A DNA stretch of 64,000 nt from Virgibacillus sp. NKC19-16 (lineage in GTDB: Bacteria > Bacillota > Bacilli > Bacillales > Amphibacillaceae). Numbering within the stretch: the first letter of the stretch is position 1; each line of letters begins with the position of its first letter. The stretch covers positions 3,034,001 to 3,098,000 of the forward strand of contig NZ_CP074373.1 of NCBI RefSeq assembly GCF_021560035.1, read 5' to 3'. Both the position numbers and the translations under genes were made by a program. The notes under the pieces are model-generated. The model worked only from the letters and a program-made list of their open reading frames with translations, was not told the DNA's origin and ran no database searches. Shown piece by piece: positions 1 to 64,000 of the stretch.

Positions 1-2254
1 ACACCGTCTTGGTTCCATCGAAGGGGTCGGGGCCGTTCGCGTATCGCAGATGTACCGGGTGTGTCCCGGCCTGGTCCGCATGCACCTCGAACCTCACCGA
101 GGCCCCTACCGACCCGAGGCTGTCCACGAAGCCCCAGCCCGAGTAACCGTTATGTTCCCAGTCGACGTTTGCGCTGCCGCGCAGTGTTGCTTCCTCAGCC
201 TCGTAGAATCCTTGGTCGGCCAGAGACTCGTACCCCGGGATTGCATTAAGCGTGTACCAGGCTTCGGTGTTCCATAACTCCTGCCCCTCGGTGTCGGTGA
301 AGGATCGTGGGCTGCGCAAATGTACCACGCGACCTTCCTCCAGACCGTCAACGGTCAGGGTGACCCGGGTGGCATCATCGGAAACCTCGGCGCCTGAGAC
401 AAACAGGGTGCGTTCATCCACCTTCGGCCCCCCATACGTTGGACGTGGCACGTACTTCCAGTGGTCCATGACAAACGCCTCATTCGGGTCCTCGGTGATC
501 TTATTGACTGTCTCTTCCGAGAGAGGCTTGGTGTAGGTGATCTCGAACCCGTCCTCTGTAGCCCGCATCTCAACCATGTCGAACACGTCCGTGCCGTTCG
601 GGGTCAGCTTCTGCAGGCCGTACCGTAGCTTGCCTGGTTCCGACCAGTTGCCAGCCTCGCCGATCCCGCCAACGTATAGCGCCCCGTCTGGTCCCACTGT
701 TGTATGGTTTACACCCGCCTCTAGTCCTGCTGAGTGCCGGAAAACTGCGCCCTGGAACTCTTCGTCCACTTCCTCAAGGAATCCGCGTTGCAGGCCGCCA
801 TACGTCACATCTCCGAACACCAGCTGCCCAGCGTAGGGGCCCTCCTCCAGCAGCACTGGGGTTGAGGGGGAGTTGCCTATCTCGTTCTGCGGTATCCATA
901 GGGCCGGGTCAGTGACCGGCTGGTCGTCAAATGGTCCCGCAGGGTTGGTGAAGTGGTTGAAGAACCGATCTTGCTTCACGTGCACCAGCTTCGAGGCAGG
1001 CAGCCAGTCACCTTGATTATCCATGGCGAACATTTCTCCGCCTGGTAACTGCGTTATCCCATTCGGCGTACGCAGACCGCCGGCCACATACGACACCTCA
1101 CCTGTGTTCCGGTCGACCTTGATCGTGGTTCCCCGGTTCTCCGCAGGCTGCGGGTCGGTGGTAGCGCCACCGTTGTTGATTGCTACCGACAGATTCACAT
1201 AAAAGTAGTCATCATTGTACTCCAACCCAAACGCGAACTCGTGGAAGTTCTCGCCGAACGGCCATGTGGCGACCTGCTCGTGAGTGTCGAAGAACCCGTC
1301 TTCGTCCGGGTCAGTGAGCTCAGTGAGCCCATCACGCTCCGAGACGAAGATCGAGTCGTCAATCACCGCGACACCCATTGGGTTGAATAGGTCTGTAGCC
1401 ACGCGGGTGACCGTGACATCATCGGGACCTGTCGCCTTGGTGGCCCCCTCCAGGACGAACACCTCGCCGTACTCGAAATCGTCCACCCAGCCACCTGGGC
1501 TAACTGAGCCAGACGTTACCACGACTAAATCCCCGTCATCCATCCAGTCCATTGCCGACACCGCCGGCTCAAACCCATCGGGCCGCAGGTCGGTGAGCGT
1601 GTACCCCGGATAAACCGAGTCTAGTCGCATCCCGTCACCAGCTTCGTCGTCTTGGTCCTCACAGTACTTCGTTCCCGGTGCGGTCACACGAACCACATCG
1701 GCCTCGGTACTCAGGACCTCGGTGGGGACAACGGTGAAGTTATCGGCACCCGGTGGGCGCCACTCGAGGAGCAGGATGTTGTCGTTGGTGTTGTCGAAGT
1801 ACTCGACCTTCAGGTCATGCACACCTTCCGTCAGATCAACTGTCTCCGTCATAGAGGTGGCTTCATGCAGGCCGTCGTGGTCGATCACCGTTGAACCGTC
1901 GATCACCAGGCGAGACCCGTCATCACTCGTGAGCCTAAACTCGTAGTTGCCGTCTTCTGGGACGGTCAGGTTGGCCAGGGCATGTGCGATGAACTGATCG
2001 CTCAGACCAAAGTCATCTTCAGTCGAGAAATCAATGGTGGGGGCCAAGCGGTCAACGTTCGGCGTCTGGCCCGATCGCAGCGTGCACAGCTGGGACAGGT
2101 CCCGCGCCATGTCGTACACCTGGAGGGTGACGCCGGGCTCTTGGGGCGGGAGGTCGTCATCAGATGTGTCTGCTGATGCCGCAAATTGGCTCAGCGACAT
2201 TGTAATCAGAACAGCAACAAAAATGGAACTCATTTTCTTTAGAACATTATTCAT
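1..2254 (-). CDS. Secreted PA14 / beta-propeller dehydrogenase-like / carbohydrate-binding protein, 3' end beyond window
   Basis: The minus strand is open for 751 codons from an ATG at 2254 (ribosome site AAAGGATGAG) to the window edge, with no stop, so the C-terminus is missing. The first about 28 residues are an AT-rich-coded Bacillus-like signal peptide ending near FAASA. The rest is strongly GC-rich. Residues about 40-185 look like a PA14 module (LTSDDGSRLVIDG, VIDHDGLH, LLLEWRPPG). A glucose/sorbosone-dehydrogenase-like beta-propeller follows (GVAVIDDSIFVSERDG, TPNGITQLPGGEMFAMDNQG, TVGPDGALYVGG). The end resembles a CBM6/CBM35 start (YEAEEATL). From family memory, this order matches secreted ThuA-associated proteins of Actinobacteria. 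The composition suggests recent acquisition of the mature part. It may act on or bind extracellular polysaccharide; the substrate is unknown. Confidence 0.85.
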   Translation of the reverse strand, partial: MNNVLKKMSSIFVAVLITMSLSQFAASADTSDDDLPPQEPGVTLQVYDMARDLSQLCTLRSGQTPNVDRLAPTIDFSTEDDFGLSDQFIAHALANLTVPEDGNYEFRLTSDDGSRLVIDGSTVIDHDGLHEATSMTETVDLTEGVHDLKVEYFDNTNDNILLLEWRPPGADNFTVVPTEVLSTEADVVRVTAPGTKYCEDQDDEAGDGMRLDSVYPGYTLTDLRPDGFEPAVSAMDWMDDGDLVVVTSGSVSPGGWVDDFEYGEVFVLEGATKATGPDDVTVTRVATDLFNPMGVAVIDDSIFVSERDGLTELTDPDEDGFFDTHEQVATWPFGENFHEFAFGLEYNDDYFYVNLSVAINNGGATTDPQPAENRGTTIKVDRNTGEVSYVAGGLRTPNGITQLPGGEMFAMDNQGDWLPASKLVHVKQDRFFNHFTNPAGPFDDQPVTDPALWIPQNEIGNSPSTPVLLEEGPYAGQLVFGDVTYGGLQRGFLEEVDEEFQGAVFRHSAGLEAGVNHTTVGPDGALYVGGIGEAGNWSEPGKLRYGLQKLTPNGTDVFDMVEMRATEDGFEITYTKPLSEETVNKITEDPNEAFVMDHWKYVPRPTYGGPKVDERTLFVSGAEVSDDATRVTLTVDGLEEGRVVHLRSPRSFTDTEGQELWNTEAWYTLNAIPGYESLADQGFYEAEEATLRGSANVDWEHNGYSGWGFVDSLGSVGASVRFEVHADQAGTHPVHLRYANGPDPFDGTKTV

Positions 2255-2795
2255 ACTATCTCATCCTTTATTAAAAATTATGGCTCTTAGCTAAAAACAA
2301 TGAAATCACACAAATTCAAGTATAATAGTTTCCATAAAATCTATAACAAACAAGGGAACGGGTTCGGTTGTGAGCAATACCTGGACCCATAATAATGCAA
2401 ACTTTTAGATAATTAAAAACAAAAAAGAAGTAGCCTTTGGAATAAGCTGTTAACTCCTTCCAGAATACTCTCATAATACCTTTTTAACTTCCTTGCTAGA
2501 TCGGCCATTAGTTCTAGTCGATAACGTAACCACTAACCTAACCTCCATATCTATGCAACTCTTTGTATATGCAATTCATTTCGATTTTTATTGTTTATCA
2601 GCATTACAAATAGATGATTTAAATGTTGGCTCAACTGGGTGGGTTGAAAAATAAGCCCACAATCGTATTGTCATTAATATTAGACACCTCTAATTTACTA
2701 TTTCGTTTCACACCTCCGGTTTGATTTAATCCTTCGATGTATAGACATGATGCTTGTTAACTAATGATAAAAACACCCTCTTCTACTCGACTCCA
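2255..2795. other. AT-rich intergenic region, no gene seen
   Basis: This is the upstream region of the GC-rich secreted gene. It is AT-rich, with stops in all frames and no coding similarity I recognise. The promoter of the gene at 2254 should lie here, but I see no convincing -35/-10 pair. No domain V-like hairpin of a group II intron was seen. Confidence 0.5.
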
Positions 2796-3383
2796 TAAAT
2801 CACCTCCTTCAATCGAGATAGGGTAGGTGACTCACCTTCGACACTCTCACCAGACATGAGGTACATGATCATTCTCTTTATGTGGTATGCATTCTCCACC
2901 CGTTCATGTCCCCCACGTGATTAACCTTTTCTTCCATGAGGAAGGAACTTGAGTTTCTTCTTCATCAAACCATATGTATGTCATGTGATCCTGTTCCTTG
3001 TTTGATTCCGACCTTCCCTGTTCCTATAGAAGAAACAAGTACTATTACTTCTGCTGACCTCGTTCAGCGAATGTTCGCACATTTTTGCAAGCGTAACACC
3101 TTTCTTTCAGATCCCCCGGGTTAGACACCGACACTTCCTTCCCGTGTCCTTGCTTCATTTACTACTTATACCTTCGTAAGTATGGACTTTGATTTGTAAT
3201 GCAACCTCATCCAGATATAAATAGCCTTCTATTAAGTTCGTGTTCCTCAAGGCAGGAATTTGCCTCCGACTCCCTTCAGATTTCAGGTTACCCTTGGCAC
3301 CCTTGTCCTTTTCTAACTGGTACTACTGCCTCCTCAGTTCCGGGACTTGAACCCTATAGTTAAGATGCATGCCCGGCACACAC
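2796..3383 (-). mobile_element. Truncated group IIC intron (5' ribozyme part only)
   Basis: Read on the minus strand from about 3383, the sequence begins GTGTGCCGGGCATG and carries conserved blocks of group IIC introns as I know them from the O. iheyensis intron: TATAGGGTTCAAGTCCCGG, AATCTGAAGG, GAGGAACACGAACTT, GGATGAGGTTGCAT, GTAAATGAAGCA, TAACCCGGGG and GGTCAGCAGAAGTAATAGTA. These correspond to domains I to III. After a ribosome site (GAAGGAGGTGATTT) an ATG at 2796 opens a frame that stops after 11 codons. No reverse transcriptase, domain V or domain VI follows, so it cannot splice or move by itself. The exact 5' boundary is 3381 or 3383. Confidence 0.8.
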
Positions 3384-3549
3384 TAAACAATAACAAAGAG
3401 TTTCTTCGCGAATGAACCATCTTCTACTTATTTAACACTGTAATCTATATAAAGAGTAGAGTTAGAAAAATGCGGATTTACAACGTTAAGGAAATTGTTT
3501 ATAATCCATTGTAATTCCTTTTTTATACTGTCCTTCTCTTGCCCTTCAG

Positions 3550-4665
3550 TCAGACAACAGCAAGCATTAGACCAAGATAGCCAGTGAGCACAAGGAACAT
3601 AGCCATCAAAAACGACAGAGCGGGATGCATTTTCATTTTGGCAATATAAATCATACATATAAAAAACACAGCTGCCAGTAAAAACAATGCTACACTCATA
3701 AATCCAACATCAAGGATGACCATCATTTCAGGATGAACCGTCTGACCGTAGATGGCATGAAACAGGGAAGATGCCCCTTCCTGTTCGATAATGGCCGGAA
3801 TCTGGTTAGGCAATGCTTGTTCTCCGATGAATGCGGTAATTGAAAATACGATAAGAATAAGAATGGATTCCGTCTTCATCCATGGCTGCAGTTGATGTCC
3901 TGGGTCCTTCTCCAGCCTTTGACGGAACAGGAAGCCATTGATGATGCCGTAGCCCAATAGCGGAATAAGCAGCAAATGTTTGAACAGCAATGCTTGACCA
4001 TAGTCGATCAGCCAGCTGTTTCCAAAACGATTAAAAACACTCGCAGATTCTCCGCTAAAATCGCTTGTAACCACATCCATTGTAAAATAACCGGATATAA
4101 CCAGAACAAGGACACATGTTATAGCGAGTGGCGTAAACCATTTCAGAACCCGTTGCCAATCTACAAGGGTCCGGGTAAACCATCCAAAGATAAACAGCAG
4201 ACCGGCCCACACGCTGACTGCAAGCAAATGAATCGTGTGTACGGCAGTACCCCAAATCACTTGAAGTTCGGAAGCGTGACTGGAAGCACCCTGGCCAATC
4301 GCCAGCAGTACAACAAACAGCAAACCGACACCTGAAAGCATCCGGTCATTTGCTATATTTCCAAAGGCAATCAGGCAAAACAGCAGTACAGATATTAAAA
4401 AGATAAACAACCAGGTTCTGCCGGTACCAAATTCGAATAAAACTAACTGAACCGCAGTCCAGAGATCCATATTTGCTGTGAAATTGATAATGATTGTAAG
4501 CACAGGAACAAAAGCAAGCAGCCCGACACCAGCTGTTGCGACTAGAAGTAGCCATTTTGGCACATGAAATTTGGGCATACGTGTGACCAACACAGCATAT
4601 CCAAGCATCGTACCCATTAGTAAAGAAAAGCATAAGTACAGGAGACCCTGTGTTACAATAACCAT
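3550..4665 (-). CDS. copD: CopD-family copper import/resistance membrane protein
   Basis: A 371-residue polytopic protein with about eight or nine hydrophobic segments. It matches the CopD domain that pairs with a periplasmic/extracytoplasmic CopC to move copper across the membrane. Conserved histidine-containing stretches such as VHTIHLLAVSVWAGLLF, typical of CopD, are visible. The start at 4665 has GGGGAG upstream. It lies 12 bp downstream of copC in the same direction, so the two are probably one operon. In Bacillus subtilis YcnJ these two domains are fused; here they are separate genes. No copper regulator or chaperone gene is adjacent. Assignment rests on domain pattern; direction of copper transport is not decidable. 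Confidence 0.82.
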   Translation of the reverse strand: MVIVTQGLLYLCFSLLMGTMLGYAVLVTRMPKFHVPKWLLLVATAGVGLLAFVPVLTIIINFTANMDLWTAVQLVLFEFGTGRTWLFIFLISVLLFCLIAFGNIANDRMLSGVGLLFVVLLAIGQGASSHASELQVIWGTAVHTIHLLAVSVWAGLLFIFGWFTRTLVDWQRVLKWFTPLAITCVLVLVISGYFTMDVVTSDFSGESASVFNRFGNSWLIDYGQALLFKHLLLIPLLGYGIINGFLFRQRLEKDPGHQLQPWMKTESILILIVFSITAFIGEQALPNQIPAIIEQEGASSLFHAIYGQTVHPEMMVILDVGFMSVALFLLAAVFFICMIYIAKMKMHPALSFLMAMFLVLTGYLGLMLAVV

Positions 4666-4677
4666 ATGATGTCTCCC

Positions 4678-5340
4678 CTAAGCTCGTTTTCGGGCAAGGA
4701 AAATCACCATGGCTATAGCAATCAAGGCAAGGACAATGATCATAGCAATGAAGCCGCCGGAGATGCCGCTTGAACCGTCATCTCCTGCAGTTTCGGCACT
4801 CGCTGTCTCAGCATCTGCTTCTTTTTGAGAGGATTCGCCTGAATCTGAAAGCGCACCTTCTTGAGACGAATCATTTGAATCCGCATCCTCCTCATTACCG
4901 GTGGCAGATTCATCTGAGCTCCCACTTTTGTTAACAGCATCTGAACCCTCAGACGCTTGTTCTTGACCTTCACTACTTCCAGCACCTACAGAAAATCCTA
5001 ATTGTCCATTTACCAAATGCCCATCTGCGCCGTAGACTTCCCAAAACACAGTATAATCCCCTGATTTGAGGGGGTCTGCAAACGTTGCAGAAACTGTGTC
5101 TCCTTCAATGCTTATTTCCTGAGCACCAATTCTTTCCCCATTTTCACCTTCCAGGTAGAGATCCTGTTCCTCCTGGATGTCCGTATTAAATGTCATTGAT
5201 ATAGAAGAGATTTCTCCGGTGGCTGTTGAGCCCTCTTCCGGATCCGATGAAACTACTACTGAATGAGCGTGGACAGTGGCACTCGAAAAGATAAACAAAA
5301 ATACGAATGCACTTATCGCGGTCATCGGTATATATTTCAT
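4678..5340 (-). CDS. copC: CopC domain copper-binding protein with C-terminal membrane anchor
   Basis: The 220-residue protein has a signal peptide ending near VHA. The mature N-terminus begins HSVVVSSDPEEG, the usual CopC start whose N-terminal His is a Cu(II) ligand; a second typical stretch is YTVFWEVYGADGHLVNGQLGF. A long acidic Ser/Glu/Asp linker (residues about 120-190) follows. The protein ends in one transmembrane helix with a positive tail (FLARKRA), so the CopC domain is tethered outside the cell. The ATG at 5340 has AAGGAG upstream. It is first gene of the copC-copD pair. The acidic linker fits a halotolerant host. Confidence 0.88.
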   Translation of the reverse strand: MKYIPMTAISAFVFLFIFSSATVHAHSVVVSSDPEEGSTATGEISSISMTFNTDIQEEQDLYLEGENGERIGAQEISIEGDTVSATFADPLKSGDYTVFWEVYGADGHLVNGQLGFSVGAGSSEGQEQASEGSDAVNKSGSSDESATGNEEDADSNDSSQEGALSDSGESSQKEADAETASAETAGDDGSSGISGGFIAMIIVLALIAIAMVIFLARKRA

Positions 5341-5587
5341 TTTCTTTTACTCCTTATCTATTTTTCATTTAGTTCAAGCTATATCAATATTCAAGGATTT
5401 ACCTCTGCTTCTCAATAAAGGCGGACTAATTTATCACATCTGTAATCTGCCACCAGTGGAAGCCGTCTTTTTCCTAAAGTCAGCCTTGCAGCATATCCGT
5501 TATCATACCCTTCTCTGAAAGAGTGGATCCAGCCTTCGTTCTACCGAATCACCTTGTTTCAAAGCCACCAATTACTCATCAACGGGG

Positions 5588-6556
5588 TTAGTCCCACCAA
5601 ATGGCTGTGTTTTGTTCACGGATCAAGATATTTTGTAGGAAATCTACTGCTTTTTGAAAGCCTTCATCAGGTGACATAAGTGCGTCCTCATGTTCAATGC
5701 TAATAACTCCGTCATAATCCACAGCTTGCAGTGCACTTATGATCTTTTTCCATTCCTCTTCTCCATGTCCGTAGCCTATCGTTCGAAAATACCATGAACG
5801 ATCAAGGATTTCACTATAGGGTTTTGTATCTAGAACACCATTTACACCGATGTTCTGATAATCTAAATAGGTATCCTTAGCATGTACATGATAAATTGCT
5901 TGCTCTTTTCCAAACTTTTTAATCATATCAATAGGATCTGATTGTTGCCAAAAAAGGTGACTTGGGTCAAAATTTACTCCGATGGTTTTACCAACGGCTT
6001 CTCTCAGACGTGACATAGTTTCAGTGTTATACACCACAAATCCTGGATGAGGCTCAATAGCAATTTTTACTCCATATTTTTGGGCTTGTTCAGCAATCTG
6101 TTGCCAATAAGGTATGACTTTTTTTGACCATTGCCAATCTAAAAGGTCGCGATAATCAGATGGCCACGTAGATGTCACCCAGTTTGGATAATTAGCATGA
6201 TCTGAATCACCGGGACAACCTGAGAACGTCACAACTGTATCCACTTCCAACTCATTTGCTAATTTGATAGTGTTGATTAGGTCATTGTGATGAGATTGAC
6301 TAATGTCTTTATTAGGATGCAAAGGGTTTCCGTGAGCACTTAACGCGTCAATCTGTATAGATCGTTCTTGTATCATGTTTTTAATTTTTTTTGTTTGATC
6401 AGGGTTTTCCAATAAACTTTTAGGGTAACAGTGGTCATTACCAGGGTAACCCCCGCAACCTATTTCTACATGATAAATACCATGCCCTAAGATATGGTCA
6501 AGTGCTTGGTCAAGGGGACGATCAGCAAATAAAACAGTAAACACACCTAAGTTCAT
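5588..6556 (-). CDS. Sugar phosphate isomerase/epimerase (TIM barrel, IolE/xylose isomerase-like)
   Basis: A 322-residue AP-endonuclease-2-type TIM barrel. Metal-site-like motifs are visible: VEIGCGGYPGN early, VKIAIEPHPGF mid-protein, GVNFDPSHLFWQ, YHVHAKDT and ISIEHED near the end. Such proteins isomerise or epimerise inositol- or sugar-derived ketones. The start ATG has GGAGGAATAAAAT in front. It is the last gene of a run that includes a Gfo/Idh/MocA dehydrogenase 28 bp upstream and a ribose-type ABC importer. This pairing of dehydrogenase and epimerase resembles iolG/iolE-type catabolism, but the substrate cannot be named. Confidence 0.85.
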   Translation of the reverse strand: MNLGVFTVLFADRPLDQALDHILGHGIYHVEIGCGGYPGNDHCYPKSLLENPDQTKKIKNMIQERSIQIDALSAHGNPLHPNKDISQSHHNDLINTIKLANELEVDTVVTFSGCPGDSDHANYPNWVTSTWPSDYRDLLDWQWSKKVIPYWQQIAEQAQKYGVKIAIEPHPGFVVYNTETMSRLREAVGKTIGVNFDPSHLFWQQSDPIDMIKKFGKEQAIYHVHAKDTYLDYQNIGVNGVLDTKPYSEILDRSWYFRTIGYGHGEEEWKKIISALQAVDYDGVISIEHEDALMSPDEGFQKAVDFLQNILIREQNTAIWWD

Positions 6557-6584
6557 ATTTTATTCCTCCATTTCAATTACTAAT

Positions 6585-7751
6585 TTAGAAGTTGGTTTTC
6601 TCTACCTTTTCCCATGTCCGTGATTTAATAGAATTATCTACAGCTTCTAAAACTTGCTGGCAACGCAAACCATCTTCAAAATTTGGATAAACAGGTTGTT
6701 GTTGTGTAATGGCCCGTGCAAGATCACTGGCTTGGTGTGTAAAGGCATGCTCATATCCAATTAAATGACCAGGAGGCCACCAAGCATTCATATATTCATG
6801 AGATTCTGGTTCTGTCACAAGAATGTTTCTGTATCCTTGCAAATGATGTTCATCCTCTTTTGAGAAAAACTGCAATTCATTCATTCTCTCAAAATTGAAG
6901 ACAATAGATCCCATCGAACCATTAATTTCTATATATTCATTATTCTTACGACCAGTAGCATAACGGGTTGCCTCGAAACTACCTAATGCACCATTGTCTA
7001 GCCGGGCAAGGAAAAGAGTAGCATCATCTACAGTCACATCTCTAAGTGATACGTTATTATTCGTGTTTTTTCCGTTAGTGCTATCCTCTTCAACAGGACG
7101 TTCTTTTACAAACGTTTCAGACATCCCAACTACTTCATCAAATTCACCAACAAGATAGCGGGTTAGATCGATAATATGGGCATTTAAATCTCCGTGCGCC
7201 CCAGAACCTGCTACATTTTTATCTAATCTCCAGGCAAAAGGGGATTGGGGATCAGCAAGCCAATCTTGTAAATAGTTAGCACGTATATGGTAAACTTTGC
7301 CTATTCGTCCTTCAGAAATAATACGTTTAGCTAAACTAATAGCAGGTACACGACGATATGTGAAGCTAACCATATGTTGAACACCAGAGTCTGTAACTGC
7401 TTTCAACATTTCTTTTGCATCGCGTACATTTAGTGCCATAGGTTTTTCAGTTAAAACATGCTTTCCAGCATTAGCTGCTTTAATAGCAATATCCTTATGG
7501 GTATTACTGGGCGTACCGATATCAATAAGATCAATATCATCACGGTCGATCACCGATTGCCAATCAGTTTCATACGACTCCCAACCGTATGTATGAGCAG
7601 CAGACTTTACGTTTTTTTCATTTCTACCACAGATCGCTTTTAATTGAAAAGGAGTCTTCGGATTGAAATAAAAATTTGTGTTTTTATACGCTTGCGTATG
7701 TGCTTTTCCCATGAATTTGTATCCGATCATCCCTACTCTTATATCACCCAA
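6585..7751 (-). CDS. Gfo/Idh/MocA family NAD(P)-dependent oxidoreductase
   Basis: A 388-residue dehydrogenase with N-terminal Rossmann fold (RVGMIGYKFMGKAH in place of the usual GxGxxG), the family EKPMALN motif near residue 100 containing the catalytic-type Lys, and the C-terminal alpha/beta substrate domain (GDLNAHIIDLTRYLVGE). It probably oxidises a cyclic polyol or sugar hydroxyl. The start is a TTG at 7751 with GAGGTGG upstream. It follows the ABC permease gene in the same direction, separated by the sipW relic, and precedes an epimerase gene. The substrate is probably what the upstream importer brings in (inference). Confidence 0.88.
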   Translation of the reverse strand: MGDIRVGMIGYKFMGKAHTQAYKNTNFYFNPKTPFQLKAICGRNEKNVKSAAHTYGWESYETDWQSVIDRDDIDLIDIGTPSNTHKDIAIKAANAGKHVLTEKPMALNVRDAKEMLKAVTDSGVQHMVSFTYRRVPAISLAKRIISEGRIGKVYHIRANYLQDWLADPQSPFAWRLDKNVAGSGAHGDLNAHIIDLTRYLVGEFDEVVGMSETFVKERPVEEDSTNGKNTNNNVSLRDVTVDDATLFLARLDNGALGSFEATRYATGRKNNEYIEINGSMGSIVFNFERMNELQFFSKEDEHHLQGYRNILVTEPESHEYMNAWWPPGHLIGYEHAFTHQASDLARAITQQQPVYPNFEDGLRCQQVLEAVDNSIKSRTWEKVEKTNF

Positions 7752-7849
7752 AAAACCACCTCATTATTTTTACTATTCATCAACAGATATCAATAAATAG
7801 TATTTAATTTTTGTTATTTATTTCAATTACACCGATTTATCATTAACAG

Positions 7850-8232
7850 TTAATTTATTATCCTTTGGCTTGTCGATTTTCCACAAGGATCTCCAAATAT
7901 AAAAACGGAATAAGCTACCAACAAGACACCAGGTAAGATAAGAACTAGAAGGGCCCCTTGCTTAGAAGTAGCAAATACAATCGCGTAACCGACGCATGGA
8001 ATGGTCAAACCTATATATTCTCCAACCACATTCTCAGCAAGAACCGGGTCGGAATCCGTAGAGTTATTGTTATCCCCTTTGGTGATGTATTACTGACCAT
8101 CGTTTTCAACTTCATGAACTCTGTGGGTGATGGTATTTTCATCGGAATTGACAAAAGTAATAACACCCCCTTTTCAAATTGCGTCTGTTCCTCGACCGGC
8201 TGGATGGATATGATCGACCCAGTTTGAATCTC
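7850..8232 (-). pseudogene. SipW-like signal peptidase I relic, lacking its catalytic Ser end
   Basis: On the minus strand, directly after the permease stop, the frame reads PEIQTGSIISIQPVEEQTQF, then after a 1-nt frameshift at a G run VITFVNSDENTITHRVHEV, then an in-frame TAA, then YITKGDNNNSTDSDPV and a hydrophobic C-terminal tail (ALLVLILPGVLLVAYSVFIF). These are the SipW-type (ER-type) signal peptidase blocks, in order. The gene starts just after the point where SGSMEP with the catalytic Ser should be, so it is decapitated, frameshifted and stopped. A short plus-strand frame over the same bases is a shadow. The relic is the natural processing enzyme for TasA/CalY-type proteins such as the one at 20405-20992. 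Confidence 0.82.
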
Positions 8233-8242
8233 CGGCTACTTC

Positions 8243-9214
8243 TTATTTTCGCTTTTGAAATACAACAGCAATAATAATAACTAAACCTGTTACAAATCCT
8301 TGAAGGTATGGAGATACATTTACTAAATTCATCATGTTATTTAAAATACCTAGTATCAGTACACCAAAAATCGTACCGACCACTTTCCCACGGCCTCCGG
8401 TCATACGCGTACCACCAATGATTACGGCAGCAATGGCATCCAATTCATAAAGTTGCCCGGAGCTTGAAGAAGAAATCGAATTTAGACGGGATGTCTCAAT
8501 AATCGCTGCAACACTTACAAGTATTCCCGCGAGGGTATACACGGCAATCTTTATTCGATCCACACGAATTCCTGATAAAAGCGCACCTTTTTCATTGCTG
8601 CCAATCGCATACACATAACGCCCAAAACGCGTTTGATGCAATAATACAAAAACAATTACCGCCATTATCGCAAAAATAATAATTGGAGAGTTAATTGCCC
8701 CTATACTGCTGTTTGAAATGGAACTAAATCCATCTACTTCACCAGAGATACTGCCACCATCTGTTGCATATAATGCAATCGAACGCGCAGCAGACATCAT
8801 CCCCAACGTGGCAATAAATGCAGCAATCTTTAATTTTGCGACCATAAATCCATTAAGAAAACCTACAAATGCTCCAACAGCTAAAGCCGCTATAATCGCA
8901 ATAAAAATGCTCCCTGAAGCATTTAAAACGATTACCGTAAAAACACCCACCAAAGCCAGCACAGATCCTACGGACAAATCAATGCCTCCTGATAGCATTA
9001 CTATCGTCATCCCTAAAGCTACGACGCCAATAATTGAGACTTGCATTAAGATATTCATCAAATTACTAAGTTCTAAAAATCTTGGACTTAAAATAGATGA
9101 AACAATAAATAGAATCAAGAATGCAATAATAACGCTGTATTCCGTCCAAATCCATGAAATGTAACTATTCGATCTTGAAGACTTTTTAGCGGGTTCTAAT
9201 TCTGGGTTTGCCAT
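8243..9214 (-). CDS. Ribose/inositol-type ABC transporter permease (RbsC-like)
   Basis: A 323-residue membrane protein with about eight to ten hydrophobic segments and RbsC-family blocks: GMTIVMLSGGIDLSVGSVLA, the cytoplasmic-loop sequence AIGSNEKGALLSGIRVDRIK, and GGTRMTGGRGKVVGTIFG. It forms the channel of a CUT2-type importer. ATG at 9214 is preceded by AAAGGAGGG. It is the third transport gene after a binding protein and a double ATPase. The sipW relic begins about 10 bp after its stop, so this stop marks a recombination junction. Confidence 0.92.
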   Translation of the reverse strand: MANPELEPAKKSSRSNSYISWIWTEYSVIIAFLILFIVSSILSPRFLELSNLMNILMQVSIIGVVALGMTIVMLSGGIDLSVGSVLALVGVFTVIVLNASGSIFIAIIAALAVGAFVGFLNGFMVAKLKIAAFIATLGMMSAARSIALYATDGGSISGEVDGFSSISNSSIGAINSPIIIFAIMAVIVFVLLHQTRFGRYVYAIGSNEKGALLSGIRVDRIKIAVYTLAGILVSVAAIIETSRLNSISSSSSGQLYELDAIAAVIIGGTRMTGGRGKVVGTIFGVLILGILNNMMNLVNVSPYLQGFVTGLVIIIAVVFQKRK

Positions 9215-9423
9215 GTTATCCCTCCTTTATATTATGTTTAGACCTATTTTTTAGGTCTTTAAACGCTAGATTTGTACCTTGAAAATAAGATATTTGCTCA
9301 CCCTTCATTTAAAACTTTGCAGTTGATTTTTTATTTGCTAAAAAAAACCAAATTCATCACCAGAGAGGCGAGAAAAAATTAGGGTAGGCTTAGTTGCCTA
9401 TTGCTTTTTTAGTAACGCTACCT

Positions 9424-10959
9424 TCAAGGGATTGGAATTTTTGATAATTCATCTTGAAATAATACATCTGCTCTTTTTGATCCTGTTGCATAACTCATGA
9501 TCTCATCATCCGTAGCTTCTTCACCTTGAAATTGGGCGGTTATTTCTCCTTTGTACATGACATAAATGCTATGGCATACTTTTCGTACTTCCGATGATTC
9601 CGACGATAAAATAATCACGGATTTCCCTTGTCTAGCCAATGAAACAATATGCTGTAAGATTTCACGTTTAGCCCCAACATCAATGCCCTGAGTTGGATTA
9701 TCAAAAATAATAATATCTGTATTAACTTCAAGCCATTTGGCAATAACTACTTTTTGTTGGTTTCCACCGCTTAATTTATCAATGGTATTTTTAGGATTGT
9801 GTAATTTTATATTAAGTTTTTGTTTGTAAAAATCGAATCTCTTCCTTTCGATGCTACTTTGAATAAATCCTGCCTTTTCAAAATGATTTATCGATGAAAG
9901 ACTCATATTTTGAATAACGTTAAGATCTTTAATGATCGCATTCTCCCTACGATTTTTGGGAACAAGTCCGATTCCTGCTTCTAATGCTTGTTTGGGATGT
10001 TTAATGTGTACAACCCGTTCATTAATTTTGATTTGCCCTTTGTATTTTTTTCGATAACCAAACAAACTTTCAAATAGCTCAGTTCGTCCATCACCCGCTA
10101 ACCCTGTAAACCCAGCAATTTCTCCTTTCCGTACGGTAAAATTTATATCCTTAAAAAGGCCTTGGGACGTTAGATTTTTAACTTCTAATGCAACGTCTCC
10201 AAATGTATAATAATCTGTTAAGCGGTCTTCAGAAATCGATTTACCCACCATCAGCTTCGTGATGTCATCCAGATTTTGATGTTCCAAACTGTTGGTTCCT
10301 ACTACTTTTCCATCGCGTAACACGGTGTAGCGGTCACACACTTCCTGGATCTCCTTTAATTTATGGGAGATATAAATGAAGGACACGCCTGCATGTTTAA
10401 GGTTTTTCATTACTCCAAATAACCGATCAATCTCGTGCTCCGTTAAGGAGGTCGTTGGCTCGTCCATAATAATCAGCCTGGATTTATGTAGGAGCGCCCT
10501 TGCAATTTCAATCATTTGTTTATATGAAGCGTCCAAATCACGTACATACGCCTTTGGGTTAACATCAAAACCTAATTCAGCTAATATTTTTCGTGTTTCG
10601 TCACACATTTCCTCTACTTTTAAAAATCCAAACGCATTTCTAAGTTCAGTACCTAAATACATATTTTCATATACGCGCAGATCGGAAACGACATTGAGTT
10701 CTTGGTGGATAAAACTGATCCCATGGGATTGGGAGACTCTTGGATTTGCCATTTTAACAGTATTCCCATTTAAAACGATGTCCCCTTCCTCAGGTTGATG
10801 AACCCCACCCAGTATGTTCATCAAGGTGGATTTACCTGCTCCGTTCTCTCCTAGCAATGCATGAATTTCTCCCTGTTCTACGTCGACAGAGACATTTTTC
10901 AGCACTGGCACATCATTGAAAGATTTATAGATATTCTCCATTGACAACAAAGACGACAT
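9424..10959 (-). CDS. Ribose/inositol-type ABC transporter ATP-binding protein (RbsA-like)
   Basis: About 511 residues with two ABC domains. The first half has an intact Walker A (LLGENGAGKST), a D-loop region LIIMDEPTTSL and a degenerate signature. The second has a degenerate Walker A (GLAGDGRTEL), as is usual in RbsA/MglA, and a good signature LSGGNQQKVV with FDNPTQGID. The start is taken at 10959 because AAAGGG lies 8 bases before this ATG; an ATG three codons upstream is too close. It energises the CUT2 importer with the permease and binding protein on either side. About 210 bp separates it from the permease gene. Confidence 0.92.
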   Translation of the reverse strand: MSSLLSMENIYKSFNDVPVLKNVSVDVEQGEIHALLGENGAGKSTLMNILGGVHQPEEGDIVLNGNTVKMANPRVSQSHGISFIHQELNVVSDLRVYENMYLGTELRNAFGFLKVEEMCDETRKILAELGFDVNPKAYVRDLDASYKQMIEIARALLHKSRLIIMDEPTTSLTEHEIDRLFGVMKNLKHAGVSFIYISHKLKEIQEVCDRYTVLRDGKVVGTNSLEHQNLDDITKLMVGKSISEDRLTDYYTFGDVALEVKNLTSQGLFKDINFTVRKGEIAGFTGLAGDGRTELFESLFGYRKKYKGQIKINERVVHIKHPKQALEAGIGLVPKNRRENAIIKDLNVIQNMSLSSINHFEKAGFIQSSIERKRFDFYKQKLNIKLHNPKNTIDKLSGGNQQKVVIAKWLEVNTDIIIFDNPTQGIDVGAKREILQHIVSLARQGKSVIILSSESSEVRKVCHSIYVMYKGEITAQFQGEEATDDEIMSYATGSKRADVLFQDELSKIPIP

Positions 10960-10987
10960 TTCATTCACCCTTTCGATCAGTCAAAAA

Positions 10988-11023
10988 GGAAATACAACAC
11001 CTTCTTCAATCGATTGTATTCCC
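10988..11023 (-). promoter_or_regulatory. Hairpin between binding-protein and ATPase genes
   Basis: GGGAATACAA and TTGTATTTCC form an inverted repeat of about 10 bp around a 16-base loop in the 84-bp gap. It has no strong U-run. Such intercistronic hairpins commonly stabilise the upstream binding-protein message, giving more binding protein than transporter (inference). Confidence 0.5.
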
Positions 11024-11043
11024 TTAACGTAGACTGAACTTCT

Positions 11044-12012
11044 TTAGAATAAAGAATCTGGATCGTAATATTCATCAACATTTTCATTCGTCACTTCGGT
11101 TGCTTCCAGAAGCACTTCTTCCTCCTCCGGTTCTTCCCCTTGGGCTAGATCTGCAGCAATCCGAATTCCTTCTACACTCATTGAAGGAGGATACAAGAAG
11201 GTAGCTGTAATCAAGCTATCATCCTGAATATGTTCATAAACCTCTGTTCCTCCACCTGCTCCAGTGATAAATTGAATATCTTCTCGCCCTGCCTCTTCTA
11301 TGGCTTGCAATACACCTAAGGCCATACCGTCGTCTTGGGTATAGACAGCATCAATTTCATCTTGCGCTGTTAAAATGTTTTGCATTACATCTAATGAAGT
11401 CTCCGTTGAGAAATCTCCATCTTGGGAAGCGACCACTTCAATACCATCCTCGCCTTCAATCGCTTCTTGAAAGCCAGCGCTACGTTGCTCAGTTACCGAA
11501 TTAGGTGGCCCCGTGATTTCTACAATATTTCCCTCACCATCTAATTGTTCAATTAGATATTGACCAGCATTGCGACCAATTCCTTCATTGTCACCTGTCA
11601 CAACAACATCGGCTGCATCGTTTTCTAATTCTCGGTCAACAACAACTAGGGGTATCCCAGCATCTGCAACATTTTGACCCGGTGGTGTTAACGCCGCTGA
11701 CTCGATGGGAAGGAGCACCATCGCATCCACATCTTGAGCTATTAAGTCAGCAACATCGTTCGCTTGCTCATTAGGATCCTCGGCATTGGTCATCACATAT
11801 TCAATGCCTTCATTCTCTGAAATTTCATTTGCCTCCATCTCTGCTTGTTCAATTAATGCACCCATCCAACCGTGTGTGGCGGATGGTAAAGAAATCCCAA
11901 TAGTTAGATTAGAGTCTTCACCTTCACCTCCACCGCTTTCCTCGCTACCTCCACATGCAGATAAAATTATGAATGTGCTCAAAACGATACTTACAAACCA
12001 TATTTTCTTCAT
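11044..12012 (-). CDS. Sugar ABC transporter substrate-binding lipoprotein (RbsB-like)
   Basis: About 322 residues. A lipoprotein signal with lipobox LSAC (Cys near residue 20 from the chosen start) anchors the protein outside the membrane. The mature part is a periplasmic-binding-protein type 1 fold: TIGISLPSATHGWMGAL, DAMVLLPIESAALTP, VVVTGDNEGIGRNAGQYL, AVYTQDDGMALGVLQAI. The start at 12012 is preferred because GGGGG lies 8 bases upstream. It is first gene of the transport operon, 110 bp after lacI. The DNEG..R-type pocket fits ribose, inositol or similar sugars but does not identify which one. Confidence 0.92.
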   Translation of the reverse strand: MKKIWFVSIVLSTFIILSACGGSEESGGGEGEDSNLTIGISLPSATHGWMGALIEQAEMEANEISENEGIEYVMTNAEDPNEQANDVADLIAQDVDAMVLLPIESAALTPPGQNVADAGIPLVVVDRELENDAADVVVTGDNEGIGRNAGQYLIEQLDGEGNIVEITGPPNSVTEQRSAGFQEAIEGEDGIEVVASQDGDFSTETSLDVMQNILTAQDEIDAVYTQDDGMALGVLQAIEEAGREDIQFITGAGGGTEVYEHIQDDSLITATFLYPPSMSVEGIRIAADLAQGEEPEEEEVLLEATEVTNENVDEYYDPDSLF

Positions 12013-12122
12013 TAACATTTCCCCCTTTTTTGAATATACTAATTTTTATTCTTTTACAGTTTACAACTAAGGGCAGCGATTTATTATTAAAATTTGAATG
12101 CTAACCTTAGTTATTTTTATCC

Positions 12123-13106
12123 TTATGTTGATTCACGTATCACTAACTCATGATCCAAAATAATACTTTCAACATTTTCTCCTTTGATTTTTTTGATCAA
12201 CATATCTACTGCAAGTGTGCCCATTTTATACATTGGTTGAGCAATGGTTGTAAGAGCAGGATTGGTCATATTAGAAAAATTAATTTTATCAAAGCCGACC
12301 ACTGCGATATCATCCGGCACATGTAAACCTTGTGCATGAATTTCTTTTAATGCACCAATCGCCAATAAATCAGATACAGCAAATATTGCCGTTGGCGGAT
12401 CGTTTAACTTTAAGATTCTTTTCACCGTTTGCTGTCCATACTCAAATCCTAAGTTATCGGTATGGTAGATGTACTCCTTTCTGACAGCAATCCCTTGCTC
12501 TTCTAAGGCTCTTTGATATCCTTTATTCCGTTGTCGAGTATAAAGGTATTTCTTATTTGAATTTATTAATGCTATTTTTTCATGTCCGATCTTAATTAAA
12601 TGCTTGACGGCTCTATAAGATGCTGCTTCATTATCAATCGTCACATAAGGAATTTCACCTTCATCTGTGTATTCACTGCATTGTATAATTGGATGGGTTT
12701 CAGCCAGATCCATAAGTGCTTCCATATTTACAGCCGGATCCATCGAAATAATTCCATCAGCCATTTTTGTCCTTATCAGATCAAAATAAATATTTTCCCT
12801 CTCTGGATTCGAATCTGTTTCACATAACAGAATATTATAATTGGAACTGATGGCAATGCTTTCAATCCCTTTAATGATATCGAAATAAAACGGATTAGAA
12901 ATATCAGGAATAAGGACTAAAAGCAATCGACTTTCAGATTTTCTTAGGTTTCTGCCAAGCATACTCGGCTTATAATCCAATTTTTGAATAGCTTCTTCTA
13001 CTTTTAATTTTGTTTTCGCCGTAACCAAATTTGGTTCATGTAACACGCGTGAGATTGTTGCTACAGATACACCTGCCTCTTTTGCAACCTGTTGAATGTT
13101 TACCAT
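12123..13106 (-). CDS. LacI-family transcriptional regulator
   Basis: A 327-residue repressor with an N-terminal helix-turn-helix (NIQQVAKEAGVSVATISRVL) and hinge helix, then a periplasmic-binding-like sensor domain (LVLIPDISNPFYFDIIKGIE, FAVSDLLAIGALKEIHAQG, VVGFDKINFSN). It lies directly upstream of, and in the same direction as, the ABC importer and probably controls it. A 14-bp perfect palindrome of LacI operator type sits 34 bp upstream of its start, suggesting autoregulation. The effector is presumably a sugar or inositol derivative. Confidence 0.92.
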   Translation of the reverse strand: MVNIQQVAKEAGVSVATISRVLHEPNLVTAKTKLKVEEAIQKLDYKPSMLGRNLRKSESRLLLVLIPDISNPFYFDIIKGIESIAISSNYNILLCETDSNPERENIYFDLIRTKMADGIISMDPAVNMEALMDLAETHPIIQCSEYTDEGEIPYVTIDNEAASYRAVKHLIKIGHEKIALINSNKKYLYTRQRNKGYQRALEEQGIAVRKEYIYHTDNLGFEYGQQTVKRILKLNDPPTAIFAVSDLLAIGALKEIHAQGLHVPDDIAVVGFDKINFSNMTNPALTTIAQPMYKMGTLAVDMLIKKIKGENVESIILDHELVIREST

Positions 13107-13139
13107 TTTATTCTTCTACTCCCTATTGGCAGATTCATC

Positions 13140-13153
13140 TGTAATCGATTACA
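13140..13153. promoter_or_regulatory. LacI-type operator palindrome
   Basis: TGTAATCGATTACA is a perfect 14-bp palindrome with the central CG typical of LacI-family operators. It lies just upstream of the lacI-type gene at 12123-13106 and is the likely autoregulatory or operon operator. It departs from a cre consensus at the purine next to the central CG, so CcpA is less likely. Confidence 0.65.
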
Positions 13154-13266
13154 TTCATAATAAATGATTAGCAATTGTCTGTCAACACAAAAATTAATAA
13201 TTATCTGTATTAATAATAAATAATATTTTTATATTTTTCAATTAACTATTCCGGATATCGGCTTAC

Positions 13267-13737
13267 CTAACTATGATCATGCCCTCCACCGAATTGAAAG
13301 TGATCAAAAAAATCCATATAGTATTCTTCAGGATGCTCTCCTTCCATATACGCAATTTCCCATCCGTCATTGAAATAAGTAATATAAGGAAATTCATTCA
13401 CGTCAACGACTTCACTACCTATTGGATATTTATCAACATTCAAGGCTTTAATAGATATATCCATTTGTTCCGCTAACGGAAGAAAAACCTTGCTCATTTT
13501 CTGACACTGCTCACACCCGGATTCAAACATATATATAAAAGAACCATCAGTATCTTCTGTTAGTTGAATAAATTCTTCTTCCACTTCTTGTTCAGATCCT
13601 GTTAATTCATGGTCTGGATATTGAAGGGACTCTCCTTGTTGATTTATAATCCATCCGGCAAGAATCACCCCAAAACCTAGAATAATTAAACCAAATAAAA
13701 GCATTGATGAATGTTTACGATACCCGTTCCAATCCAT
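13267..13737 (-). CDS. Membrane-anchored thioredoxin-fold protein
   Basis: About 156 residues. An N-terminal transmembrane helix (LLFGLIILGFGVILAGWII) is followed by an acidic region and a thioredoxin-like fold with active-site-like SGCEQCQK. The CEQC dithiol suggests a redox or thiol-relay role on the outside of the membrane. A cis-Pro-like segment (NEFPYITYF) follows. The C-terminus is His-rich (GGGHDHS). The start at 13737 is chosen because GGGGGAG lies 7 bases upstream; longer starts lack a ribosome site. It stands alone between lacI and a structured noncoding stretch. Partner proteins are unknown. Confidence 0.72.
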   Translation of the reverse strand: MDWNGYRKHSSMLLFGLIILGFGVILAGWIINQQGESLQYPDHELTGSEQEVEEEFIQLTEDTDGSFIYMFESGCEQCQKMSKVFLPLAEQMDISIKALNVDKYPIGSEVVDVNEFPYITYFNDGWEIAYMEGEHPEEYYMDFFDHFQFGGGHDHS

Positions 13738-13843
13738 CCATTCACTCCCCCGTACTAAAATATCTTTAAATATATGACAAGGGTTAAATCCTTGCATATC
13801 AGTAATAGTTGAATAATGAATCGATAATAAGTTTAACCCATGC

Positions 13844-14190
13844 GGATCAAACCTTCTCTTTTGATCCCTTAACTAGCCCACAGCCGTAGCAGGAATGACA
13901 TCAATTGGGTGCTAATCCCTGACAAAATGGGCGTTGCAACTGTTTGATAGGATCCGTAGAATTACTAGATAATATCCCTTATATAAAGGGAAAACGCAAT
14001 CCCTCCTTGTTTGCATCTACGCGTGACTTCTTTTTAAGACTGCTCCCCTTCCTTAACCGGTACACTTACTAACGCCCAGCTTGTCCCTTCGAGTTATAGT
14101 ATCAGCAAGGTTGAACTGGTTAAGGGTCAGGGATTCCTATATATGGGAGTACTGATTAGATTGAAAGACATTTTACAGCAGTCTTTTTTT
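13844..14190. repeat. Noncoding element with nested inverted repeats
   Basis: No convincing gene lies between 13738 and 14198. The stretch holds several nested complementary pairs: GGATCAAA/TTTGATCC (13844-13867), AATCCCTGAC (13914-13923) with GTCAGGGATT (14126-14135), CCTTAACCGGT (14051-14061) with ACTGGTTAAGG (14115-14125), and AAGACTGCT (14036-14044) with AGCAGTCTT (14177-14185). A run of seven T follows the last arm on the plus strand. It could be a structured RNA ending in a terminator, or the ends of a small non-autonomous mobile element. I do not recognise a known family. Confidence 0.5.
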
Positions 14191-14198
14191 GTACTAAA

Positions 14199-15365
14199 TT
14201 AAGTATTTGTAAAATCCAACAACTGTTGATATTGTTCATCCAAGGCATACTCATCTTCTTGATACGGTGATTTAAAAAACAAAGACAAGTGTTTCTGCAC
14301 TCCTATAAGTTTCAATCGTAAGGCATGATCCATAAATCGTACCAAATCAATAATGAGTGGGGCAGCTAGTGTGGCATCTGAACCTAGCCAATTTACTTTC
14401 ATACTCATTTGTTCTCCCAACCAACCTTCGAAATCAATCGTATCCCAAGCCTCTTTGCGATCACCGCGAACGGGAAAGTAATCAATGCGAACTAGATGGT
14501 CAAAATCACTATAACCAAGAATATGTTCCAAACCATTTTCTTTCGAATCAATTTTCGTAACAGAATGTTGAGGGTCATTTAATACTTTTCCATCTTCATT
14601 ACCAAGGATGTTTGTACTATACCAGCCTTTTATTTTTAAACCTCTCATTTTAAACATTTTGCCTAGTACGTGCTTGTATAATGTTTGTCCCGTCCGGCCA
14701 TCTTTTCCAGCCACGGGAACATGTTTCTTCTCGGCTAGCTCCTGTAATGCAGGGATTTCAGCTGTTATGCTAGGAGTGAAATTCACATAGGCACATCCAG
14801 TTTTCAATGCAGCGTAAGCGTATAACATTCCAGAACGAATATCCTTCGAATCGGACTTCAATCCGTCTTCAAAATTGTTTAGGTTTTCATATAACGGTAA
14901 GGTTTCTACATATTTTTCCGTTGCGGTTGCATTGACGACTACCACCCTATTAACGTCATGTTCTTGTTTAAATTGTTCAATTTTTTCCGAAATATTTCGG
15001 ATTTCTTCTAATAGTGAAGAGGGACCACTCTGCAACGAATATACATTTTTAATGTGGTCATCTACGTTGGATGAAGCCCCACCCCAAACAGGAACATTAT
15101 CTAACTCCTCCCTTATTTCTTCTAGTATAGAAGGCGAGACAACCTCTTGCTTCCTAGCCATTTCTACTAATGATTTTTTTCGAATATCCCAGCCTCCAAA
15201 TACTAAATTGTCCATGGGAACCATATTTAGTGGATCAAAATCAGAGTCATTTGATATCATTCCTCTTTCAGGGAGTAAACCCCGGTTGATTGCAATTACA
15301 CCTGTTATTGCGTTTATTGAAACAGTACCCAAAACACCAACAATAAGAACTCCTGTTTTTTCCAT
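14199..15365 (-). CDS. Inositol-3-phosphate synthase family protein
   Basis: A 388-residue protein that by family converts glucose 6-phosphate to 1L-myo-inositol 1-phosphate using NAD. The N-terminal NAD region (GVLIVGVLGTVSINAITG) and the family core are present: GKDGRTGQTLYKHVLGKMF, KGWYSTNILGNEDGKVLNDP, and LIIDLVRFMDHALR with the catalytic-type Lys region before it. The length is typical of bacterial enzymes. The ATG has AAAGGGG upstream, and the gene starts 28 bp after the phosphodiesterase gene. It is last in the six-gene operon, where it may supply an inositol head group to the prenyltransferase step (inference). Confidence 0.85.
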   Translation of the reverse strand: MEKTGVLIVGVLGTVSINAITGVIAINRGLLPERGMISNDSDFDPLNMVPMDNLVFGGWDIRKKSLVEMARKQEVVSPSILEEIREELDNVPVWGGASSNVDDHIKNVYSLQSGPSSLLEEIRNISEKIEQFKQEHDVNRVVVVNATATEKYVETLPLYENLNNFEDGLKSDSKDIRSGMLYAYAALKTGCAYVNFTPSITAEIPALQELAEKKHVPVAGKDGRTGQTLYKHVLGKMFKMRGLKIKGWYSTNILGNEDGKVLNDPQHSVTKIDSKENGLEHILGYSDFDHLVRIDYFPVRGDRKEAWDTIDFEGWLGEQMSMKVNWLGSDATLAAPLIIDLVRFMDHALRLKLIGVQKHLSLFFKSPYQEDEYALDEQYQQLLDFTNT

Positions 15366-15393
15366 AACGCTACTTCCCCTTTCCTCGCTAAAT

Positions 15394-16755
15394 TCATGAA
15401 TGAATCGATTTTTCTGACTTTTGTAGGGATAGCCTCAGCAAAAGATCATGAACTTCAGAAGCTTCTAACTGGGATGGTAAATTAACATCTTCGCCAGTAA
15501 CGATTAATGAAACTAAATCTTCTTCACTACGTGGCGGCAAACCGTGTGATCCCCTGATCTTTTCCGTATCTAGAGGAATTTTTTTTGTGTCCATGTCAAC
15601 AAATAATTCTACAGGGTCATAACCAGGCTTTCGGTGAATATCTACCGTATGAGCAAATTCAGGAGCTCGTTCATTGTTTAACCACCAGTAATACACAAAC
15701 CAACTATCTGATTCTGCAATCGCGATTAATTCACCGGAGCGTTCATGGTCAATATGATGAGCCCTTTTTTCCTCTTCCCCCCATACTTCCGCGATACCCG
15801 GAGTGTCCTCTAATAACTTTTTAACAGAATGTATATCTTCTTCATGGGGGATATAGACATGAGCTAATTGATGATCTGCCATAGCAAAAGCACGGCACAT
15901 TTCCAGGTCAAGGAAATCCATATCTTGTACCTCTTTAACCGACACATACCCATTTTCATTTAATATTTGGTTAATATGAATTGGACGGTGTACAGGTCTA
16001 AATGCATATTCTGATAAAATAACAAGTTGAGTGTCTTCTTTAAGATTTCGTTCCTCAAGATCTTCCACGAATTCTCCAACTACTCTATCCAATTCACGTA
16101 CAGATTGTCGCGCTTGCTCACTATCAGGCCCATGTCGCTGTGACTGATAATCCATATTTGGTAAATAAACAAGGGACAACCTCGGTTTATATTCTTCCAA
16201 CACATCTACAGCTGCTTTGGCAATCCATTCACTGGATTTAATAGATGCAAGCGGTCCCCAAAAAGAAGATAATTCAAACTCTCCCAATTTCTCTCTTAAT
16301 CTTCCGTATAAATCTCGTGGCTTTGAATCACACCACAAAATCGTATTATCCTCGAGATGAATTGGTGCAGGAGTCACAACATAATCAGCCGTAGATAACT
16401 TGCTAAATTGCCAAAACAAAATAGAAGTTGTCGCTTCAGGATCTTGTTCTTTCAGCTTTTCCCATATTTTTTTCCCTTGCATGGGTATCATCGTTTGGTT
16501 CCACACCGTTATTTCTTTATAATCGCGATCGGGGATACCATTGGCAATAATCCCGTGTTCAGAAGGATTTCCCCCTGTAATATAAGTAGCTTGCATTGTA
16601 CCTGTTACTGCTGGAAACACAGGCTTGACTTTAGCATGCTGTCCTTCTTTCAGCAATTTCTGTATATTAGGAGTTAATTCAGGATCTTCCAATAACTCAG
16701 GGGTTAAACTAATAATATCCAATACAACAACATGTTTTGAATTCAAAAAACTCAT
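15394..16755 (-). CDS. Alkaline phosphatase/nucleotide pyrophosphatase family phosphodiesterase (EboF-like)
   Basis: A 453-residue enzyme of the type I phosphodiesterase/NPP superfamily. Metal and nucleophile motifs are visible: VVVLDIISLTPELL (first Asp), FPAVTGTMQATYITG with the nucleophilic Thr, SLVYLPNMDYQSQRHGPDS, and LVILSEYAFRP where DHG/DxxF would be expected. A later HGLPPRSEE supplies a metal His. There is no signal peptide, so it should act in the cytoplasm. It lies between the UbiA and inositol-phosphate-synthase genes. In Ebo operons of cyanobacteria and other phyla a similar protein is called EboF. The substrate is unknown. Confidence 0.8.
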   Translation of the reverse strand: MSFLNSKHVVVLDIISLTPELLEDPELTPNIQKLLKEGQHAKVKPVFPAVTGTMQATYITGGNPSEHGIIANGIPDRDYKEITVWNQTMIPMQGKKIWEKLKEQDPEATTSILFWQFSKLSTADYVVTPAPIHLEDNTILWCDSKPRDLYGRLREKLGEFELSSFWGPLASIKSSEWIAKAAVDVLEEYKPRLSLVYLPNMDYQSQRHGPDSEQARQSVRELDRVVGEFVEDLEERNLKEDTQLVILSEYAFRPVHRPIHINQILNENGYVSVKEVQDMDFLDLEMCRAFAMADHQLAHVYIPHEEDIHSVKKLLEDTPGIAEVWGEEEKRAHHIDHERSGELIAIAESDSWFVYYWWLNNERAPEFAHTVDIHRKPGYDPVELFVDMDTKKIPLDTEKIRGSHGLPPRSEEDLVSLIVTGEDVNLPSQLEASEVHDLLLRLSLQKSEKSIHS

Positions 16756-16773
16756 CCTTTCTAAAAAATAGAT

Positions 16774-17658
16774 TTACGTAACTGCAAAAATACGGGAAAA
16801 TAGATAACTAAATCCTAAAAAAATGGCTACAGTGCCAAAAGCTAACCATCCACCAAAGATCGAGGCGATAGCTGCATTTAAAAGCGGATAACCAACGATA
16901 CTAGTTCCGACTGCTTTCCGAATACGGTGTGAAATCGGCCTCCTCAAAGCCGGGCCAACGCCTTTAAATGTCCATCCGGCAAAGAGGATAACCGCGATAA
17001 TAGTGGCCATCAAGTGCTCCCCAGCCCCCAATATGGTAATACCAAGTACACATACACATATAACAACTGCCATTATGCGCACCCGAACAGGATGAACCTG
17101 ATCCCCCACTTCTCCTTGAGCCATAAAGGTTACTCCTATGATATAAATAAAACCAAACAAGGAAATCCACCAATATGAAGTAACTTGATCAGATATTATA
17201 CTTACACCTAACAGCAGATTTAAAGCCCGGCAAGTGCCCATAACAATTGGACCGAATACAACATGATGTTTCGCATAATAATCGTATAAAACCACAGCAC
17301 ATACAAGAATTAAAGCGATCGTTAGGCTCATCCAACTAATTAATGCAGCGAATCCTATTCCTGACACCCCGAGGATTAGACTCAAAACAAGTGCCCGCGA
17401 AGGCAAGATTCGTCCGGATGGAATGGGACGTTCGGGTCTCTCTGCCTTATCAGTTTCTAAATCGAAATAATCGTTCAAAACCATACCCATAGCATATAAC
17501 GATATGCTTGCTATAATCAGAAATAAAAAATCAAACGATGTAAAGAGATAAGAAACTGTTCCAACGGCTATCCAAACTCCAGCTGTAATATCAGCCATGG
17601 CAGTAAACAGATTGGGAAGACGAACCAGTTCAAAATAGGAACGAAGACTGCTCATCAT
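16774..17658 (-). CDS. UbiA-family prenyltransferase (EboC-like)
   Basis: A 294-residue polytopic protein with about eight or nine transmembrane segments. The first Asp-rich prenyl-diphosphate motif NDYFDLETDKAERPERP is intact, and PIPSGRI follows as in the family. The second Asp motif is weak (EVGDQVHPVRVR). It should attach a prenyl or other lipid chain to a small acceptor at the membrane. Its start overlaps the stop of the upstream TIM-barrel gene by 4 bp (ATGA), implying translational coupling. In Ebo operons the UbiA protein is EboC. Confidence 0.83.
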   Translation of the reverse strand: MMSSLRSYFELVRLPNLFTAMADITAGVWIAVGTVSYLFTSFDFLFLIIASISLYAMGMVLNDYFDLETDKAERPERPIPSGRILPSRALVLSLILGVSGIGFAALISWMSLTIALILVCAVVLYDYYAKHHVVFGPIVMGTCRALNLLLGVSIISDQVTSYWWISLFGFIYIIGVTFMAQGEVGDQVHPVRVRIMAVVICVCVLGITILGAGEHLMATIIAVILFAGWTFKGVGPALRRPISHRIRKAVGTSIVGYPLLNAAIASIFGGWLAFGTVAIFLGFSYLFSRIFAVT

Positions 17659-18494
17659 TTCGTTTGTAACTGCCCCATGATGGAAGTGATGTAACGATAA
17701 GCTTGAGTAGCAGCTTCAATTGCCTGTTCCTGATAAGGATACAATTCAACGGTTACATACCCCTCGTAACCTGTGTCTTGAATCCTGTTCAACACTTCAG
17801 GAATATTAATGGCTCCTTCTCCCGGTATTAAATGATGGTGAGCACGGTCGGAGGAAATGTCCTCCAAGTGATAATGGCCTGTATAGGGCAAGAGCTTATC
17901 TACTAAGTACGTAGGGTCTTCATTAACACAATAGAAATGACCGATATCAAAGTTTAACGCAATACTCTCGGAAGGAACTTCCTTTTTAAATGCAATAAAT
18001 TGATCGGATGTCTCAATTAGCAAATCTGGTTCTGGTTCCACCAGAATGGTTATACCGGCACGCTCCGCATGTTCAGCCAGTTCCTCCATAGCTTCAATAA
18101 ACACTGTATTCGCCCAATCTCTTTCAACACCGATGAGTTGACCACCAGGTTCTGTGGAAATCGTTTTACATCCCAATTGGGAAGCCAAGTCAATACAATT
18201 ATGAGTATGATCGATCCTTTTTCTCCTCTCCTCTTTTTCAGCTTCAATAAAGGATGGGCGCCAGTTATCCCGAATAGCATATAACATAAAAGCGTTTAAA
18301 TTAGATATTTTCATATTTGTTTTTTGTAATGTTTCTTTAATCGCTTCAATTTTTTTAGAAGTTAAGTCAGGAGGATAAGCATGCGGTGTATCTAGCAAAA
18401 TCTCAATCCCCTCATAGCCGATGTCAGATAAAATTGTAATCGCATCCAAAATATCATAATTTTTAAACCCATTGCTGCTAAAAGCTAATTTCAT
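17655..18494 (-). CDS. Sugar phosphate isomerase/epimerase, TIM barrel (EboE-like candidate)
   Basis: About 279 residues from MKLAFSSNGFKNYD. It is an AP-endonuclease-2-type TIM barrel with candidate metal-site stretches: GYEGIEILLDTPHAYPP, ILVEPEPDLLIE, LNFDIGHFYC, YHLEDISSDRAHHHLIPGEG. It resembles the third TIM-barrel protein at 19303-20166 throughout, so the two are paralogues. The start at 18494 is preferred over an in-frame ATG 72 bases upstream, because it gives a 4-bp ATGA overlap with the TatD gene, has GGGAG upstream, and aligns with the paralogue. The reaction is unknown. Confidence 0.82.
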   Translation of the reverse strand: MKLAFSSNGFKNYDILDAITILSDIGYEGIEILLDTPHAYPPDLTSKKIEAIKETLQKTNMKISNLNAFMLYAIRDNWRPSFIEAEKEERRKRIDHTHNCIDLASQLGCKTISTEPGGQLIGVERDWANTVFIEAMEELAEHAERAGITILVEPEPDLLIETSDQFIAFKKEVPSESIALNFDIGHFYCVNEDPTYLVDKLLPYTGHYHLEDISSDRAHHHLIPGEGAINIPEVLNRIQDTGYEGYVTVELYPYQEQAIEAATQAYRYITSIMGQLQTK

Positions 18495-19306
18495 GAGGTA
18501 ACTCCCTTTCCTTCCTTCAGCTTCAGTTTGCCTGATTGTTTGTAGTATTGAATCGGGTTGTCCCATACCAATCTTTGAATATTCTCTTCAGCATAACCTT
18601 GTTTTAACATCTCATTTGCTGCCTTAGGGACACTGAGGGGATCTGCAGGCCCCCAATCCGCTGCCGTATTGATCATCATACGTTCTGTCCCATAACGATC
18701 CAAAATCTCAATGACACCTTCGATAGAAATTTTTCCAGGATAAATGGTCATGCCGCTCCATCCACCGTATTCCACGGATACGTCAATAGTGTCATGAGTA
18801 TTGTGATCTAGGATCACCTGATTAGGATCAAGGCCTTCTTCCTTTAAAATCTCAACGGTGCGTATGGTTCCTTCTCGTTTGTTTTGATGAGGTGTGTGAA
18901 CCATGACCGGCATGTTTAGATCTTTGGCCAGCCGCAATTGTCTCCTCATGATTTCTTCTTCTTCTTTACTTATAAGATCAAATCCTGTTTCACCAATTGC
19001 CACACAATTATCCCTCTTTAAAAATTCTGGTAGAGCATCAATAACTGCATGGGCCAACTCCAAGTCATTCGCTTCTTTAGGATTCATTCCTAAACAGGCA
19101 TAATGTTCTATCCCATGTTCTCTAGCCCTCTTCGGTTCAAAGGAAAGAACATGTTCAAAATAATCTAGGTGTGACTCAGGATACTGTCTTTTGCTTCCCA
19201 GCCAGAATGAAGGTTCTACAATTGCTCGAACTCCAGCTGTTGCCATATTTTTGTAATCATCTACGGTACGAGAATACACATGAATATGAGGATCAAAATA
19301 TTTCAT
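18491..19306 (-). CDS. TatD-family metal-dependent hydrolase (EboB-like)
   Basis: A 271-residue amidohydrolase-fold protein. The metal motif is FDPHIHVYSRT at the N-terminus, GETGFDL near residue 100 carries the conserved Glu, VMVHTPHQ and LDHNTHDT supply later His ligands, and NTAADWGPADPL the final Asp. Relatives cleave phosphoester or amide bonds; in Ebo operons the TatD protein is EboB. Its first codon overlaps the stop of the upstream TIM-barrel gene by 4 bp, and its own stop overlaps the next start by 4 bp. Confidence 0.85.
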   Translation of the reverse strand: MKYFDPHIHVYSRTVDDYKNMATAGVRAIVEPSFWLGSKRQYPESHLDYFEHVLSFEPKRAREHGIEHYACLGMNPKEANDLELAHAVIDALPEFLKRDNCVAIGETGFDLISKEEEEIMRRQLRLAKDLNMPVMVHTPHQNKREGTIRTVEILKEEGLDPNQVILDHNTHDTIDVSVEYGGWSGMTIYPGKISIEGVIEILDRYGTERMMINTAADWGPADPLSVPKAANEMLKQGYAEENIQRLVWDNPIQYYKQSGKLKLKEGKGVTS

Positions 19307-20166
19307 GATACATTCACTCCTTTTATATTATCAATAATCGGTTTTAAAAACTCTATAGATCTTTGAGTAGCATAGATTGGCTGATGTACATAAGTGTATA
19401 ATTCGATTGTAATAAAACGATCATAATCAATAGACTGTAAGTTTTGTAATATCTCTCTGAAATTAATTGAACCATCACCAGGAATGAGATGATAATGTTT
19501 GTATCCATGGATATCTTCCAAATGGATGTTCCAAATATACGGTTCCATTTTTTTAATTAAATTCTGAACGTTTTCTCCTCCTACCACAGCATGACCTAAA
19601 TCAAGGTTAGCCCCTAATTTATTAGAACCTACTTCTTTAATGATTTGAAGAAGTTCTTCCCCGTTTTCGATCAATAAACCAGGCTCATATTCTATCCCTA
19701 CATTGATATTGTGCTTTTCAGCGTAATCCGTAATATACAGCAATGAATCAGCGAAATATTTAAAAGCTTGAGATGGAGGATTTCCAGGTAAACACATCCC
19801 GCTGGTGATACTTATATTTGAACTACCAAGAGCCACTGCAAGATCAATACACTGCTTGGCATAATCAATACGCTTTTGACGAATTTGAGGTTGGGCATTG
19901 CATAACGATGGTTCAAAGGTAGGTTCACCAGTTGGATCATTAAAAAATCCACAAGCTGTATTTCCATTAATATTAGAAACTTCTAGTTGATAATAATGGA
20001 GTTTTCGTTTGACTTCATCTACCCATAAGGCATTAGAGGTTGGCGGAAAGGCATGAGGCGCATCAGCTAGAATCTCAACGCCATCATATCCATATCTCCC
20101 AATTTCCTCCACAGCCTGAGGCAATGTCATATTTGTAAATGCATTAGTACTAAAAGCCAATTGCAT
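19303..20166 (-). CDS. Sugar phosphate isomerase/epimerase, TIM barrel, first gene of Ebo-like operon
   Basis: About 287 residues; AP-endonuclease-2 TIM barrel with GYDGVEILADAPHAFPP, VGIEYEPGLLIE, GANLDLGHAVVGG and LEDIHGYKHYHLIPGDGS, closely parallel to the paralogue at 17655-18494. The start at 20166 is chosen because GAGGG lies 6 bases upstream; the ATG two codons earlier abuts the ribosome site. It opens a six-gene block with overlaps or gaps under 30 bp. A terminator-like hairpin lies just before its ribosome site. Confidence 0.82.
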   Translation of the reverse strand: MQLAFSTNAFTNMTLPQAVEEIGRYGYDGVEILADAPHAFPPTSNALWVDEVKRKLHYYQLEVSNINGNTACGFFNDPTGEPTFEPSLCNAQPQIRQKRIDYAKQCIDLAVALGSSNISITSGMCLPGNPPSQAFKYFADSLLYITDYAEKHNINVGIEYEPGLLIENGEELLQIIKEVGSNKLGANLDLGHAVVGGENVQNLIKKMEPYIWNIHLEDIHGYKHYHLIPGDGSINFREILQNLQSIDYDRFITIELYTYVHQPIYATQRSIEFLKPIIDNIKGVNVS

Positions 20167-20187
20167 TTTCATCCCTCGTTTTTTTAA

Positions 20188-20243
20188 GAAAAAGAGGACT
20201 AATCATGTATATTTTTTTATATATAATACGTCCTCTTTTTCTT
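20188..20243. terminator. Bidirectional terminator or leader attenuator before the Ebo-like operon
   Basis: AAAAAGAGGAC and GTCCTCTTTTT form an 11-bp stem with an AT-only loop of about 27 bases and T-rich tails on both strands. It can end transcripts of the TasA-like gene at 20405. It also lies only about 15 bp before the ribosome site of the first operon gene, leaving no room for a promoter between, so operon transcripts must read through it or be attenuated. Confidence 0.75.
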
Positions 20244-20404
20244 TTTTTAGTATTTATTATCCTTCTTCATCACCACTTTACATAATTGAAACGTTCTTCC
20301 TAATTTCCTAACGAAGTTGAATTTACAACGAGATCATATGTTTGATCAACCAGGAAGTACTTTTATAGACTAAACATTGATAGATTTATACGAAAAATAG
20401 ATTA

Positions 20405-20992
20405 CTATCTTTCTTCACCATCTCCCTGAGTTGCTACAAACGTCCAATCAAGGTTTAGAGAATCCCCTTGGAACTGGTTTTGATCTTCGTCTGTGTCATT
20501 AAAATTGAATTGAACCACAAAGTCATGAGATTCTCCTACTGGCAATCCATCATCACCCATGTCTGGATAAAAAATATGCTCACTGATCGCTTCTGGAGTC
20601 ATCTCCTGTAATTCAGCCAACGTTGTTTGATAAATAACTTCATCGAGATTATTAGCGTTATAGAGAAACTCTACTTCGATATGTTCGCCGAAATCTTCGG
20701 TGTTATTTCCTTCCGCATCAGTAACCGTATAGTCACTTTCCAACGTTACCGTATCAATGTCCAGCGACCCATTATTTTGTAGTTCAAAGTCTCGTATCAT
20801 CGAATCACCCGGAGCCATATTATCTATATCAATGATTTGTGTCGGTTCCGCTGATAAATCAAGCGTTCCAGCCGCGAACGTGTTGTTCGTCGTCTCACTA
20901 TCACTGAAATATGCAAATGTTCCACCACCAATTAATGTTAAACCGAGTACCGCTGTTGTTACACCCATGCCTAATTGTTTTTTAATTCCCAT
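20405..20992 (-). CDS. TasA/CalY (camelysin) family secreted protein
   Basis: A 195-residue protein with the characteristic N-terminus of this family: MGIKKQLGMGV, a hydrophobic signal segment, then TFAYFSDSE and FAAGTLDLS. Family members are cleaved by the SipW signal peptidase and form matrix fibres or surface proteases/adhesins. The rest is acidic and beta-rich (ADAEGN-, NFNDTDEDQ-type segments). The ATG has TTAGGAGGC upstream. No intact sipW is present in the window; only the relic at 7850-8232 is. It is the downstream neighbour of two secreted enzymes and may be cotranscribed or separate. Confidence 0.88.
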   Translation of the reverse strand: MGIKKQLGMGVTTAVLGLTLIGGGTFAYFSDSETTNNTFAAGTLDLSAEPTQIIDIDNMAPGDSMIRDFELQNNGSLDIDTVTLESDYTVTDAEGNNTEDFGEHIEVEFLYNANNLDEVIYQTTLAELQEMTPEAISEHIFYPDMGDDGLPVGESHDFVVQFNFNDTDEDQNQFQGDSLNLDWTFVATQGDGEER

Positions 20993-21055
20993 TTTATGTG
21001 CCTCCTAATATGTTAATTTTAAAGGTCCCACTTTGCATTGATTTTGGTGAGATCT

Positions 21056-23617
21056 CTATTGCCATTTTTCTACCAATAAATCAGCTTGTGTAGTTAGAGA
21101 TTCAAATGCGCCTTCACTAATCAACTCATTGTCAAACTGATGATCAAGCAAATCCTTAAAGCCTACCATATGCTGTACAACTTTTTCTGCTTCTTCTTGA
21201 TTTTCGTAATGACTTATAGCAGTCAAGTGTGTCATTAGGGCGCGGACTTCCTCATCTGATTCAAATGAACCGTTATCATCTAGACGTTCCACAAGTTTTT
21301 TTATGCCTTCCGCACTGTTTTCGATAGGTTCAACATCATTTTCTTCCTCTGGTGCTTCATCCCCGTCCTCAGCAAATTGTATCCAATTTAAATTTTGGTC
21401 TCCACTATTGAAGTAGATATATACATCATGGAATTCGCCATCGGTTTCCTCTATATTCACCGCGGATTCTAGAGTTACCCAATTTTGCCCATCTCCTGTG
21501 GATGGTTGCGTTACAGACGCTACTGTTTCTCCATCCGGGCTACCCAGACGTACTTCCATATCTATACCTTCCTCACTTGCTACACGGAAATACATATCTT
21601 CAATATCAGCCATATGGATAGTTTCATACACAATCCAATCTCCAAGGTCAACATCGGTAACATTGCTTTGACCGTTTACATCACTTGTAGGTTCAAGGCT
21701 GGCCCCTTCACTATCATTATTTTCTGGATCAATATTTCCAGTTTCATCGAATACCAGAGCTTGTTGACGTTTGTTCTTAAGTTCAACAGTATCCGTAGCT
21801 GTTAAAGCTGGGGCATCCTCCCCACCACTATCTTCTACAGTCAATGCTGCTTCCCACCATACATTGTCACTCATATGATGTGATCCATCCATGGATAGGT
21901 CATAGGTAGCTTCACATCCACTTTGATTTGCCTGAGGGTGACCATGGGTATCGTGTAACAAATTCAGTTGCCATAGAAAATTTTCACAGGAAATCTCTCC
22001 ATCTTCATCATCCCAGGCTTCTGCGGTTAACGTAATTTCTTCACCTTCATTAAAAAACATTCCATCAGAGTGAGAGGTGATTTCAACTTCCGGTGCTGTG
22101 TTACCGACAACAATAGTATCGCTCCAAATATCAATCCTCCCAGTTTCTGTATTTGTTACTGTTAAAGTAACGTGATATTGACCATTTTCTGTATAGGTAT
22201 GCGTTGCATTTACATCGTTACTCGTATTTCCGTCCCCAAACTCCCATTCAAAAGTAATTTCCTGTCCGTCAGGATCATATGAATTTGAGGCATCAAACTC
22301 TACTTCTAATGGAGCATGTCCATCTTCTTCACTTATTTCCCCTTGAGCTACCGGATATTGTATTTCTTCACCATAGTATATTTTTCGAATTCCGGCATTG
22401 TCGTTTGACTCCCACCAATCATCACCGAATTCAGTAATATACAAGGACCCATCTGGACCATAAACGCTTGATGTTGGTAAGTTTAATTCTCCTTGCGGTA
22501 CAATATCCTGCACATCTACGACATTATATTCTTCATCAAGTTCCACAGCTTTTAACCATTCTCGTGAAAAATCATAGGTTAGAAGTTTTCCGTCATGTTC
22601 AGCAGTTAGGCCCCCGGCATTACTTTCTTCATCATAGTTATGATGATAAATTCCTGCCGCTGTAATGGATCTTCCACCGCTACCCCATCGTTCAGTTTCT
22701 GGGTAAGGATACCAAAATACTGATTCAGTGATATCTTCCTCAGCACACTCTTCTTCAAATTCATCGTAGCATTCACCGCCCATAATATACGGCCATCCAT
22801 GGTTTTCCCCACCTTCTCTGACCACTTTCATCACATCATTGTCATCGGTTGGATGGTCAGGGCCAACATCTCCGACCCAAACGTCTCCTGTCTCCTGATC
22901 AATATCCATCTTAAATGGACTACGGAATCCATAAGCATAGATTTCATCCCTAGCATTATCATCATCAACAAAAGGATTGTCTTCAGGTATAGATCCGTCA
23001 GGGTTAATGCGTAAAATTTTCCCCCTTAAATCTTGTAAATTTTGAGCAGTCTCAACTGATTCTACTTGGGGTCCATGTGTTGCTGGGTTATTGTCTCCTA
23101 CTGAAATATATAATTTTCCATCAGGACCAAACTCTAGACCGCCCATTTGATGACAGCATATATCTTCAGACTGAATTTCCAAAAGCACCTCTTCAGAATC
23201 AGAATCAATTGTTCCATTTTCATATGTGAACCTAGAAACATGCTCTAGAAATGTTTCAGGTTCCGTATAAGCTAAATAGATATAACCGTTATCCTCAAAA
23301 TTGGGATCAAGTGCGATGGATTTTAATCCATGTTCACTAGATGTGGTTGTATCAATAGACAGTAATTCATTAACATTACCAGTGGGACTGACTTCATAGA
23401 CTCCCCCTTCAATGCTAATGGCATAAATAATCTCTTCACCAGTGATATCTAAATCAACTGGACGTTCTATATCATCCGTAACGGTTTCTATGACATAATC
23501 GTTATCGTCATTCTCCGTCTCATTAGTTTCTTCCTGATCTGCAAACAATACGGTCGGGATCATCATGAAAATCATAACTATAGCCATTAGTAAAGATCCC
23601 TTAATGGGACGCTTCAT
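21056..23617 (-). CDS. Secreted glucose/sorbosone dehydrogenase-like protein with PKD, CBM6-like and FIMAH-like domains
   Basis: The 853-residue protein has a signal peptide ending near LFADQ. Residues about 40-415 form a soluble-glucose-dehydrogenase-type beta-propeller (LKSIALDPNFEDNGYIYLAY, GGLEFGPDGKLYISVGDNN, LRGKILRINPDGSIP, AYGFRSPFKMDID, VYGPDGSLYITEFGDDWW). A PKD domain follows (PVAQGEISEEDGHAPLEVEF, FEWEFGDGNTS). Next come a second beta domain with a likely CBM6-type module (NVTDVDLGDWIVYETIHMAD), an acidic linker and an 85-residue C-terminal domain ending in LLVEKW. It probably oxidises or binds extracellular sugars. The start has AAAAGGAGG upstream. Confidence 0.88.
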   Translation of the reverse strand: MKRPIKGSLLMAIVMIFMMIPTVLFADQEETNETENDDNDYVIETVTDDIERPVDLDITGEEIIYAISIEGGVYEVSPTGNVNELLSIDTTTSSEHGLKSIALDPNFEDNGYIYLAYTEPETFLEHVSRFTYENGTIDSDSEEVLLEIQSEDICCHQMGGLEFGPDGKLYISVGDNNPATHGPQVESVETAQNLQDLRGKILRINPDGSIPEDNPFVDDDNARDEIYAYGFRSPFKMDIDQETGDVWVGDVGPDHPTDDNDVMKVVREGGENHGWPYIMGGECYDEFEEECAEEDITESVFWYPYPETERWGSGGRSITAAGIYHHNYDEESNAGGLTAEHDGKLLTYDFSREWLKAVELDEEYNVVDVQDIVPQGELNLPTSSVYGPDGSLYITEFGDDWWESNDNAGIRKIYYGEEIQYPVAQGEISEEDGHAPLEVEFDASNSYDPDGQEITFEWEFGDGNTSNDVNATHTYTENGQYHVTLTVTNTETGRIDIWSDTIVVGNTAPEVEITSHSDGMFFNEGEEITLTAEAWDDEDGEISCENFLWQLNLLHDTHGHPQANQSGCEATYDLSMDGSHHMSDNVWWEAALTVEDSGGEDAPALTATDTVELKNKRQQALVFDETGNIDPENNDSEGASLEPTSDVNGQSNVTDVDLGDWIVYETIHMADIEDMYFRVASEEGIDMEVRLGSPDGETVASVTQPSTGDGQNWVTLESAVNIEETDGEFHDVYIYFNSGDQNLNWIQFAEDGDEAPEEENDVEPIENSAEGIKKLVERLDDNGSFESDEEVRALMTHLTAISHYENQEEAEKVVQHMVGFKDLLDHQFDNELISEGAFESLTTQADLLVEKWQ

Positions 23618-23761
23618 ATCATTTTCCTCCTTTTCTTGAGTTCGAATTGATTTTGTTCCACCATTTAGATAACTACAAATATTACAATTTTATTAAATTT
23701 TATCACCCCCTTTTTACATAGGAGAATTTTTCTTCTACTTCTTTTACTATAAATCTAGGAT

Positions 23762-23804
23762 AAACTCCTCTGTGTCAGCTTAATCACTGCCACAGAAGAA
23801 GTTT
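23762..23804 (-). terminator. Probable terminator after the ThuA gene
   Basis: AAACTTCTTCTGTG and CACAGAGGAGTTT form an imperfect stem of about 12 bp beyond the end of the ThuA reading frame. The T-tract on the minus strand is short, so termination may be weak. Confidence 0.5.
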
Positions 23805-23892
23805 CTATTCACTTAATCATCCCAATTTTGAATTACTGCATCAGATTGAGCCATAAGAACATCAAATGCCCTCTCTGTGATTAAATCATTAT

Positions 23893-24882
23893 CTAATTGA
23901 TGGTTAAGCAAATTCTTGAATCCCCCATGTGTTGGGTGACTTTTGTAGCCTCTTCTTGATTTTCGTAATGATTTACTGCCGTCAAATGAAGTGTCAAGCT
24001 ACGAACGGCCTCATCTGTTTCGAATTCTCCATCTTCTTTAAAGTCCTCCACATGTCCTACCATATTTTCTGCATCCAAGTTTGGCTCAGGGGTTGGTTCA
24101 CTGGCGTCATAATCCGAATCTCCCCAAGCGTATTGCAATCCACCTACTAGATGCTGCTGAAAATCCTCTTTATACCATGTTTCAGGGTGATGCCCCAATG
24201 CTGTATAAAACATTCTACCTTCTCCTATTTCATCAACCCATGCTGCAGGGTGATCTTCATGAGCTTCCCCGTCGACACTAACCATATCCAGACTCATGAG
24301 GATATGTTTGCCGTTATACCGAGGATTATCCTGAAAAAGGTATACTTCTTCTAACTGTGTATGCTGGGAATCCAGGTGTTCAGTTGAAGGATGATCTCCC
24401 TGTTCAATATCATACGTCACTTCATGAACCCAAGGATGTGAATCAAAATAGGCTCCAGTTAATTCACCGTATTCTTCCCATTCATAAAAGGTATCTGTGG
24501 CAGCGTGAACACCAAAAAAACCATTTCCTGATTCAACAAAGTTTATAATATCCTCTTTTTGTTGATCAGAGATCGGAAGTTCTCCGGTTGTATGCACAAA
24601 AGCTAATACATCATAATTTGCCAAGTTTTCCGCGTTTAGCAAACTCACATCTTCCGTGATATCGACTTCAAATCCATGTTCTTCGCCTAACTGGGGCATA
24701 ATCTCATGAGCATCGTCAATTGATGCATGTCGAAATATTTCTGTAGCTGTCACCATTAAAACCTTTTTCACCTCATCATTATCATTACTAGTCTCATCAG
24801 TTTCAGCAAATGTTGTAAACGATATCATAGAGACAACCATAAGAACAGCAGCCAATAAAGAAAATTTCTTGGCAGTTTTCAT
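23893..24882 (-). CDS. Secreted ThuA-domain protein with frameshifted FIMAH-like C-terminus
   Basis: About 329 residues from MKTAKKFSLLA, chosen because GGGGAG lies about 9 bases upstream. A signal peptide ends near TFAET. Residues about 30-270 are a ThuA (trehalose utilisation) class I glutamine amidotransferase-like domain: VLMVTATEIFRHASIDDA, DVLAFVHTTGELPIS, GNGFFGVHAATDTFYEWEEY, GRMFYTALGHHPETW. A repeat shared with the 21056 and 34351 proteins begins after PNLDAEN. At a GGGGG run near 23925 one base appears missing. The other frame continues FKNLLNHQLDNDLITERAF to a stop at 23813, so the intact gene would span 23813-24882. Confidence 0.85.
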   Translation of the reverse strand: MKTAKKFSLLAAVLMVVSMISFTTFAETDETSNDNDEVKKVLMVTATEIFRHASIDDAHEIMPQLGEEHGFEVDITEDVSLLNAENLANYDVLAFVHTTGELPISDQQKEDIINFVESGNGFFGVHAATDTFYEWEEYGELTGAYFDSHPWVHEVTYDIEQGDHPSTEHLDSQHTQLEEVYLFQDNPRYNGKHILMSLDMVSVDGEAHEDHPAAWVDEIGEGRMFYTALGHHPETWYKEDFQQHLVGGLQYAWGDSDYDASEPTPEPNLDAENMVGHVEDFKEDGEFETDEAVRSLTLHLTAVNHYENQEEATKVTQHMGDSRICLTIN

Positions 24883-25561
24883 ATACATTACTCCCCTCTT
24901 CATATTAAATTAACACTTTTACTAACTACTGCTACGAACCTTTTAGAACACTAATTAAATCACCTGCCTTTCCACTGTAAGATACACTCATAAGCAAGAT
25001 CACACCTCCTTTTTATAGATGTAAAGTATTTAATACTTTGTTGCTAAGTTAAGATACTATTCTCCAATAAATGGTTTTATATATTTTCTCGAAAAATAAT
25101 GTCTATTTATTCTATAACGACTATTACAAATGTAAACGATATCATTTATTCTTAAAAAAATAATCGTTTTTTGTTATATGTGACGTTGCTGCATCTACTT
25201 CCCATTAGACAAGATAAAACTGCCTATTTTTACAAATATTGTTAAATTATTAATAATTTTGTAACCTGTTGAGATATATTGTAATAGGCTAGATTTTCTT
25301 TGTCAATAGTTTTTAAAAAATTCTTTTGATTTATAAATTTATAACAGTATCCATAACTGTCCTCTCCCACAAAAAATAACCATCGGTATAGCAACGATAT
25401 ATTTGTTGTAACGTACATAATGTCCTCTGATGAATTGATATTACACTTATATTGGTTTAGCAGATCAAAAAGGAAAAAAGGTTGCTTCGCGAAGTAATTC
25501 GTAAGTAATAAGAAATCATATGTAGCGATATTTGGTCATTTTCAATCTCTAGGGGGATGTA
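24883..25561. other. AT-rich upstream region of the ThuA gene
   Basis: No gene is seen. This region should hold the promoter for the minus-strand ThuA/dehydrogenase/TasA-like genes, and it carries one very good cre-like site at 25130-25145. It is extremely AT-rich between 25060 and 25340. Confidence 0.5.
25130..25145. promoter_or_regulatory. cre-like (CcpA/LacI-family) operator
   Basis: ATGTAAACGATATCAT matches the cre consensus WTGNNARCGNWWWCAW at every position. It lies about 250 bp upstream of the ThuA-like gene and suggests carbon catabolite control of the secreted sugar-active proteins, or an operator for another LacI-family protein. Confidence 0.6.
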
Positions 25562-25801
25562 TTGAAGAAGGGCATTCCAAAGGAAGAATGGGAAAGCGCT
25601 GTTAAAACTACTTTAGAAACATATGGAAAAGTGAATGTTCTAGTAAATACAGCAGGAACTGTTGGGCCTTCTGTAACTAAAGCAGCTGAACATGACATAA
25701 ATGAAGGGAATAAGGTTATAGCGATTAACTTAAAAGGTGCATTCTTAGGAACCAAACTTACTATTCCTGAATGGAAAGGTTGGAGCTTCCCATATACCTG
25801 A
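25562..25801 (+). pseudogene. Short-chain dehydrogenase fragment
   Basis: This 79-codon frame carries the middle of an SDR: ETYGKVNVLVNTAGTVGPS (NAG-type motif), then VIAINLKGAFLGTKLTIPEW. The Rossmann GxxxGxG start and the YxxxK catalytic region are absent, so it is a relic of a larger gene. It runs straight into unrelated coding-like sequence at about 25785. There is no partner gene. Confidence 0.65.
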
Positions 25802-25994
25802 ACTAAGACAATATGAAAAACTGGGAGATGCTGATTACCAAGAAGAAATACAAGATATTTACGTGTATCAACTAAGGAACTTTGCAAATATAGGCTTAAC
25901 TACTGATCCAGAGTCTATTAAATTACAGACACTTCATTCTGGAAAATTAACTCGTTTTGGCCTACGCTTTATCGATTTTTTCTTAACTAGCTAA
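25785..25994 (+). pseudogene. C-terminal fragment of an unrecognised protein
   Basis: In a different frame from the SDR fragment, the plus strand reads IPELRQYEKLGDADYQEEIQ, then FANIGLTTDPESIKL and GKLTRFGLRFIDFFLTS before a TAA at 25992. The LTRFG...F ending loosely recalls C-termini of DUF4393/Abi-alpha-type proteins, but that is a weak impression. It has no start of its own. The abrupt switch from SDR-like sequence indicates a deletion junction. Confidence 0.4.
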
Positions 25995-26332
25995 AACCTA
26001 ATTTGTTTAAGATAAATCGACATTCTTTTGTAACCAAATAGAATATTTGTTCTTTAAAGGAGTATTGCAAATCCAGTTTACTTCCCCGTGCAAACCGCCG
26101 GCACTGTAAAGAACGCGGCATCCCGTTAAGAGCCCAAAGTTTTGCAGTTCGCCTAAAAAGAAGACGAAGAACAGAAACAGATTGCTTACCAGGTGCTTCT
26201 AACCGAAATGTCATGAAGGCAAGTTAGGGGAAGCGCACTTATAGATTCGGTATTATCATATCCAAGTTCGTTTTCAGCTGACAAATTGAAATGGTTATTT
26301 CTCTTCACGTGCTCAACCTAGCTTCAGTGCCA
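25995..26332. other. Noncoding stretch between relics and xylR
   Basis: A somewhat GC-richer patch (26080-26180) could be an old insertion-sequence remnant, but I find no recognisable transposase motif. The 75-codon minus-strand frame here has no family features. Confidence 0.35.
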
Positions 26333-27523
26333 CTATATTCCTTCTTCCATATGTTTTGTTGCTAGAAATTGTGTAATGGCAAAAGAGTTGGCACCGAGTG
26401 CGGTGGATAGGTTGCCAAGAATTGAAAAGCGAAGTTCGGTACTTTTTTTGTGATTGTTGGAAAGTCGTTCTTCTAATACTCGTTCAATTGGGTTATATAT
26501 CCAAGTACTGAATGGTGCGATGCGATTCCCGATAATCACTGCTTCTGGATTGAATGTATTAATGATATTGACGATTCCAGCCCCGATATTTTCTGCTAGA
26601 CTATTTAATAATTTGAGGACGTTTGGATTGCCTTTTTTTGCTTCTTCAAATAAAGCTTCTAAAGCATCGTCTCCACTAACACCCTCGATGCCTTGTTCCT
26701 TGGCTTTGTTCAATAAGGTGCTTTCCGAAGCATACAATTCCCAACACCCACGGTTTCCACACGAACATTTTCGACCATTTGAATCAATGGTAAAGTGTCC
26801 CATCTCCCCAGAAATACCTGCTCCACCTTTGTATAACTGGTTTTGAATAATAATGCCAGTCCCGATTCCAATACCAATACTTATATAAACGATATTGGAA
26901 AAGTTTTGCCCCGCACCATATAAATGTTCTCCGTGTGACCCGGCATTTGCTTCGTTTTCGATTCTGACTGGAATATGAAATCTATCTTCCACATGTTTTT
27001 TTAAATTGATATGTTCCCATTTCAGATTTGGAGCAAAGAGAATTTGGTCATTCTGATCAATTTGTCCTGGGAAGCCAATCCCAATTCCGACCACGCCGTA
27101 GGTACTTTCCGGAGCTTTTTGGATAAGCATTTGAATGAGTGAATCCATTTCATTTACTATATCTTGATCGTGGATAGAATGCATACTTGTCATGGTTTGT
27201 TCAATAATACTTCCACTTAAATCGGTTAGAATTCCTAGAATATAATTAACTCCTATATCGATCCCAATCGAATATCCTGCGTTATTATTGAAATAAAGCA
27301 TAACTGGTTTTCTTCCGCCGCTTGATTGTCCTTCACCTATTTCATTAATGAGCGATTCGTTTAATAACTCAGAAACCATAGTGGATACAGTGGCTTTATT
27401 TAGTTTCATTTCTTTTGATACCTGTGCCCGTGAAATCGGGCCTTTATTTTTAATGGCCTGAAAAACAATGGATTTATTAATTTTTTTTACAAGGTTTTGA
27501 TCCCCGGTTCGGATGGATTTCAT
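26333..27523 (-). CDS. xylR: ROK-family xylose operon repressor XylR
   Basis: A 396-residue ROK repressor. The N-terminal winged helix (residues about 18-70: GPISRAQVSKEMKLNKATVS) is followed by a sugar-kinase-like sensor: GIDIGVNYILGILTDLSG, a cysteine zinc motif CSCGNRGCWELYASE, and VNIINTFNPEAVIIGNRI. It is divergent from xylA, with both operator-like sequences in the 468-bp gap. By family, xylose binding releases it from operators upstream of xylAB. The length equals typical Bacillus XylR (about 385-395). Confidence 0.93.
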   Translation of the reverse strand: MKSIRTGDQNLVKKINKSIVFQAIKNKGPISRAQVSKEMKLNKATVSTMVSELLNESLINEIGEGQSSGGRKPVMLYFNNNAGYSIGIDIGVNYILGILTDLSGSIIEQTMTSMHSIHDQDIVNEMDSLIQMLIQKAPESTYGVVGIGIGFPGQIDQNDQILFAPNLKWEHINLKKHVEDRFHIPVRIENEANAGSHGEHLYGAGQNFSNIVYISIGIGIGTGIIIQNQLYKGGAGISGEMGHFTIDSNGRKCSCGNRGCWELYASESTLLNKAKEQGIEGVSGDDALEALFEEAKKGNPNVLKLLNSLAENIGAGIVNIINTFNPEAVIIGNRIAPFSTWIYNPIERVLEERLSNNHKKSTELRFSILGNLSTALGANSFAITQFLATKHMEEGI

Positions 27524-27600
27524 GTCTACTTCTCCTTACTTTGTCTTTAGATAGTATGAATTCTATCATGATTTAACAGTTTGATACACCTATTAAAGGA

Positions 27601-27623
27601 TAGTTTGTTTAAATAATATACAA
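27601..27623. promoter_or_regulatory. XylR operator-like sequence near xylR
   Basis: TAGTTTGTTTAAATAATATA matches the left half of the known Bacillus xyl operator (TTAGTTTGTTT...AACAAACTAA) well and the right half less well. Its location 78 bp upstream of xylR suggests autoregulation. Confidence 0.5.
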
Positions 27624-27892
27624 AGGATAAACATATTACAAATATAATTTCCAAAAAACCTTAATAAGGACATCTGCGCGGTTAAAACGGCTACCCTTGA
27701 CACTGAGCCTCTGACTTATCTGTTAAATGACTAAGATTCCACTAGGTGTCATTTGGCGTATAAACTAGCACTGCACTGCTCCTTCTCAGTGTAAAAGGAC
27801 GCTTCGCTCAGCTTGTTACAATGTAGGAGTTTTCATTTCAGAAGAATAAATGTCCTGAATGTCCTAAAACTATAATATATTGAAATTTATTA

Positions 27893-27941
27893 TTGACAGC
27901 GGTTTCAATATGCCCTAAACTTAGTTTAAAGGTTAAACGAA
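27893..27941 (+). promoter_or_regulatory. xylA promoter with overlapping cre and XylR operator
   Basis: TTGACA (27893-27898) and TAAACT (27916-27921) are 17 bp apart, a good sigma-A promoter. TTGACAGCGGTTTCAA (27893-27908) matches the cre consensus at every position and overlaps the -35. GTTTAAAGGTTAAAC (27924-27938) is a perfect 6-bp inverted repeat of xyl-operator type across the expected start of transcription. Xylose induction and glucose repression are both encoded here. Confidence 0.78.
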
Positions 27942-27991
27942 CTTTGTTTTAAATAAAAATAGTTTAAACAATTTGGGAGGAGAATACAATA

Positions 27992-29317
27992 ATGAGTTAC
28001 TTTACAAACGTAAACAAGATTAATTATGAAGGGCCGAAGTCAACGAACCCATTCGCGTTTAAATTTTACAATCCTGAAGAAAAAATCGGTGATAAAACGA
28101 TGGAAGAGATACTGCGCTTTGGTGTCGCATATTGGCATACATTTACAGAAGACCTTTCTGATCCATTCGGTGCTAGTACGGCAATTCGTCCGTGGGATAA
28201 ATACAAAGGCATGGATCTTGCCAAAGCTCGAGTAGAGGCAGCATTCGAATTCTTTGAAAAATTGAACGTTCCATATTTTTGCTTCCATGACGTGGACATT
28301 GCTCCAGAAGGTTCTACATTAAAAGAATCAAATGAAAATTTGGATACGATCGTAAGCATGATGAAAGATTACATGAAAGATAGTAAAACAAAATTGCTTT
28401 GGAATACGGCAAATAACTTCACGCACCCTCGTTTCGTTCATGGTGCTGCCTCTTCTAATAATGCAGATGTTTTTGCATATGCTGCAGCAAAAGTGAAAAA
28501 AGGACTTGAAATTAGTAAGGAGCTAGGTGGAGAAAACTATGTGTTCTGGGGTGGCCGTGAAGGGTATGAAACCCTGCTAAACACCGATATGAAGCTAGAG
28601 ATGGATAACCTGGGCCGTTTCTACCACATGGCGGTAGATTATGCACAAGAAATCGGCAATGATGTGCAATTTCTCATTGAACCAAAACCAAAAGAGCCGA
28701 TGAAACATCTATATGACTTCGACGTGGCAACTGGTTTTGCTTTCTTACAGAATTATAATTTGCAGGATCACTTTAAATTTAATATTGAAGCGAACCATGC
28801 GACGTTAGCCGGGCATACATTTGAGCATGAATTAAATTATGCTCGTGTGAATAACATGCTTGGATCTGTTGATGCAAACCAAGGTGATACATTACTAGGA
28901 TGGGATACAGACGAATTCCCAACAGACTTATATTCTACAACACTAGCCATGTATGAAATCATAAAAAATGGTGGACTCGGCCGTGGGGGACTGAATTTTG
29001 ATGCAAAAGCTCGTCGAGGTTCCTTTGATCCGGAAGACTTATTCCATGCACATATCGCTGGAATGGACAGCTTTGCAGTAGGATTAAGAGTGGCTAAAAA
29101 ATTAGTCGATGATAACGTGCTAGATGGCATCGTTGATGATCGCTATAAGAGCTACACTGAAGGAATTGGATTAGATATTGTGGAAGGAAAAACAGATTTC
29201 CGAGAATTGGAAAAACATGCGCTGGGATTAACAGAAGTTAAAAATGAATCTGGTAAATTAGAACATATTAAAGCAACGATTAATCAATATTTATTACAAG
29301 CTTATGCAGCAGATTAA
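27992..29317 (+). CDS. xylA: Xylose isomerase
   Basis: A 441-residue class II xylose isomerase that converts D-xylose to D-xylulose. Visible active-site blocks are [61 protein letters not shown] with metal ligands, and GSVDANQGD. The length is typical for Bacilli. GGGAGGAG lies upstream of the ATG. It is the first gene of xylA-xylB, under the promoter at 27893 and divergent from xylR. Confidence 0.97.
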
Positions 29318-29332
29318 TTGGGAGGGTTAGCG

Positions 29333-30832
29333 ATGAAATATGTGATTGGAGTTGACTTGGGGACGAGTGCTGTTAAAGTTCTTTTGGTTAATCAGCACGG
29401 AGAAGTTGCCAATGAGGTTTCTAAAGAATATCCGTTAATTCAGGAGAAATCTGGTTATAGTGAACAGGACCCAGATGATTGGGTAGATCAGACAATTGCA
29501 GGATTGTCTGACCTGGTTCAGTCTTTCGAAGGCGATACAGCAGAAATTGAAGGAATAAGTTTTTCCGGTCAAATGCATGGATTGGTGTTGCTGGATGAAA
29601 ATCATGAAGTACTTCGCAATGCGATACTTTGGAATGATACGCGAACAACGAAAGAATGTGAAGAAATATATGAACGCGTTGGCAAAGAACGTTTGCTGGA
29701 AATTACAAAGAATACAGCATTGCAAGGACTTACATTGCCGAAAATACTCTGGGTAAAAAATCATGAACCGGAAATTTTCGAAAAAGCACGCGCGTTTGTT
29801 TTGCCAAAAGATTATGTTCGATATCAATTAACAAAAAAACTTCACATGGAATATTCCGATGCAGCAGGGACGCTATTATTGGATGTAAATGAAAAGAAAT
29901 GGAGCAGTGAGATTTGTCGCATTTTAGATATTGATCCGCAAATTTGTCCTCAGTTGGTTGGTTCGCACGATAAAGTTGGAACAATTACTAGTGAGATTTC
30001 AAAAGTAACGGGATTAAGTTCTGCTACCTGTGTTTTTGCTGGCGGGGCGGACAATGCGTGTGGAGCAATCGGTTCCGGTATTTTAAAAGATGGCAAGACA
30101 TTGATCAGTACAGGAACGTCTGGTGTAGTCTTATCTTATGAAGCAAATGGAAACAAGGATTTCGGAGGAAAAGTGCACTATTTTAATCATGCAGTACCTG
30201 ACGTTTACTATACAATGGGCGTCACTCTCGCTGCCGGATATAGTTTGTCATGGTTTAAAGATACATTTGCCAAGGATAGAGATTTTAATGAATTGTTAGC
30301 TGATGTGGATTCCGTCTCTGCAGGGTCGAATGGATTGATCTTCACACCATACATCGTTGGAGAGCGAACGCCACATGTTGATTCGACAATTCGGGGTAGT
30401 TTTATTGGAATGGATGCTTCTCATGAAGTAAAACATTTTGCGCGTGCGGTTTTGGAAGGAATTACGTTTTCTTTAAATGATTCTGTTGAAATTTTCCGTA
30501 AAAACGGGAAAAAGATCGATGAGGTTATCTCAATTGGTGGAGGAGCTAAAAATGAATCATGGCTGCAAATGCAGGCAGATATTGTTAATGCGAAAGTTAT
30601 AAAATTAAAAAGTGAGCAAGGCCCAGGTATGGGAGCGGCAATGCTAGCAGCATACGGAAACGGCTGGTTTTCTTCCCTACAGGATTGTGCGGATGAATTT
30701 TTGAAAGTGGATCAAATATATGAGCCGATCCCAAGTAATGTGAAAACATACCAAAAACTGTATAAAATTTATCAAATGGTATACCCATCTACCAAAGAAT
30801 TGAGCATGAAGTTAATGGAGTTTAGAGATTAA
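29333..30832 (+). CDS. xylB: Xylulokinase
   Basis: About 499 residues; FGGY-family kinase that phosphorylates D-xylulose to xylulose 5-phosphate for the pentose phosphate pathway. Motifs: VIGVDLGTSAVKVLLVN, ISFSGQMHGLVLLD, NAILWNDTRT, FAGGADNACGAIGSG, and ISIGGGAKNESWLQMQADI. The start is set at the ATG at 29333, with GGGAGGG 6 bases upstream, rather than at a TTG 15 bases earlier that has no ribosome site. The gap from xylA is 15 bp. Confidence 0.96.
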   Translation: MKYVIGVDLGTSAVKVLLVNQHGEVANEVSKEYPLIQEKSGYSEQDPDDWVDQTIAGLSDLVQSFEGDTAEIEGISFSGQMHGLVLLDENHEVLRNAILWNDTRTTKECEEIYERVGKERLLEITKNTALQGLTLPKILWVKNHEPEIFEKARAFVLPKDYVRYQLTKKLHMEYSDAAGTLLLDVNEKKWSSEICRILDIDPQICPQLVGSHDKVGTITSEISKVTGLSSATCVFAGGADNACGAIGSGILKDGKTLISTGTSGVVLSYEANGNKDFGGKVHYFNHAVPDVYYTMGVTLAAGYSLSWFKDTFAKDRDFNELLADVDSVSAGSNGLIFTPYIVGERTPHVDSTIRGSFIGMDASHEVKHFARAVLEGITFSLNDSVEIFRKNGKKIDEVISIGGGAKNESWLQMQADIVNAKVIKLKSEQGPGMGAAMLAAYGNGWFSSLQDCADEFLKVDQIYEPIPSNVKTYQKLYKIYQMVYPSTKELSMKLMEFRD

Positions 30833-30870
30833 CTCCATTCGTGTTTTTACCTGAGATAAATATCCCTCAA

Positions 30871-30909
30871 AAAGAAAGCGTTTTATAATAATTTTAAACG
30901 AAGGGAGAG
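30871..30909 (+). promoter_or_regulatory. Possible promoter and cre-like site before the sugar transporter
   Basis: AAGAAAGCGTTTTATA has the cre core with about three mismatches and is followed by TATAAT at 30884-30889. No good -35 is seen, so this may be a weak or activator-dependent start for the transporter gene; readthrough from xylAB is also possible. Confidence 0.4.
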
Positions 30910-30926
30910 AAAAAGGGTAAGCGTTT

Positions 30927-32372
30927 TTGAAAGTTTACTCTTTGGAAAACATGAAATCTAAAACGACAACCTCATACGTCATTTCTATTACGTTAATTGC
31001 AACTCTAGGTGGACTGCTATTTGGCTATGATACAGCCGTTATATCCGGTGCTGAACAGTCAGTACAACTGTACTTAATTGATAGCTTGGGATTAGGATCA
31101 TGGGTACATGGATTAACGGTGTCCAGTGCATTGATTGGGTGTATCATTGGTGGTCTGATTTCTGGGTTGTTCTCCAATAATATAGGAAGAAAAAATTCTC
31201 TAATTATAGCAGCGTCATTGTTCTTTGTTTCTGCTTTGGGTTCTGCTTACCCCGAATTTTTATTCTTTAATGTTGGTGAACCGAGTGTCAGCTTATTAAT
31301 TATGTTTAATTTATATCGAATCATTGGTGGGATTGGTGTAGGGATGGCATCGGCTATTTCTCCAACGTATATCGGGGAAATTGCTCCGCAAGAAGTTCGT
31401 GGTAAATTAGTATCCTGGTATCAATTTGCTATTATTTTCGGTCAGCTCGTTGTCTATTTCGTTAACTGGGGAATTGTGAATGGACAGTCATCTGAATGGG
31501 TAAATGATATTGGCTGGAGATACATGTTTGCTTCTGAAACGATTCCAGCACTTTTATTTTTTATTTTGCTATTCTATGTTCCGGAAACCCCAAGGTATTT
31601 AGCATCGCAAAATAATGAAGATAAAGCACTTAGTATATTAGAAAAAATTAATGGTTCGAAAGACAGAGCAAAACTTGTGTTATCTGATATTCGTACATCG
31701 TTAAATGCCAAAGATACAACTGGAAAACTATTTTCTTATGGAAAAACGGTTATCGTCGTTGGTATTCTCTTGTCTGTGTTCCAACAATTTGTTGGAATTA
31801 ATGTAGCACTGTACTATGCACCGCGTATCTTTGAAAGTATGGGAGCAGGAGCCAATGCTTCAATGCTGCAAACCGTTGTTATGGGAATTGTGAATGTTAT
31901 ATTTACAGTGATTGCGATTCAAACCGTAGACAAATGGGGAAGAAAACCGCTGTTAATAGTGGGTTCTATAGGTATGGCAATTGGTATGTTTGGTGTTTCG
32001 ATTCTTGCTCAAAATGAAATTATTGGAATATGGACACTGGTATTTATCATATTCTATACGGCTTCCTATATGATGTCTTGGGGACCAATTTGCTGGGTAT
32101 TACTTAGTGAAATCTTCCCGAATAAAATTCGTGGACAAGCAATGGCTATTGCAGTTGCTGGACAATGGGCAGCAAATTTCCTGATTTCTTCAACCTACCC
32201 TCCAATGATGGAATTTAGCGGATCCATGACATATGGATTCTATGGTTTAATGAGTGTACTATCTATTATTTTCGTATGGAAAATGATTCCAGAAACAAAA
32301 GGGAAATCATTGGAACAACTGGAAGATATATGGAAGAAAGATTCTACAGAAGAGAAAGTTTTCAATTTGTAA
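30927..32372 (+). CDS. MFS sugar/proton symporter (XylE/AraE-like, probable xylose transporter)
   Basis: A 481-residue sugar-porter MFS protein with 12 predicted transmembrane segments. Signatures: LGGLLFGYDTAVISGAEQ, the RIIGGIGVGMASAISPTYIGE loop, PETPRYL, QQFVGINVALYYAPRI and PETKGKSLE at the end. Glutamine and Asn residues of the sugar site (QQ..GIN) are present. The assigned start is TTG at 30927; an ATG at 30951 is a plausible alternative, as the ribosome site AAGGGAG is distant. Placement after xylAB supports xylose uptake (inference). Confidence 0.9.
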   Translation: MKVYSLENMKSKTTTSYVISITLIATLGGLLFGYDTAVISGAEQSVQLYLIDSLGLGSWVHGLTVSSALIGCIIGGLISGLFSNNIGRKNSLIIAASLFFVSALGSAYPEFLFFNVGEPSVSLLIMFNLYRIIGGIGVGMASAISPTYIGEIAPQEVRGKLVSWYQFAIIFGQLVVYFVNWGIVNGQSSEWVNDIGWRYMFASETIPALLFFILLFYVPETPRYLASQNNEDKALSILEKINGSKDRAKLVLSDIRTSLNAKDTTGKLFSYGKTVIVVGILLSVFQQFVGINVALYYAPRIFESMGAGANASMLQTVVMGIVNVIFTVIAIQTVDKWGRKPLLIVGSIGMAIGMFGVSILAQNEIIGIWTLVFIIFYTASYMMSWGPICWVLLSEIFPNKIRGQAMAIAVAGQWAANFLISSTYPPMMEFSGSMTYGFYGLMSVLSIIFVWKMIPETKGKSLEQLEDIWKKDSTEEKVFNL

Positions 32373-32383
32373 ATCAAATGTAT

Positions 32384-32436
32384 AAGGCGAATATCCAGAG
32401 GGCGCGTCCCCCTGGATTTCGTTCGCTTTATTTTTG
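32384..32436 (+). terminator. Rho-independent terminator after the sugar transporter
   Basis: A long stem pairs AAGGCGAA...ATCCAG with CTGGAT...TTCG..GCTTT and ends in TTTATTTTT. It closes the xyl transcription unit. Confidence 0.82.
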
Positions 32437-32447
32437 GTATGTCAACA

Positions 32448-32570
32448 CTAAATCAAACATTTTTTAAGGGTCAAGTTTCGATATGTTACAGGACTTAAGT
32501 AACCAAGAGTGCTGTGCGTTCGGATATTATTGTACCAATTGACATTATCAAAAAGTTCAAGAGATAGCAG
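32448..32570 (-). mobile_element. IS3-family (IS150-type) transposase C-terminal remnant
   Basis: The minus strand reads ELFDNVNWYNNIRTHSTLGY then LSPVTYRNLTLKK before a TAG at 32448. This is the conserved end of IS3-family OrfB transposases (the DDE Glu helix precedes it in intact copies). Nothing upstream of about 32570 continues the frame, so only some 40 codons remain. It sits just past the xyl terminator, at the edge of the accessory region. Confidence 0.75.
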
Positions 32571-32887
32571 TTAAGGGTGTCAAAGTACATGTCATTTATT
32601 CATTCGGTTTTTAGTATCTTAAAATATCGTTTTAGACAGTGCATGAATATCTTCTGTACATGTGACAAGGGAGTTTAAACTCCCAAGTGGGAAGGTGGCC
32701 ATGTCCAAAACTGGTCAATGGTTATGAACCAACTACTCCTACATGAAAATCTTAAAGACAGGTTTTAAAATATCTTGAGTTAAAGTTAACTTACACACTT
32801 TATTTGACAAACCCTTTACAGTGGAGCCTAAAGCTACCATACTGAATCACCCTCTTAAGTCCAGTATCCAACTACTCCCCCACACTA
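32571..32887. other. No gene seen between IS3 remnant and DnaD-like relic
   Basis: The stretch has stops in all frames. A weak palindrome GGGAGTTTAAACTCCC lies near 32670 and could be part of a terminator or an insertion-sequence end. Confidence 0.4.
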
Positions 32888-32951
32888 TCAACCCCCCCTA
32901 CTCGAATACTTCACCAACAACCTCTCCACCTCCTCAACATCAGCTTCAATA

Positions 32952-33734
32952 TCACGTCCCGATTTCTTCACATTCCCTGCTCTCGCCTCCGCTTCTGGTC
33001 CTTAAACCACTCAGGCACAATCTCCCGCGACTCCTTCCCAAAAAGAAGCACCCTCGCCACGCTGCTTCTTCAACGGTTGTGATGTCTTTTTTGCCCCAAG
33101 CTTGCAGAGTTCCTTTAACGTATCCCCAATTTGCTCTTCCTCGCCCAAGCACACGTTTCATGGCATCCAAAATAAGCGGTTCGCCTAAATCATTCACCCA
33201 GTTGATTAGCTCATCAGCAACATAAGGGCTAATCAAACCGAAATTCTCCTGGTAAAATGCAATCACGTCTGTTGTTGTATGACTTTGTTTCCTTTTACTT
33301 CGTTTAGATAATGGGTCAGCACTGCAGTCCGAAGTGCCGCTCCTACTGCCACTCACATTGTTAATCGTACTCTCCTCAATACCGCAAGCCGCCGCTTCCG
33401 TGTCGCTCACGCTGTCGTCCACATGCCCCCTGAAACCAGACGTCTCCCCATCTAAAATCAAGGCAATCATTTCATAACGTGCTGCCTGTTTTCCACCCCG
33501 CGAGTGAAAACGGATATATCCCTTATCCCGGAGTTCTGCTCGCGCTCGATTAAATGTACTTTCTGTTAACGACGCTTTCACGCATAGAACCGATACCGCT
33601 AGCGTGAATGTTTCCAGCCAACCGGCCCTGTTATTAACATGCATGAGCACATGCCATAGATTTGCTGCTGTTGCTGACAGTGGATTTGTTTCCTGTTGAT
33701 TGTGAAATGCATTCAATTCTTTTATGTAATTCAT
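32952..33734 (-). CDS. DnaD-like helix-turn-helix protein, C-terminus frameshifted
   Basis: About 260 residues. The N-terminus (MNYIKELNAFHNQQE, TAANLWHVLMHVNN, STFNRARAELRDKGYIRF) is a replication-initiator-like winged helix, and the middle (FYQENFGLISPYVADELINW, NWGYVKGTLQAWGKK) is a DnaD domain. The paralogue at 50434-51468 is collinear. After EEAAW the frame becomes Arg/Gly/Ser-rich. Neighbouring frames instead read ESREIVPEWFKDQKRRREQ and then SGRDIEADVEEVERLL to a stop at 32888, so two lesions have scrambled the C-terminus. The start at 33734 follows GGGGAAA and matches the paralogue. Confidence 0.72.
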   Translation of the reverse strand: MNYIKELNAFHNQQETNPLSATAANLWHVLMHVNNRAGWLETFTLAVSVLCVKASLTESTFNRARAELRDKGYIRFHSRGGKQAARYEMIALILDGETSGFRGHVDDSVSDTEAAACGIEESTINNVSGSRSGTSDCSADPLSKRSKRKQSHTTTDVIAFYQENFGLISPYVADELINWVNDLGEPLILDAMKRVLGRGRANWGYVKGTLQAWGKKDITTVEEAAWRGCFFLGRSRGRLCLSGLRTRSGGESRECEEIGT

Positions 33735-33829
33735 TTTCCCCAATCCTTTCCTTCTCCTAAATTCCATGCGTCAAATGCCCTCTTTTAAAAAGCGCCTTTT
33801 CCCGGGGAAAGACGCCCAGCTATAAATCT

Positions 33830-34075
33830 TCAATCCAATCTTCTATCCCATAACGCTATCAAACGAACACGAATAATAGAATCGATGTCGAAATACGCTA
33901 GATCCATGCCCGCTTCAGCCTGCTGCATCTTCCAATAATAAAACAGCGCACAAATCCCCTCCACATAAAATTCATTTTGCGGGTCCTTTATATCCAAATC
34001 GTGGATATGATAATGAATACGGTGTTGATGCTGCTTGAAAAAAACTTCAAATGATTCCTCCCCTGTTTGATTCAT
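33830..34075 (-). CDS. Truncated sigma-70-like protein (copy A)
   Basis: An 81-residue product aligning with the first half of the sigma-70-like protein at 48685-49233: FKQHQHRIHYHIHDLDIKDP corresponds to FKQNERRIHYQIHKLNIRDP there. Region-2-like sequence ends at IIRVRLIALWDRRLD, and region 4 is missing. It lies just upstream of the DnaD-like gene, the same order as the 51627/50434 pair. It is likely non-functional as a sigma factor. Confidence 0.65.
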   Translation of the reverse strand: MNQTGEESFEVFFKQHQHRIHYHIHDLDIKDPQNEFYVEGICALFYYWKMQQAEAGMDLAYFDIDSIIRVRLIALWDRRLD

Positions 34076-34267
34076 ATCCTATCTCTTTTCTGAAAAACCG
34101 GTTTTTCGAATAGTACTATAGTCATTCCTACAATCGAAAAATAATCCTGTCTGGTGGCAAAAATACATTTATTTTACATTTCCAATGGATTAAATGTACG
34201 TCGAGGCTGTATCACAGGAGAGTTTGCCCCTTTTATCCGTTTTCGAGGACTAATACATCTTTACGTA

Positions 34268-34304
34268 AAATAAGCAGGACAGCTCTTCACCTGCCCTGCT
34301 TATT
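34268..34304. terminator. Terminator after the GHL10-like gene
   Basis: AATAAGCAGGGCAG and CTGTCCTGCTTATT form a 14-bp, nearly perfect stem with a short loop and TTATTTTA after it on the minus strand. It ends transcription of the gene at 34351-36246. Confidence 0.75.
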
Positions 34305-34350
34305 ATAAGAGATCAAACTACTGGTACACCTTCAGTCATTTTAATCTGGC

Positions 34351-36246
34351 CTATTGCCATTCTTCCAGTAGCGTATCTGATACCGATATTAACTTGTTGT
34401 AGGCTGTCTCTGAAATCAATTCATTGTTGTTTTGATGCTCAAGCAGCGATTTAAATCCATTCAAATGTTTTACCGCTTTGTCCATCGAGTCTGTGTTTTC
34501 ATAATGAGCAAGCGTTTTTAAATGGGTTTCAACATGGCGGATTGCATCTTCTTCATTAAATTCGCCTCCATCTTTCATTTCATCAACAAGAAATTGCAAA
34601 TATGCAAACGTTGACATTTGATGGGGTGCCTTCGTATCTTTGGAAAATTCCTCTTCCAGAATGTACCACCAGTCATAGTCTTCCAAATGAACCAGATCAA
34701 ACAACATTATCCCATTTGTATTACTTTCTGCAGTGCGTACGGCTCTTCTGAATTGTTCCGGATCCCCATTATATTGCTCGAGATAGAGGGATCCATATAA
34801 TGGAGTGGCATAATTAACCACCTCCATTGCCAAATTGGCGGATCCTTCTACACTGTACCAATACGGCAAGTCCAAAGCATCCGATTCATCAATGGAAACC
34901 TCGTAATAATAGTTTCCTGTCATGAGAAAGTCGAGGTACTCTGCATATCCGGTTTCATGATAACTATCGGTTGCCCAATCATAATCCGGTTGATAGGTCT
35001 GGCTGGCCCAGTTGACACCTTCATGGTAATATAGCGGGTACCAGGAACCGACATACGTACTGAACATCAAGTCTTCATCATAGGAATGAATGAAATCTTC
35101 GGCTTCTTTAAAGAAACTTTGAATATTGTGTGCACGGAACTCAATCCAGTCTTTGTATAACGGACCTTCCACGATTGTTTCTTCCGTGCCGTCCATTTGA
35201 ATTTCATAAATATCCTCTGGCCAGTTTGCGACCGTATCTCCAATATATTCCTCAAATTTTTCCCGGCTTAGATCACTAAAATCCGCATATTGATTAGCAT
35301 ATCTAGCCCGATCCAAAACTATCCCATCTACATCATAGTTGGTGACAATTTCTTCTATAATACGCATCTCATAATTTTTGACATCTTCTCGAATCGGGTT
35401 AGTGAATACCGAGGAAGATGGGTACTCAGATGCTGGAATGAACGTTGATTCTGTCTGATCATAGCTCACTTCATCTCCAACCTCCAGATTTTCCAGCACC
35501 CATGTACGCGCATCTCCATGAGCGGATAAAACAACACCATTTTCCGGAACTGTTAAAGGATCTGACCCTGTCGTAGCTCGATCCTCGATGTTGGTAATAA
35601 TACCTTCGTCTACCTGAACTTCGATACCCCAGCGATTCGAAGGGGATACCTCATGTTCTTCTGGTGTGTAAAGAATGAGCTGATCATTTCCTCTCTCTGT
35701 ATTGAAGTCATCGATTTCCATTGTTTCACCATTGGCGGCTTCAACAATATTTACTGCTGTATAAAATTGCGACTGCCACTCCGGATTATCAAAAGCGGGA
35801 CCGTCTTTATAGGTGTTGTTTCCTTCCGAGAAAACGTTGACATTTGCCAAAACTTCCAAGCCATACTTGTCCGCTTCCTCCAAAACGGTTGCCAGCAGAT
35901 CATACCCCTCCGGAAAATCGCTGTAATTGGCTATCTCTGCAGTACTCATATGTGGTGCAATATCACTGTCATAGCCGACAAACCCTGTGTAATTTTTAAC
36001 ATCCAGCACAATGGTATCAATATTCACGTTTGCTGTTTTCTCTACTATATCTGCTACTTTCTCAGGTGTATCTAGATTATGAATATTTGCAGATAAATCA
36101 TACCAAAGAACTCTACCTTTCATATTATCACTGTCTGTCAGATCGGATAACTCCTGTTCCTGTCCTTTGTCTGATGCTGCCTGAATCGGAGTTGTAATGG
36201 ACATCATAAGAATGCTGATTAGTAGGATACTAATCCATTTTTTCAT
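34351..36246 (-). CDS. Secreted GHL10/DUF187-like glycoside hydrolase with FIMAH-like domain
   Basis: The 631-residue protein has a signal peptide ending in PIQAAS. The main part is a GHL10-type (family 10-like glycosylhydrolase, DUF187) barrel: RVLWYDLSANIHNLDTPEK, IDTIVLDVKNYTGFVGYDSD, YDVDGIVLDRARYANQYADF, MFSTYVGSWYPLYY. A beta-insert at about 190-265 is seen. The last about 85 residues (YLQFLVDEMKDGGEF, HLNGFKSLLEHQNNNELISE, LLEEW) repeat the C-terminal domain of the 21056 and 23893 proteins. Members act on peptidoglycan or polysaccharide; the substrate is unknown. Confidence 0.87.
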   Translation of the reverse strand: MKKWISILLISILMMSITTPIQAASDKGQEQELSDLTDSDNMKGRVLWYDLSANIHNLDTPEKVADIVEKTANVNIDTIVLDVKNYTGFVGYDSDIAPHMSTAEIANYSDFPEGYDLLATVLEEADKYGLEVLANVNVFSEGNNTYKDGPAFDNPEWQSQFYTAVNIVEAANGETMEIDDFNTERGNDQLILYTPEEHEVSPSNRWGIEVQVDEGIITNIEDRATTGSDPLTVPENGVVLSAHGDARTWVLENLEVGDEVSYDQTESTFIPASEYPSSSVFTNPIREDVKNYEMRIIEEIVTNYDVDGIVLDRARYANQYADFSDLSREKFEEYIGDTVANWPEDIYEIQMDGTEETIVEGPLYKDWIEFRAHNIQSFFKEAEDFIHSYDEDLMFSTYVGSWYPLYYHEGVNWASQTYQPDYDWATDSYHETGYAEYLDFLMTGNYYYEVSIDESDALDLPYWYSVEGSANLAMEVVNYATPLYGSLYLEQYNGDPEQFRRAVRTAESNTNGIMLFDLVHLEDYDWWYILEEEFSKDTKAPHQMSTFAYLQFLVDEMKDGGEFNEEDAIRHVETHLKTLAHYENTDSMDKAVKHLNGFKSLLEHQNNNELISETAYNKLISVSDTLLEEWQ

Positions 36247-36583
36247 TGATAAAACCCTCCAAATTTATTAAACTATTCATTTTCCAAGTACACCCTATTA
36301 CGATGGTCTTTTTTCTTTTCTCTCTTTTTTTATATTAGGTTCCTAACCCCTACCTAGAATGTCTCACCCCCTTTAAGATAAATTGATTTTATTTTTTCAA
36401 CTGATCCATCATAAGTCCTCGTTTATTCCCCTCATGAAACGGGTTACTTCACGGATAATCTGTGGATAGACCTCGATTTGCTTCCCTTCTTAATGAAAAG
36501 TAATTCCCGCTTTATTAGCGTTACCTTTAAATCAATGGGGTGTAATCTTTTTTTCGTTCCCCCAGAAACCTTTCACCTATCTT
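36247..36583. other. Intergenic region between GHL10-like gene and esterase
   Basis: No gene seen. The 60 bp nearest the GHL10-like gene should hold its promoter; the rest is AT-rich with a few short T and A runs. Confidence 0.45.
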
Positions 36584-37297
36584 TTATGGTGTAGTCATAA
36601 AATAATTCAATGCATTCACCAAATCCTTTTTCCAAAAAACCCACTCATGCGATGCTTCCTGCTCCGTATATTCAATTTTTGCTCTTTTAAGAATAAAAGT
36701 TTCATGCAATTCGCGGTTTCTTGTCAAAATATATAATTTTTCATTCGTAATCACTGATATAAACTCATCTTCAAACCTACCAACCGTTTGATAAATATTC
36801 CAATCTAGCTTGTCCATTTTACTTAAGGCACCTATGTCTTCGATAGCAATCGCTGCAGACTGTAGCAACAGATGGGTCCATTGCTCAGGATTGCGCATCG
36901 CTAGGTTTAAAGAACTATTGCCAGCTAAGGAATCACCAAGTAAACCGCGTTTCACAATGTTTCGATTTAACTCTTTTTCAACTGTTGGAATAAATTCATC
37001 CGTCATGAATTGCATATAGTTTTCAAATTGGTTCCCTTGACGATGATAGGCCTGCCATCTTTCCATTGAATCTCCTGGGTGGATAAGGACAAAAACGATT
37101 TTACTAGCTAGATTTGAATCCGTTTCGATTAATTTCTGAAACGTTTCTTCAAACCCACCTAATTCTAAATAGTCCTTCCCATCTTGAACGTATAACACAT
37201 ACGCATCTTCTACAGTTTCAGCTGATGTTAACAGGTAGTAGGTATAATTTCTATTTTGGATCTCACTATGGAATTCTTTTTTAATCAAATTCAACAT
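36584..37297 (-). CDS. Alpha/beta-hydrolase esterase (enterochelin-esterase-like)
   Basis: A 237-residue cytoplasmic esterase of the YbbA/Fes-type fold. The nucleophile elbow is GLLGDSLAGNSSLNLA (GxSxxG, Ser), with VFVLIHPGDSMERWQ for the oxyanion region and catalytic-type ASHEWVFWKKDL with the His near the end. It is last gene of the amino-sugar-like run, 23 bp after the FAD oxidoreductase. It might deacylate a sugar or glycolipid; the acyl group is unknown. Confidence 0.78.
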   Translation of the reverse strand: MLNLIKKEFHSEIQNRNYTYYLLTSAETVEDAYVLYVQDGKDYLELGGFEETFQKLIETDSNLASKIVFVLIHPGDSMERWQAYHRQGNQFENYMQFMTDEFIPTVEKELNRNIVKRGLLGDSLAGNSSLNLAMRNPEQWTHLLLQSAAIAIEDIGALSKMDKLDWNIYQTVGRFEDEFISVITNEKLYILTRNRELHETFILKRAKIEYTEQEASHEWVFWKKDLVNALNYFMTTP

Positions 37298-37319
37298 ACC
37301 TAAATCCTTTCTGCATCAA

Positions 37320-38900
37320 TTAGTTTAAATCCATATCTTCAGGCCAATGCCTTTGTATCCCTTTTCCTTCTATTAATTTCTGGTAGGCTTCTAAGTGCGT
37401 ATCATTTTCTCGTACCTCATGTACACCTATCTGATTCAAGATGGCATAAGCTGCTAGATAGCCAACCGACTCGCCAATATTCCACTCGGTCGGGTGAAGG
37501 CGGTAACACCCATTCGTTAGTTGTGTAGTTCCTATATTCTTACAAGCTGGTAATAGGTTTTTTACTCGAATTGGTAATAGCGCACCAAGTGGAATTTCAT
37601 ATGGGTAGCTTGGATTATAAAACGTTCTGTTCGAAATAGTTGTATGATGTAAATCTAAATGATAGCTTCCAACACCAACACTATCAAAATAGGTACGAAT
37701 CCCACCATAGCCTTTAGTGTCTCTACTTACATCGTTTTCGGTAATGGTATAGAGTGCTTTTATCCTTCTTGATTCCCGTATATAAGGATATTTTGCAAGC
37801 CCATCCTTTGTATCAAGCACATCTTTTCTTAAACGTAATCCTGGGTATCCCTGTCCACCGTCTAGACGGGGCGCTTCGGTTTGTAGCCAGTATAATAGCG
37901 ATAAACTAAGCTGTTTCGCAGCATGTAGGTTTTTCTGTCGTTCTGCTTCCGGTACGTCAATAATCGAACCTAAAAAGTAATCATTCTGTGGCCAATTGAT
38001 TAGCGAAATATCTCCTTCATACAGCTCTTCCTCCAAGTTCGTCACGTCCAGCACACGGCGATAGGTAAATAACGAAGGGATCCTTTCCTCATTCGGGAAT
38101 AATGTGAACTCCTTTAATGTTGTCGTATCTGCTGAGTTGGCTGCATACCAACTAAGTAAAGGTAAATCAGAAAAACTTGGGATATATCCTTTCCAAAAAT
38201 CATACTGTTCCGGTTTTTTAATCGTGAAATTTCCATCTGCCACATAATCCACCGCTAAAACGTAGGTGAAAGACTGTACATCTAATGGATTTTCTTGTTC
38301 TAATGCATGCGGTTCACTCGTAGTTTTTTTAGACTCCGCCCCAACCACATAGTCTACCCCTGCAAGTGGAAGAACATCTCCCGTTTCCGTTGCATCTAGG
38401 AAATAGTCACCTGTCAATGTAATTTTCTCAGTATGGGACAGATGTTGTACCGCAATAGAAGTGACATGATCTCCACTCGTACTAGCATCTTCTACTTTAT
38501 AGTTTAATAGCACACGAATTTTGCCACTATTTATATAGGGAGATAACATATCCTCCATTACCTTTAATGCAACCCTTGGTTCATGGGCCAAGCGGCTAAC
38601 CCATCCGTTACCAGGATTTAAAATGTCGTTTGCCTTTGCCTCTTTGGTTAGAGGATAGTTCTTTTTATAATAGGCGCGAACGCGATTTCTAAATTCACGA
38701 TAGGTCGTAGTGCATCCGAATTTTTCGATCCATTGATGCTCATCTGGTGGAACTGCTTGGCTGGTAAGTTGCCCGCCAAGCCAATCGGTTTCTTCCGTCA
38801 TGATCACGTTTAGCCCCATTTTCGCTATAGCTAAAGATGCGATACACCCACCAATACTTCCTCCTATAACAATAACATGTGCTTTTTCCTGCCTAACCAA
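37320..38900 (-). CDS. FAD-dependent oxidoreductase (PF12831 type)
   Basis: About 526 residues. The Rossmann start HVIVIGGSIGGCIASLAIAK and TDWLGGQLTSQ, then YFLDATETGDVLPLAGVDY and NIGTTQLTNGCYRLHPTEWN, are hallmarks of the FAD_oxidored family. Its members act on secondary metabolites or sugars but are largely uncharacterised. The TTG at 38900, with AGGAGGG 7 bases upstream, is preferred over the upstream ATG at 38924, whose first codons include that ribosome site. It follows NanE closely. Confidence 0.83.
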   Translation of the reverse strand: MVRQEKAHVIVIGGSIGGCIASLAIAKMGLNVIMTEETDWLGGQLTSQAVPPDEHQWIEKFGCTTTYREFRNRVRAYYKKNYPLTKEAKANDILNPGNGWVSRLAHEPRVALKVMEDMLSPYINSGKIRVLLNYKVEDASTSGDHVTSIAVQHLSHTEKITLTGDYFLDATETGDVLPLAGVDYVVGAESKKTTSEPHALEQENPLDVQSFTYVLAVDYVADGNFTIKKPEQYDFWKGYIPSFSDLPLLSWYAANSADTTTLKEFTLFPNEERIPSLFTYRRVLDVTNLEEELYEGDISLINWPQNDYFLGSIIDVPEAERQKNLHAAKQLSLSLLYWLQTEAPRLDGGQGYPGLRLRKDVLDTKDGLAKYPYIRESRRIKALYTITENDVSRDTKGYGGIRTYFDSVGVGSYHLDLHHTTISNRTFYNPSYPYEIPLGALLPIRVKNLLPACKNIGTTQLTNGCYRLHPTEWNIGESVGYLAAYAILNQIGVHEVRENDTHLEAYQKLIEGKGIQRHWPEDMDLN

Positions 38901-38939
38901 TACAATCCCTCCTATTTCCTCCAACTCTTCGTTCTATTA

Positions 38940-39632
38940 CTACTGCCCCGCTGACATAACCGAAACAAATGATTTAGTGATCATCTGTGGCCTCGTGATG
39001 GCGCCACCAACGACAACGGACCATGCGCCCATATCTAACATAATTCTTGCTTGTTCTGGGGTTTGGATTTGCCCCTCTGCAATGACAGGGATGTCATACA
39101 TTTTACTAAGTTGTTTTACTAGATTAAAATCAGGGCCCTGTACATGTCGTGTTTCTTTTGTATAGCCAGCAAGAGTAGAAGATAGAATATCTACCTCACA
39201 CTCATATGCATAGGCAGCGTCTTCAAGTGTTGCAATATCGCCCATAACCAACGTGTCACTGTTCTCATGAATAAAGGTAACCAAATCGTTTAGTTTTTCA
39301 TTATTTGGTCTCGTATGAATGGTTGCATCCAAGGCAATCACATCCGGTTTAACGGCAAGCAATTCTTTAATTTCCCTTATGGTAGGAGTGATATAGACAT
39401 CGCTTCCACTATAATCACGTTTGATAATCGCAATGATTGGCAGATCGGTTTGTGTCTTTATTGCTAAAGCGTCTATTACGGAGTTACATCGGATTGCTTT
39501 TGCACCACCTATTTTGGCAGCCTCCGCCATTTTTGCCATTGTTTCTGAGCCGTGCAACGGTTCATCCTCAAGCGCCTGACAAGATACAATGAGATTTTGG
39601 TTTATGTCAAAAAGAACGTTATGATTGCTCAA
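38940..39632 (-). CDS. nanE: N-acetylmannosamine-6-phosphate 2-epimerase
   Basis: A 230-residue TIM barrel that converts ManNAc-6-P to GlcNAc-6-P. Blocks: IVSCQALEDEPLHGSETMAK, AKAIRCNSVIDA, PIIAIIKRDYSGSDVYITPT with the catalytic Lys, DVIALDATIHTRPN, VIAEGQIQTPEQARIML and VVGGAITRPQMI. The start is TTG at 39632 with AGGAGG 9 bases upstream. No nanA (lyase) is in the window, so the flow may begin from a different amino sugar. Confidence 0.92.
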   Translation of the reverse strand: MSNHNVLFDINQNLIVSCQALEDEPLHGSETMAKMAEAAKIGGAKAIRCNSVIDALAIKTQTDLPIIAIIKRDYSGSDVYITPTIREIKELLAVKPDVIALDATIHTRPNNEKLNDLVTFIHENSDTLVMGDIATLEDAAYAYECEVDILSSTLAGYTKETRHVQGPDFNLVKQLSKMYDIPVIAEGQIQTPEQARIMLDMGAWSVVVGGAITRPQMITKSFVSVMSAGQ

Positions 39633-39651
39633 ATTACCATTTCCTCCTATT

Positions 39652-41172
39652 TTACTTAAATTTAACTTTCAACTCGATTCCACACTCAAACATCCGATTC
39701 CATGGAGCATAGGTATGTAATTCTTCAATTTCACTATGTTTAAAACTATTTTTAATCTCCGCTTGAAAACGACTAAGCAAGCGTTGATCTCGTTCTAAAT
39801 TTACTAATTTAGCTTTGTCCTTTAAATCAAAATAACTAAGGTTATGGGTTAACAGAAAATCACTTACCATTTCCATTCGTATCTCCGCTTGATAGAAATA
39901 ATCATCCAATAGATGATACATAATATTTTCTTTTATCCTATCTGCATTCCCAAACTGTCCGATGACACCTTGGGAAATGGTCGTACCTAACGTATTACAA
40001 TTTGTATTCCATCCCTTATACGATAGCAATTTATCAAGGATTTCCTCTTCATCCAATAACGCAATAAGTTCTAGATCACCACCATTTGCATAGGCAGAGT
40101 CCGCAACGATCACCTTTTTACCGGACTCTATCGCCTGCTTTATTTGATCAGTGAAAGACATCATATTTCGAAAAGTCGAATAGGTGATGTCCTTTTTAGA
40201 CTGATCCCACGACTCTTGCATAACACGACCTGGTGTATTATAAGCTAAAATTAAATCCGCAGAATCAGGATGATCTACCAGTTGACATCCTGCCGCCAAG
40301 ATATGTCCTTTCATGCTTTCTGCAAAAGGACGATCCTCATACATTGGGATGAGTTGCGCCCCAAGTGTACTACTCCAAATTGGATAAATTTTTGGTTTTA
40401 AACCTTTTAAACCATTATAAACACGTGCAAGTAGTGTTGCCCCAACTTCATCTGCCCCAGGATAAATATGAACCTGTTTGTATAAGCGTAGTTTAATGCG
40501 TTTGAAACTAATCACTTTTTGATCCATTGCCGTATACCCGTATTCCGCACTGTCATCTTGTGGGATGGCTAAAAAGGTCAAGACTCCTTCCTTCACAAGA
40601 TCTAGGACACATTCATTAATCATTACATTAAACGATCTTCTTGTTTCATAATCCTCGATAAATTCCTGAGGTATCTCGCGCTCTAAGTCCTGGAGCTGGT
40701 CCAATTCTTCAGAAGATAGAATATCATGTGTTTTTTTATCCTTCAAATAGGCTTGTAAGAATATTTCACGACCATAATACTCATAATACGAAGGCTCTTC
40801 ATCACCTGAACTATACTTTGGTGTACGCATGATTAAATTCGATGCGTAGATAGGTAGATTTGGAAAAGCTTTGTGAAATGAACGCAATCGTTCCATCCAC
40901 ATCAAACCGGTCTCTTCAGACATCTCATGTAAACGTGAAGGTATGATGCCACCATAAATGATCATATCAATACTTAGAATAACAGCATCTGAATCTTCTG
41001 CTTCCTTTTGAAGCCATTCCCATAATCTCTCCGTGTTTGAAGGGCTCTTTTTCAATCCAAACAATTCTGCAGGAGGCAATAGTAATTCAATATCTGATGT
41101 TGAGTTTGCTATCCGTTTAACAACCTCTGTATTACATGGCCGTTCGTCTATTGGAATATAGATAATTCTCAT
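39652..41172 (-). CDS. DUF4127 family protein
   Basis: A 506-residue cytoplasmic protein of a family with no defined function. Conserved-looking stretches are RIIYIPIDERPCNTEVVKRI, VILSIDMIIYGGIIPSRLHE, YIPQDDSAEYGY-type (here AIPQDDSAEYGYTAMD), ADEVGATLLARV and NTPGRVMQESWD. In other genomes DUF4127 genes sit in sugar operons. It is encoded between the ROK-RpiR fusion and NanE, 20 bp from each. ATG at 41172 is preferred because GAGAGGTG lies 6 bases upstream. Confidence 0.85.
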   Translation of the reverse strand: MRIIYIPIDERPCNTEVVKRIANSTSDIELLLPPAELFGLKKSPSNTERLWEWLQKEAEDSDAVILSIDMIIYGGIIPSRLHEMSEETGLMWMERLRSFHKAFPNLPIYASNLIMRTPKYSSGDEEPSYYEYYGREIFLQAYLKDKKTHDILSSEELDQLQDLEREIPQEFIEDYETRRSFNVMINECVLDLVKEGVLTFLAIPQDDSAEYGYTAMDQKVISFKRIKLRLYKQVHIYPGADEVGATLLARVYNGLKGLKPKIYPIWSSTLGAQLIPMYEDRPFAESMKGHILAAGCQLVDHPDSADLILAYNTPGRVMQESWDQSKKDITYSTFRNMMSFTDQIKQAIESGKKVIVADSAYANGGDLELIALLDEEEILDKLLSYKGWNTNCNTLGTTISQGVIGQFGNADRIKENIMYHLLDDYFYQAEIRMEMVSDFLLTHNLSYFDLKDKAKLVNLERDQRLLSRFQAEIKNSFKHSEIEELHTYAPWNRMFECGIELKVKFK

Positions 41173-41191
41173 GATTACACCTCTCAATAAG

Positions 41192-42859
41192 CTAGATAAC
41201 TTCTTTTGTTTTTATCGTTTGTTCTTCTTTAAAAAATATATCTAGTAAATAATACAAGGAAATTTCACTTATTGAGTTCAGTTCACTATCTACTTCATCC
41301 GCCGTTGGGATTAAGAATGACATATCTGCTCCCTCTAATAATGGAGCATCTTGCTGGCTTGTAATTCCAACCGTCATGGCGCCTTTCGCTTTAGCTACCT
41401 GAAACATATCAATAACTTCCGTGTCATATCCTGATAGACTTAGACCAATGACAATCATATCCGGGTTTAATAAATCAGTTGACATTTCCATCTGATAACG
41501 ATTGGAAAAAGCATCGATTGGCTTACCTAGTTTCATCAATTTATATTTAACGGAATTCATAATGAATGCCATATCTCCGGATCCATATAATAATACCTGC
41601 TTTGCTTTAGTAAATTGCTCCTTAAGCAATCTTATATCATTCGATTGGTTTAATGTTTCGATATTATTAAGTATATTTATATAATCCTGCCTTACTTTCA
41701 CCAAACTGCTTGTATCTGATTTATCATGTAAACGGGTACCAATAATCGCTTCTTTGGCCATTAGACGCAGCTCGTTAAATGAACCAATTTCTAACTTTTT
41801 ACAAAATCTTGTTATCATCGATTCCGATACATTTATTTTCTGAGCCATTTCTGAAATCGTATTACTTGGAACATCACTCAAATTCATCATAATATATTTT
41901 GCAATCATGCTTTCCCCTTTTGTTAGTTTATGATTATTCGATTCAATCATCGTTGTAATTCGATTATAGGGTTGCAATGATTCCTGTATTAGAAAATGTC
42001 GTAATGCACCAATCATACCCGCATCATTGAGATGATCCGCAATTTCTATTTTTGTTTTACGAAGAAGAGACGGAATAATATCTTTCTCTAACTGTTCCAT
42101 GATTAACGGATATAAATAGTCTTTTTGATTTGTAATGCCCCCACCAATAACAATCATTTCTGGGTTCATCATATAAGCAATGGTAGCTATTCCTTTCGAT
42201 AAGTAGTACACAAGTCTTTCAATTTCTTGAATACAAATGTCATCGCCTTTAAGAGCTAATTCAAAAATCTCTTTACCGGTTATTTTATTCTCTTCAATCC
42301 CTTTTTCACTTGCTACATTTCTAACTAAAGTTCTTGTTGAAGCAAGTTCTTCTAATTGACTTCCTTCAATTGGGATATAACCAATTTCACCACCACTAAA
42401 GCTGTGACCGGTATGCAACTTATTATCAATAATATAACTTCCACCAATACCAGTACCGATGGTTAAACAAAACAGGCTTTTTGCATCTTTTCCTTTACCA
42501 ATCCACGACTCTGCTATCCCAACACAATTCACATCATTTTCGACCGCAACAGGTAAACTAAAATAAGCTTCTAACTCTTTCTTTATATGCATCCCTGTGT
42601 AATGAGGGACAAGAGAAGAGGCGTACAAAATTTCCCCGTTCTTTGAATCTACCTGCCCAGCAGTACTAATACATATCCCACTAATGTTATACGATTTCAT
42701 CAATCCATCGCCAATGTGTTTTACTTTCTTTAACACCTCTATCCCACCCAAATGGGCCTCTGTTACCATTTCATTTTTTTCAATAATACCTCCCGTTTCA
42801 TTTAGAACACCATATTTAAGTAGCGTACCCCCAATATCAAATGCCAAAAAATTCCTCAT
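41192..42859 (-). CDS. Fused ROK sugar kinase and RpiR-type regulator
   Basis: About 555 residues. The first half (1-290) is a ROK kinase: NFLAFDIGGTLLKYGVLN, VENDVNCVGIAESWIGKGKD, GTGIGGSYI, and VIGGGITNQKD. The second half (about 300-555) is an RpiR regulator: an HTH (NTISEMAQKINVSESMITRF) followed by a SIS domain (LLYGSGDMAFIMNSVKYKLMK, IGLSLSGYDTEVIDMFQVA). The start at 42859 follows GAGGAGAG. The fusion could phosphorylate ManNAc or a similar sugar and sense the sugar phosphate to control the operon (inference). The ROK zinc motif CxCGxxGC is not seen. Confidence 0.88.
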   Translation of the reverse strand: MRNFLAFDIGGTLLKYGVLNETGGIIEKNEMVTEAHLGGIEVLKKVKHIGDGLMKSYNISGICISTAGQVDSKNGEILYASSLVPHYTGMHIKKELEAYFSLPVAVENDVNCVGIAESWIGKGKDAKSLFCLTIGTGIGGSYIIDNKLHTGHSFSGGEIGYIPIEGSQLEELASTRTLVRNVASEKGIEENKITGKEIFELALKGDDICIQEIERLVYYLSKGIATIAYMMNPEMIVIGGGITNQKDYLYPLIMEQLEKDIIPSLLRKTKIEIADHLNDAGMIGALRHFLIQESLQPYNRITTMIESNNHKLTKGESMIAKYIMMNLSDVPSNTISEMAQKINVSESMITRFCKKLEIGSFNELRLMAKEAIIGTRLHDKSDTSSLVKVRQDYINILNNIETLNQSNDIRLLKEQFTKAKQVLLYGSGDMAFIMNSVKYKLMKLGKPIDAFSNRYQMEMSTDLLNPDMIVIGLSLSGYDTEVIDMFQVAKAKGAMTVGITSQQDAPLLEGADMSFLIPTADEVDSELNSISEISLYYLLDIFFKEEQTIKTKEVI

Positions 42860-42899
42860 AATAACTCTCCTCAACATCTTGTTTGCTAACAATAAATCA

Positions 42900-43724
42900 T
42901 TATCCTTTTATTGCACCATCTGCTGTCCCAGAGATAAAATATTTTTGTAGCCAAATAAAAATTAATAAACTTGGAATGGTTGTCAAAATGGATGCAGCAC
43001 TTATTAATTTCAAATTACCACCATCAAAATTCTGTGACATTTGCGCAAGACCAATAGATAATGTGTACATACTACTTTCGGTTGTATTTATTAGCGGCCA
43101 TAAATAATCTCCCCATGTAAATGTAAAGGTATAGATCGCTAATGATATAACAGTGGGTTTTACAAGGGGCATTGCAACTTTATACCACACTTGAAATTTA
43201 TTTGCACCATCCAAATATGCAGATTCCTCTAATTCTTTTGGAACATGTAGAAATGCCTGACGCATGAAAAATATTCCAAATGCAGTTGAAATTTGTAAGA
43301 TCGTTAAACCGATATGTGAATTTCTGAGTCCCAAATCTCCAGCAATTTGAAATAGTGGAGCCATATAGAGTTGGAAAGGTACCGTCATTGTAGCAATTAT
43401 TAGGGTGAGCACAATGCTTCTTCCTCTAAAGTCAATTCGAGCAAGCGCATAACCTGAAAGGCTACTAAATAGTATATTTAATGGAACGGCAATACCTGTG
43501 ACAATTATTGTATTCCATAGATACAGCAAAAAATCTGTTTGATTAAACGCATCAATAAAATTTACAAGTGTCGGATCGTCTGGCAATAACCCGTCATAGA
43601 TACCTTGACCTGGCGATTTCAAACTGATGAATAGGGTGTATAAAAATGGCCCAAACGTGATGAACGTAATACCAATCATCAATATATAAATCAAGATTTT
43701 CTTTTGTCGTGAATTTGACTTCAA
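42900..43724 (-). CDS. Carbohydrate ABC transporter permease (MalG/AraQ-like)
   Basis: A 274-residue inner-membrane permease with about six transmembrane segments. The EAA loop is visible (ELEESAYLDGANKFQVWYK, with KVAMPLVKPT after it). It pairs with the upstream MalF-like permease and the lipoprotein at 44709. It starts at a TTG with GAGGAG about 10 bases upstream. There is no ATPase gene in this operon, so a shared MsmX-type ATPase elsewhere is expected. Confidence 0.92.
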   Translation of the reverse strand: MKSNSRQKKILIYILMIGITFITFGPFLYTLFISLKSPGQGIYDGLLPDDPTLVNFIDAFNQTDFLLYLWNTIIVTGIAVPLNILFSSLSGYALARIDFRGRSIVLTLIIATMTVPFQLYMAPLFQIAGDLGLRNSHIGLTILQISTAFGIFFMRQAFLHVPKELEESAYLDGANKFQVWYKVAMPLVKPTVISLAIYTFTFTWGDYLWPLINTTESSMYTLSIGLAQMSQNFDGGNLKLISAASILTTIPSLLIFIWLQKYFISGTADGAIKG

Positions 43725-43739
43725 TTTTATTCAACTCCT

Positions 43740-44648
43740 CTATGCTCTCAAATCATCTTCACGTTGATTTGTCAATTTCATTTGAATCAAGGACCCTATG
43801 ATTGCTAATGCCAATAAAACTAACCCGGCGGCAGAAGCAATACTAACATCCAAATCTATAAATTTATCATAGATATACATAACAAGAGTGGTTGTTGCTC
43901 CAGCAGGACCACCATTTGTTGTCAATGCAATCTCTTCAAATACTTTTAATCCATTAACAATTGTTAAAATAGAAACCAATGTCATAGATGGTACGAGCAT
44001 TGGAACAGTAATTTTCCTAAATTGTTGAATGCTAGTAGCCCCATCAATACTTGCTGATTCATATAACTGACTCTGAATCGATTGCAGGTTTGCTAAGTAA
44101 ATAATCATATAATAACCTAACCCTTTCCAAACCGTGATAAAGGCAACTGCTATTAACGCAGTGGTTGAATTGGTAAGGAAATTCATCGGATCATCAATAA
44201 TGCCAATCGACACTAAGAAACTGGATAAAGCGCCATCTTGGGAATACAACATTTTCCACATGATTGCACCAACAACGATCGGGGTAACAACTGGTATGTA
44301 ATATAAAACACGAAATAGACCAACCGCTCTTATCTTCTGATTAACTAAGGACGCTAAAATCATTGGCAGAAAAATATTCAAGGGAAGAACAATTGCAACA
44401 TATAAAATCGTATTTATAAAAGCCATCCAAAACATGTCGTCCGTAAATATTTCCTGGAAATTTTCAAACCCAACGAATTCACTTGTATTGCTAATCAATT
44501 CATAGTCTAAAAAACTCCATTGGAATGCTTCAATAATTGGAATAACAAGAAATGTCATTAAAATCACAATCGATGGAAGTAAGAATAACCATGGTGTCAT
44601 ATTTCGCTTTATTCCCTTTTTCGATAATGTGAAAGGATCTCTACTCAT
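43740..44648 (-). CDS. Carbohydrate ABC transporter permease (MalF/UgpA-like)
   Basis: A 302-residue permease with six transmembrane segments and the EAA loop SQLYESASIDGATSIQQFRK then ITVPMLVPS. It forms the channel with the 42900 permease, whose start is 15 bp beyond its stop. ATG at 44648 has AGGAGGGG upstream. Confidence 0.93.
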   Translation of the reverse strand: MSRDPFTLSKKGIKRNMTPWLFLLPSIVILMTFLVIPIIEAFQWSFLDYELISNTSEFVGFENFQEIFTDDMFWMAFINTILYVAIVLPLNIFLPMILASLVNQKIRAVGLFRVLYYIPVVTPIVVGAIMWKMLYSQDGALSSFLVSIGIIDDPMNFLTNSTTALIAVAFITVWKGLGYYMIIYLANLQSIQSQLYESASIDGATSIQQFRKITVPMLVPSMTLVSILTIVNGLKVFEEIALTTNGGPAGATTTLVMYIYDKFIDLDVSIASAAGLVLLALAIIGSLIQMKLTNQREDDLRA

Positions 44649-44669
44649 ATTATCCCCTCCTGAATTTTA

Positions 44670-44696
44670 GAGACTAGCATAGTAAAAGCTAGCCTC
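44670..44696 (-). promoter_or_regulatory. Hairpin between binding-protein and permease genes
   Basis: GAGGCTAGC and GCTAGTCTC form a 9-bp stem with one G-T pair around a 9-base loop in the 60-bp gap. There is no full U-run, so it probably attenuates downstream expression or protects the upstream message. Confidence 0.55.
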
Positions 44697-44708
44697 ATAG
44701 TTTTTTTA

Positions 44709-46043
44709 TTAAAATGTCGGCGCTTCTCCTATTTCTTCAAATGACTCATTCCATTGTTCTGTAATTTGTTGTAACGCTTCCTCTGGAGTTAATTCGCCTT
44801 GTAGGTTTTCTACATATGCGATTTTAACTGCCTCATGAAGATCTGCACTATTTTCTAGTGGAGGAATTAATGATTCAGCGCGCTGCAGCGTCTTAGATGC
44901 TTCAAGCATCCCCATTGCTTTTGGTGAATCGCCAGGATCTTGGAAATAATCATCCTCTAAAGATTCACTTGTAGAAGGGAGTACTGTTTCTGCAACTTTC
45001 GCGAATTCAAGCTGATTTTCAGCATTTGTAACAAATTCAGTTAATGCAACAGCAGCATCTGGATTTTGTGTTTTTGCAGGAATCGAAAAATTCATAACAG
45101 CAATATTCATAGGTGCATCTGCACTGTTTAAAGGCTCTCCAGATCTTGACACGTCATATACTTCTGGTGCGCCAGATTCAATTGGCCCTAAGAATGTTAC
45201 TCCACTTTCAAGAAGGGAAAGATTTCCCGCCATAAATAACTCCTGTGCAGTTCCAAAACTACCTTCCGCATTTTCTTGAGGCATGATGCCTTCTTCATAC
45301 ATTTGCTGCGTCAACGTGAAAAACTCAACAATTTCCTCATTCTCTCCTAATACTGTCTTCCCATCTTTAACAATCGGTTCTCCGTCAGCAATAGTAATCA
45401 TTTCTTCCATTACCGTGTCCCCTTCGTTGATAATCTGGTAAAATGAAGGGTTTCCTGTTTCTTCCGTTATAGCTTTCGCAGTATCATAAATTTCTTGCAT
45501 ACTTTTAGGTGTCTCGGTAATACCTGCTTGTTCAAAATGGTCACCATTATACCAGCTAACCGTTGTCGTTAAATACCAAGGTAATGCATACAGACTATCG
45601 TCATAAAACCCTGCATTAAAAGCACCTTCCAAATAAGATTCTTTTGTTTCATCACTTACCAAATCATTTAACTCTAATAACCCACCTTGTTCGGCAATGT
45701 TAACCATATAACGAGGGGCCAAATTGACAACATCAGGAACGTCATCGCCAGTAAGGGAAGTCAAGACCTTTTGTTGTATTTCATTTTGTGGAATATCTTC
45801 CATAATTACATCCACTTCAGGGTGAAGCTCTTCAAACTCTGCCTCAAGGTCAGCAAAATACGAGTCAAATGGCTCACCCGATAATGAAGCAGTCCACATA
45901 GTAACTTCACCTGAAAGTTCATCAGAGGATGACCCTGAATCCGCTGTCGATGAAGTATCTTCATCACCCCCACAAGCAACTAATCCAACTGAAAGAACCA
46001 TAGTAAGTAGTGCTAACAACATCCTTTTTGCTCTTTTATTCAT
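44709..46043 (-). CDS. Extracellular sugar-binding lipoprotein of a CUT1 ABC importer
   Basis: A 444-residue protein with a lipoprotein signal (SVGLVACGG lipobox, Cys near 24) and then a type I extracellular solute-binding fold (GEVTMWTASLSGEP, YALPWYLTTTVSWYNGDHFE, PMNIAVMNFSIPAKTQNPDA). It captures an oligosaccharide or amino sugar for the permeases downstream. It is the first gene of the operon, with a cre-like site just upstream. Confidence 0.92.
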   Translation of the reverse strand: MNKRAKRMLLALLTMVLSVGLVACGGDEDTSSTADSGSSSDELSGEVTMWTASLSGEPFDSYFADLEAEFEELHPEVDVIMEDIPQNEIQQKVLTSLTGDDVPDVVNLAPRYMVNIAEQGGLLELNDLVSDETKESYLEGAFNAGFYDDSLYALPWYLTTTVSWYNGDHFEQAGITETPKSMQEIYDTAKAITEETGNPSFYQIINEGDTVMEEMITIADGEPIVKDGKTVLGENEEIVEFFTLTQQMYEEGIMPQENAEGSFGTAQELFMAGNLSLLESGVTFLGPIESGAPEVYDVSRSGEPLNSADAPMNIAVMNFSIPAKTQNPDAAVALTEFVTNAENQLEFAKVAETVLPSTSESLEDDYFQDPGDSPKAMGMLEASKTLQRAESLIPPLENSADLHEAVKIAYVENLQGELTPEEALQQITEQWNESFEEIGEAPTF

Positions 46044-46085
46044 CTTCTTACCCCCTTATCATTTTAGAAATCGCCCTATCACAAT

Positions 46086-46101
46086 TGGGAAAGCGTTTTC
46101 T
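46086..46101. promoter_or_regulatory. cre-like operator upstream of the CUT1 operon
   Basis: GGGAAAGCGTTTTCTT carries the central AARCG..TTTC pattern of a cre with about three mismatches. It lies about 45 bp upstream of the binding-protein gene, a position suited to catabolite repression. Confidence 0.45.
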
Positions 46102-46254
46102 TATTACCATCTTACTTGTTTAATAGAAATATTTCAATACTTTTTAAAAATAATTTTTATTTTTATTTTTTTATTGAAAACATTTTTTAGTGAAAGAAGC
46201 ATGAGGATTTTGAGAATGGCGATAACTATAGAAAAATATTTTCTAGAACAAGAA

Positions 46255-46512
46255 TCTTCGCTTCGCCAGTCTTGCCAGCCTTTCACCGCATCAATCGTGA
46301 CACCTTCGTCGTGCAGCGATTTCCTTTATCGGCATGTCCATTAAAATATGATATTTCATCCATTTCCACTGATTTACCGTTAGCATACCCTCCCCATGGT
46401 CCCATAGATAGGTATCGCCTATTAGGATCCTCATTAAGTCAAGTGCAGGAGGATCTCTATCAAGGCTGTTCTCTCGTATCAAATAGATTATACGATACGA
46501 ATACGAACACAC
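46255..46512 (-). pseudogene. Sigma-70-like C-terminal fragment (copy B)
   Basis: The minus strand reads MLTVNQWKWMKYHILMDMPI and KEIAA, which aligns with the region-4 part (ENQWKWVRYFVIEDMPVKEIAE) of the protein at 48685-49233. A frameshift then moves the continuation EGVTIDAVKGWQDWR to another frame. No region 2 precedes it. It is an eroded copy. Confidence 0.65.
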
Positions 46513-46802
46513 AAAAAAAGAAGCAAAAACAATAATCTGCTTTTACTTCCTTTACTAATGGTATAACATCAATTTTATTTTAATTTGTTCTTTATCCACG
46601 ATGGACTGCCCCTTTCGTTAATCAAAGTAAAAAAGGTAAAAGGCTACACTAAGCCTACGAGTCTAAAACCCTTTTACTTACTAATTCCAATGTAATAAAG
46701 GATTTATAAAAATTTAAATTTATTTCATTTTTTGCAGGAATAACTAAAATTTTGTCGAATTAGGTATAATGTATCGCAAATAAAAATTCTAGGAGGAATT
46801 AC

Positions 46803-47837
46803 ATGTCTTATTACCCGGTTTTAAAATTATCTAATGCAGAAATGGGAGCGTTATCCAATTTGAAGGAGGAAACAAAAGAGCTAATTACTCCCATCATAGA
46901 ATCTAAAATGATTCCTGCAAAGAAAGTTACAGATTGGCAATCAACCTTTCGCACTTTAGGAACATACATCTCAGGTAAAATAGGTGAAACTAATTTCATC
47001 TACGACTTTCATTCAGCTTTTGAGAAAATCGGTGAAGTTCATGAGTTAATAGACTCTAAAAGCAGTAAAAATCTAGTAGAGCATTGTATCGATAAATTAG
47101 TTGAAGCAGAACTGGATTTTATACCTTGTATACATTTTGATGATCCAGCCTGGATAGTTGATTCAGTTCTTCGTTCAGATCAACCAGAAATTGCAATTAG
47201 AATACGGTGTCACGACTTTAACAGTCCGTTGGAAGAAATGATTGTAGAAAGAATTACAGATAAAATTATTCATCAAGCAACTAATAAAAGCTTTATACTT
47301 TTATTAGACTTCTACAATTCTCCAATCAATGAAAATAGAATAATGAGTGCACTAAATAACTTCTCTCAGATCAAAGTTAGTAAAATGGTATTACTTCTTA
47401 CTTCTTGTCCAGAAAATGCAGATAAAGTGTCACCAAATACCTTTTCCTTTGTTAACAGTAGAGATGATCTAAAAACTTATTTCAAATTACGAGATGATTA
47501 TCCTGAATTAGAATATGGAGATTACACAGTAAGATTAAAGCCACCTCTAGAAAGCTCCAACATAAACTACTACAACACTTATCTAAAGATATTCTATTCA
47601 TCTGAAGACGATTACTATATTGGAAAGTCTACATTATTGGAAAACGATGGTGTGAAAACAATTCAAGATGTTTGTCAGGAGATAGTAAATAGTGATGTAT
47701 ATAAACATCCTGAGTTTTCTGCTGGAGATAAAGCCATCTATGATTGTGCTGAAGGTAATCTAGAAATTACGAATCATCCAAAGCCAATAGAATTCGGCAT
47801 AAACCACCATATTGAATTGACTGCAAGACAATTATAG
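46803..47837 (+). CDS. Beta family protein (T4 beta-protein-like)
   Basis: A 344-residue protein beginning MSYYPVLKLSNAEMGALSNL, with TPIIESKMI soon after, the pattern of the phage-related Beta protein family (PF14350). ATG has AGGAGGAATTAC upstream. It faces the sce7726-family gene tail to tail, the stops overlapping by 6 bp. Members are frequent in phage and defence islands of Bacilli; biochemical function is not known to me. Confidence 0.75.
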   Translation: MSYYPVLKLSNAEMGALSNLKEETKELITPIIESKMIPAKKVTDWQSTFRTLGTYISGKIGETNFIYDFHSAFEKIGEVHELIDSKSSKNLVEHCIDKLVEAELDFIPCIHFDDPAWIVDSVLRSDQPEIAIRIRCHDFNSPLEEMIVERITDKIIHQATNKSFILLLDFYNSPINENRIMSALNNFSQIKVSKMVLLLTSCPENADKVSPNTFSFVNSRDDLKTYFKLRDDYPELEYGDYTVRLKPPLESSNINYYNTYLKIFYSSEDDYYIGKSTLLENDGVKTIQDVCQEIVNSDVYKHPEFSAGDKAIYDCAEGNLEITNHPKPIEFGINHHIELTARQL

Positions 47838-48401
47838 ATCCGGTCTCCAATTTTCCCGAGTTTTTAATGACCTATATACATGTTCCCTGATAATGTTGAC
47901 ATCAGCTTCTTTAGAAAAAATTTCAAGAAGCTGGTGTTTTTTTAACTTTTTCATTTTCTTTGGGTATTCCAATACATCAACTAATCCTTCTAGGTCCTTT
48001 TTCCATAGTAAACTAAGTAGAATATCTTTATCCTGGGAATCTTGTTTTCTGCCTTTTCTTTTTTCAATCAAACGCATTCCATCAGAACTAATTACTTTTA
48101 TTCCCCACCACTTAGGTACTGTTTCACAGATTGATTTATAATATTTTCTAGATGACACAATCGTCATACGTTGAAACAATTTATTATAATACGCCATTTG
48201 CCTTGGAAGTCTTTCCAGCGTATCAACGTCGCTTTTAATTTCATAACCATGAATAATTCCATTAATAACAGCTACATCCACTCTAGACTTGCCATTATTA
48301 ATACCTAATTCATTGATTATTCGAGTATCAGGATCATTATCATACTGAGAATAAAGTTCTTCGATTAATAGACTTCTTACTCCTGTATCATTTAAGAGCA
48401 T
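47832..48401 (-). CDS. sce7726 family protein
   Basis: About 189 residues from MLLNDTGVRSLLIEELYSQY. The core resembles a PD-(D/E)xK-type fold: RIINELGINNGKSRVDVAVI then GIIHGYEIKSDVDTLERLPR, where D...EIKSD is nuclease-like. This matches the sce7726 family. The start at 48401 is chosen because AGAGGTGAC lies 5 bases upstream; the longer frame starting at 48569 lacks a ribosome site. It forms a convergent pair with the Beta-protein gene. Possible role in phage defence is inference. Confidence 0.75.
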   Translation of the reverse strand: MLLNDTGVRSLLIEELYSQYDNDPDTRIINELGINNGKSRVDVAVINGIIHGYEIKSDVDTLERLPRQMAYYNKLFQRMTIVSSRKYYKSICETVPKWWGIKVISSDGMRLIEKRKGRKQDSQDKDILLSLLWKKDLEGLVDVLEYPKKMKKLKKHQLLEIFSKEADVNIIREHVYRSLKTRENWRPDL

Positions 48402-48684
48402 TTTTGTCACCTCTAATACATTATTATCAATTATCCATAACTTTTCAAGTCTTGTCTTGCTATTTAGGCAAAATAATAATAGCACTGTTATATTATCCAC
48501 TACTATTCTAAATGAATTCACTACTAGGGGAGCCTTCCTGTTCTTGTCTGCACTTTCATCTGATAACACGATGCCATCCAGTAATGTACTCCCCTGTGCA
48601 TTCAGCTATAATATCTAAAAGATTAAATAATCCTCCACAACAAACATCCAAATTAACAGCTATCTAATGTCAGGCAATAATAAA

Positions 48685-49233
48685 TCATCCATCACCCACT
48701 CTCCCCCTCAACTTCCGCCTCACTTCCTTCCCCCAACTCTTCACAGCCTCCACCGAAACACCCTCCTGCTCCGCAATCTCCTTCACCGGCATGTCCTCGA
48801 TCACAAAATACCTCACCCATTTCCACTGATTTTCCGTCAGCTGTCCACGCACGTCCTGCCAAAACTCCGCATCATACAGCGCAGCTCCTGTTTCAGCGAC
48901 TTTCATCATCGGATAGGAAAAAGCTCCACTCCGATAATAATTGCCGTCATCAATCTGCGTTTTATGCTCCTGCTTATAACTCGCTCCATTATCCTGTTCT
49001 CTATTCTGTTTACGCATCAAATCAATCATTCGGTTCCGGATCGTATAGTTAAAGTATGTCGCCATCGGCCCCTTATCCGGCTGGTATTTCTCATAAGCAT
49101 TCCACATCGCGACCAGTCCTTCTGTATAAAACTCCTGATGTGGATCTCTGATGTTCAGTTTGTGAATCTGATAGTGAATCCTTCTTTCATTCTGCTTAAA
49201 AATCTCCTCGAAAGTCACGTTATCTCTATTCAT
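48685..49233 (-). CDS. Sigma-70-like RNA polymerase sigma factor (copy C, intact)
   Basis: A 182-residue protein. Region-2-like N-terminus: FEEIFKQNERRIHYQIHKLN, EFYTEGLVAMWNAYEKYQPD, ATYFNYTIRNRMIDLMRK. A linker of about 40 residues follows, then region 4 with a helix-turn-helix (MPVKEIAEQEGVSVEAVKSW). It looks complete and could direct a small regulon, but its target promoters are unknown. Copies and fragments at 33830, 46255, 51627 and 58052 align with it. In two of the other copies a DnaD-like gene lies downstream; none does here. Confidence 0.82.
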   Translation of the reverse strand: MNRDNVTFEEIFKQNERRIHYQIHKLNIRDPHQEFYTEGLVAMWNAYEKYQPDKGPMATYFNYTIRNRMIDLMRKQNREQDNGASYKQEHKTQIDDGNYYRSGAFSYPMMKVAETGAALYDAEFWQDVRGQLTENQWKWVRYFVIEDMPVKEIAEQEGVSVEAVKSWGKEVRRKLRGRVGDG

Positions 49234-49681
49234 TTATAATAGCTCCCCTCGTCTAAAAAGCACTGCCGCTTTATAGACACATCTCTTTTTAATTACTATC
49301 GTATCGAAAGTTGATTTGGTGGCATGAAAGTGAAAAAATTTCATACTGCCTTCTGGGAGTTTATTAACAATAGTAATATAATTATATTTTAGAACTAATG
49401 TTCTAATATGTTCTCTAAAAATATTTTAAAAAATGCCCCTTCGTCTTACCTTTTTTCGATTGTAGTGGTGAGGAAGACTGTTTTAACACAATCGCATTAT
49501 TGCAGCTCAGCCATTGGAAGCAGGAAAGTCATCTCCTTTATTAATGCTACTACTTATAACAAGGCATAGACGGCGTCATTTTTTGTATCATCATTTTCAT
49601 GGAAATATCAAAATTTAATACAATAAAACACAAAAAAGTAGAAGACTATTTTACTCAAAAAACAACAGGAGGAATGAATAA
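49234..49681. other. Intergenic stretch with a SOS-box-like palindrome
   Basis: No gene seen. AGAACTAATGTTCT (49391-49404) resembles a Bacillus LexA site (CGAACN4GTTCG) in spacing but not at the outer bases. The gap should hold the promoter of the minus-strand sigma gene. Confidence 0.4.
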
Positions 49682-50289
49682 ATGGAACGTCTAGATGGTA
49701 AGGTAGCAATTATTACAGGATAAGCACAAGGTTTAGGAAAAGCTATTGCACTATCCTATCCTGCGTGAAAGAAGGAGCAAAAGTTGTCCCAGCCGATATT
49801 AACGAAGAAGGAATGAAAGAAGTAGAAAATACGATTAATAACAATGCTGAGATTGGTACACACAGAAACATTGAAACTACCACATATGAAGCGGGCAGTG
49901 CGTTTCCAGGAAAGAAATATGGTTCACAAGCAATGATCAAAAATGAAAATGACAGTTCCATTATTAATATGTCCTCCGTCGCTGGTCTTGTTGACGATTC
50001 CGAACTTCTCGCTTATGCCGCTTCTAAAGACGGAGTTAAGCAATTAACAAAAGAAGCGGCACTACACCTGGCCAAAAACAAAACCAAGATAGCATTCACC
50101 CTGGATACCACCATACCGAATTGATGAAATTAGTTCCGAATAAAAAGTAGATTTTAGTCACGAATCCTATAAATGAATTTGGCGATCCTGAAATAATTGG
50201 TCATGCAGCAGTTTATTTGGGGTCCGATAAATCTAGATTTTCAGGCAGAATCCGAGCTAGTAGTTGATGGCAGATACTCAGCCCCATAA
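49682..50289 (+). pseudogene. Short-chain dehydrogenase pseudogene
   Basis: From an ATG with a good ribosome site (AGGAGG) the frame reads MERLDGKVAIITG, then a stop TAA where Gly of the cofactor motif should be, then AQGLGKAIALSYPA and another lesion. Later segments keep DSSIINMSSVAGLVDDSEL, YAASKDGVKQLTKEAALHLA (catalytic YxxxK) and VVDGRYSAP at the end, in shifted frames. At least three lesions separate these. It is a dead SDR gene. Confidence 0.82.
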
Positions 50290-50433
50290 AAATTACCATT
50301 TCTATAAATAAGGAGAAAGACGACATACAAAAGTATTTCCTCCTTTCTCCGTATTTGCAAATGTTTCCGCTAAAATATAAACCAGTGAAGCAATTGACAT
50401 GTAGATGATTAGATAGCAACAATCAGCACTACA

Positions 50434-51468
50434 TTAATAAGACACCAACCTCTCACCAGACTTTCCCTCCTTACTACTGAACCTAGCCAACATCCTTGCT
50501 ACCTCTTCCACAGACACGTCATCCTCCGCTGGCTGCTTGCTCGGCTTAGGCCTCTTCTGCCGATCCTTAAACCAATCCGGAACAACCTCCTGATGACCTG
50601 CAGAAGATCCTTGGTAACTGTGCCTCCTTTTGAATGCTTCCTTATCGGTATGCGCCTGTTCCAGTGTTGAAATCCCCTTCTTTTTCCAGCCATTGCATAT
50701 CGCATTCGCATAGCCCCAGCTCAGCTTATCACGCTCTACCGCCCGCTTCATTGCCTCCATCACCAAAGGCTCACCAAGCTCTCGCACCTGTTCTTCTATG
50801 GATGTGCGTATAGATTTTGTTAATTTCCCGATAAAATTTTCCGTGTAATAGGTACGGACGTCCATAGATAATAGATTTTCATTTTGTTTGATTTTCATTT
50901 GGTTTTGTTTATGTTTATATAATGAGGCCGTACTGCGGTCCATACTGTGGCTCGTCGCGCTGGTCGTCGTGTCGTTCTTCGTGCGGACCGCTTGCTGGTC
51001 CACACTGTGGTCCACCTGTACATCAGCATTCGATTTGTCCGTTGATGCTGCTGCCACATTCCCTGCCATATGGTCCATCCTATTCTCCGCCGGACTGCTT
51101 TCCCCAAGCGCGTTAACCTCCATAGCCTCTAAACTATCATCGGACGCGCCCCTGTCATCCGTCACATCCAATCCCTCATCCCACATTTCAGACAATTTCA
51201 CTAACCGGTAAACCGGAGCACGGTTACTGCCACGTGACTCATAATGAAGATACCCCTTCTCCACCAACTCCTTGCGCGCACGTTTAAACGAACTCATCGA
51301 CACCCCGGCTCTTAAAGTGAGCGACGTGCTAGGTGCCGTAAACTCTTTTTTCCATCTCACCTTATTATTGATATACATCAGCCCATGCCAAAGCGACACA
51401 GCAGAGGCTGAGAGTTGACTTTGCTCGATACGATCATAAAATGTGATAATTTCCTTCAAATAATTCAT
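50434..51468 (-). CDS. DnaD-like replication-initiator-type protein (intact copy)
   Basis: About 344 residues. N-terminal winged helix: MNYLKEIITFYDRIE, SAVSLWHGLMYINNK, SFKRARKELVEKGYLHYES. A long polar low-complexity linker (residues about 110-200) follows, then a DnaD domain (YYTENFIGKLTKSIRTSIE, WGYANAICNGWKKKGISTLE) and a charged C-terminus ending EGKSGERLVSY. Such proteins load helicase in phage or plasmid replication. The start at 51468 matches the paralogue and has AAGGAG 9 bases upstream. It is downstream of, and in line with, a sigma-like gene. Inactivity of its sigma partner is noted there. Confidence 0.78.
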   Translation of the reverse strand: MNYLKEIITFYDRIEQSQLSASAVSLWHGLMYINNKVRWKKEFTAPSTSLTLRAGVSMSSFKRARKELVEKGYLHYESRGSNRAPVYRLVKLSEMWDEGLDVTDDRGASDDSLEAMEVNALGESSPAENRMDHMAGNVAAASTDKSNADVQVDHSVDQQAVRTKNDTTTSATSHSMDRSTASLYKHKQNQMKIKQNENLLSMDVRTYYTENFIGKLTKSIRTSIEEQVRELGEPLVMEAMKRAVERDKLSWGYANAICNGWKKKGISTLEQAHTDKEAFKRRHSYQGSSAGHQEVVPDWFKDRQKRPKPSKQPAEDDVSVEEVARMLARFSSKEGKSGERLVSY

Positions 51469-51626
51469 TTCCATTTTCTCCTTCACGCACTATTTTTTGT
51501 GAACCATTTCCTTGAAAAAGGAGCATGAGACTCGTGTGCTCCCTCATCTGTAATGCAATACTCGTTTGTCTCCCCAAGCGCTTCCCTCATCAATCGTAAC
51601 GCTATCCCGTAAAATAATCTTCTCCT

Positions 51627-52133
51627 TCAAAGGCATTTCTTAGAAAACTTGATTGTCACCAAGTCTTTCAGCGATGCACTTATGCAATAAGAAAATAGTT
51701 TCGTAACTGTCGAATAACGTGACAGGCCCCCCATTTCCCTGGGTCTCCGTGAGCGCTTATTAAATGCCCTTTCAAAATGCTTTATCAAAAATATGGGGTC
51801 TTCGGGCTTGATGGTTGAATAGATAGCGGTATCATTTTGCTGGTAATTGCTATCATTCATCTCTTTTTCCTGTAAATAGATTTCTTGCTTTTCTTTTTCT
51901 CTCGTTTGCTTAAAGCATTGATTAATGATACGGCTCTGAATGGTGTAAGTAAAATAAGTTGCAAGCGGGCCTTTATCAGGCTGATATTTCTCGTAGGCTT
52001 TCCACATGGCAACTAATCCATGGGGGTAGAACTCTTGTTGAGGGTTGCTGATGTTCATTTTGTAGATCTGATAATACATTCTGCGCTCATTTTGTGCGTA
52101 GATTTCGTCAAATGTCATTTTTTCATTCGCCAT
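51627..52133 (-). CDS. Sigma-70-like protein with replaced C-terminus (copy D)
   Basis: About 168 residues from MANEKMTFDEIYAQNERRMY. Region 2 aligns with copy C (PQQEFYPHGLVAMWKAYEKY, QPDKGPLATYFTYTI). After about residue 120 the similarity stops, and an unrelated tail follows (MGGLSRYSTVTKLFSYCISA, SLKDLVTIKFSKKCL) in place of region 4. The tail may come from a short repeat inserted in the gene. The start at 52133 has AGGAGGAG about 8 bases upstream. DNA-binding at -35 is probably lost. Confidence 0.7.
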   Translation of the reverse strand: MANEKMTFDEIYAQNERRMYYQIYKMNISNPQQEFYPHGLVAMWKAYEKYQPDKGPLATYFTYTIQSRIINQCFKQTREKEKQEIYLQEKEMNDSNYQQNDTAIYSTIKPEDPIFLIKHFERAFNKRSRRPREMGGLSRYSTVTKLFSYCISASLKDLVTIKFSKKCL

Positions 52134-52426
52134 TATTCGTACTCCTCCTAGTCTAAATTCTCCACTAATTAGACATTCCATATGTATTTATCCTTACCCA
52201 GCTGCTACATATGCGCTTCATCCGATTATACGATTCTCTTAATAATCACCTCCATTAGACCTAGTCATAAAGAACTACTTTTATTTTAATTTACGATTTC
52301 CAGTATATGGGTAAACCGCCCAAATTGTCTGTTATTTATTTTTGTGAAATTAAACCTCCCATTTTGTCCGGTTTTCTATTTTCCTGATGAAATCATGATA
52401 ATTTTACGCGAAAAGGGGCGTGATGC

Positions 52427-52819
52427 ATGATGGAAGGATTTCCCCATAGGTTAGAAAACCTCCGAGATAATAAGGATTTATCAATGAGGGAAATAAGTAG
52501 GAAGATTGGATTTTCGGAAGACGCATACGGAAAATGGGAAAGAGGAGAGAGAATCCCTACCTTCGAAACCATGATGAAGCTGGCAGAATTTCACCATGTT
52601 TCGCTGGATTATCTTGCTTATGGCAAAGAATTTCAACAACATAAAGAAGAACAGGATAAGCAGAAAGCCTTCAACAACTGGATTTATGCCTTTCACACAC
52701 ATGAGATAGATACTTCCATCCTTATGCGAAAGGATATCCCCTTGATATTAGCAAAGGAAGACTTGAAATATTTGATAAAGAACCTGGAATGGACGGTGGA
52801 ACAGAGATTACGAGAATAG
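52427..52819 (+). CDS. XRE-family helix-turn-helix regulator
   Basis: A 130-residue protein with an N-terminal HTH (LSMREISRKIGFSEDAYGKW, then ERGERIPTFETMMKLAEFHH) and a short C-terminal region. It is phage-repressor-like. It is divergent from the sigma-like gene at 51627 across a 293-bp gap that must hold both promoters. GGGG lies 8 bases upstream of the first ATG. Confidence 0.83.
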   Translation: MMEGFPHRLENLRDNKDLSMREISRKIGFSEDAYGKWERGERIPTFETMMKLAEFHHVSLDYLAYGKEFQQHKEEQDKQKAFNNWIYAFHTHEIDTSILMRKDIPLILAKEDLKYLIKNLEWTVEQRLRE

Positions 52820-52936
52820 GGTGAGGTCCACTGTCCCTATTCCCGCTCGAAACAGAAAAAAGGAGCAGTTTTACCACCCCTTTTTTCCAAACTTATTTTC
52901 ACCGTAATTCCAAAGCCCCACTGCCTTACTTTAAAA

Positions 52937-53707
52937 TTAAACAGACTGGGCGCCTTGTCCTCCGTCAATTCGATAGTAGGATCCACTTATAAATGAAGCC
53001 TTATCTGACGCTAAGAAAACCATTAAATCTGCAATCTCTTCTGCTGTTGCATAGCGATTCATTGGGACAGTAGATGCAAATTGTTCTCTTGCTTCCTCTG
53101 AACTTTCACCTGTTGCATTCTTTTCAATCGATTTCATCATTTCTGTATCTACACCTGATGGAGCCACAGCATTCACACGTACGCCGTATTCTGACATCTC
53201 CATAGAAGCAGATTTATTTAATCCGATAACTGCGTGTTTCGATGCAACATACGCACTCATTCCCGGTGCACCTAATAAGCCGCCATTCGATGCTGTGTTA
53301 ACAACAGCGCCGCTTTTCTGCTCCTTCATCACTTCCAGCACATATTTCAACCCAAAGAATACGCCCATCGTATTAACATCGAGTACATTTCTGAAATTCT
53401 CCTCCGTTTGCTCTGTGATCGGAGCAAAATCTCCATTAATCCCTGCGTTATTAATAAAAACATCAATATGTCCAAAATGATCTTTTGTTTTTTCTACGTA
53501 TTCTTTCACTTCATTTTCTTTCGCTACATTTGCTGTAAGCAATAATTTATCTTTTGCTTCAATAGACTCCGCTGCTTTTTCTAATGCATCCTTTTTCAAA
53601 TCAACTAAAGCCAGCTTAGCCCCTTCTTTAGCAAATGCTTTTGCCGCTTCGACAGCAATGCCTCCAGCAGCACCTGTAATTAATACTACTTTATCATCAA
53701 ATTGCAT
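52937..53707 (-). CDS. Short-chain dehydrogenase/reductase
   Basis: A complete 256-residue SDR. The cofactor motif is ITGAAGGIA (TGxxxGIx), with DVFINNAGINGDF for the NAG motif, AVVNTASNGGLLG for the catalytic Ser and YVASKHAVIGLNKSASMEMS for YxxxK. The end reads ISGSYYRIDGGQGAQSV. Substrate unknown. ATG at 53707 has GAAGGAGAG upstream. It differs from the two SDR relics in the window. Confidence 0.92.
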   Translation of the reverse strand: MQFDDKVVLITGAAGGIAVEAAKAFAKEGAKLALVDLKKDALEKAAESIEAKDKLLLTANVAKENEVKEYVEKTKDHFGHIDVFINNAGINGDFAPITEQTEENFRNVLDVNTMGVFFGLKYVLEVMKEQKSGAVVNTASNGGLLGAPGMSAYVASKHAVIGLNKSASMEMSEYGVRVNAVAPSGVDTEMMKSIEKNATGESSEEAREQFASTVPMNRYATAEEIADLMVFLASDKASFISGSYYRIDGGQGAQSV

Positions 53708-54466
53708 GATCGCTCTCTCCTTCTACGATGTGATTGCTTTTAACAGCTCTCCATAATCAGTATTTCACATTAATAAAGATACTATTAAAAGTGACAAATA
53801 TATGTAATTAAATGTATTTTAATTACATATAAATATTACCGCTTTTTATTAAAAGTTTCTACTAAAATGCTTTTATGTGGGGATAAGGTTTAAAGGAAAC
53901 AGCAAAACAAGTGATGGGTCTATGATCAGATCGACAGACTGAAACTCCATTATTGTTTATGGGTGATTAATCATGTAGGCATTGCATTTCATGATAAATA
54001 ATGTTGCTGTGGGGAAAGAGTGCTTCGGCCTATTTTTAACTTAGTCTCGGGGCTTTCAAAAATAAAACCACTGCCATAAGTGCAGCGGCTAAGATTTATA
54101 TCTATAGTTACGTGCTTTGTCGGAACTTAATAATATTTTTTCAAACATTAGAAACCTTCCATATAAGATCATATAAGCATTAAATTACACATCAATTATT
54201 GTTATCTAACGATTTAATAGATTGGTTAAATATACTCTTACTTTTCAGTCAATCCAAAACCTAAAATTCACAACACTGGATGTGTTTAAACCAAAGGGCA
54301 TCGACATCAACCATTGAAACCTTCCTTATTGCAAACAGATATGAAGACGCTATATACAGCCCCTGCCTTGATCAATAGCCACAACGAGGTTGAACACTGT
54401 TATTATTTTATCAATATCGTATGTGGATTGCACGTATCCTAACTAACAGAGTTTTAATATTATAAA
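53708..54466. other. Noncoding stretch, possible sigma-like relic
   Basis: No gene seen over 759 bp. On the plus strand near 53898-53955 a short run reads KQQNK, stop, WVYDQIDRLKLH, faintly like the sigma-like N-terminus (FKQNERRIHYQIHKLNI). This may be a further eroded copy, but the similarity is short. Confidence 0.3.
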
Positions 54467-56244
54467 TTAAACCCAGGAATCAATAATATCTTTAAATATA
54501 ATATCATTCCACCTCTCTTTCCAAGCCTCAATATATTTAACATCATTAGAAGAAGGCTCCAAATCACATCTATCAATATTTACAACGGATGGCATTATTA
54601 CCGAATCCCCTATTAATAACGCTTCTCCACTTTGTAAAGAGGGTAATTTATCTGTAACACCAATCTGACTATCAGGTAAGAGCTTTTTCACATAATTTTG
54701 GTCCTCGGGGTTTGTTAACCTCATAGCCACAAAGTTATTACATTGTGAAAATATTGTCTCAGAAATCTCAGATGGCCTTTGACTAATTATAGCTAGTGTT
54801 TCGCCATACTTTCTACCTTCTTTTGCAATTCTCTCAATTGCCGTGGTAGAGCTTCTATACTTTGCTAAGTTGCTTTTAGGGGCGTATTTATGAGCCTCCT
54901 CAAAAGTTAATAGTAATGGCGTTTCATTTTTACCATATAGCTTCTTTTTATAGTAACTAAAATCAAATAATAAACGGGTTATCAGGGATACCGTAATACT
55001 TAGCACTTCAAACGGTACCCCACTTAAATCAATAATAGTTACGTTTGACTTTTTATCTTTCTCGTAACCTATAAAACTTTTAATAGTTTCAGCAAATGAG
55101 ATATTTCTTGATTCTTCACCAAATAAGAATTTTAGTCTTTTATCATTAATCTTACTTTCGAACCTCGAAACAAACTTATCTAGAGATCTGCAAAATTACC
55201 GCTTTTTATATTCTGACTTTTTGTTGGATGAAAGTCCAAAATACCATCGAAAAATTTAATAATTTTTTCCTCTTCACTCAATAACACACCTGTGTCTATG
55301 TTAGTTTTCCCTTCTTTTTCAAGCTGGTAGGAATCATCTACAAAAGTGATTCTATCTGGTGATTTGGCATTTTTGGTTTCATTTTTCAAATTTTTAAGAC
55401 CGTTAAGTATTTCTATGATGTCAAATTTAAGTGGGCTATCAAAAAAAACTTCGCCTATATCCTTATTTTCTTTCTTTTTATTGATAGTTATTAGTTTTCT
55501 TAGAATAGATGCTTGGTTATAATTATTAAAGTCTCCCGCTTCCAAAAACAATTCTTCTAATTCATCAGCATTTAATAGCCAATATGGTAGTATTAAGTTA
55601 TCTATATCTATTTTATTAGCCCTCGGAAATGCATTACCATACTCAGAGTGAATATCGAAAATTACAATATGTGAATTATTCAAACCCTCGTAATGACCTT
55701 TCTTAATAGAAGACGCATTTTGTATTATTTTAGCAGTTGTATGGGACTTCCCTGATCCACTTGCCCCTACTATTGCTAAATGTTTGTTAAAAAACTTATT
55801 ACCATCTACTGGAACTGCAACCGTATTGTTATTAGATAAAGTAGAAAAAGCAAACTTTTTATCTTCTTCAATTGAGTCCTCGAATATTTTCTTTATGTAT
55901 GTAATCTCTGCTGGTTTAACAGATTTCGGTGGAATTGATAAAGTATCTCCACCTCTGTAGAATTTCTCGTCCTTTAACACTCCTAAAGGACTTGCTTCTA
56001 TAATATATTTTCTTTCTAAATCAAAATAACTACTATTTCTCTCATCAATCTTTTCTACTTCTATTAGATCTATTGAAAAACTTTCGACAATGGCTATTAA
56101 TATAACATCTTTATCATCTGCTATTTGTAAGTATGAGCCTACTTTTAAATCTTCCTCTGCAATTTTAAAATCTTCTAACCTTTCGACAGATATTTTAACT
56201 TTATCAGGCTTTACCGTTATTACTTCTGCATTAAATTCACCCAT
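54467..56244 (-). pseudogene. herA: HerA-like ATPase, frameshifted
   Basis: An N-terminal HAS-barrel (residues 1-110) and a RecA/FtsK-type ATPase domain with Walker A GASGSGKS near residue 162 occupy 55180-56244 and end early at FADL. In the next frame the minus strand continues without a stop as SLDKFVSRFESKINDKRL, then NVTIIDLSGVPFEVLSITVS, then the Walker-B-like LLTFEEAHKYAP and AIISQRPSEISETIFSQCNN to a stop at 54467. A single small deletion near 55190 therefore splits an otherwise complete HerA of about 590 residues. It is encoded 7 bp after a nuclease-like gene, forming a HerA-DUF4297-type defence pair. Confidence 0.8.
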
Positions 56245-56251
56245 TCTTTAA

Positions 56252-57439
56252 TCACCTCTGAAAAAGAAAACCTGTAATATCATCTGGTTTTTCTATTTGT
56301 ATATAGTTAAAATCAGTAAACCCTTGTCTAGCTATGGAGCTGTCAGTATATAAATTATATACCTTTTTTATACCTTTTATACTATTAATAATTACATCTA
56401 AATAATCTATCTTGTTTATAAATTTGAGTTCAATATTATTTTGCGGGTTACATTTTTCAATAACATTTTGTAAATTGAAATCCGCATTCTCAAAACTAAA
56501 ACCATCTCTAAAAAAATAACCTTCTTCTAAAAGTTCAGTCTTTATTATTTTTAATACTTCAGCGCTGATATTGTAAAAACAAATATAGGGAGCTGGGGAC
56601 TTTATTAATGTGCCCTTCTTCAAACTCGCTTTTTTGAAGAATCTGTCTCGAAGTCTATAAATTATTTCTTTTAATTCATTCTTGTCAGTATTACCATGTA
56701 CCTCAATTATAAAAATCCTTTCATGAAAGTTAATATTACTTTCTCTGAAATATTTATTGTAAATTAATGAATAATACTTTTCCTTACCTAAAAAATCACT
56801 GTAAGCCGAGTAAAATATTAATTCTTTATTGCCTCTAATTAACTCTATTAATTCGTATTTATTACAAATTCTGTTTTTCTTTTGATCTGGAGGATTATTA
56901 ACAACCTTTTGTTCAATATATTTATACATTTGAGCATAGTAGATACATGCTTCTTCTTCACTGCAGCTGAATTCTTCAGTTATTTTATAAATCAAATTCT
57001 CAAATTGACTTTGAAATGCAGATGTAAATATTAAGTTAAACTTAGCAACAAATTCTACTTTTAACTTCTCATCAAATGTATATTGAGTATTACCAACTTT
57101 GCAATCACCAATAATTTCATTTAAATAATTTACATCTATAGTTAATATTTCTTCTTCCTTCTTATTTTGGAAAAAAGCATACAAAATCGGAGTTCTTTTA
57201 TCGGTTTTAAACAATTGTAATAATTGACAAACTGGCTTTTTAATCTGGGATTTGGTGTAACTCGTTCTTTCTTTATACTTCACTTGGACAATAACATTTT
57301 TATCACTGTAATCTTCCGTTTGTTCTATTTCTATCAGCTTCTCATAATCACTCTCCTCTATAATTTTCATAAGTATATAATCATATTGAAAGTTAAAACC
57401 TTTAATTGCATAATATCCACCATCTACTACATTGCTCAT
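56252..57439 (-). CDS. DUF4297/Cap4-like nuclease-domain protein partnered with HerA
   Basis: A 395-residue protein. Residues 1-100 look like a dsDNA endonuclease domain of the DUF4297/Cap4 type: GGYYAIKGFNFQYDYILM at the start, and candidate PD-(D/E)xK residues E42-D43 and Q52-K54 (EDY...VQVKY). The remaining about 290 residues, helical and Lys/Ile-rich, are not recognised and may bind HerA. It is followed by herA. Such pairs are known anti-phage systems. ATG has AGAGGATAT upstream. The strongly AT-rich composition suggests transfer. Confidence 0.65.
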   Translation of the reverse strand: MSNVVDGGYYAIKGFNFQYDYILMKIIEESDYEKLIEIEQTEDYSDKNVIVQVKYKERTSYTKSQIKKPVCQLLQLFKTDKRTPILYAFFQNKKEEEILTIDVNYLNEIIGDCKVGNTQYTFDEKLKVEFVAKFNLIFTSAFQSQFENLIYKITEEFSCSEEEACIYYAQMYKYIEQKVVNNPPDQKKNRICNKYELIELIRGNKELIFYSAYSDFLGKEKYYSLIYNKYFRESNINFHERIFIIEVHGNTDKNELKEIIYRLRDRFFKKASLKKGTLIKSPAPYICFYNISAEVLKIIKTELLEEGYFFRDGFSFENADFNLQNVIEKCNPQNNIELKFINKIDYLDVIINSIKGIKKVYNLYTDSSIARQGFTDFNYIQIEKPDDITGFLFQR

Positions 57440-57700
57440 AATATATCCTCTATTCTATCTATAATTGAAAAATTACAAATTATATCTATAATCCATTATA
57501 CCAACTTTATCCAAGCTTTCAACAGAAAAAATAGTTTTGAATAAAAGCAAGAAATCAGTGCTAACATTCGACAATTTCCTTACCAAACCAGTTATTACCA
57601 CAATCTTAATGTAAATGCAACAAACAACAAAATACTATATAAGTAGTATCAATTACCATCCTCCCTAAGGATAATAATCCTTGAGAAGGAGGGATGGAAG

Positions 57701-57919
57701 TTGGACATACATACTTTGCTGCATCGATTGGCGCAAAATTACCGTAAACATCGAATAATAAATCACATGTCGCAGGCAGAATTGGCAGAACGATCTAATT
57801 TAGACGAGAAGTATATAACCGGACTGGAAAATGGAAGAGAGAATCCTATCTATATAGCACTCTATAAGCTATCTGAGGCGTTACATCTTCCTCATCCGAT
57901 GATTGATTCAATTGCATAA
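57701..57919 (+). CDS. Small XRE-family helix-turn-helix protein
   Basis: A 72-residue HTH protein: NYRKHRIINHMSQAELAERS, then NLDEKYITGLENGRENP. A TTG start at 57701 has AAGGAGGG about 8 bases upstream. It lies upstream of a sigma-like fragment, while the other XRE gene at 52427 is divergent from one, so the two contexts differ. Target unknown. Confidence 0.82.
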   Translation: MDIHTLLHRLAQNYRKHRIINHMSQAELAERSNLDEKYITGLENGRENPIYIALYKLSEALHLPHPMIDSIA

Positions 57920-58051
57920 GAGGATGACATCTAGACAACAAGACCTCTTATCCCACGTATGTATAATACTTCTGCTGACACTCTAATTCTTTGCATGACC
58001 CCCGGCCCCCTTCTTTATCCACTTCACAAATAAGCAATACCATGACTATTA

Positions 58052-58366
58052 AGAAAGCAGCGAACGACGGATCTATTATCAGATCCACTACCTGAACTCT
58101 ATGACCCCCACCAGGAATACTTTCAAGAAGGACTCTGTGCGATGTGGAATGCCTATAAGCAGTATGATCCCGATAAGGGGCTGATGGCGACCTATTTCAA
58201 CTTCATGATCCTCAACCGACTGATTGATCTTCTACGCAAGGAAAACCCGCGAGAAAGAACATCTACAAACTGTCCTGACAGAATTAAACACAGAAGCGAA
58301 AATCTGACAACCCATTGTTTCAGTTTCACCTCCTTATCTTACCGAAATAAAAACTCCTTTCCTTAA
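58052..58366 (+). pseudogene. Sigma-70-like fragment (copy F)
   Basis: On the plus strand, ESSERRIYYQIHYLNS aligns with the N-terminus of copy C. After a frameshift, YDPHQEYFQEGLCAMWNAYK and ATYFNFMILNRLIDLLRK follow. The frame then runs into unrelated sequence. Region 4 is absent. It is the only copy on the plus strand. Confidence 0.7.
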
Positions 58367-58646
58367 AGGAAAAGAGTTAATGGGAAGTTATAAACTTCCT
58401 GATACTAATAATCTAACTGCTTTTTTAGGCATTTTTATTCGTCATTCGTTCGCCTTTTATTCACATCTCTTCATTATTTGTTGAGATTTGACACTTCATA
58501 TAGCATTTTTAAAAAATGACTACCTTTGTAACCCTACCTCAGCACAGTTGATAACTGCTGGGGCGAACCATTCCAATACCATCTATATTCACTCAACGAA
58601 TTAACTTGCAATCGACAACACGAAAAACAAGAGACAAAAACCACAA
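58367..58646. other. Intergenic stretch between relic and NhaC gene
   Basis: No gene seen; it is the 3' side of the antiporter gene. No strong terminator was recognised. Confidence 0.4.
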
Positions 58647-60080
58647 TTATTTAGCGATATGTTCAGATAACTGCTTTGAGGAATCATCTAATGTATCTTT
58701 ATCATTTTCCAATGTAATTGTAAACCCTGTTATAGAGTAAATTACGGTGATCAATAGTGTGAAAAATGTTAATAAACAAAACGGGATAAATTCCATTGGA
58801 CTTACGCCTAACGTACCTGCTATGAAAACTGCACTTGTATTCCACGGAATAATAGGCCCACCCAGTGTTCCAACATCCTCAATTAAGCGTGATAGATTTT
58901 CCCTTTTGATTTTGCGTTTTTCATATAATGGCCGCATTAAAGTTGCAGTCATGATTAAGGCAAAGCTATGTGTAGCACCAATCATATTAGATGTATAGCT
59001 CACCGCAATTGTTGACAACAGTAGCCCACGATTTGTTTTTATCCTTTTTGAAAAGGAATTTAAAATTGAGGATAAGAAGCCAGCCCCTGATAGGACTCCA
59101 CCGAATGCCAAAGCAAATATAAATAGGGCTAAAATTTCATACATACTTGTGACTCCACCCCGATTTAACAGACCATTTATAAAAGAATTGCCAGCTTCTA
59201 TCGAAAAACCGCCATACAAAGCAGAAAATCCATCTGTTATTGAGAATCCCTGATGTAAAACTCCCACTACGGCTCCAATTAACGCCCCTAAAAATATGGA
59301 AGTGACAGGTGGCTTTTTCATAATTAGCAAAGTCAGAACTACAGCTGCAGGGATAAGCGCTATCCATCCTATTTTAAACAACTCATCTAACGAACTTGTT
59401 ATCATGTTAATTCGTTCATAATCAAGATCTGCTCCCCTATATCTAAACCCAATTAATTGAAAGACAATAATCGATAATATAACAGCTGGAACAGTCGTCC
59501 ACATCATATGCTTAATGTGCTTGAAAAGGTCCACCCCACCTGAAATTGCAGGTGCCATATTCGTACTAGCAGACAATGGGGACATTTTATCACCAAACCA
59601 GGCACCAGTAATGATTGCGCCAACTGTAATCCCTGCAGGAATTCCAAGACCACTACCAACACCAACAAGCGCTACACCAGCGGTTCCAATTGTACCCCAA
59701 GATGTTCCTGTTGCAAGAGATACAAAAATACACATAATAACCGCGGTTGAAAGAAAATATTCAGGTGAAATAACCTTCAGGCCTGCATAGATTATTGTTG
59801 GCACCGTACCAGAATACATCCATGCACCAATTAATGCACCTACAGCTAATAATATTAAAGCGGCTGGAAGAATCTTTCGAACCATATCATATGCGAACGC
59901 TTCCACTTCCGAAAAACTAAACCCAAGTTTCATAGCAAATGGTATTACTGTAATGAAACCAATAAAAAGCATGATCTGTAAGCTTGCATCAAATACTATG
60001 AGACCAATAACCATAATCAATGTAGCTGTAAGCAAAGTTAGGATTGAAAATTTAAGACTTGGCAATTTATTTTCCGACAT
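58647..60080 (-). CDS. NhaC-family Na+/H+ (or Na+-coupled) antiporter
   Basis: A 477-residue polytopic protein with about 11-12 transmembrane segments. NhaC-family blocks: LATGTSWGTIGTAGVALVG, GAWFGDKMSPLSASTNMAPA, YTSNMIGATHSFALIMTATL and GTLGGPIIPWNTSAVFIAGT. Family members exchange Na+ for H+, or for organic acids such as malate/lactate (MleN). ATG has AAGGAGAGAG upstream. It precedes, in distance only, an acid-catabolic set on the same strand, so a carboxylate role is possible. Confidence 0.88.
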   Translation of the reverse strand: MSENKLPSLKFSILTLLTATLIMVIGLIVFDASLQIMLFIGFITVIPFAMKLGFSFSEVEAFAYDMVRKILPAALILLAVGALIGAWMYSGTVPTIIYAGLKVISPEYFLSTAVIMCIFVSLATGTSWGTIGTAGVALVGVGSGLGIPAGITVGAIITGAWFGDKMSPLSASTNMAPAISGGVDLFKHIKHMMWTTVPAVILSIIVFQLIGFRYRGADLDYERINMITSSLDELFKIGWIALIPAAVVLTLLIMKKPPVTSIFLGALIGAVVGVLHQGFSITDGFSALYGGFSIEAGNSFINGLLNRGGVTSMYEILALFIFALAFGGVLSGAGFLSSILNSFSKRIKTNRGLLLSTIAVSYTSNMIGATHSFALIMTATLMRPLYEKRKIKRENLSRLIEDVGTLGGPIIPWNTSAVFIAGTLGVSPMEFIPFCLLTFFTLLITVIYSITGFTITLENDKDTLDDSSKQLSEHIAK

Positions 60081-60721
60081 TTATTCTCTCTCCTTATTTC
60101 AAAGTAATTGAACCTTCTCCGACTAGTGCTATAGGTATTTCCTCAAATAGTCACTTCATAAGTGCAAGCTCGTACACCTTTGGGATCAAACATGAACATT
60201 CAGTTTTAGTATCAAATTAACAACTATTCTATGGTTACTTTAAGTTTTCCGAGTGACTTTCAATTGGGCATTCTACTAATTCAGATAATTAATAAACACA
60301 TCCAAAATATCATCTGACAAAAATGCAGGACCCCTATGAGAACGGATTTTCCCCAGTGCTTATGTCTCTTTTCCTTTTAGAAGTGATGATATCTAGGGTT
60401 CTATTCCCAATAATAATAGTTTCCGTACCATTCGAGTTCAATTTTTCATCTCTTTAAACTCTAAATTTTATAATATCTTTATACCTTTCATCACTAGAGT
60501 ACTCAATGTTTATCAATACCAAGTCAATGTTCTATTGTATAATCGTTTTAGAAACCCGCTCTTGCTACTGTGATCAAACCATCCAGTTGCGACTATTGCT
60601 TCATGGAACTAAACATCAATAGAATGGGTTTGATGATGAACACCTGTATCGGTTACTTTTGTGTTCTTCTATTGTCACTTGTTTGCGAAACTTTTTGATT
60701 AACACCTACTTTATTGCTCCT
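60081..60721. other. Intergenic region, no gene seen
   Basis: The 641-bp gap is AT-rich with stops in all frames. It lies upstream of the antiporter gene (its promoter is expected near 60100-60200) and downstream of the Ldh-family gene. No repeat or RNA was recognised. Confidence 0.45.
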
Positions 60722-61765
60722 TTATTCAGTCAAACTGTCTATTTTCAGTTCTTTTGAAAGTTCATTCAATTTATCGAAAGTCTGCTCTTGCATAGGAACA
60801 CCCTGTGTTTTGTTTTTCTTTTCTTTAAGGAATTCTATTTCCCCAGGCAAATAAGTTTCAGATGCTCCTGTTGCTTTCTTAGAATCCTTTACGTAGGAGA
60901 TCAATTGTTCTACATTATTGTAGTAAGTCTCTAATGGAATAAGCTGATTGATATCAATTGATAGCATAAAATGGGAAATCGATTGTTTCTTATTTACGTC
61001 ATACATAGAAGGAATCATTTTGGAAAAATCCCCTCCTGAAAGGACACCAGTTAATACCTCTGCCATTAGAGCCAGCCCAAATCCCTTTGGACCGCCTACA
61101 GGTGCCAGAAATCCGCCATTCACGACTTTATTAGGATCTGTTGTAGGGGCTCCCTTTGCGTCGACACCCCATCCTTCCGGGATTTCTTGATTCTTCTCTT
61201 TCGCATAGAGAATTTTCCCAAAGGCTGTGTTACTCATGGCCATATCCAGCACAAGTGGTTCATAGTTTTTCAAAGGAGCAGCAATCGATATTGGGTTGTT
61301 CCCAATCACCTTTTCGGCTCCGCCTATGGCTGGCATAAGGGGAGCAGTATTGCTAATGACGATGCCAATCATATTCTTTTTAGCTGCCATCAATGAATAG
61401 TAAGCAGAAATCCCAAAATGATTACTGTTTCTTACCGCGGCTAATCCAATTCCAAAATGTTCTGCTTTCTTTATAGATGCTTCCATGGCCTGATACGCCA
61501 CGACTTGTCCGGCAGAATTATTTCCATCTATCAAAGTCATTGTATCAGTGTCTTTTTCATAGCTGATTTCAGCTTTAGTTTTGGTTAATTCCTTTTTAAT
61601 TCTTTCTACATAAATCGGTAATCTCAAAAAACCGTGGCTATGAATCTCGCGTAAGTCTGCTTCCAGCAAAACCTCGGTAATAACCCTGGCCTCTTCCTCA
61701 GGCATGCCGAGTTCCGTAAAACATTGATTAGAAAATTTTCTGATTTTATCCTGATTAATATACAC
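60722..61765 (-). CDS. Ldh-family malate/sulfolactate/ureidoglycolate-type dehydrogenase
   Basis: A 347-residue NAD(P)-dependent 2-hydroxyacid dehydrogenase of the Ldh/ComC family, unrelated to classical LDH. Blocks: REIHSHGFLRLPIYVERI with a conserved His, LIDGNNSAGQVVAYQAME, AAVRNSNHFGISAYYSLMA, GNNPISIAAPL and GGPKGFGLALMAEVLTGVLS. The start is GTG at 61765 with GAGGAGG upstream. It is in the same run as a D-2-hydroxyacid dehydrogenase and a FAH-family enzyme. Confidence 0.9.
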   Translation of the reverse strand: MYINQDKIRKFSNQCFTELGMPEEEARVITEVLLEADLREIHSHGFLRLPIYVERIKKELTKTKAEISYEKDTDTMTLIDGNNSAGQVVAYQAMEASIKKAEHFGIGLAAVRNSNHFGISAYYSLMAAKKNMIGIVISNTAPLMPAIGGAEKVIGNNPISIAAPLKNYEPLVLDMAMSNTAFGKILYAKEKNQEIPEGWGVDAKGAPTTDPNKVVNGGFLAPVGGPKGFGLALMAEVLTGVLSGGDFSKMIPSMYDVNKKQSISHFMLSIDINQLIPLETYYNNVEQLISYVKDSKKATGASETYLPGEIEFLKEKKNKTQGVPMQEQTFDKLNELSKELKIDSLTE

Positions 61766-61786
61766 TGAACATCCTCCTCTTTCCGA

Positions 61787-62730
61787 TTAAACTACTTGCC
61801 AAATTGCTTTTTCACTTTTCACGGTGACATTTACTATATTTTCAGCTACTACCATACCGATTCTATTAATTGCCTCGTACGTGAACCCGGCCATATGAGG
61901 TGTAGCGATAAAGTTATCAAGTAAAAGCAACGGATTCCCTTTTGGTGGTTCATCTTTGAATACGTCTAGGGCAGCTCCAGCTATTTTCTTCTGTCGTAAT
62001 GTTTTATATAAGGCATACTCATCGACAATACCTCCTCTAGAAGCACTAATCAAAAAAGCATTATTTTTCATGGAGTCTAATTCTTCTTCCCCTATCAAGT
62101 TGTACGTTGTTTCATTCAGGGCATATGCAGTGTTACGAAATCACTTTCCTGTAACAGATCGTTAAAATCAATCAATTCAATATTTTGATAAGTGGCATAT
62201 TCTTGGTCAGGGTAGGGATCGTAAGCAATCACATTCATACCGAACGCCTTTGCTCTTTGTGCTGTCTCTCTTCCAATTCTCCCAAGGCCGATGACTCCAA
62301 GTGTTTTCCCGAAAAGCTCATATCCCACTACCTTTGGCCATTTCCCGTCCTTTGTGTTTACGACAGTTTGAGGTATTTGTCGTGCCAAAGAGAGCATTAA
62401 ACCTATGGAGAGCTCAGCAACAGCAATTTTGTTACCATCTGGCACGTTTGTTACAACAATCCCCCGCTCTGCTGCTGCTTGTAGATCGATGTTATCTACC
62501 CCAACTCCATTTTTACAAATAATTTTTAGTTTTTTACACTGCTCCATAATATTTGCGGTAAGGTTTGTATAACCAACAATCACCGCTTCAGTATTCTGGA
62601 GTTCTTGAATGAGTTCATCCTCAGGGAGATTATCATTAATAACCACAAGGTCTAAGCCATATTCGTATAAATACTCCTTTGGTTCGGAAGAATAATGCCC
62701 GAAAGACGGGGATGTAGAAACAACTTTCAT
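61787..62730 (-). pseudogene. D-2-hydroxyacid (phosphoglycerate-type) dehydrogenase, split by a frameshift
   Basis: The N-terminal portion (62116-62730) keeps CKNGVGVDNIDLQAAAERGI, LGVIGLGRIGRETAQRAKAF (NAD GxGxxG) and ends SDFVTLHMP followed by a stop. The next frame continues LNETTYNLIGEEELDSMK, then ISASRGGIVDEYALYKTL, AGAALDVFKDEPP and TPHMAGFT with the catalytic His/Glu pair. One base missing after CATATGCC restores the join. The whole gene would be about 314 residues. Either a recent inactivation or a sequence error. Confidence 0.85.
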
Positions 62731-62751
62731 AATTAAACACCTCCTAATGAA

Positions 62752-63513
62752 TTAACCAATAACTGAGTTCTTAAGTGTGCCAATGCCTTCGACTTCCATC
62801 TCAACTTCATCGCCAGGTTTAAGTGCTCCCACCCCCGAAGGTGTTCCTGTTAGGATCACGTCTCCAGGTTGTAAGGTCATCACTTCTGTTACTGTTTCAA
62901 TTAAACTTTGAACATTGTGTATTAAATCATTGGTGTTTGAATGCTGTTTGACTTCACCGTTTACTGACAATTTAATTTCTACATTGTTAGGATCATAAAT
63001 CTCAGTTTCTATTACAGGCCCCAATGGCTTAAATGTAGGGTATGATTTGGCCCTAGTAAATTGTCCGTCTTTCTTTTGAAGAACTCGATCAGAAACATCG
63101 TTGCCGCATGTATAGCCTAATACATACGATAACGCCTCTTCCTTTTTCACATTTGTAGCTTTTTTCCCAATGACAACTGCCAATTCTGCTTCATAATCAA
63201 TTCTGTGTTCGAGGTTAGGCAATTTGATAGAATCCTCTTCACCAATAACTGCACTTGGTGAAACCATGAACATCATTGGCTCATCAGGAGTTGGTTTACC
63301 GCTTTCTTTTGCATGCAAAGCGTAATTTAAACCAATTGCAATGATTTGTCTGGGCTCCACAGGCGAGAGTAACTTAACATCTGAAAGATTAAAGATTTCA
63401 CCGACCTTTTTGGTTTTTTCTTCAATAAAATCCCCCTCTAATTTTGCTATCTTTTCTCCTTCCAATACTCCATAGTTTACTTCGTTATTCGTATAAAAGC
63501 GTACGTACTTCAT
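62752..63513 (-). CDS. Fumarylacetoacetate hydrolase family protein
   Basis: About 253 residues. Core: IAIGLNYALHAKESGKPTPD, RIDYEAELAVVIGKKATNVK (metal-binding Glu), YTCGNDVSDRVLQKKDGQF, GDVILTGTPSGVGAL and LKPGDEVEMEVEGIGTLKN. Relatives are acylpyruvases, oxaloacetate decarboxylases or hydratases of keto acids. The start at 63513 is used because AAGGGGAG lies about 8 bases upstream. The hydroxyacid dehydrogenase gene begins 21 bp after its stop. Confidence 0.9.
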   Translation of the reverse strand: MKYVRFYTNNEVNYGVLEGEKIAKLEGDFIEEKTKKVGEIFNLSDVKLLSPVEPRQIIAIGLNYALHAKESGKPTPDEPMMFMVSPSAVIGEEDSIKLPNLEHRIDYEAELAVVIGKKATNVKKEEALSYVLGYTCGNDVSDRVLQKKDGQFTRAKSYPTFKPLGPVIETEIYDPNNVEIKLSVNGEVKQHSNTNDLIHNVQSLIETVTEVMTLQPGDVILTGTPSGVGALKPGDEVEMEVEGIGTLKNSVIG

Positions 63514-63541
63514 TTCCTTACTCCCCTTCACATATAGCAAA

Positions 63542-64000
63542 TTATTTTTTTTGTAACTTTTTCGTATGGTTTGAAAATAATCTATCTAAGTTTTTATAAA
63601 AATCCTGCTGTGTAAGCCTCAACATTTCCTTACCTGCACGCGCCTTGTGCTTTAACATGTAGTTTTCTGCCAAGAGACTATCTTTGTTTAATATTGCAGT
63701 ATAAATATCCTTATGTTCCTCCATAGATTGTCTAATATGTTCATCATTTTTTTTAAATAAAGAAGGATAGCGATTTGTATTACTCCACAAATCCTTTATC
63801 GTCTTAATTAACAGCTTGTTGTCACAATAAGAATAAATTTTCATATGAAAATCAGTATTAAGCTTTTCAAATTTGTTATAATCTTTTTCTTCAAATGCGA
63901 GACTTGAAGCGTCTAAAATTTCTCGAACTTCTATTAATTTTTGTTCGTCAAATTGTTCGACAGCTAACCTTGTTGCGAGCCCTTCTAATTCAACTCTCAA
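63542..64000 (-). CDS. GntR-family regulator, FCD domain, N-terminus beyond window
   Basis: The 152 visible residues are a C-terminal FCD (FadR C-terminal-like) ligand domain: RVELEGLATRLAVEQFDEQK at the visible start, FEKLNTDFHMKIYSYCDNKL with the DxxxH metal pair, and EHKDIYTAILNKD. The HTH half lies past 64000. It is the natural regulator of the hydroxyacid/FAH genes downstream. Confidence 0.88.
   Translation of the reverse strand: MRVELEGLATRLAVEQFDEQKLIEVREILDASSLAFEEKDYNKFEKLNTDFHMKIYSYCDNKLLIKTIKDLWSNTNRYPSLFKKNDEHIRQSMEEHKDIYTAILNKDSLLAENYMLKHKARAGKEMLRLTQQDFYKNLDRLFSNHTKKLQKK

Follow-up and report, generated by a model that had tools for sequence, protein, structure and literature searches.

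What could an ebo operon make when a myo-inositol-3-phosphate synthase (MIPS) stands where the EboD cyclase would be expected? The question is raised by a six-gene operon in a 64,000-nucleotide stretch of DNA (hereafter, the window) from Virgibacillus sp. NKC19-16, a salt-tolerant Bacillus relative. For EboD-type operons, EboABCDEF, an isoprenoid-cyclitol product was already proposed in 2016 (Yurchenko et al., PMC5133447), and a role in export has been inferred from Nostoc punctiforme mutants (PMC6282210). The operon was named in 2016, and the substrate of EboD has only been guessed.

The six open reading frames all lie on the minus strand at 14199-20172 and run in one direction in the order TIM1-TatD-TIM2-UbiA-NPP-INO1 (Table 1). 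The co-directional layout and the three ATGA overlaps described in a first-pass annotation were confirmed; the overlaps join TIM1 to TatD (19303-19306), TatD to TIM2 (18491-18494), and TIM2 to UbiA (17655-17658), and the remaining spacings are 18 bp between UbiA and NPP and 28 bp between NPP and INO1. The products match, in operon order, the Pfam families AP_endonuc_2, TatD_DNase, AP_endonuc_2, UbiA, Phosphodiest, and NAD_binding_5 together with Inos-1-P_synth, all above the cut-off. The second ATG of TIM1, at 20166, is conserved in the sister species and is probably the true start. This sister species, another member of the genus (G002, locus L034), has all six genes in the same order. Their identities to the window genes are 82-94%, and the downstream thioredoxin-like and LacI genes are shared as well, so that the arrangement is conserved and is no annotation accident. 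The thioredoxin-like gene, which also adjoins the operon in Gracilibacillus (L035), may be linked to it. The hairpin just upstream of TIM1 is a putative terminator of the upstream gene or a putative leader attenuator, and a similar, weaker hairpin (z -2.3) is found at TIM1 in the sister species. No Rfam match to a structured RNA was obtained around the operon, and a promoter scan of the operon region gave a signal not above that of shuffled sequences. The neighbouring genes (ThuA, GSDH, Gfo/Idh, RbsABC, and LacI) constitute a sugar-catabolism locus.

Table 1. Features of the INO1-containing operon and its flanks (window positions)
Feature	Coordinates	Strand	Description	Support
TIM1	19303..20172	-	xylose-isomerase-like TIM barrel	PF01261 133 bits
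TatD	18491..19306	-	TatD-like metal-dependent hydrolase, EboB type	EboB profile 311 bits
TIM2	17655..18494	-	second xylose-isomerase-like TIM barrel	PF01261 153 bits
UbiA	16774..17658	-	UbiA-superfamily prenyltransferase, EboC family	NF035940 297.2 bits
NPP	15394..16755	-	NPP-type phosphodiesterase, EboF type	PF01663 223 bits
INO1	14199..15365	-	myo-inositol-3-phosphate synthase (MIPS)	PF01658/PF07994 above cut-off
Hairpin	20186..20243		just upstream of TIM1	26-nt arms, -25 kcal/mol, z -8.7
Thioredoxin-like gene	13267..13797	-	membrane-anchored thioredoxin-like protein, next gene downstream of INO1	PF00085 25.8 bits

The relationship of the operon to ebo was examined with profiles of EboB, EboC, EboD, EboE, and EboF built from 68-70 EboD-type loci. 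The UbiA protein passes the cut-off of 250 bits of the NCBI curated EboC model NF035940, and its score of 272 bits on our own EboC profile is below those of canonical members and far above background; it does not pass NF045897, the model of the SCO3242 family (153.5 versus a cut-off of 260 bits). Its first aspartate motif, NDYFDLETD, is intact, and the N/D residues are invariant. The TatD score on the EboB profile compares with 545-610 bits for members, and a true TatD DNase or exonuclease is ruled out by a score of 51 against a cut-off of 206 bits on TIGR00010. NPP scores 471 bits on the EboF profile, compared to 758-856 for members, and retains the invariant residues T51, the putative nucleophile, D202, D294, H295, and H404, the nucleophile and metal-site residues being assigned by motif comparison. 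Like that of UbiA, the profile scores of TatD and NPP lie far above background. Judged by these scores and motifs, TatD, UbiA, and NPP are identified as true relatives of EboB, EboC, and EboF, respectively. The first-pass reading of an Ebo-type operon thus holds for these three, but its assignment of the first five genes to EboB, EboC, EboE, and EboF types fails for the two TIM barrels. TIM2 is ruled out as EboE by both the NCBI model (36 versus a cut-off of 250 bits) and our own profile (15 bits versus 584-653 for members), and TIM1 gives no EboE match.

The nearest solved structure to UbiA, whether a single sequence or a profile is used for the search, is DGGGP synthase (6m31), and aromatic UbiA structures match it far more weakly. 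DGGGP synthase O-prenylates a phosphorylated polyol, placing the prenyl chain on a hydroxyl group, so a phosphorylated inositol would be a chemically reasonable acceptor for the window enzyme. The two TIM barrels correspond one-to-one to the two TIM barrels of Halocatena, with identities of 43.5% (TIM1) and 42.8% (TIM2) compared to 30-33% for the wrong pairs, TIM1 being the orthologue of the second TIM in the haloarchaeal operon. Both keep the E-D-H-E metal-site set of the xylose-isomerase-like family. The best fold matches of a TIM2 model (pLDDT 88) are Art22, IolI, a tagatose-epimerase-like protein, and AsbF, and ketose 3-epimerases are also near. We take IolI to be an inosose isomerase and AsbF a ring-aromatising dehydratase; the substrates of both are six-membered carbocycles. 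The modelled likeness of TIM2 to IolI and AsbF is compatible with action on an inositol-derived ring but is no proof of it.

INO1 matches the Archaeoglobus fulgidus MIPS (1u1i) and the inositol-3-phosphate synthase 7nwr with 239-240 bits. A five-membered cyclitol-phosphate synthase (6k96), which reaches 61 bits against 239 for true MIPS, is ruled out. K271, K275, K304, K365, and D330 of INO1 correspond to K274, K278, K306, K367, and D332 of the A. fulgidus enzyme, which we take to be catalytic, and the NAD domain is present (PF07994, 192 bits). By homology, INO1 is classed as a canonical MIPS, and it is the only copy in the genome. The absence of EboA and EboD, which had also been pointed out previously, was borne out: neither gives a match in the operon, and the only EboD-like sequence in the genome is a remote and weak match (121 bits over 227 residues, compared to 580-668 bits for operon EboDs on the EboD profile) that is probably AroB of the shikimate pathway. 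Nor is an EboD gene found in the operons of the sister species, Gracilibacillus, and Paenibacillus, where an adjacent eboD in related genomes had been named as evidence against the variant. The MIPS product keeps its phosphate and EboD-type cyclases release it, so that an exchange of EboD for INO1 is not chemically equivalent.

Relatives were collected by an EboC alignment scan of 84,980 species genomes, of which the best 80 loci were used, together with plasmid searches. Among the matches listed, the ordinary ebo loci of Bacteroidota and Cyanobacteria consist of EboABCDEF and contain no INO1. The window operon differs from these by having no EboA, EboD, or EboE and by its two other TIM barrels and MIPS, although it shares the co-directional EboB, EboC, and EboF types. 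Plasmids of Halocatena, Natronococcus, and Halobaculum carry TatD-TIM-UbiA-TIM with INO1 and NPP adjacent, a cluster for which no name was found in the literature; its gene content is identical to that of the window operon, whereas the gene order differs and its INO1 belongs to a different lineage. In Streptomyces plasmids the order is INO1-UbiA(SCO3242)-TIM-EboA-TatD-EboE-NPP, and INO1 is joined to an EboC-type UbiA in Nonomuraea, Embleya, and Gemmatirosa. The transferase SCO3242 and the myo-inositol phosphate synthase SCO3243 of S. coelicolor have consecutive gene numbers (PMC3610822). Like the window operon, the actinomycete clusters combine an EboC-type UbiA, TatD, and NPP with INO1 in place of EboD, but they keep EboA and EboE, with one extra TIM and a UbiA of the sister SCO3242 family. 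The class of EboC operons with INO1 is therefore wider than Bacillaceae and crosses domains, and the plasmid searches rule out an arrangement confined to this family. In the open literature searched, no paper was found on INO1 in an ebo-type operon or on a prenylated inositol product.

Within the family, EboC is above the cut-off in three of 159 genomes, compared to one of 398 genomes sampled evenly across the phylum Bacillota. Close INO1 genes occur in two of the 159 and one of the 398, the other matches being partial with 26-34% identity, and the two family genomes are those that carry INO1 within the EboC operon. Gracilibacillus lacisalsi has TIM1-TatD-TIM2-UbiA-NPP, and its draft genome yielded no INO1. 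In two Paenibacillus, UbiA-NPP-TatD precedes a gene of the HpaB (aromatic-hydroxylase) type, with no close INO1 and no TIM barrels accompanying the three genes. In Haladaptatus, the gene set is present with no INO1 on the same plasmid. In view of the Gracilibacillus and Paenibacillus operons, INO1 is not obligatory for every EboC-type operon. Inositol catabolism, represented by IolE, gives no clean pattern as a reason for the missing INO1, since IolE is present in the two Paenibacillus, and the window genome, the sister species, and Gracilibacillus give scores below the cut-off. Secreted beta-propeller genes of the GSDH or ScyD/E type were observed near many EboC loci, with no background rate for comparison. 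A metagenome-assembled genome labelled Williamsia has a canonical ABCDEF ebo operon placed inside a Bacteroidota clade, and a search for SCO3242 across its nominal phylum gave sub-cut-off matches only; the genome may be mislabelled and therefore says nothing on actinomycetes. The UbiA of another genome (G464) was set aside, its short contig containing no ebo partners.

The window operon links MIPS to an EboC-type UbiA, TatD, and NPP without EboD. Among the matches listed, 106 EboC loci have TatD or NPP, and of these 84 have EboD, 10 have INO1, 12 have neither, and none has both. Counted by genus among the same matches, the numbers are 41, 8, 5, and 0 of 54 (Fisher p=1.2e-6, a value that ignores kinship, with the INO1-type loci coming mostly from one plasmid collection). 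Hence the proposal that INO1 fills the cyclase slot is plausible, given the mutual exclusion of EboD and INO1 in these 54 genera. An EboC tree, some of whose deep branches are long and uncertain, unites the EboD-type UbiAs from Bacteroidota and Cyanobacteria in one set (support 96); outside this set, the window UbiA joins those of Gracilibacillus and Paenibacillus (98). The INO1 tree places the window and sister-species sequences among INO1s of Bacteroidota and Alphaproteobacteria from outside ebo operons, and the haloarchaeal and actinomycete operon INO1s are found together on the other side (100/99). The INO1 of Bacteroides inositol-lipid clusters is of the same broad lineage as that of the window; these clusters (INO1, NDP-sugar synthase, and CDP-alcohol phosphatidyltransferase) differ in using a phosphatidyltransferase and in having no UbiA, TIM, or NPP. 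Common descent of the operon INO1s as a single clade is rejected (AU p=2e-7), so that the recruitment of INO1 into such operons, or its replacement there, happened at least two times. This repeated recruitment is the strongest indication that inositol phosphate is important for the pathway.

Collectively, we consider the operon to be a variant of the known ebo operon rather than a separate kind, and we favour, at a probability of about 0.55, an ebo-family operon of the INO1 type that is fed by inositol-3-phosphate instead of the cyclitol of EboD and gives a membrane-held prenyl-cyclitol. INO1 would convert glucose-6-phosphate to inositol-3-phosphate, and the EboC-type UbiA would transfer a prenyl chain to this polyol itself or to a ring made from it. 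The two IolI/epimerase-like TIM barrels would modify the ring, the EboF-type NPP would remove or cleave the phosphate group, and the EboB-type hydrolase would act at some step of the pathway, the end product being held in the membrane. The sequences firmly support the first step alone; how the steps follow one another, what accepts the prenyl chain, and what the product is and does are inferred. This reading is supported by the EboB, EboC, and EboF membership of TatD, UbiA, and NPP, the identity of INO1 as MIPS, the exclusion of EboD and INO1, the haloarchaeal gene set, the repeated recruitment, the restriction of close INO1 within the family to genomes that carry it in this operon, the nearness of UbiA to DGGGP synthase, the TIM2 fold near IolI and AsbF, and the isoprenoid-cyclitol proposal of 2016. 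It is weakened by the operons of Gracilibacillus, Paenibacillus, and Haladaptatus, in which INO1, or a close INO1, is missing, by the chemical difference between MIPS and EboD-type cyclases, and by the signs of an aromatic acceptor in a related EboC and in Paenibacillus.

Other explanations are less probable to different degrees. It is possible, though rather unlikely, that the operon makes a carrier for the export of a different metabolite, the role suggested for ebo with scytonemin, and that INO1 sets the head group only. The metabolite-export label given in the first-pass annotation rests on one cyanobacterial study, in which the scytonemin monomer does not reach the periplasm in any of the N. 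punctiforme ebo mutants tested (PMC6282210). The beta-propeller genes near many EboC loci agree with such a role, but Bacillaceae lack a periplasm of that kind, and genes for scytonemin were not observed. An export carrier is compatible with the prenyl-cyclitol product and does not exclude it.

The main rival, which we consider unlikely, is an aromatic prenyl acceptor: inositol from INO1 would be dehydrated by the TIM barrels to a hydroxylated aromatic ring, or INO1 would serve another purpose, and the product would be a meroterpenoid quinol. The closest biochemical precedent is Ubi-297, the EboC of Maribacter, which was assayed as a farnesyltransferase with magnesium and farnesylates 8-hydroxyquinoline-2-carboxylate in vitro (PMC9235831). 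The acceptance of quinoline acids by this enzyme favours an aromatic acceptor, as do the HpaB-type hydroxylase gene at the end of both Paenibacillus operons and the presence of AsbF among the top fold matches of TIM2. However, Ubi-297 comes from a cluster described with eboD, and the substrates, among which the text consulted names no cyclitols, were picked from an in vitro panel. Furthermore, the window operon has no aromatic-ring gene, and the distance of its UbiA from aromatic UbiA structures speaks for the polyol-prenylating DGGGP synthase type.

It is more doubtful that INO1 is a passenger on a shared transcript, supplying inositol for another use such as a compatible solute or an inositol lipid. 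INO1 is the last gene, set apart from NPP by its 28-bp spacing, and the EboC-type genes persist with no close INO1 in Gracilibacillus and Paenibacillus; yet INO1 recurs in EboC operons of haloarchaea, Actinomycetota, Gemmatimonadota, and Bacillaceae from at least two origins, never accompanies EboD among the loci listed, and has no inositol-lipid genes adjacent, unlike the INO1 of Bacteroides. Finally, although the sugar-catabolism neighbours are common to the sister species and Gracilibacillus, and partly to haloarchaea, a part for the operon in that locus in degrading a cyclitol or keto-sugar is very improbable, since MIPS and a prenyltransferase of the membrane are anabolic enzymes, the same EboB, EboC, and EboF types sit in other contexts in ordinary ebo operons, and the genes upstream are set off from the operon by a strong hairpin.

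On a broader and more tentative view than the prenyl-cyclitol reading of the window operon, bacterial and archaeal EboC operons might make a new lipid class of prenyl-inositol ethers (or phosphates), with INO1 having replaced EboD independently in several lineages, and all members of the ebo family, the export cluster of cyanobacteria among them, might produce prenylated cyclitol carriers whose ring varies by lineage. Because the substrate and product of MIPS are known, operons of the INO1 type give a defined starting molecule, inositol-3-phosphate. The presence of MIPS where EboD would stand thus poses a direct in vitro question, namely whether the partner EboC prenylates inositol-3-phosphate. 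If it does, a novel type of prenylated cyclitol lipid would exist in both bacteria and archaea, giving a chemical basis to the export role described for cyanobacteria.

The six-gene ebo-like operon, which ends in INO1 (myo-inositol-3-phosphate synthase), adjoins a sugar-uptake locus, part of which is also present in the sister species. The same locus occurs in Gracilibacillus lacisalsi, where no LacI gene was seen. The ribosome-binding site of the operon is directly preceded by a hairpin, a candidate terminator of the camelysin-like gene or a candidate leader attenuator; the sister species has a comparable but weaker one. At the opposite end, the non-coding stretch 3′ of INO1 gave no Rfam match and contains no clear inverted repeats.

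Features in the window and at two related loci
Feature	Position	Remarks
TIM barrel, Gfo/Idh oxidoreductase, RbsABC-like transporter, LacI regulator	window 5588-13106	sugar-uptake locus
Non-coding stretch	window 13798-14198	400 bp; between INO1 and thioredoxin-like gene
Hairpin	window 20186-20243	26-nt arms; z -8.7; very stable
Secreted GSDH-PKD-CBM6-FIMAH protein and ThuA-FIMAH protein	window 21056-24903	upstream of operon
EboC-type UbiA-NPP-TatD, then HpaB relative	L044 13137-14669; L045 13038-14591	two Paenibacillus loci

As raw counts, 6/10 INO1-type loci, 4/8 loci with neither EboD nor INO1, and 28/72 EboD-type loci have a GSDH- or ScyD/E-like beta-propeller no more than 10 kb away.

A separate cluster of INO1, Gfo/Idh, YcaO (annotated in Hymenobacter and Roseomonas) and a TIM barrel close to that of the actinomycete operon was observed in Methylobacterium, Hymenobacter and Roseomonas (L127, L128, L131), and may represent an unrelated inositol-derived pathway. 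A metagenome-assembled genome labelled Williamsia (L094) carries a canonical ABCDEF ebo operon, the UbiA of which is placed within a Bacteroidota clade; the genome or contig may be mislabelled. In the two Paenibacillus, UbiA-NPP-TatD is followed by a relative of HpaB (4-hydroxyphenylacetate 3-hydroxylase), and this set is a further ebo variant, one without TIM barrels.
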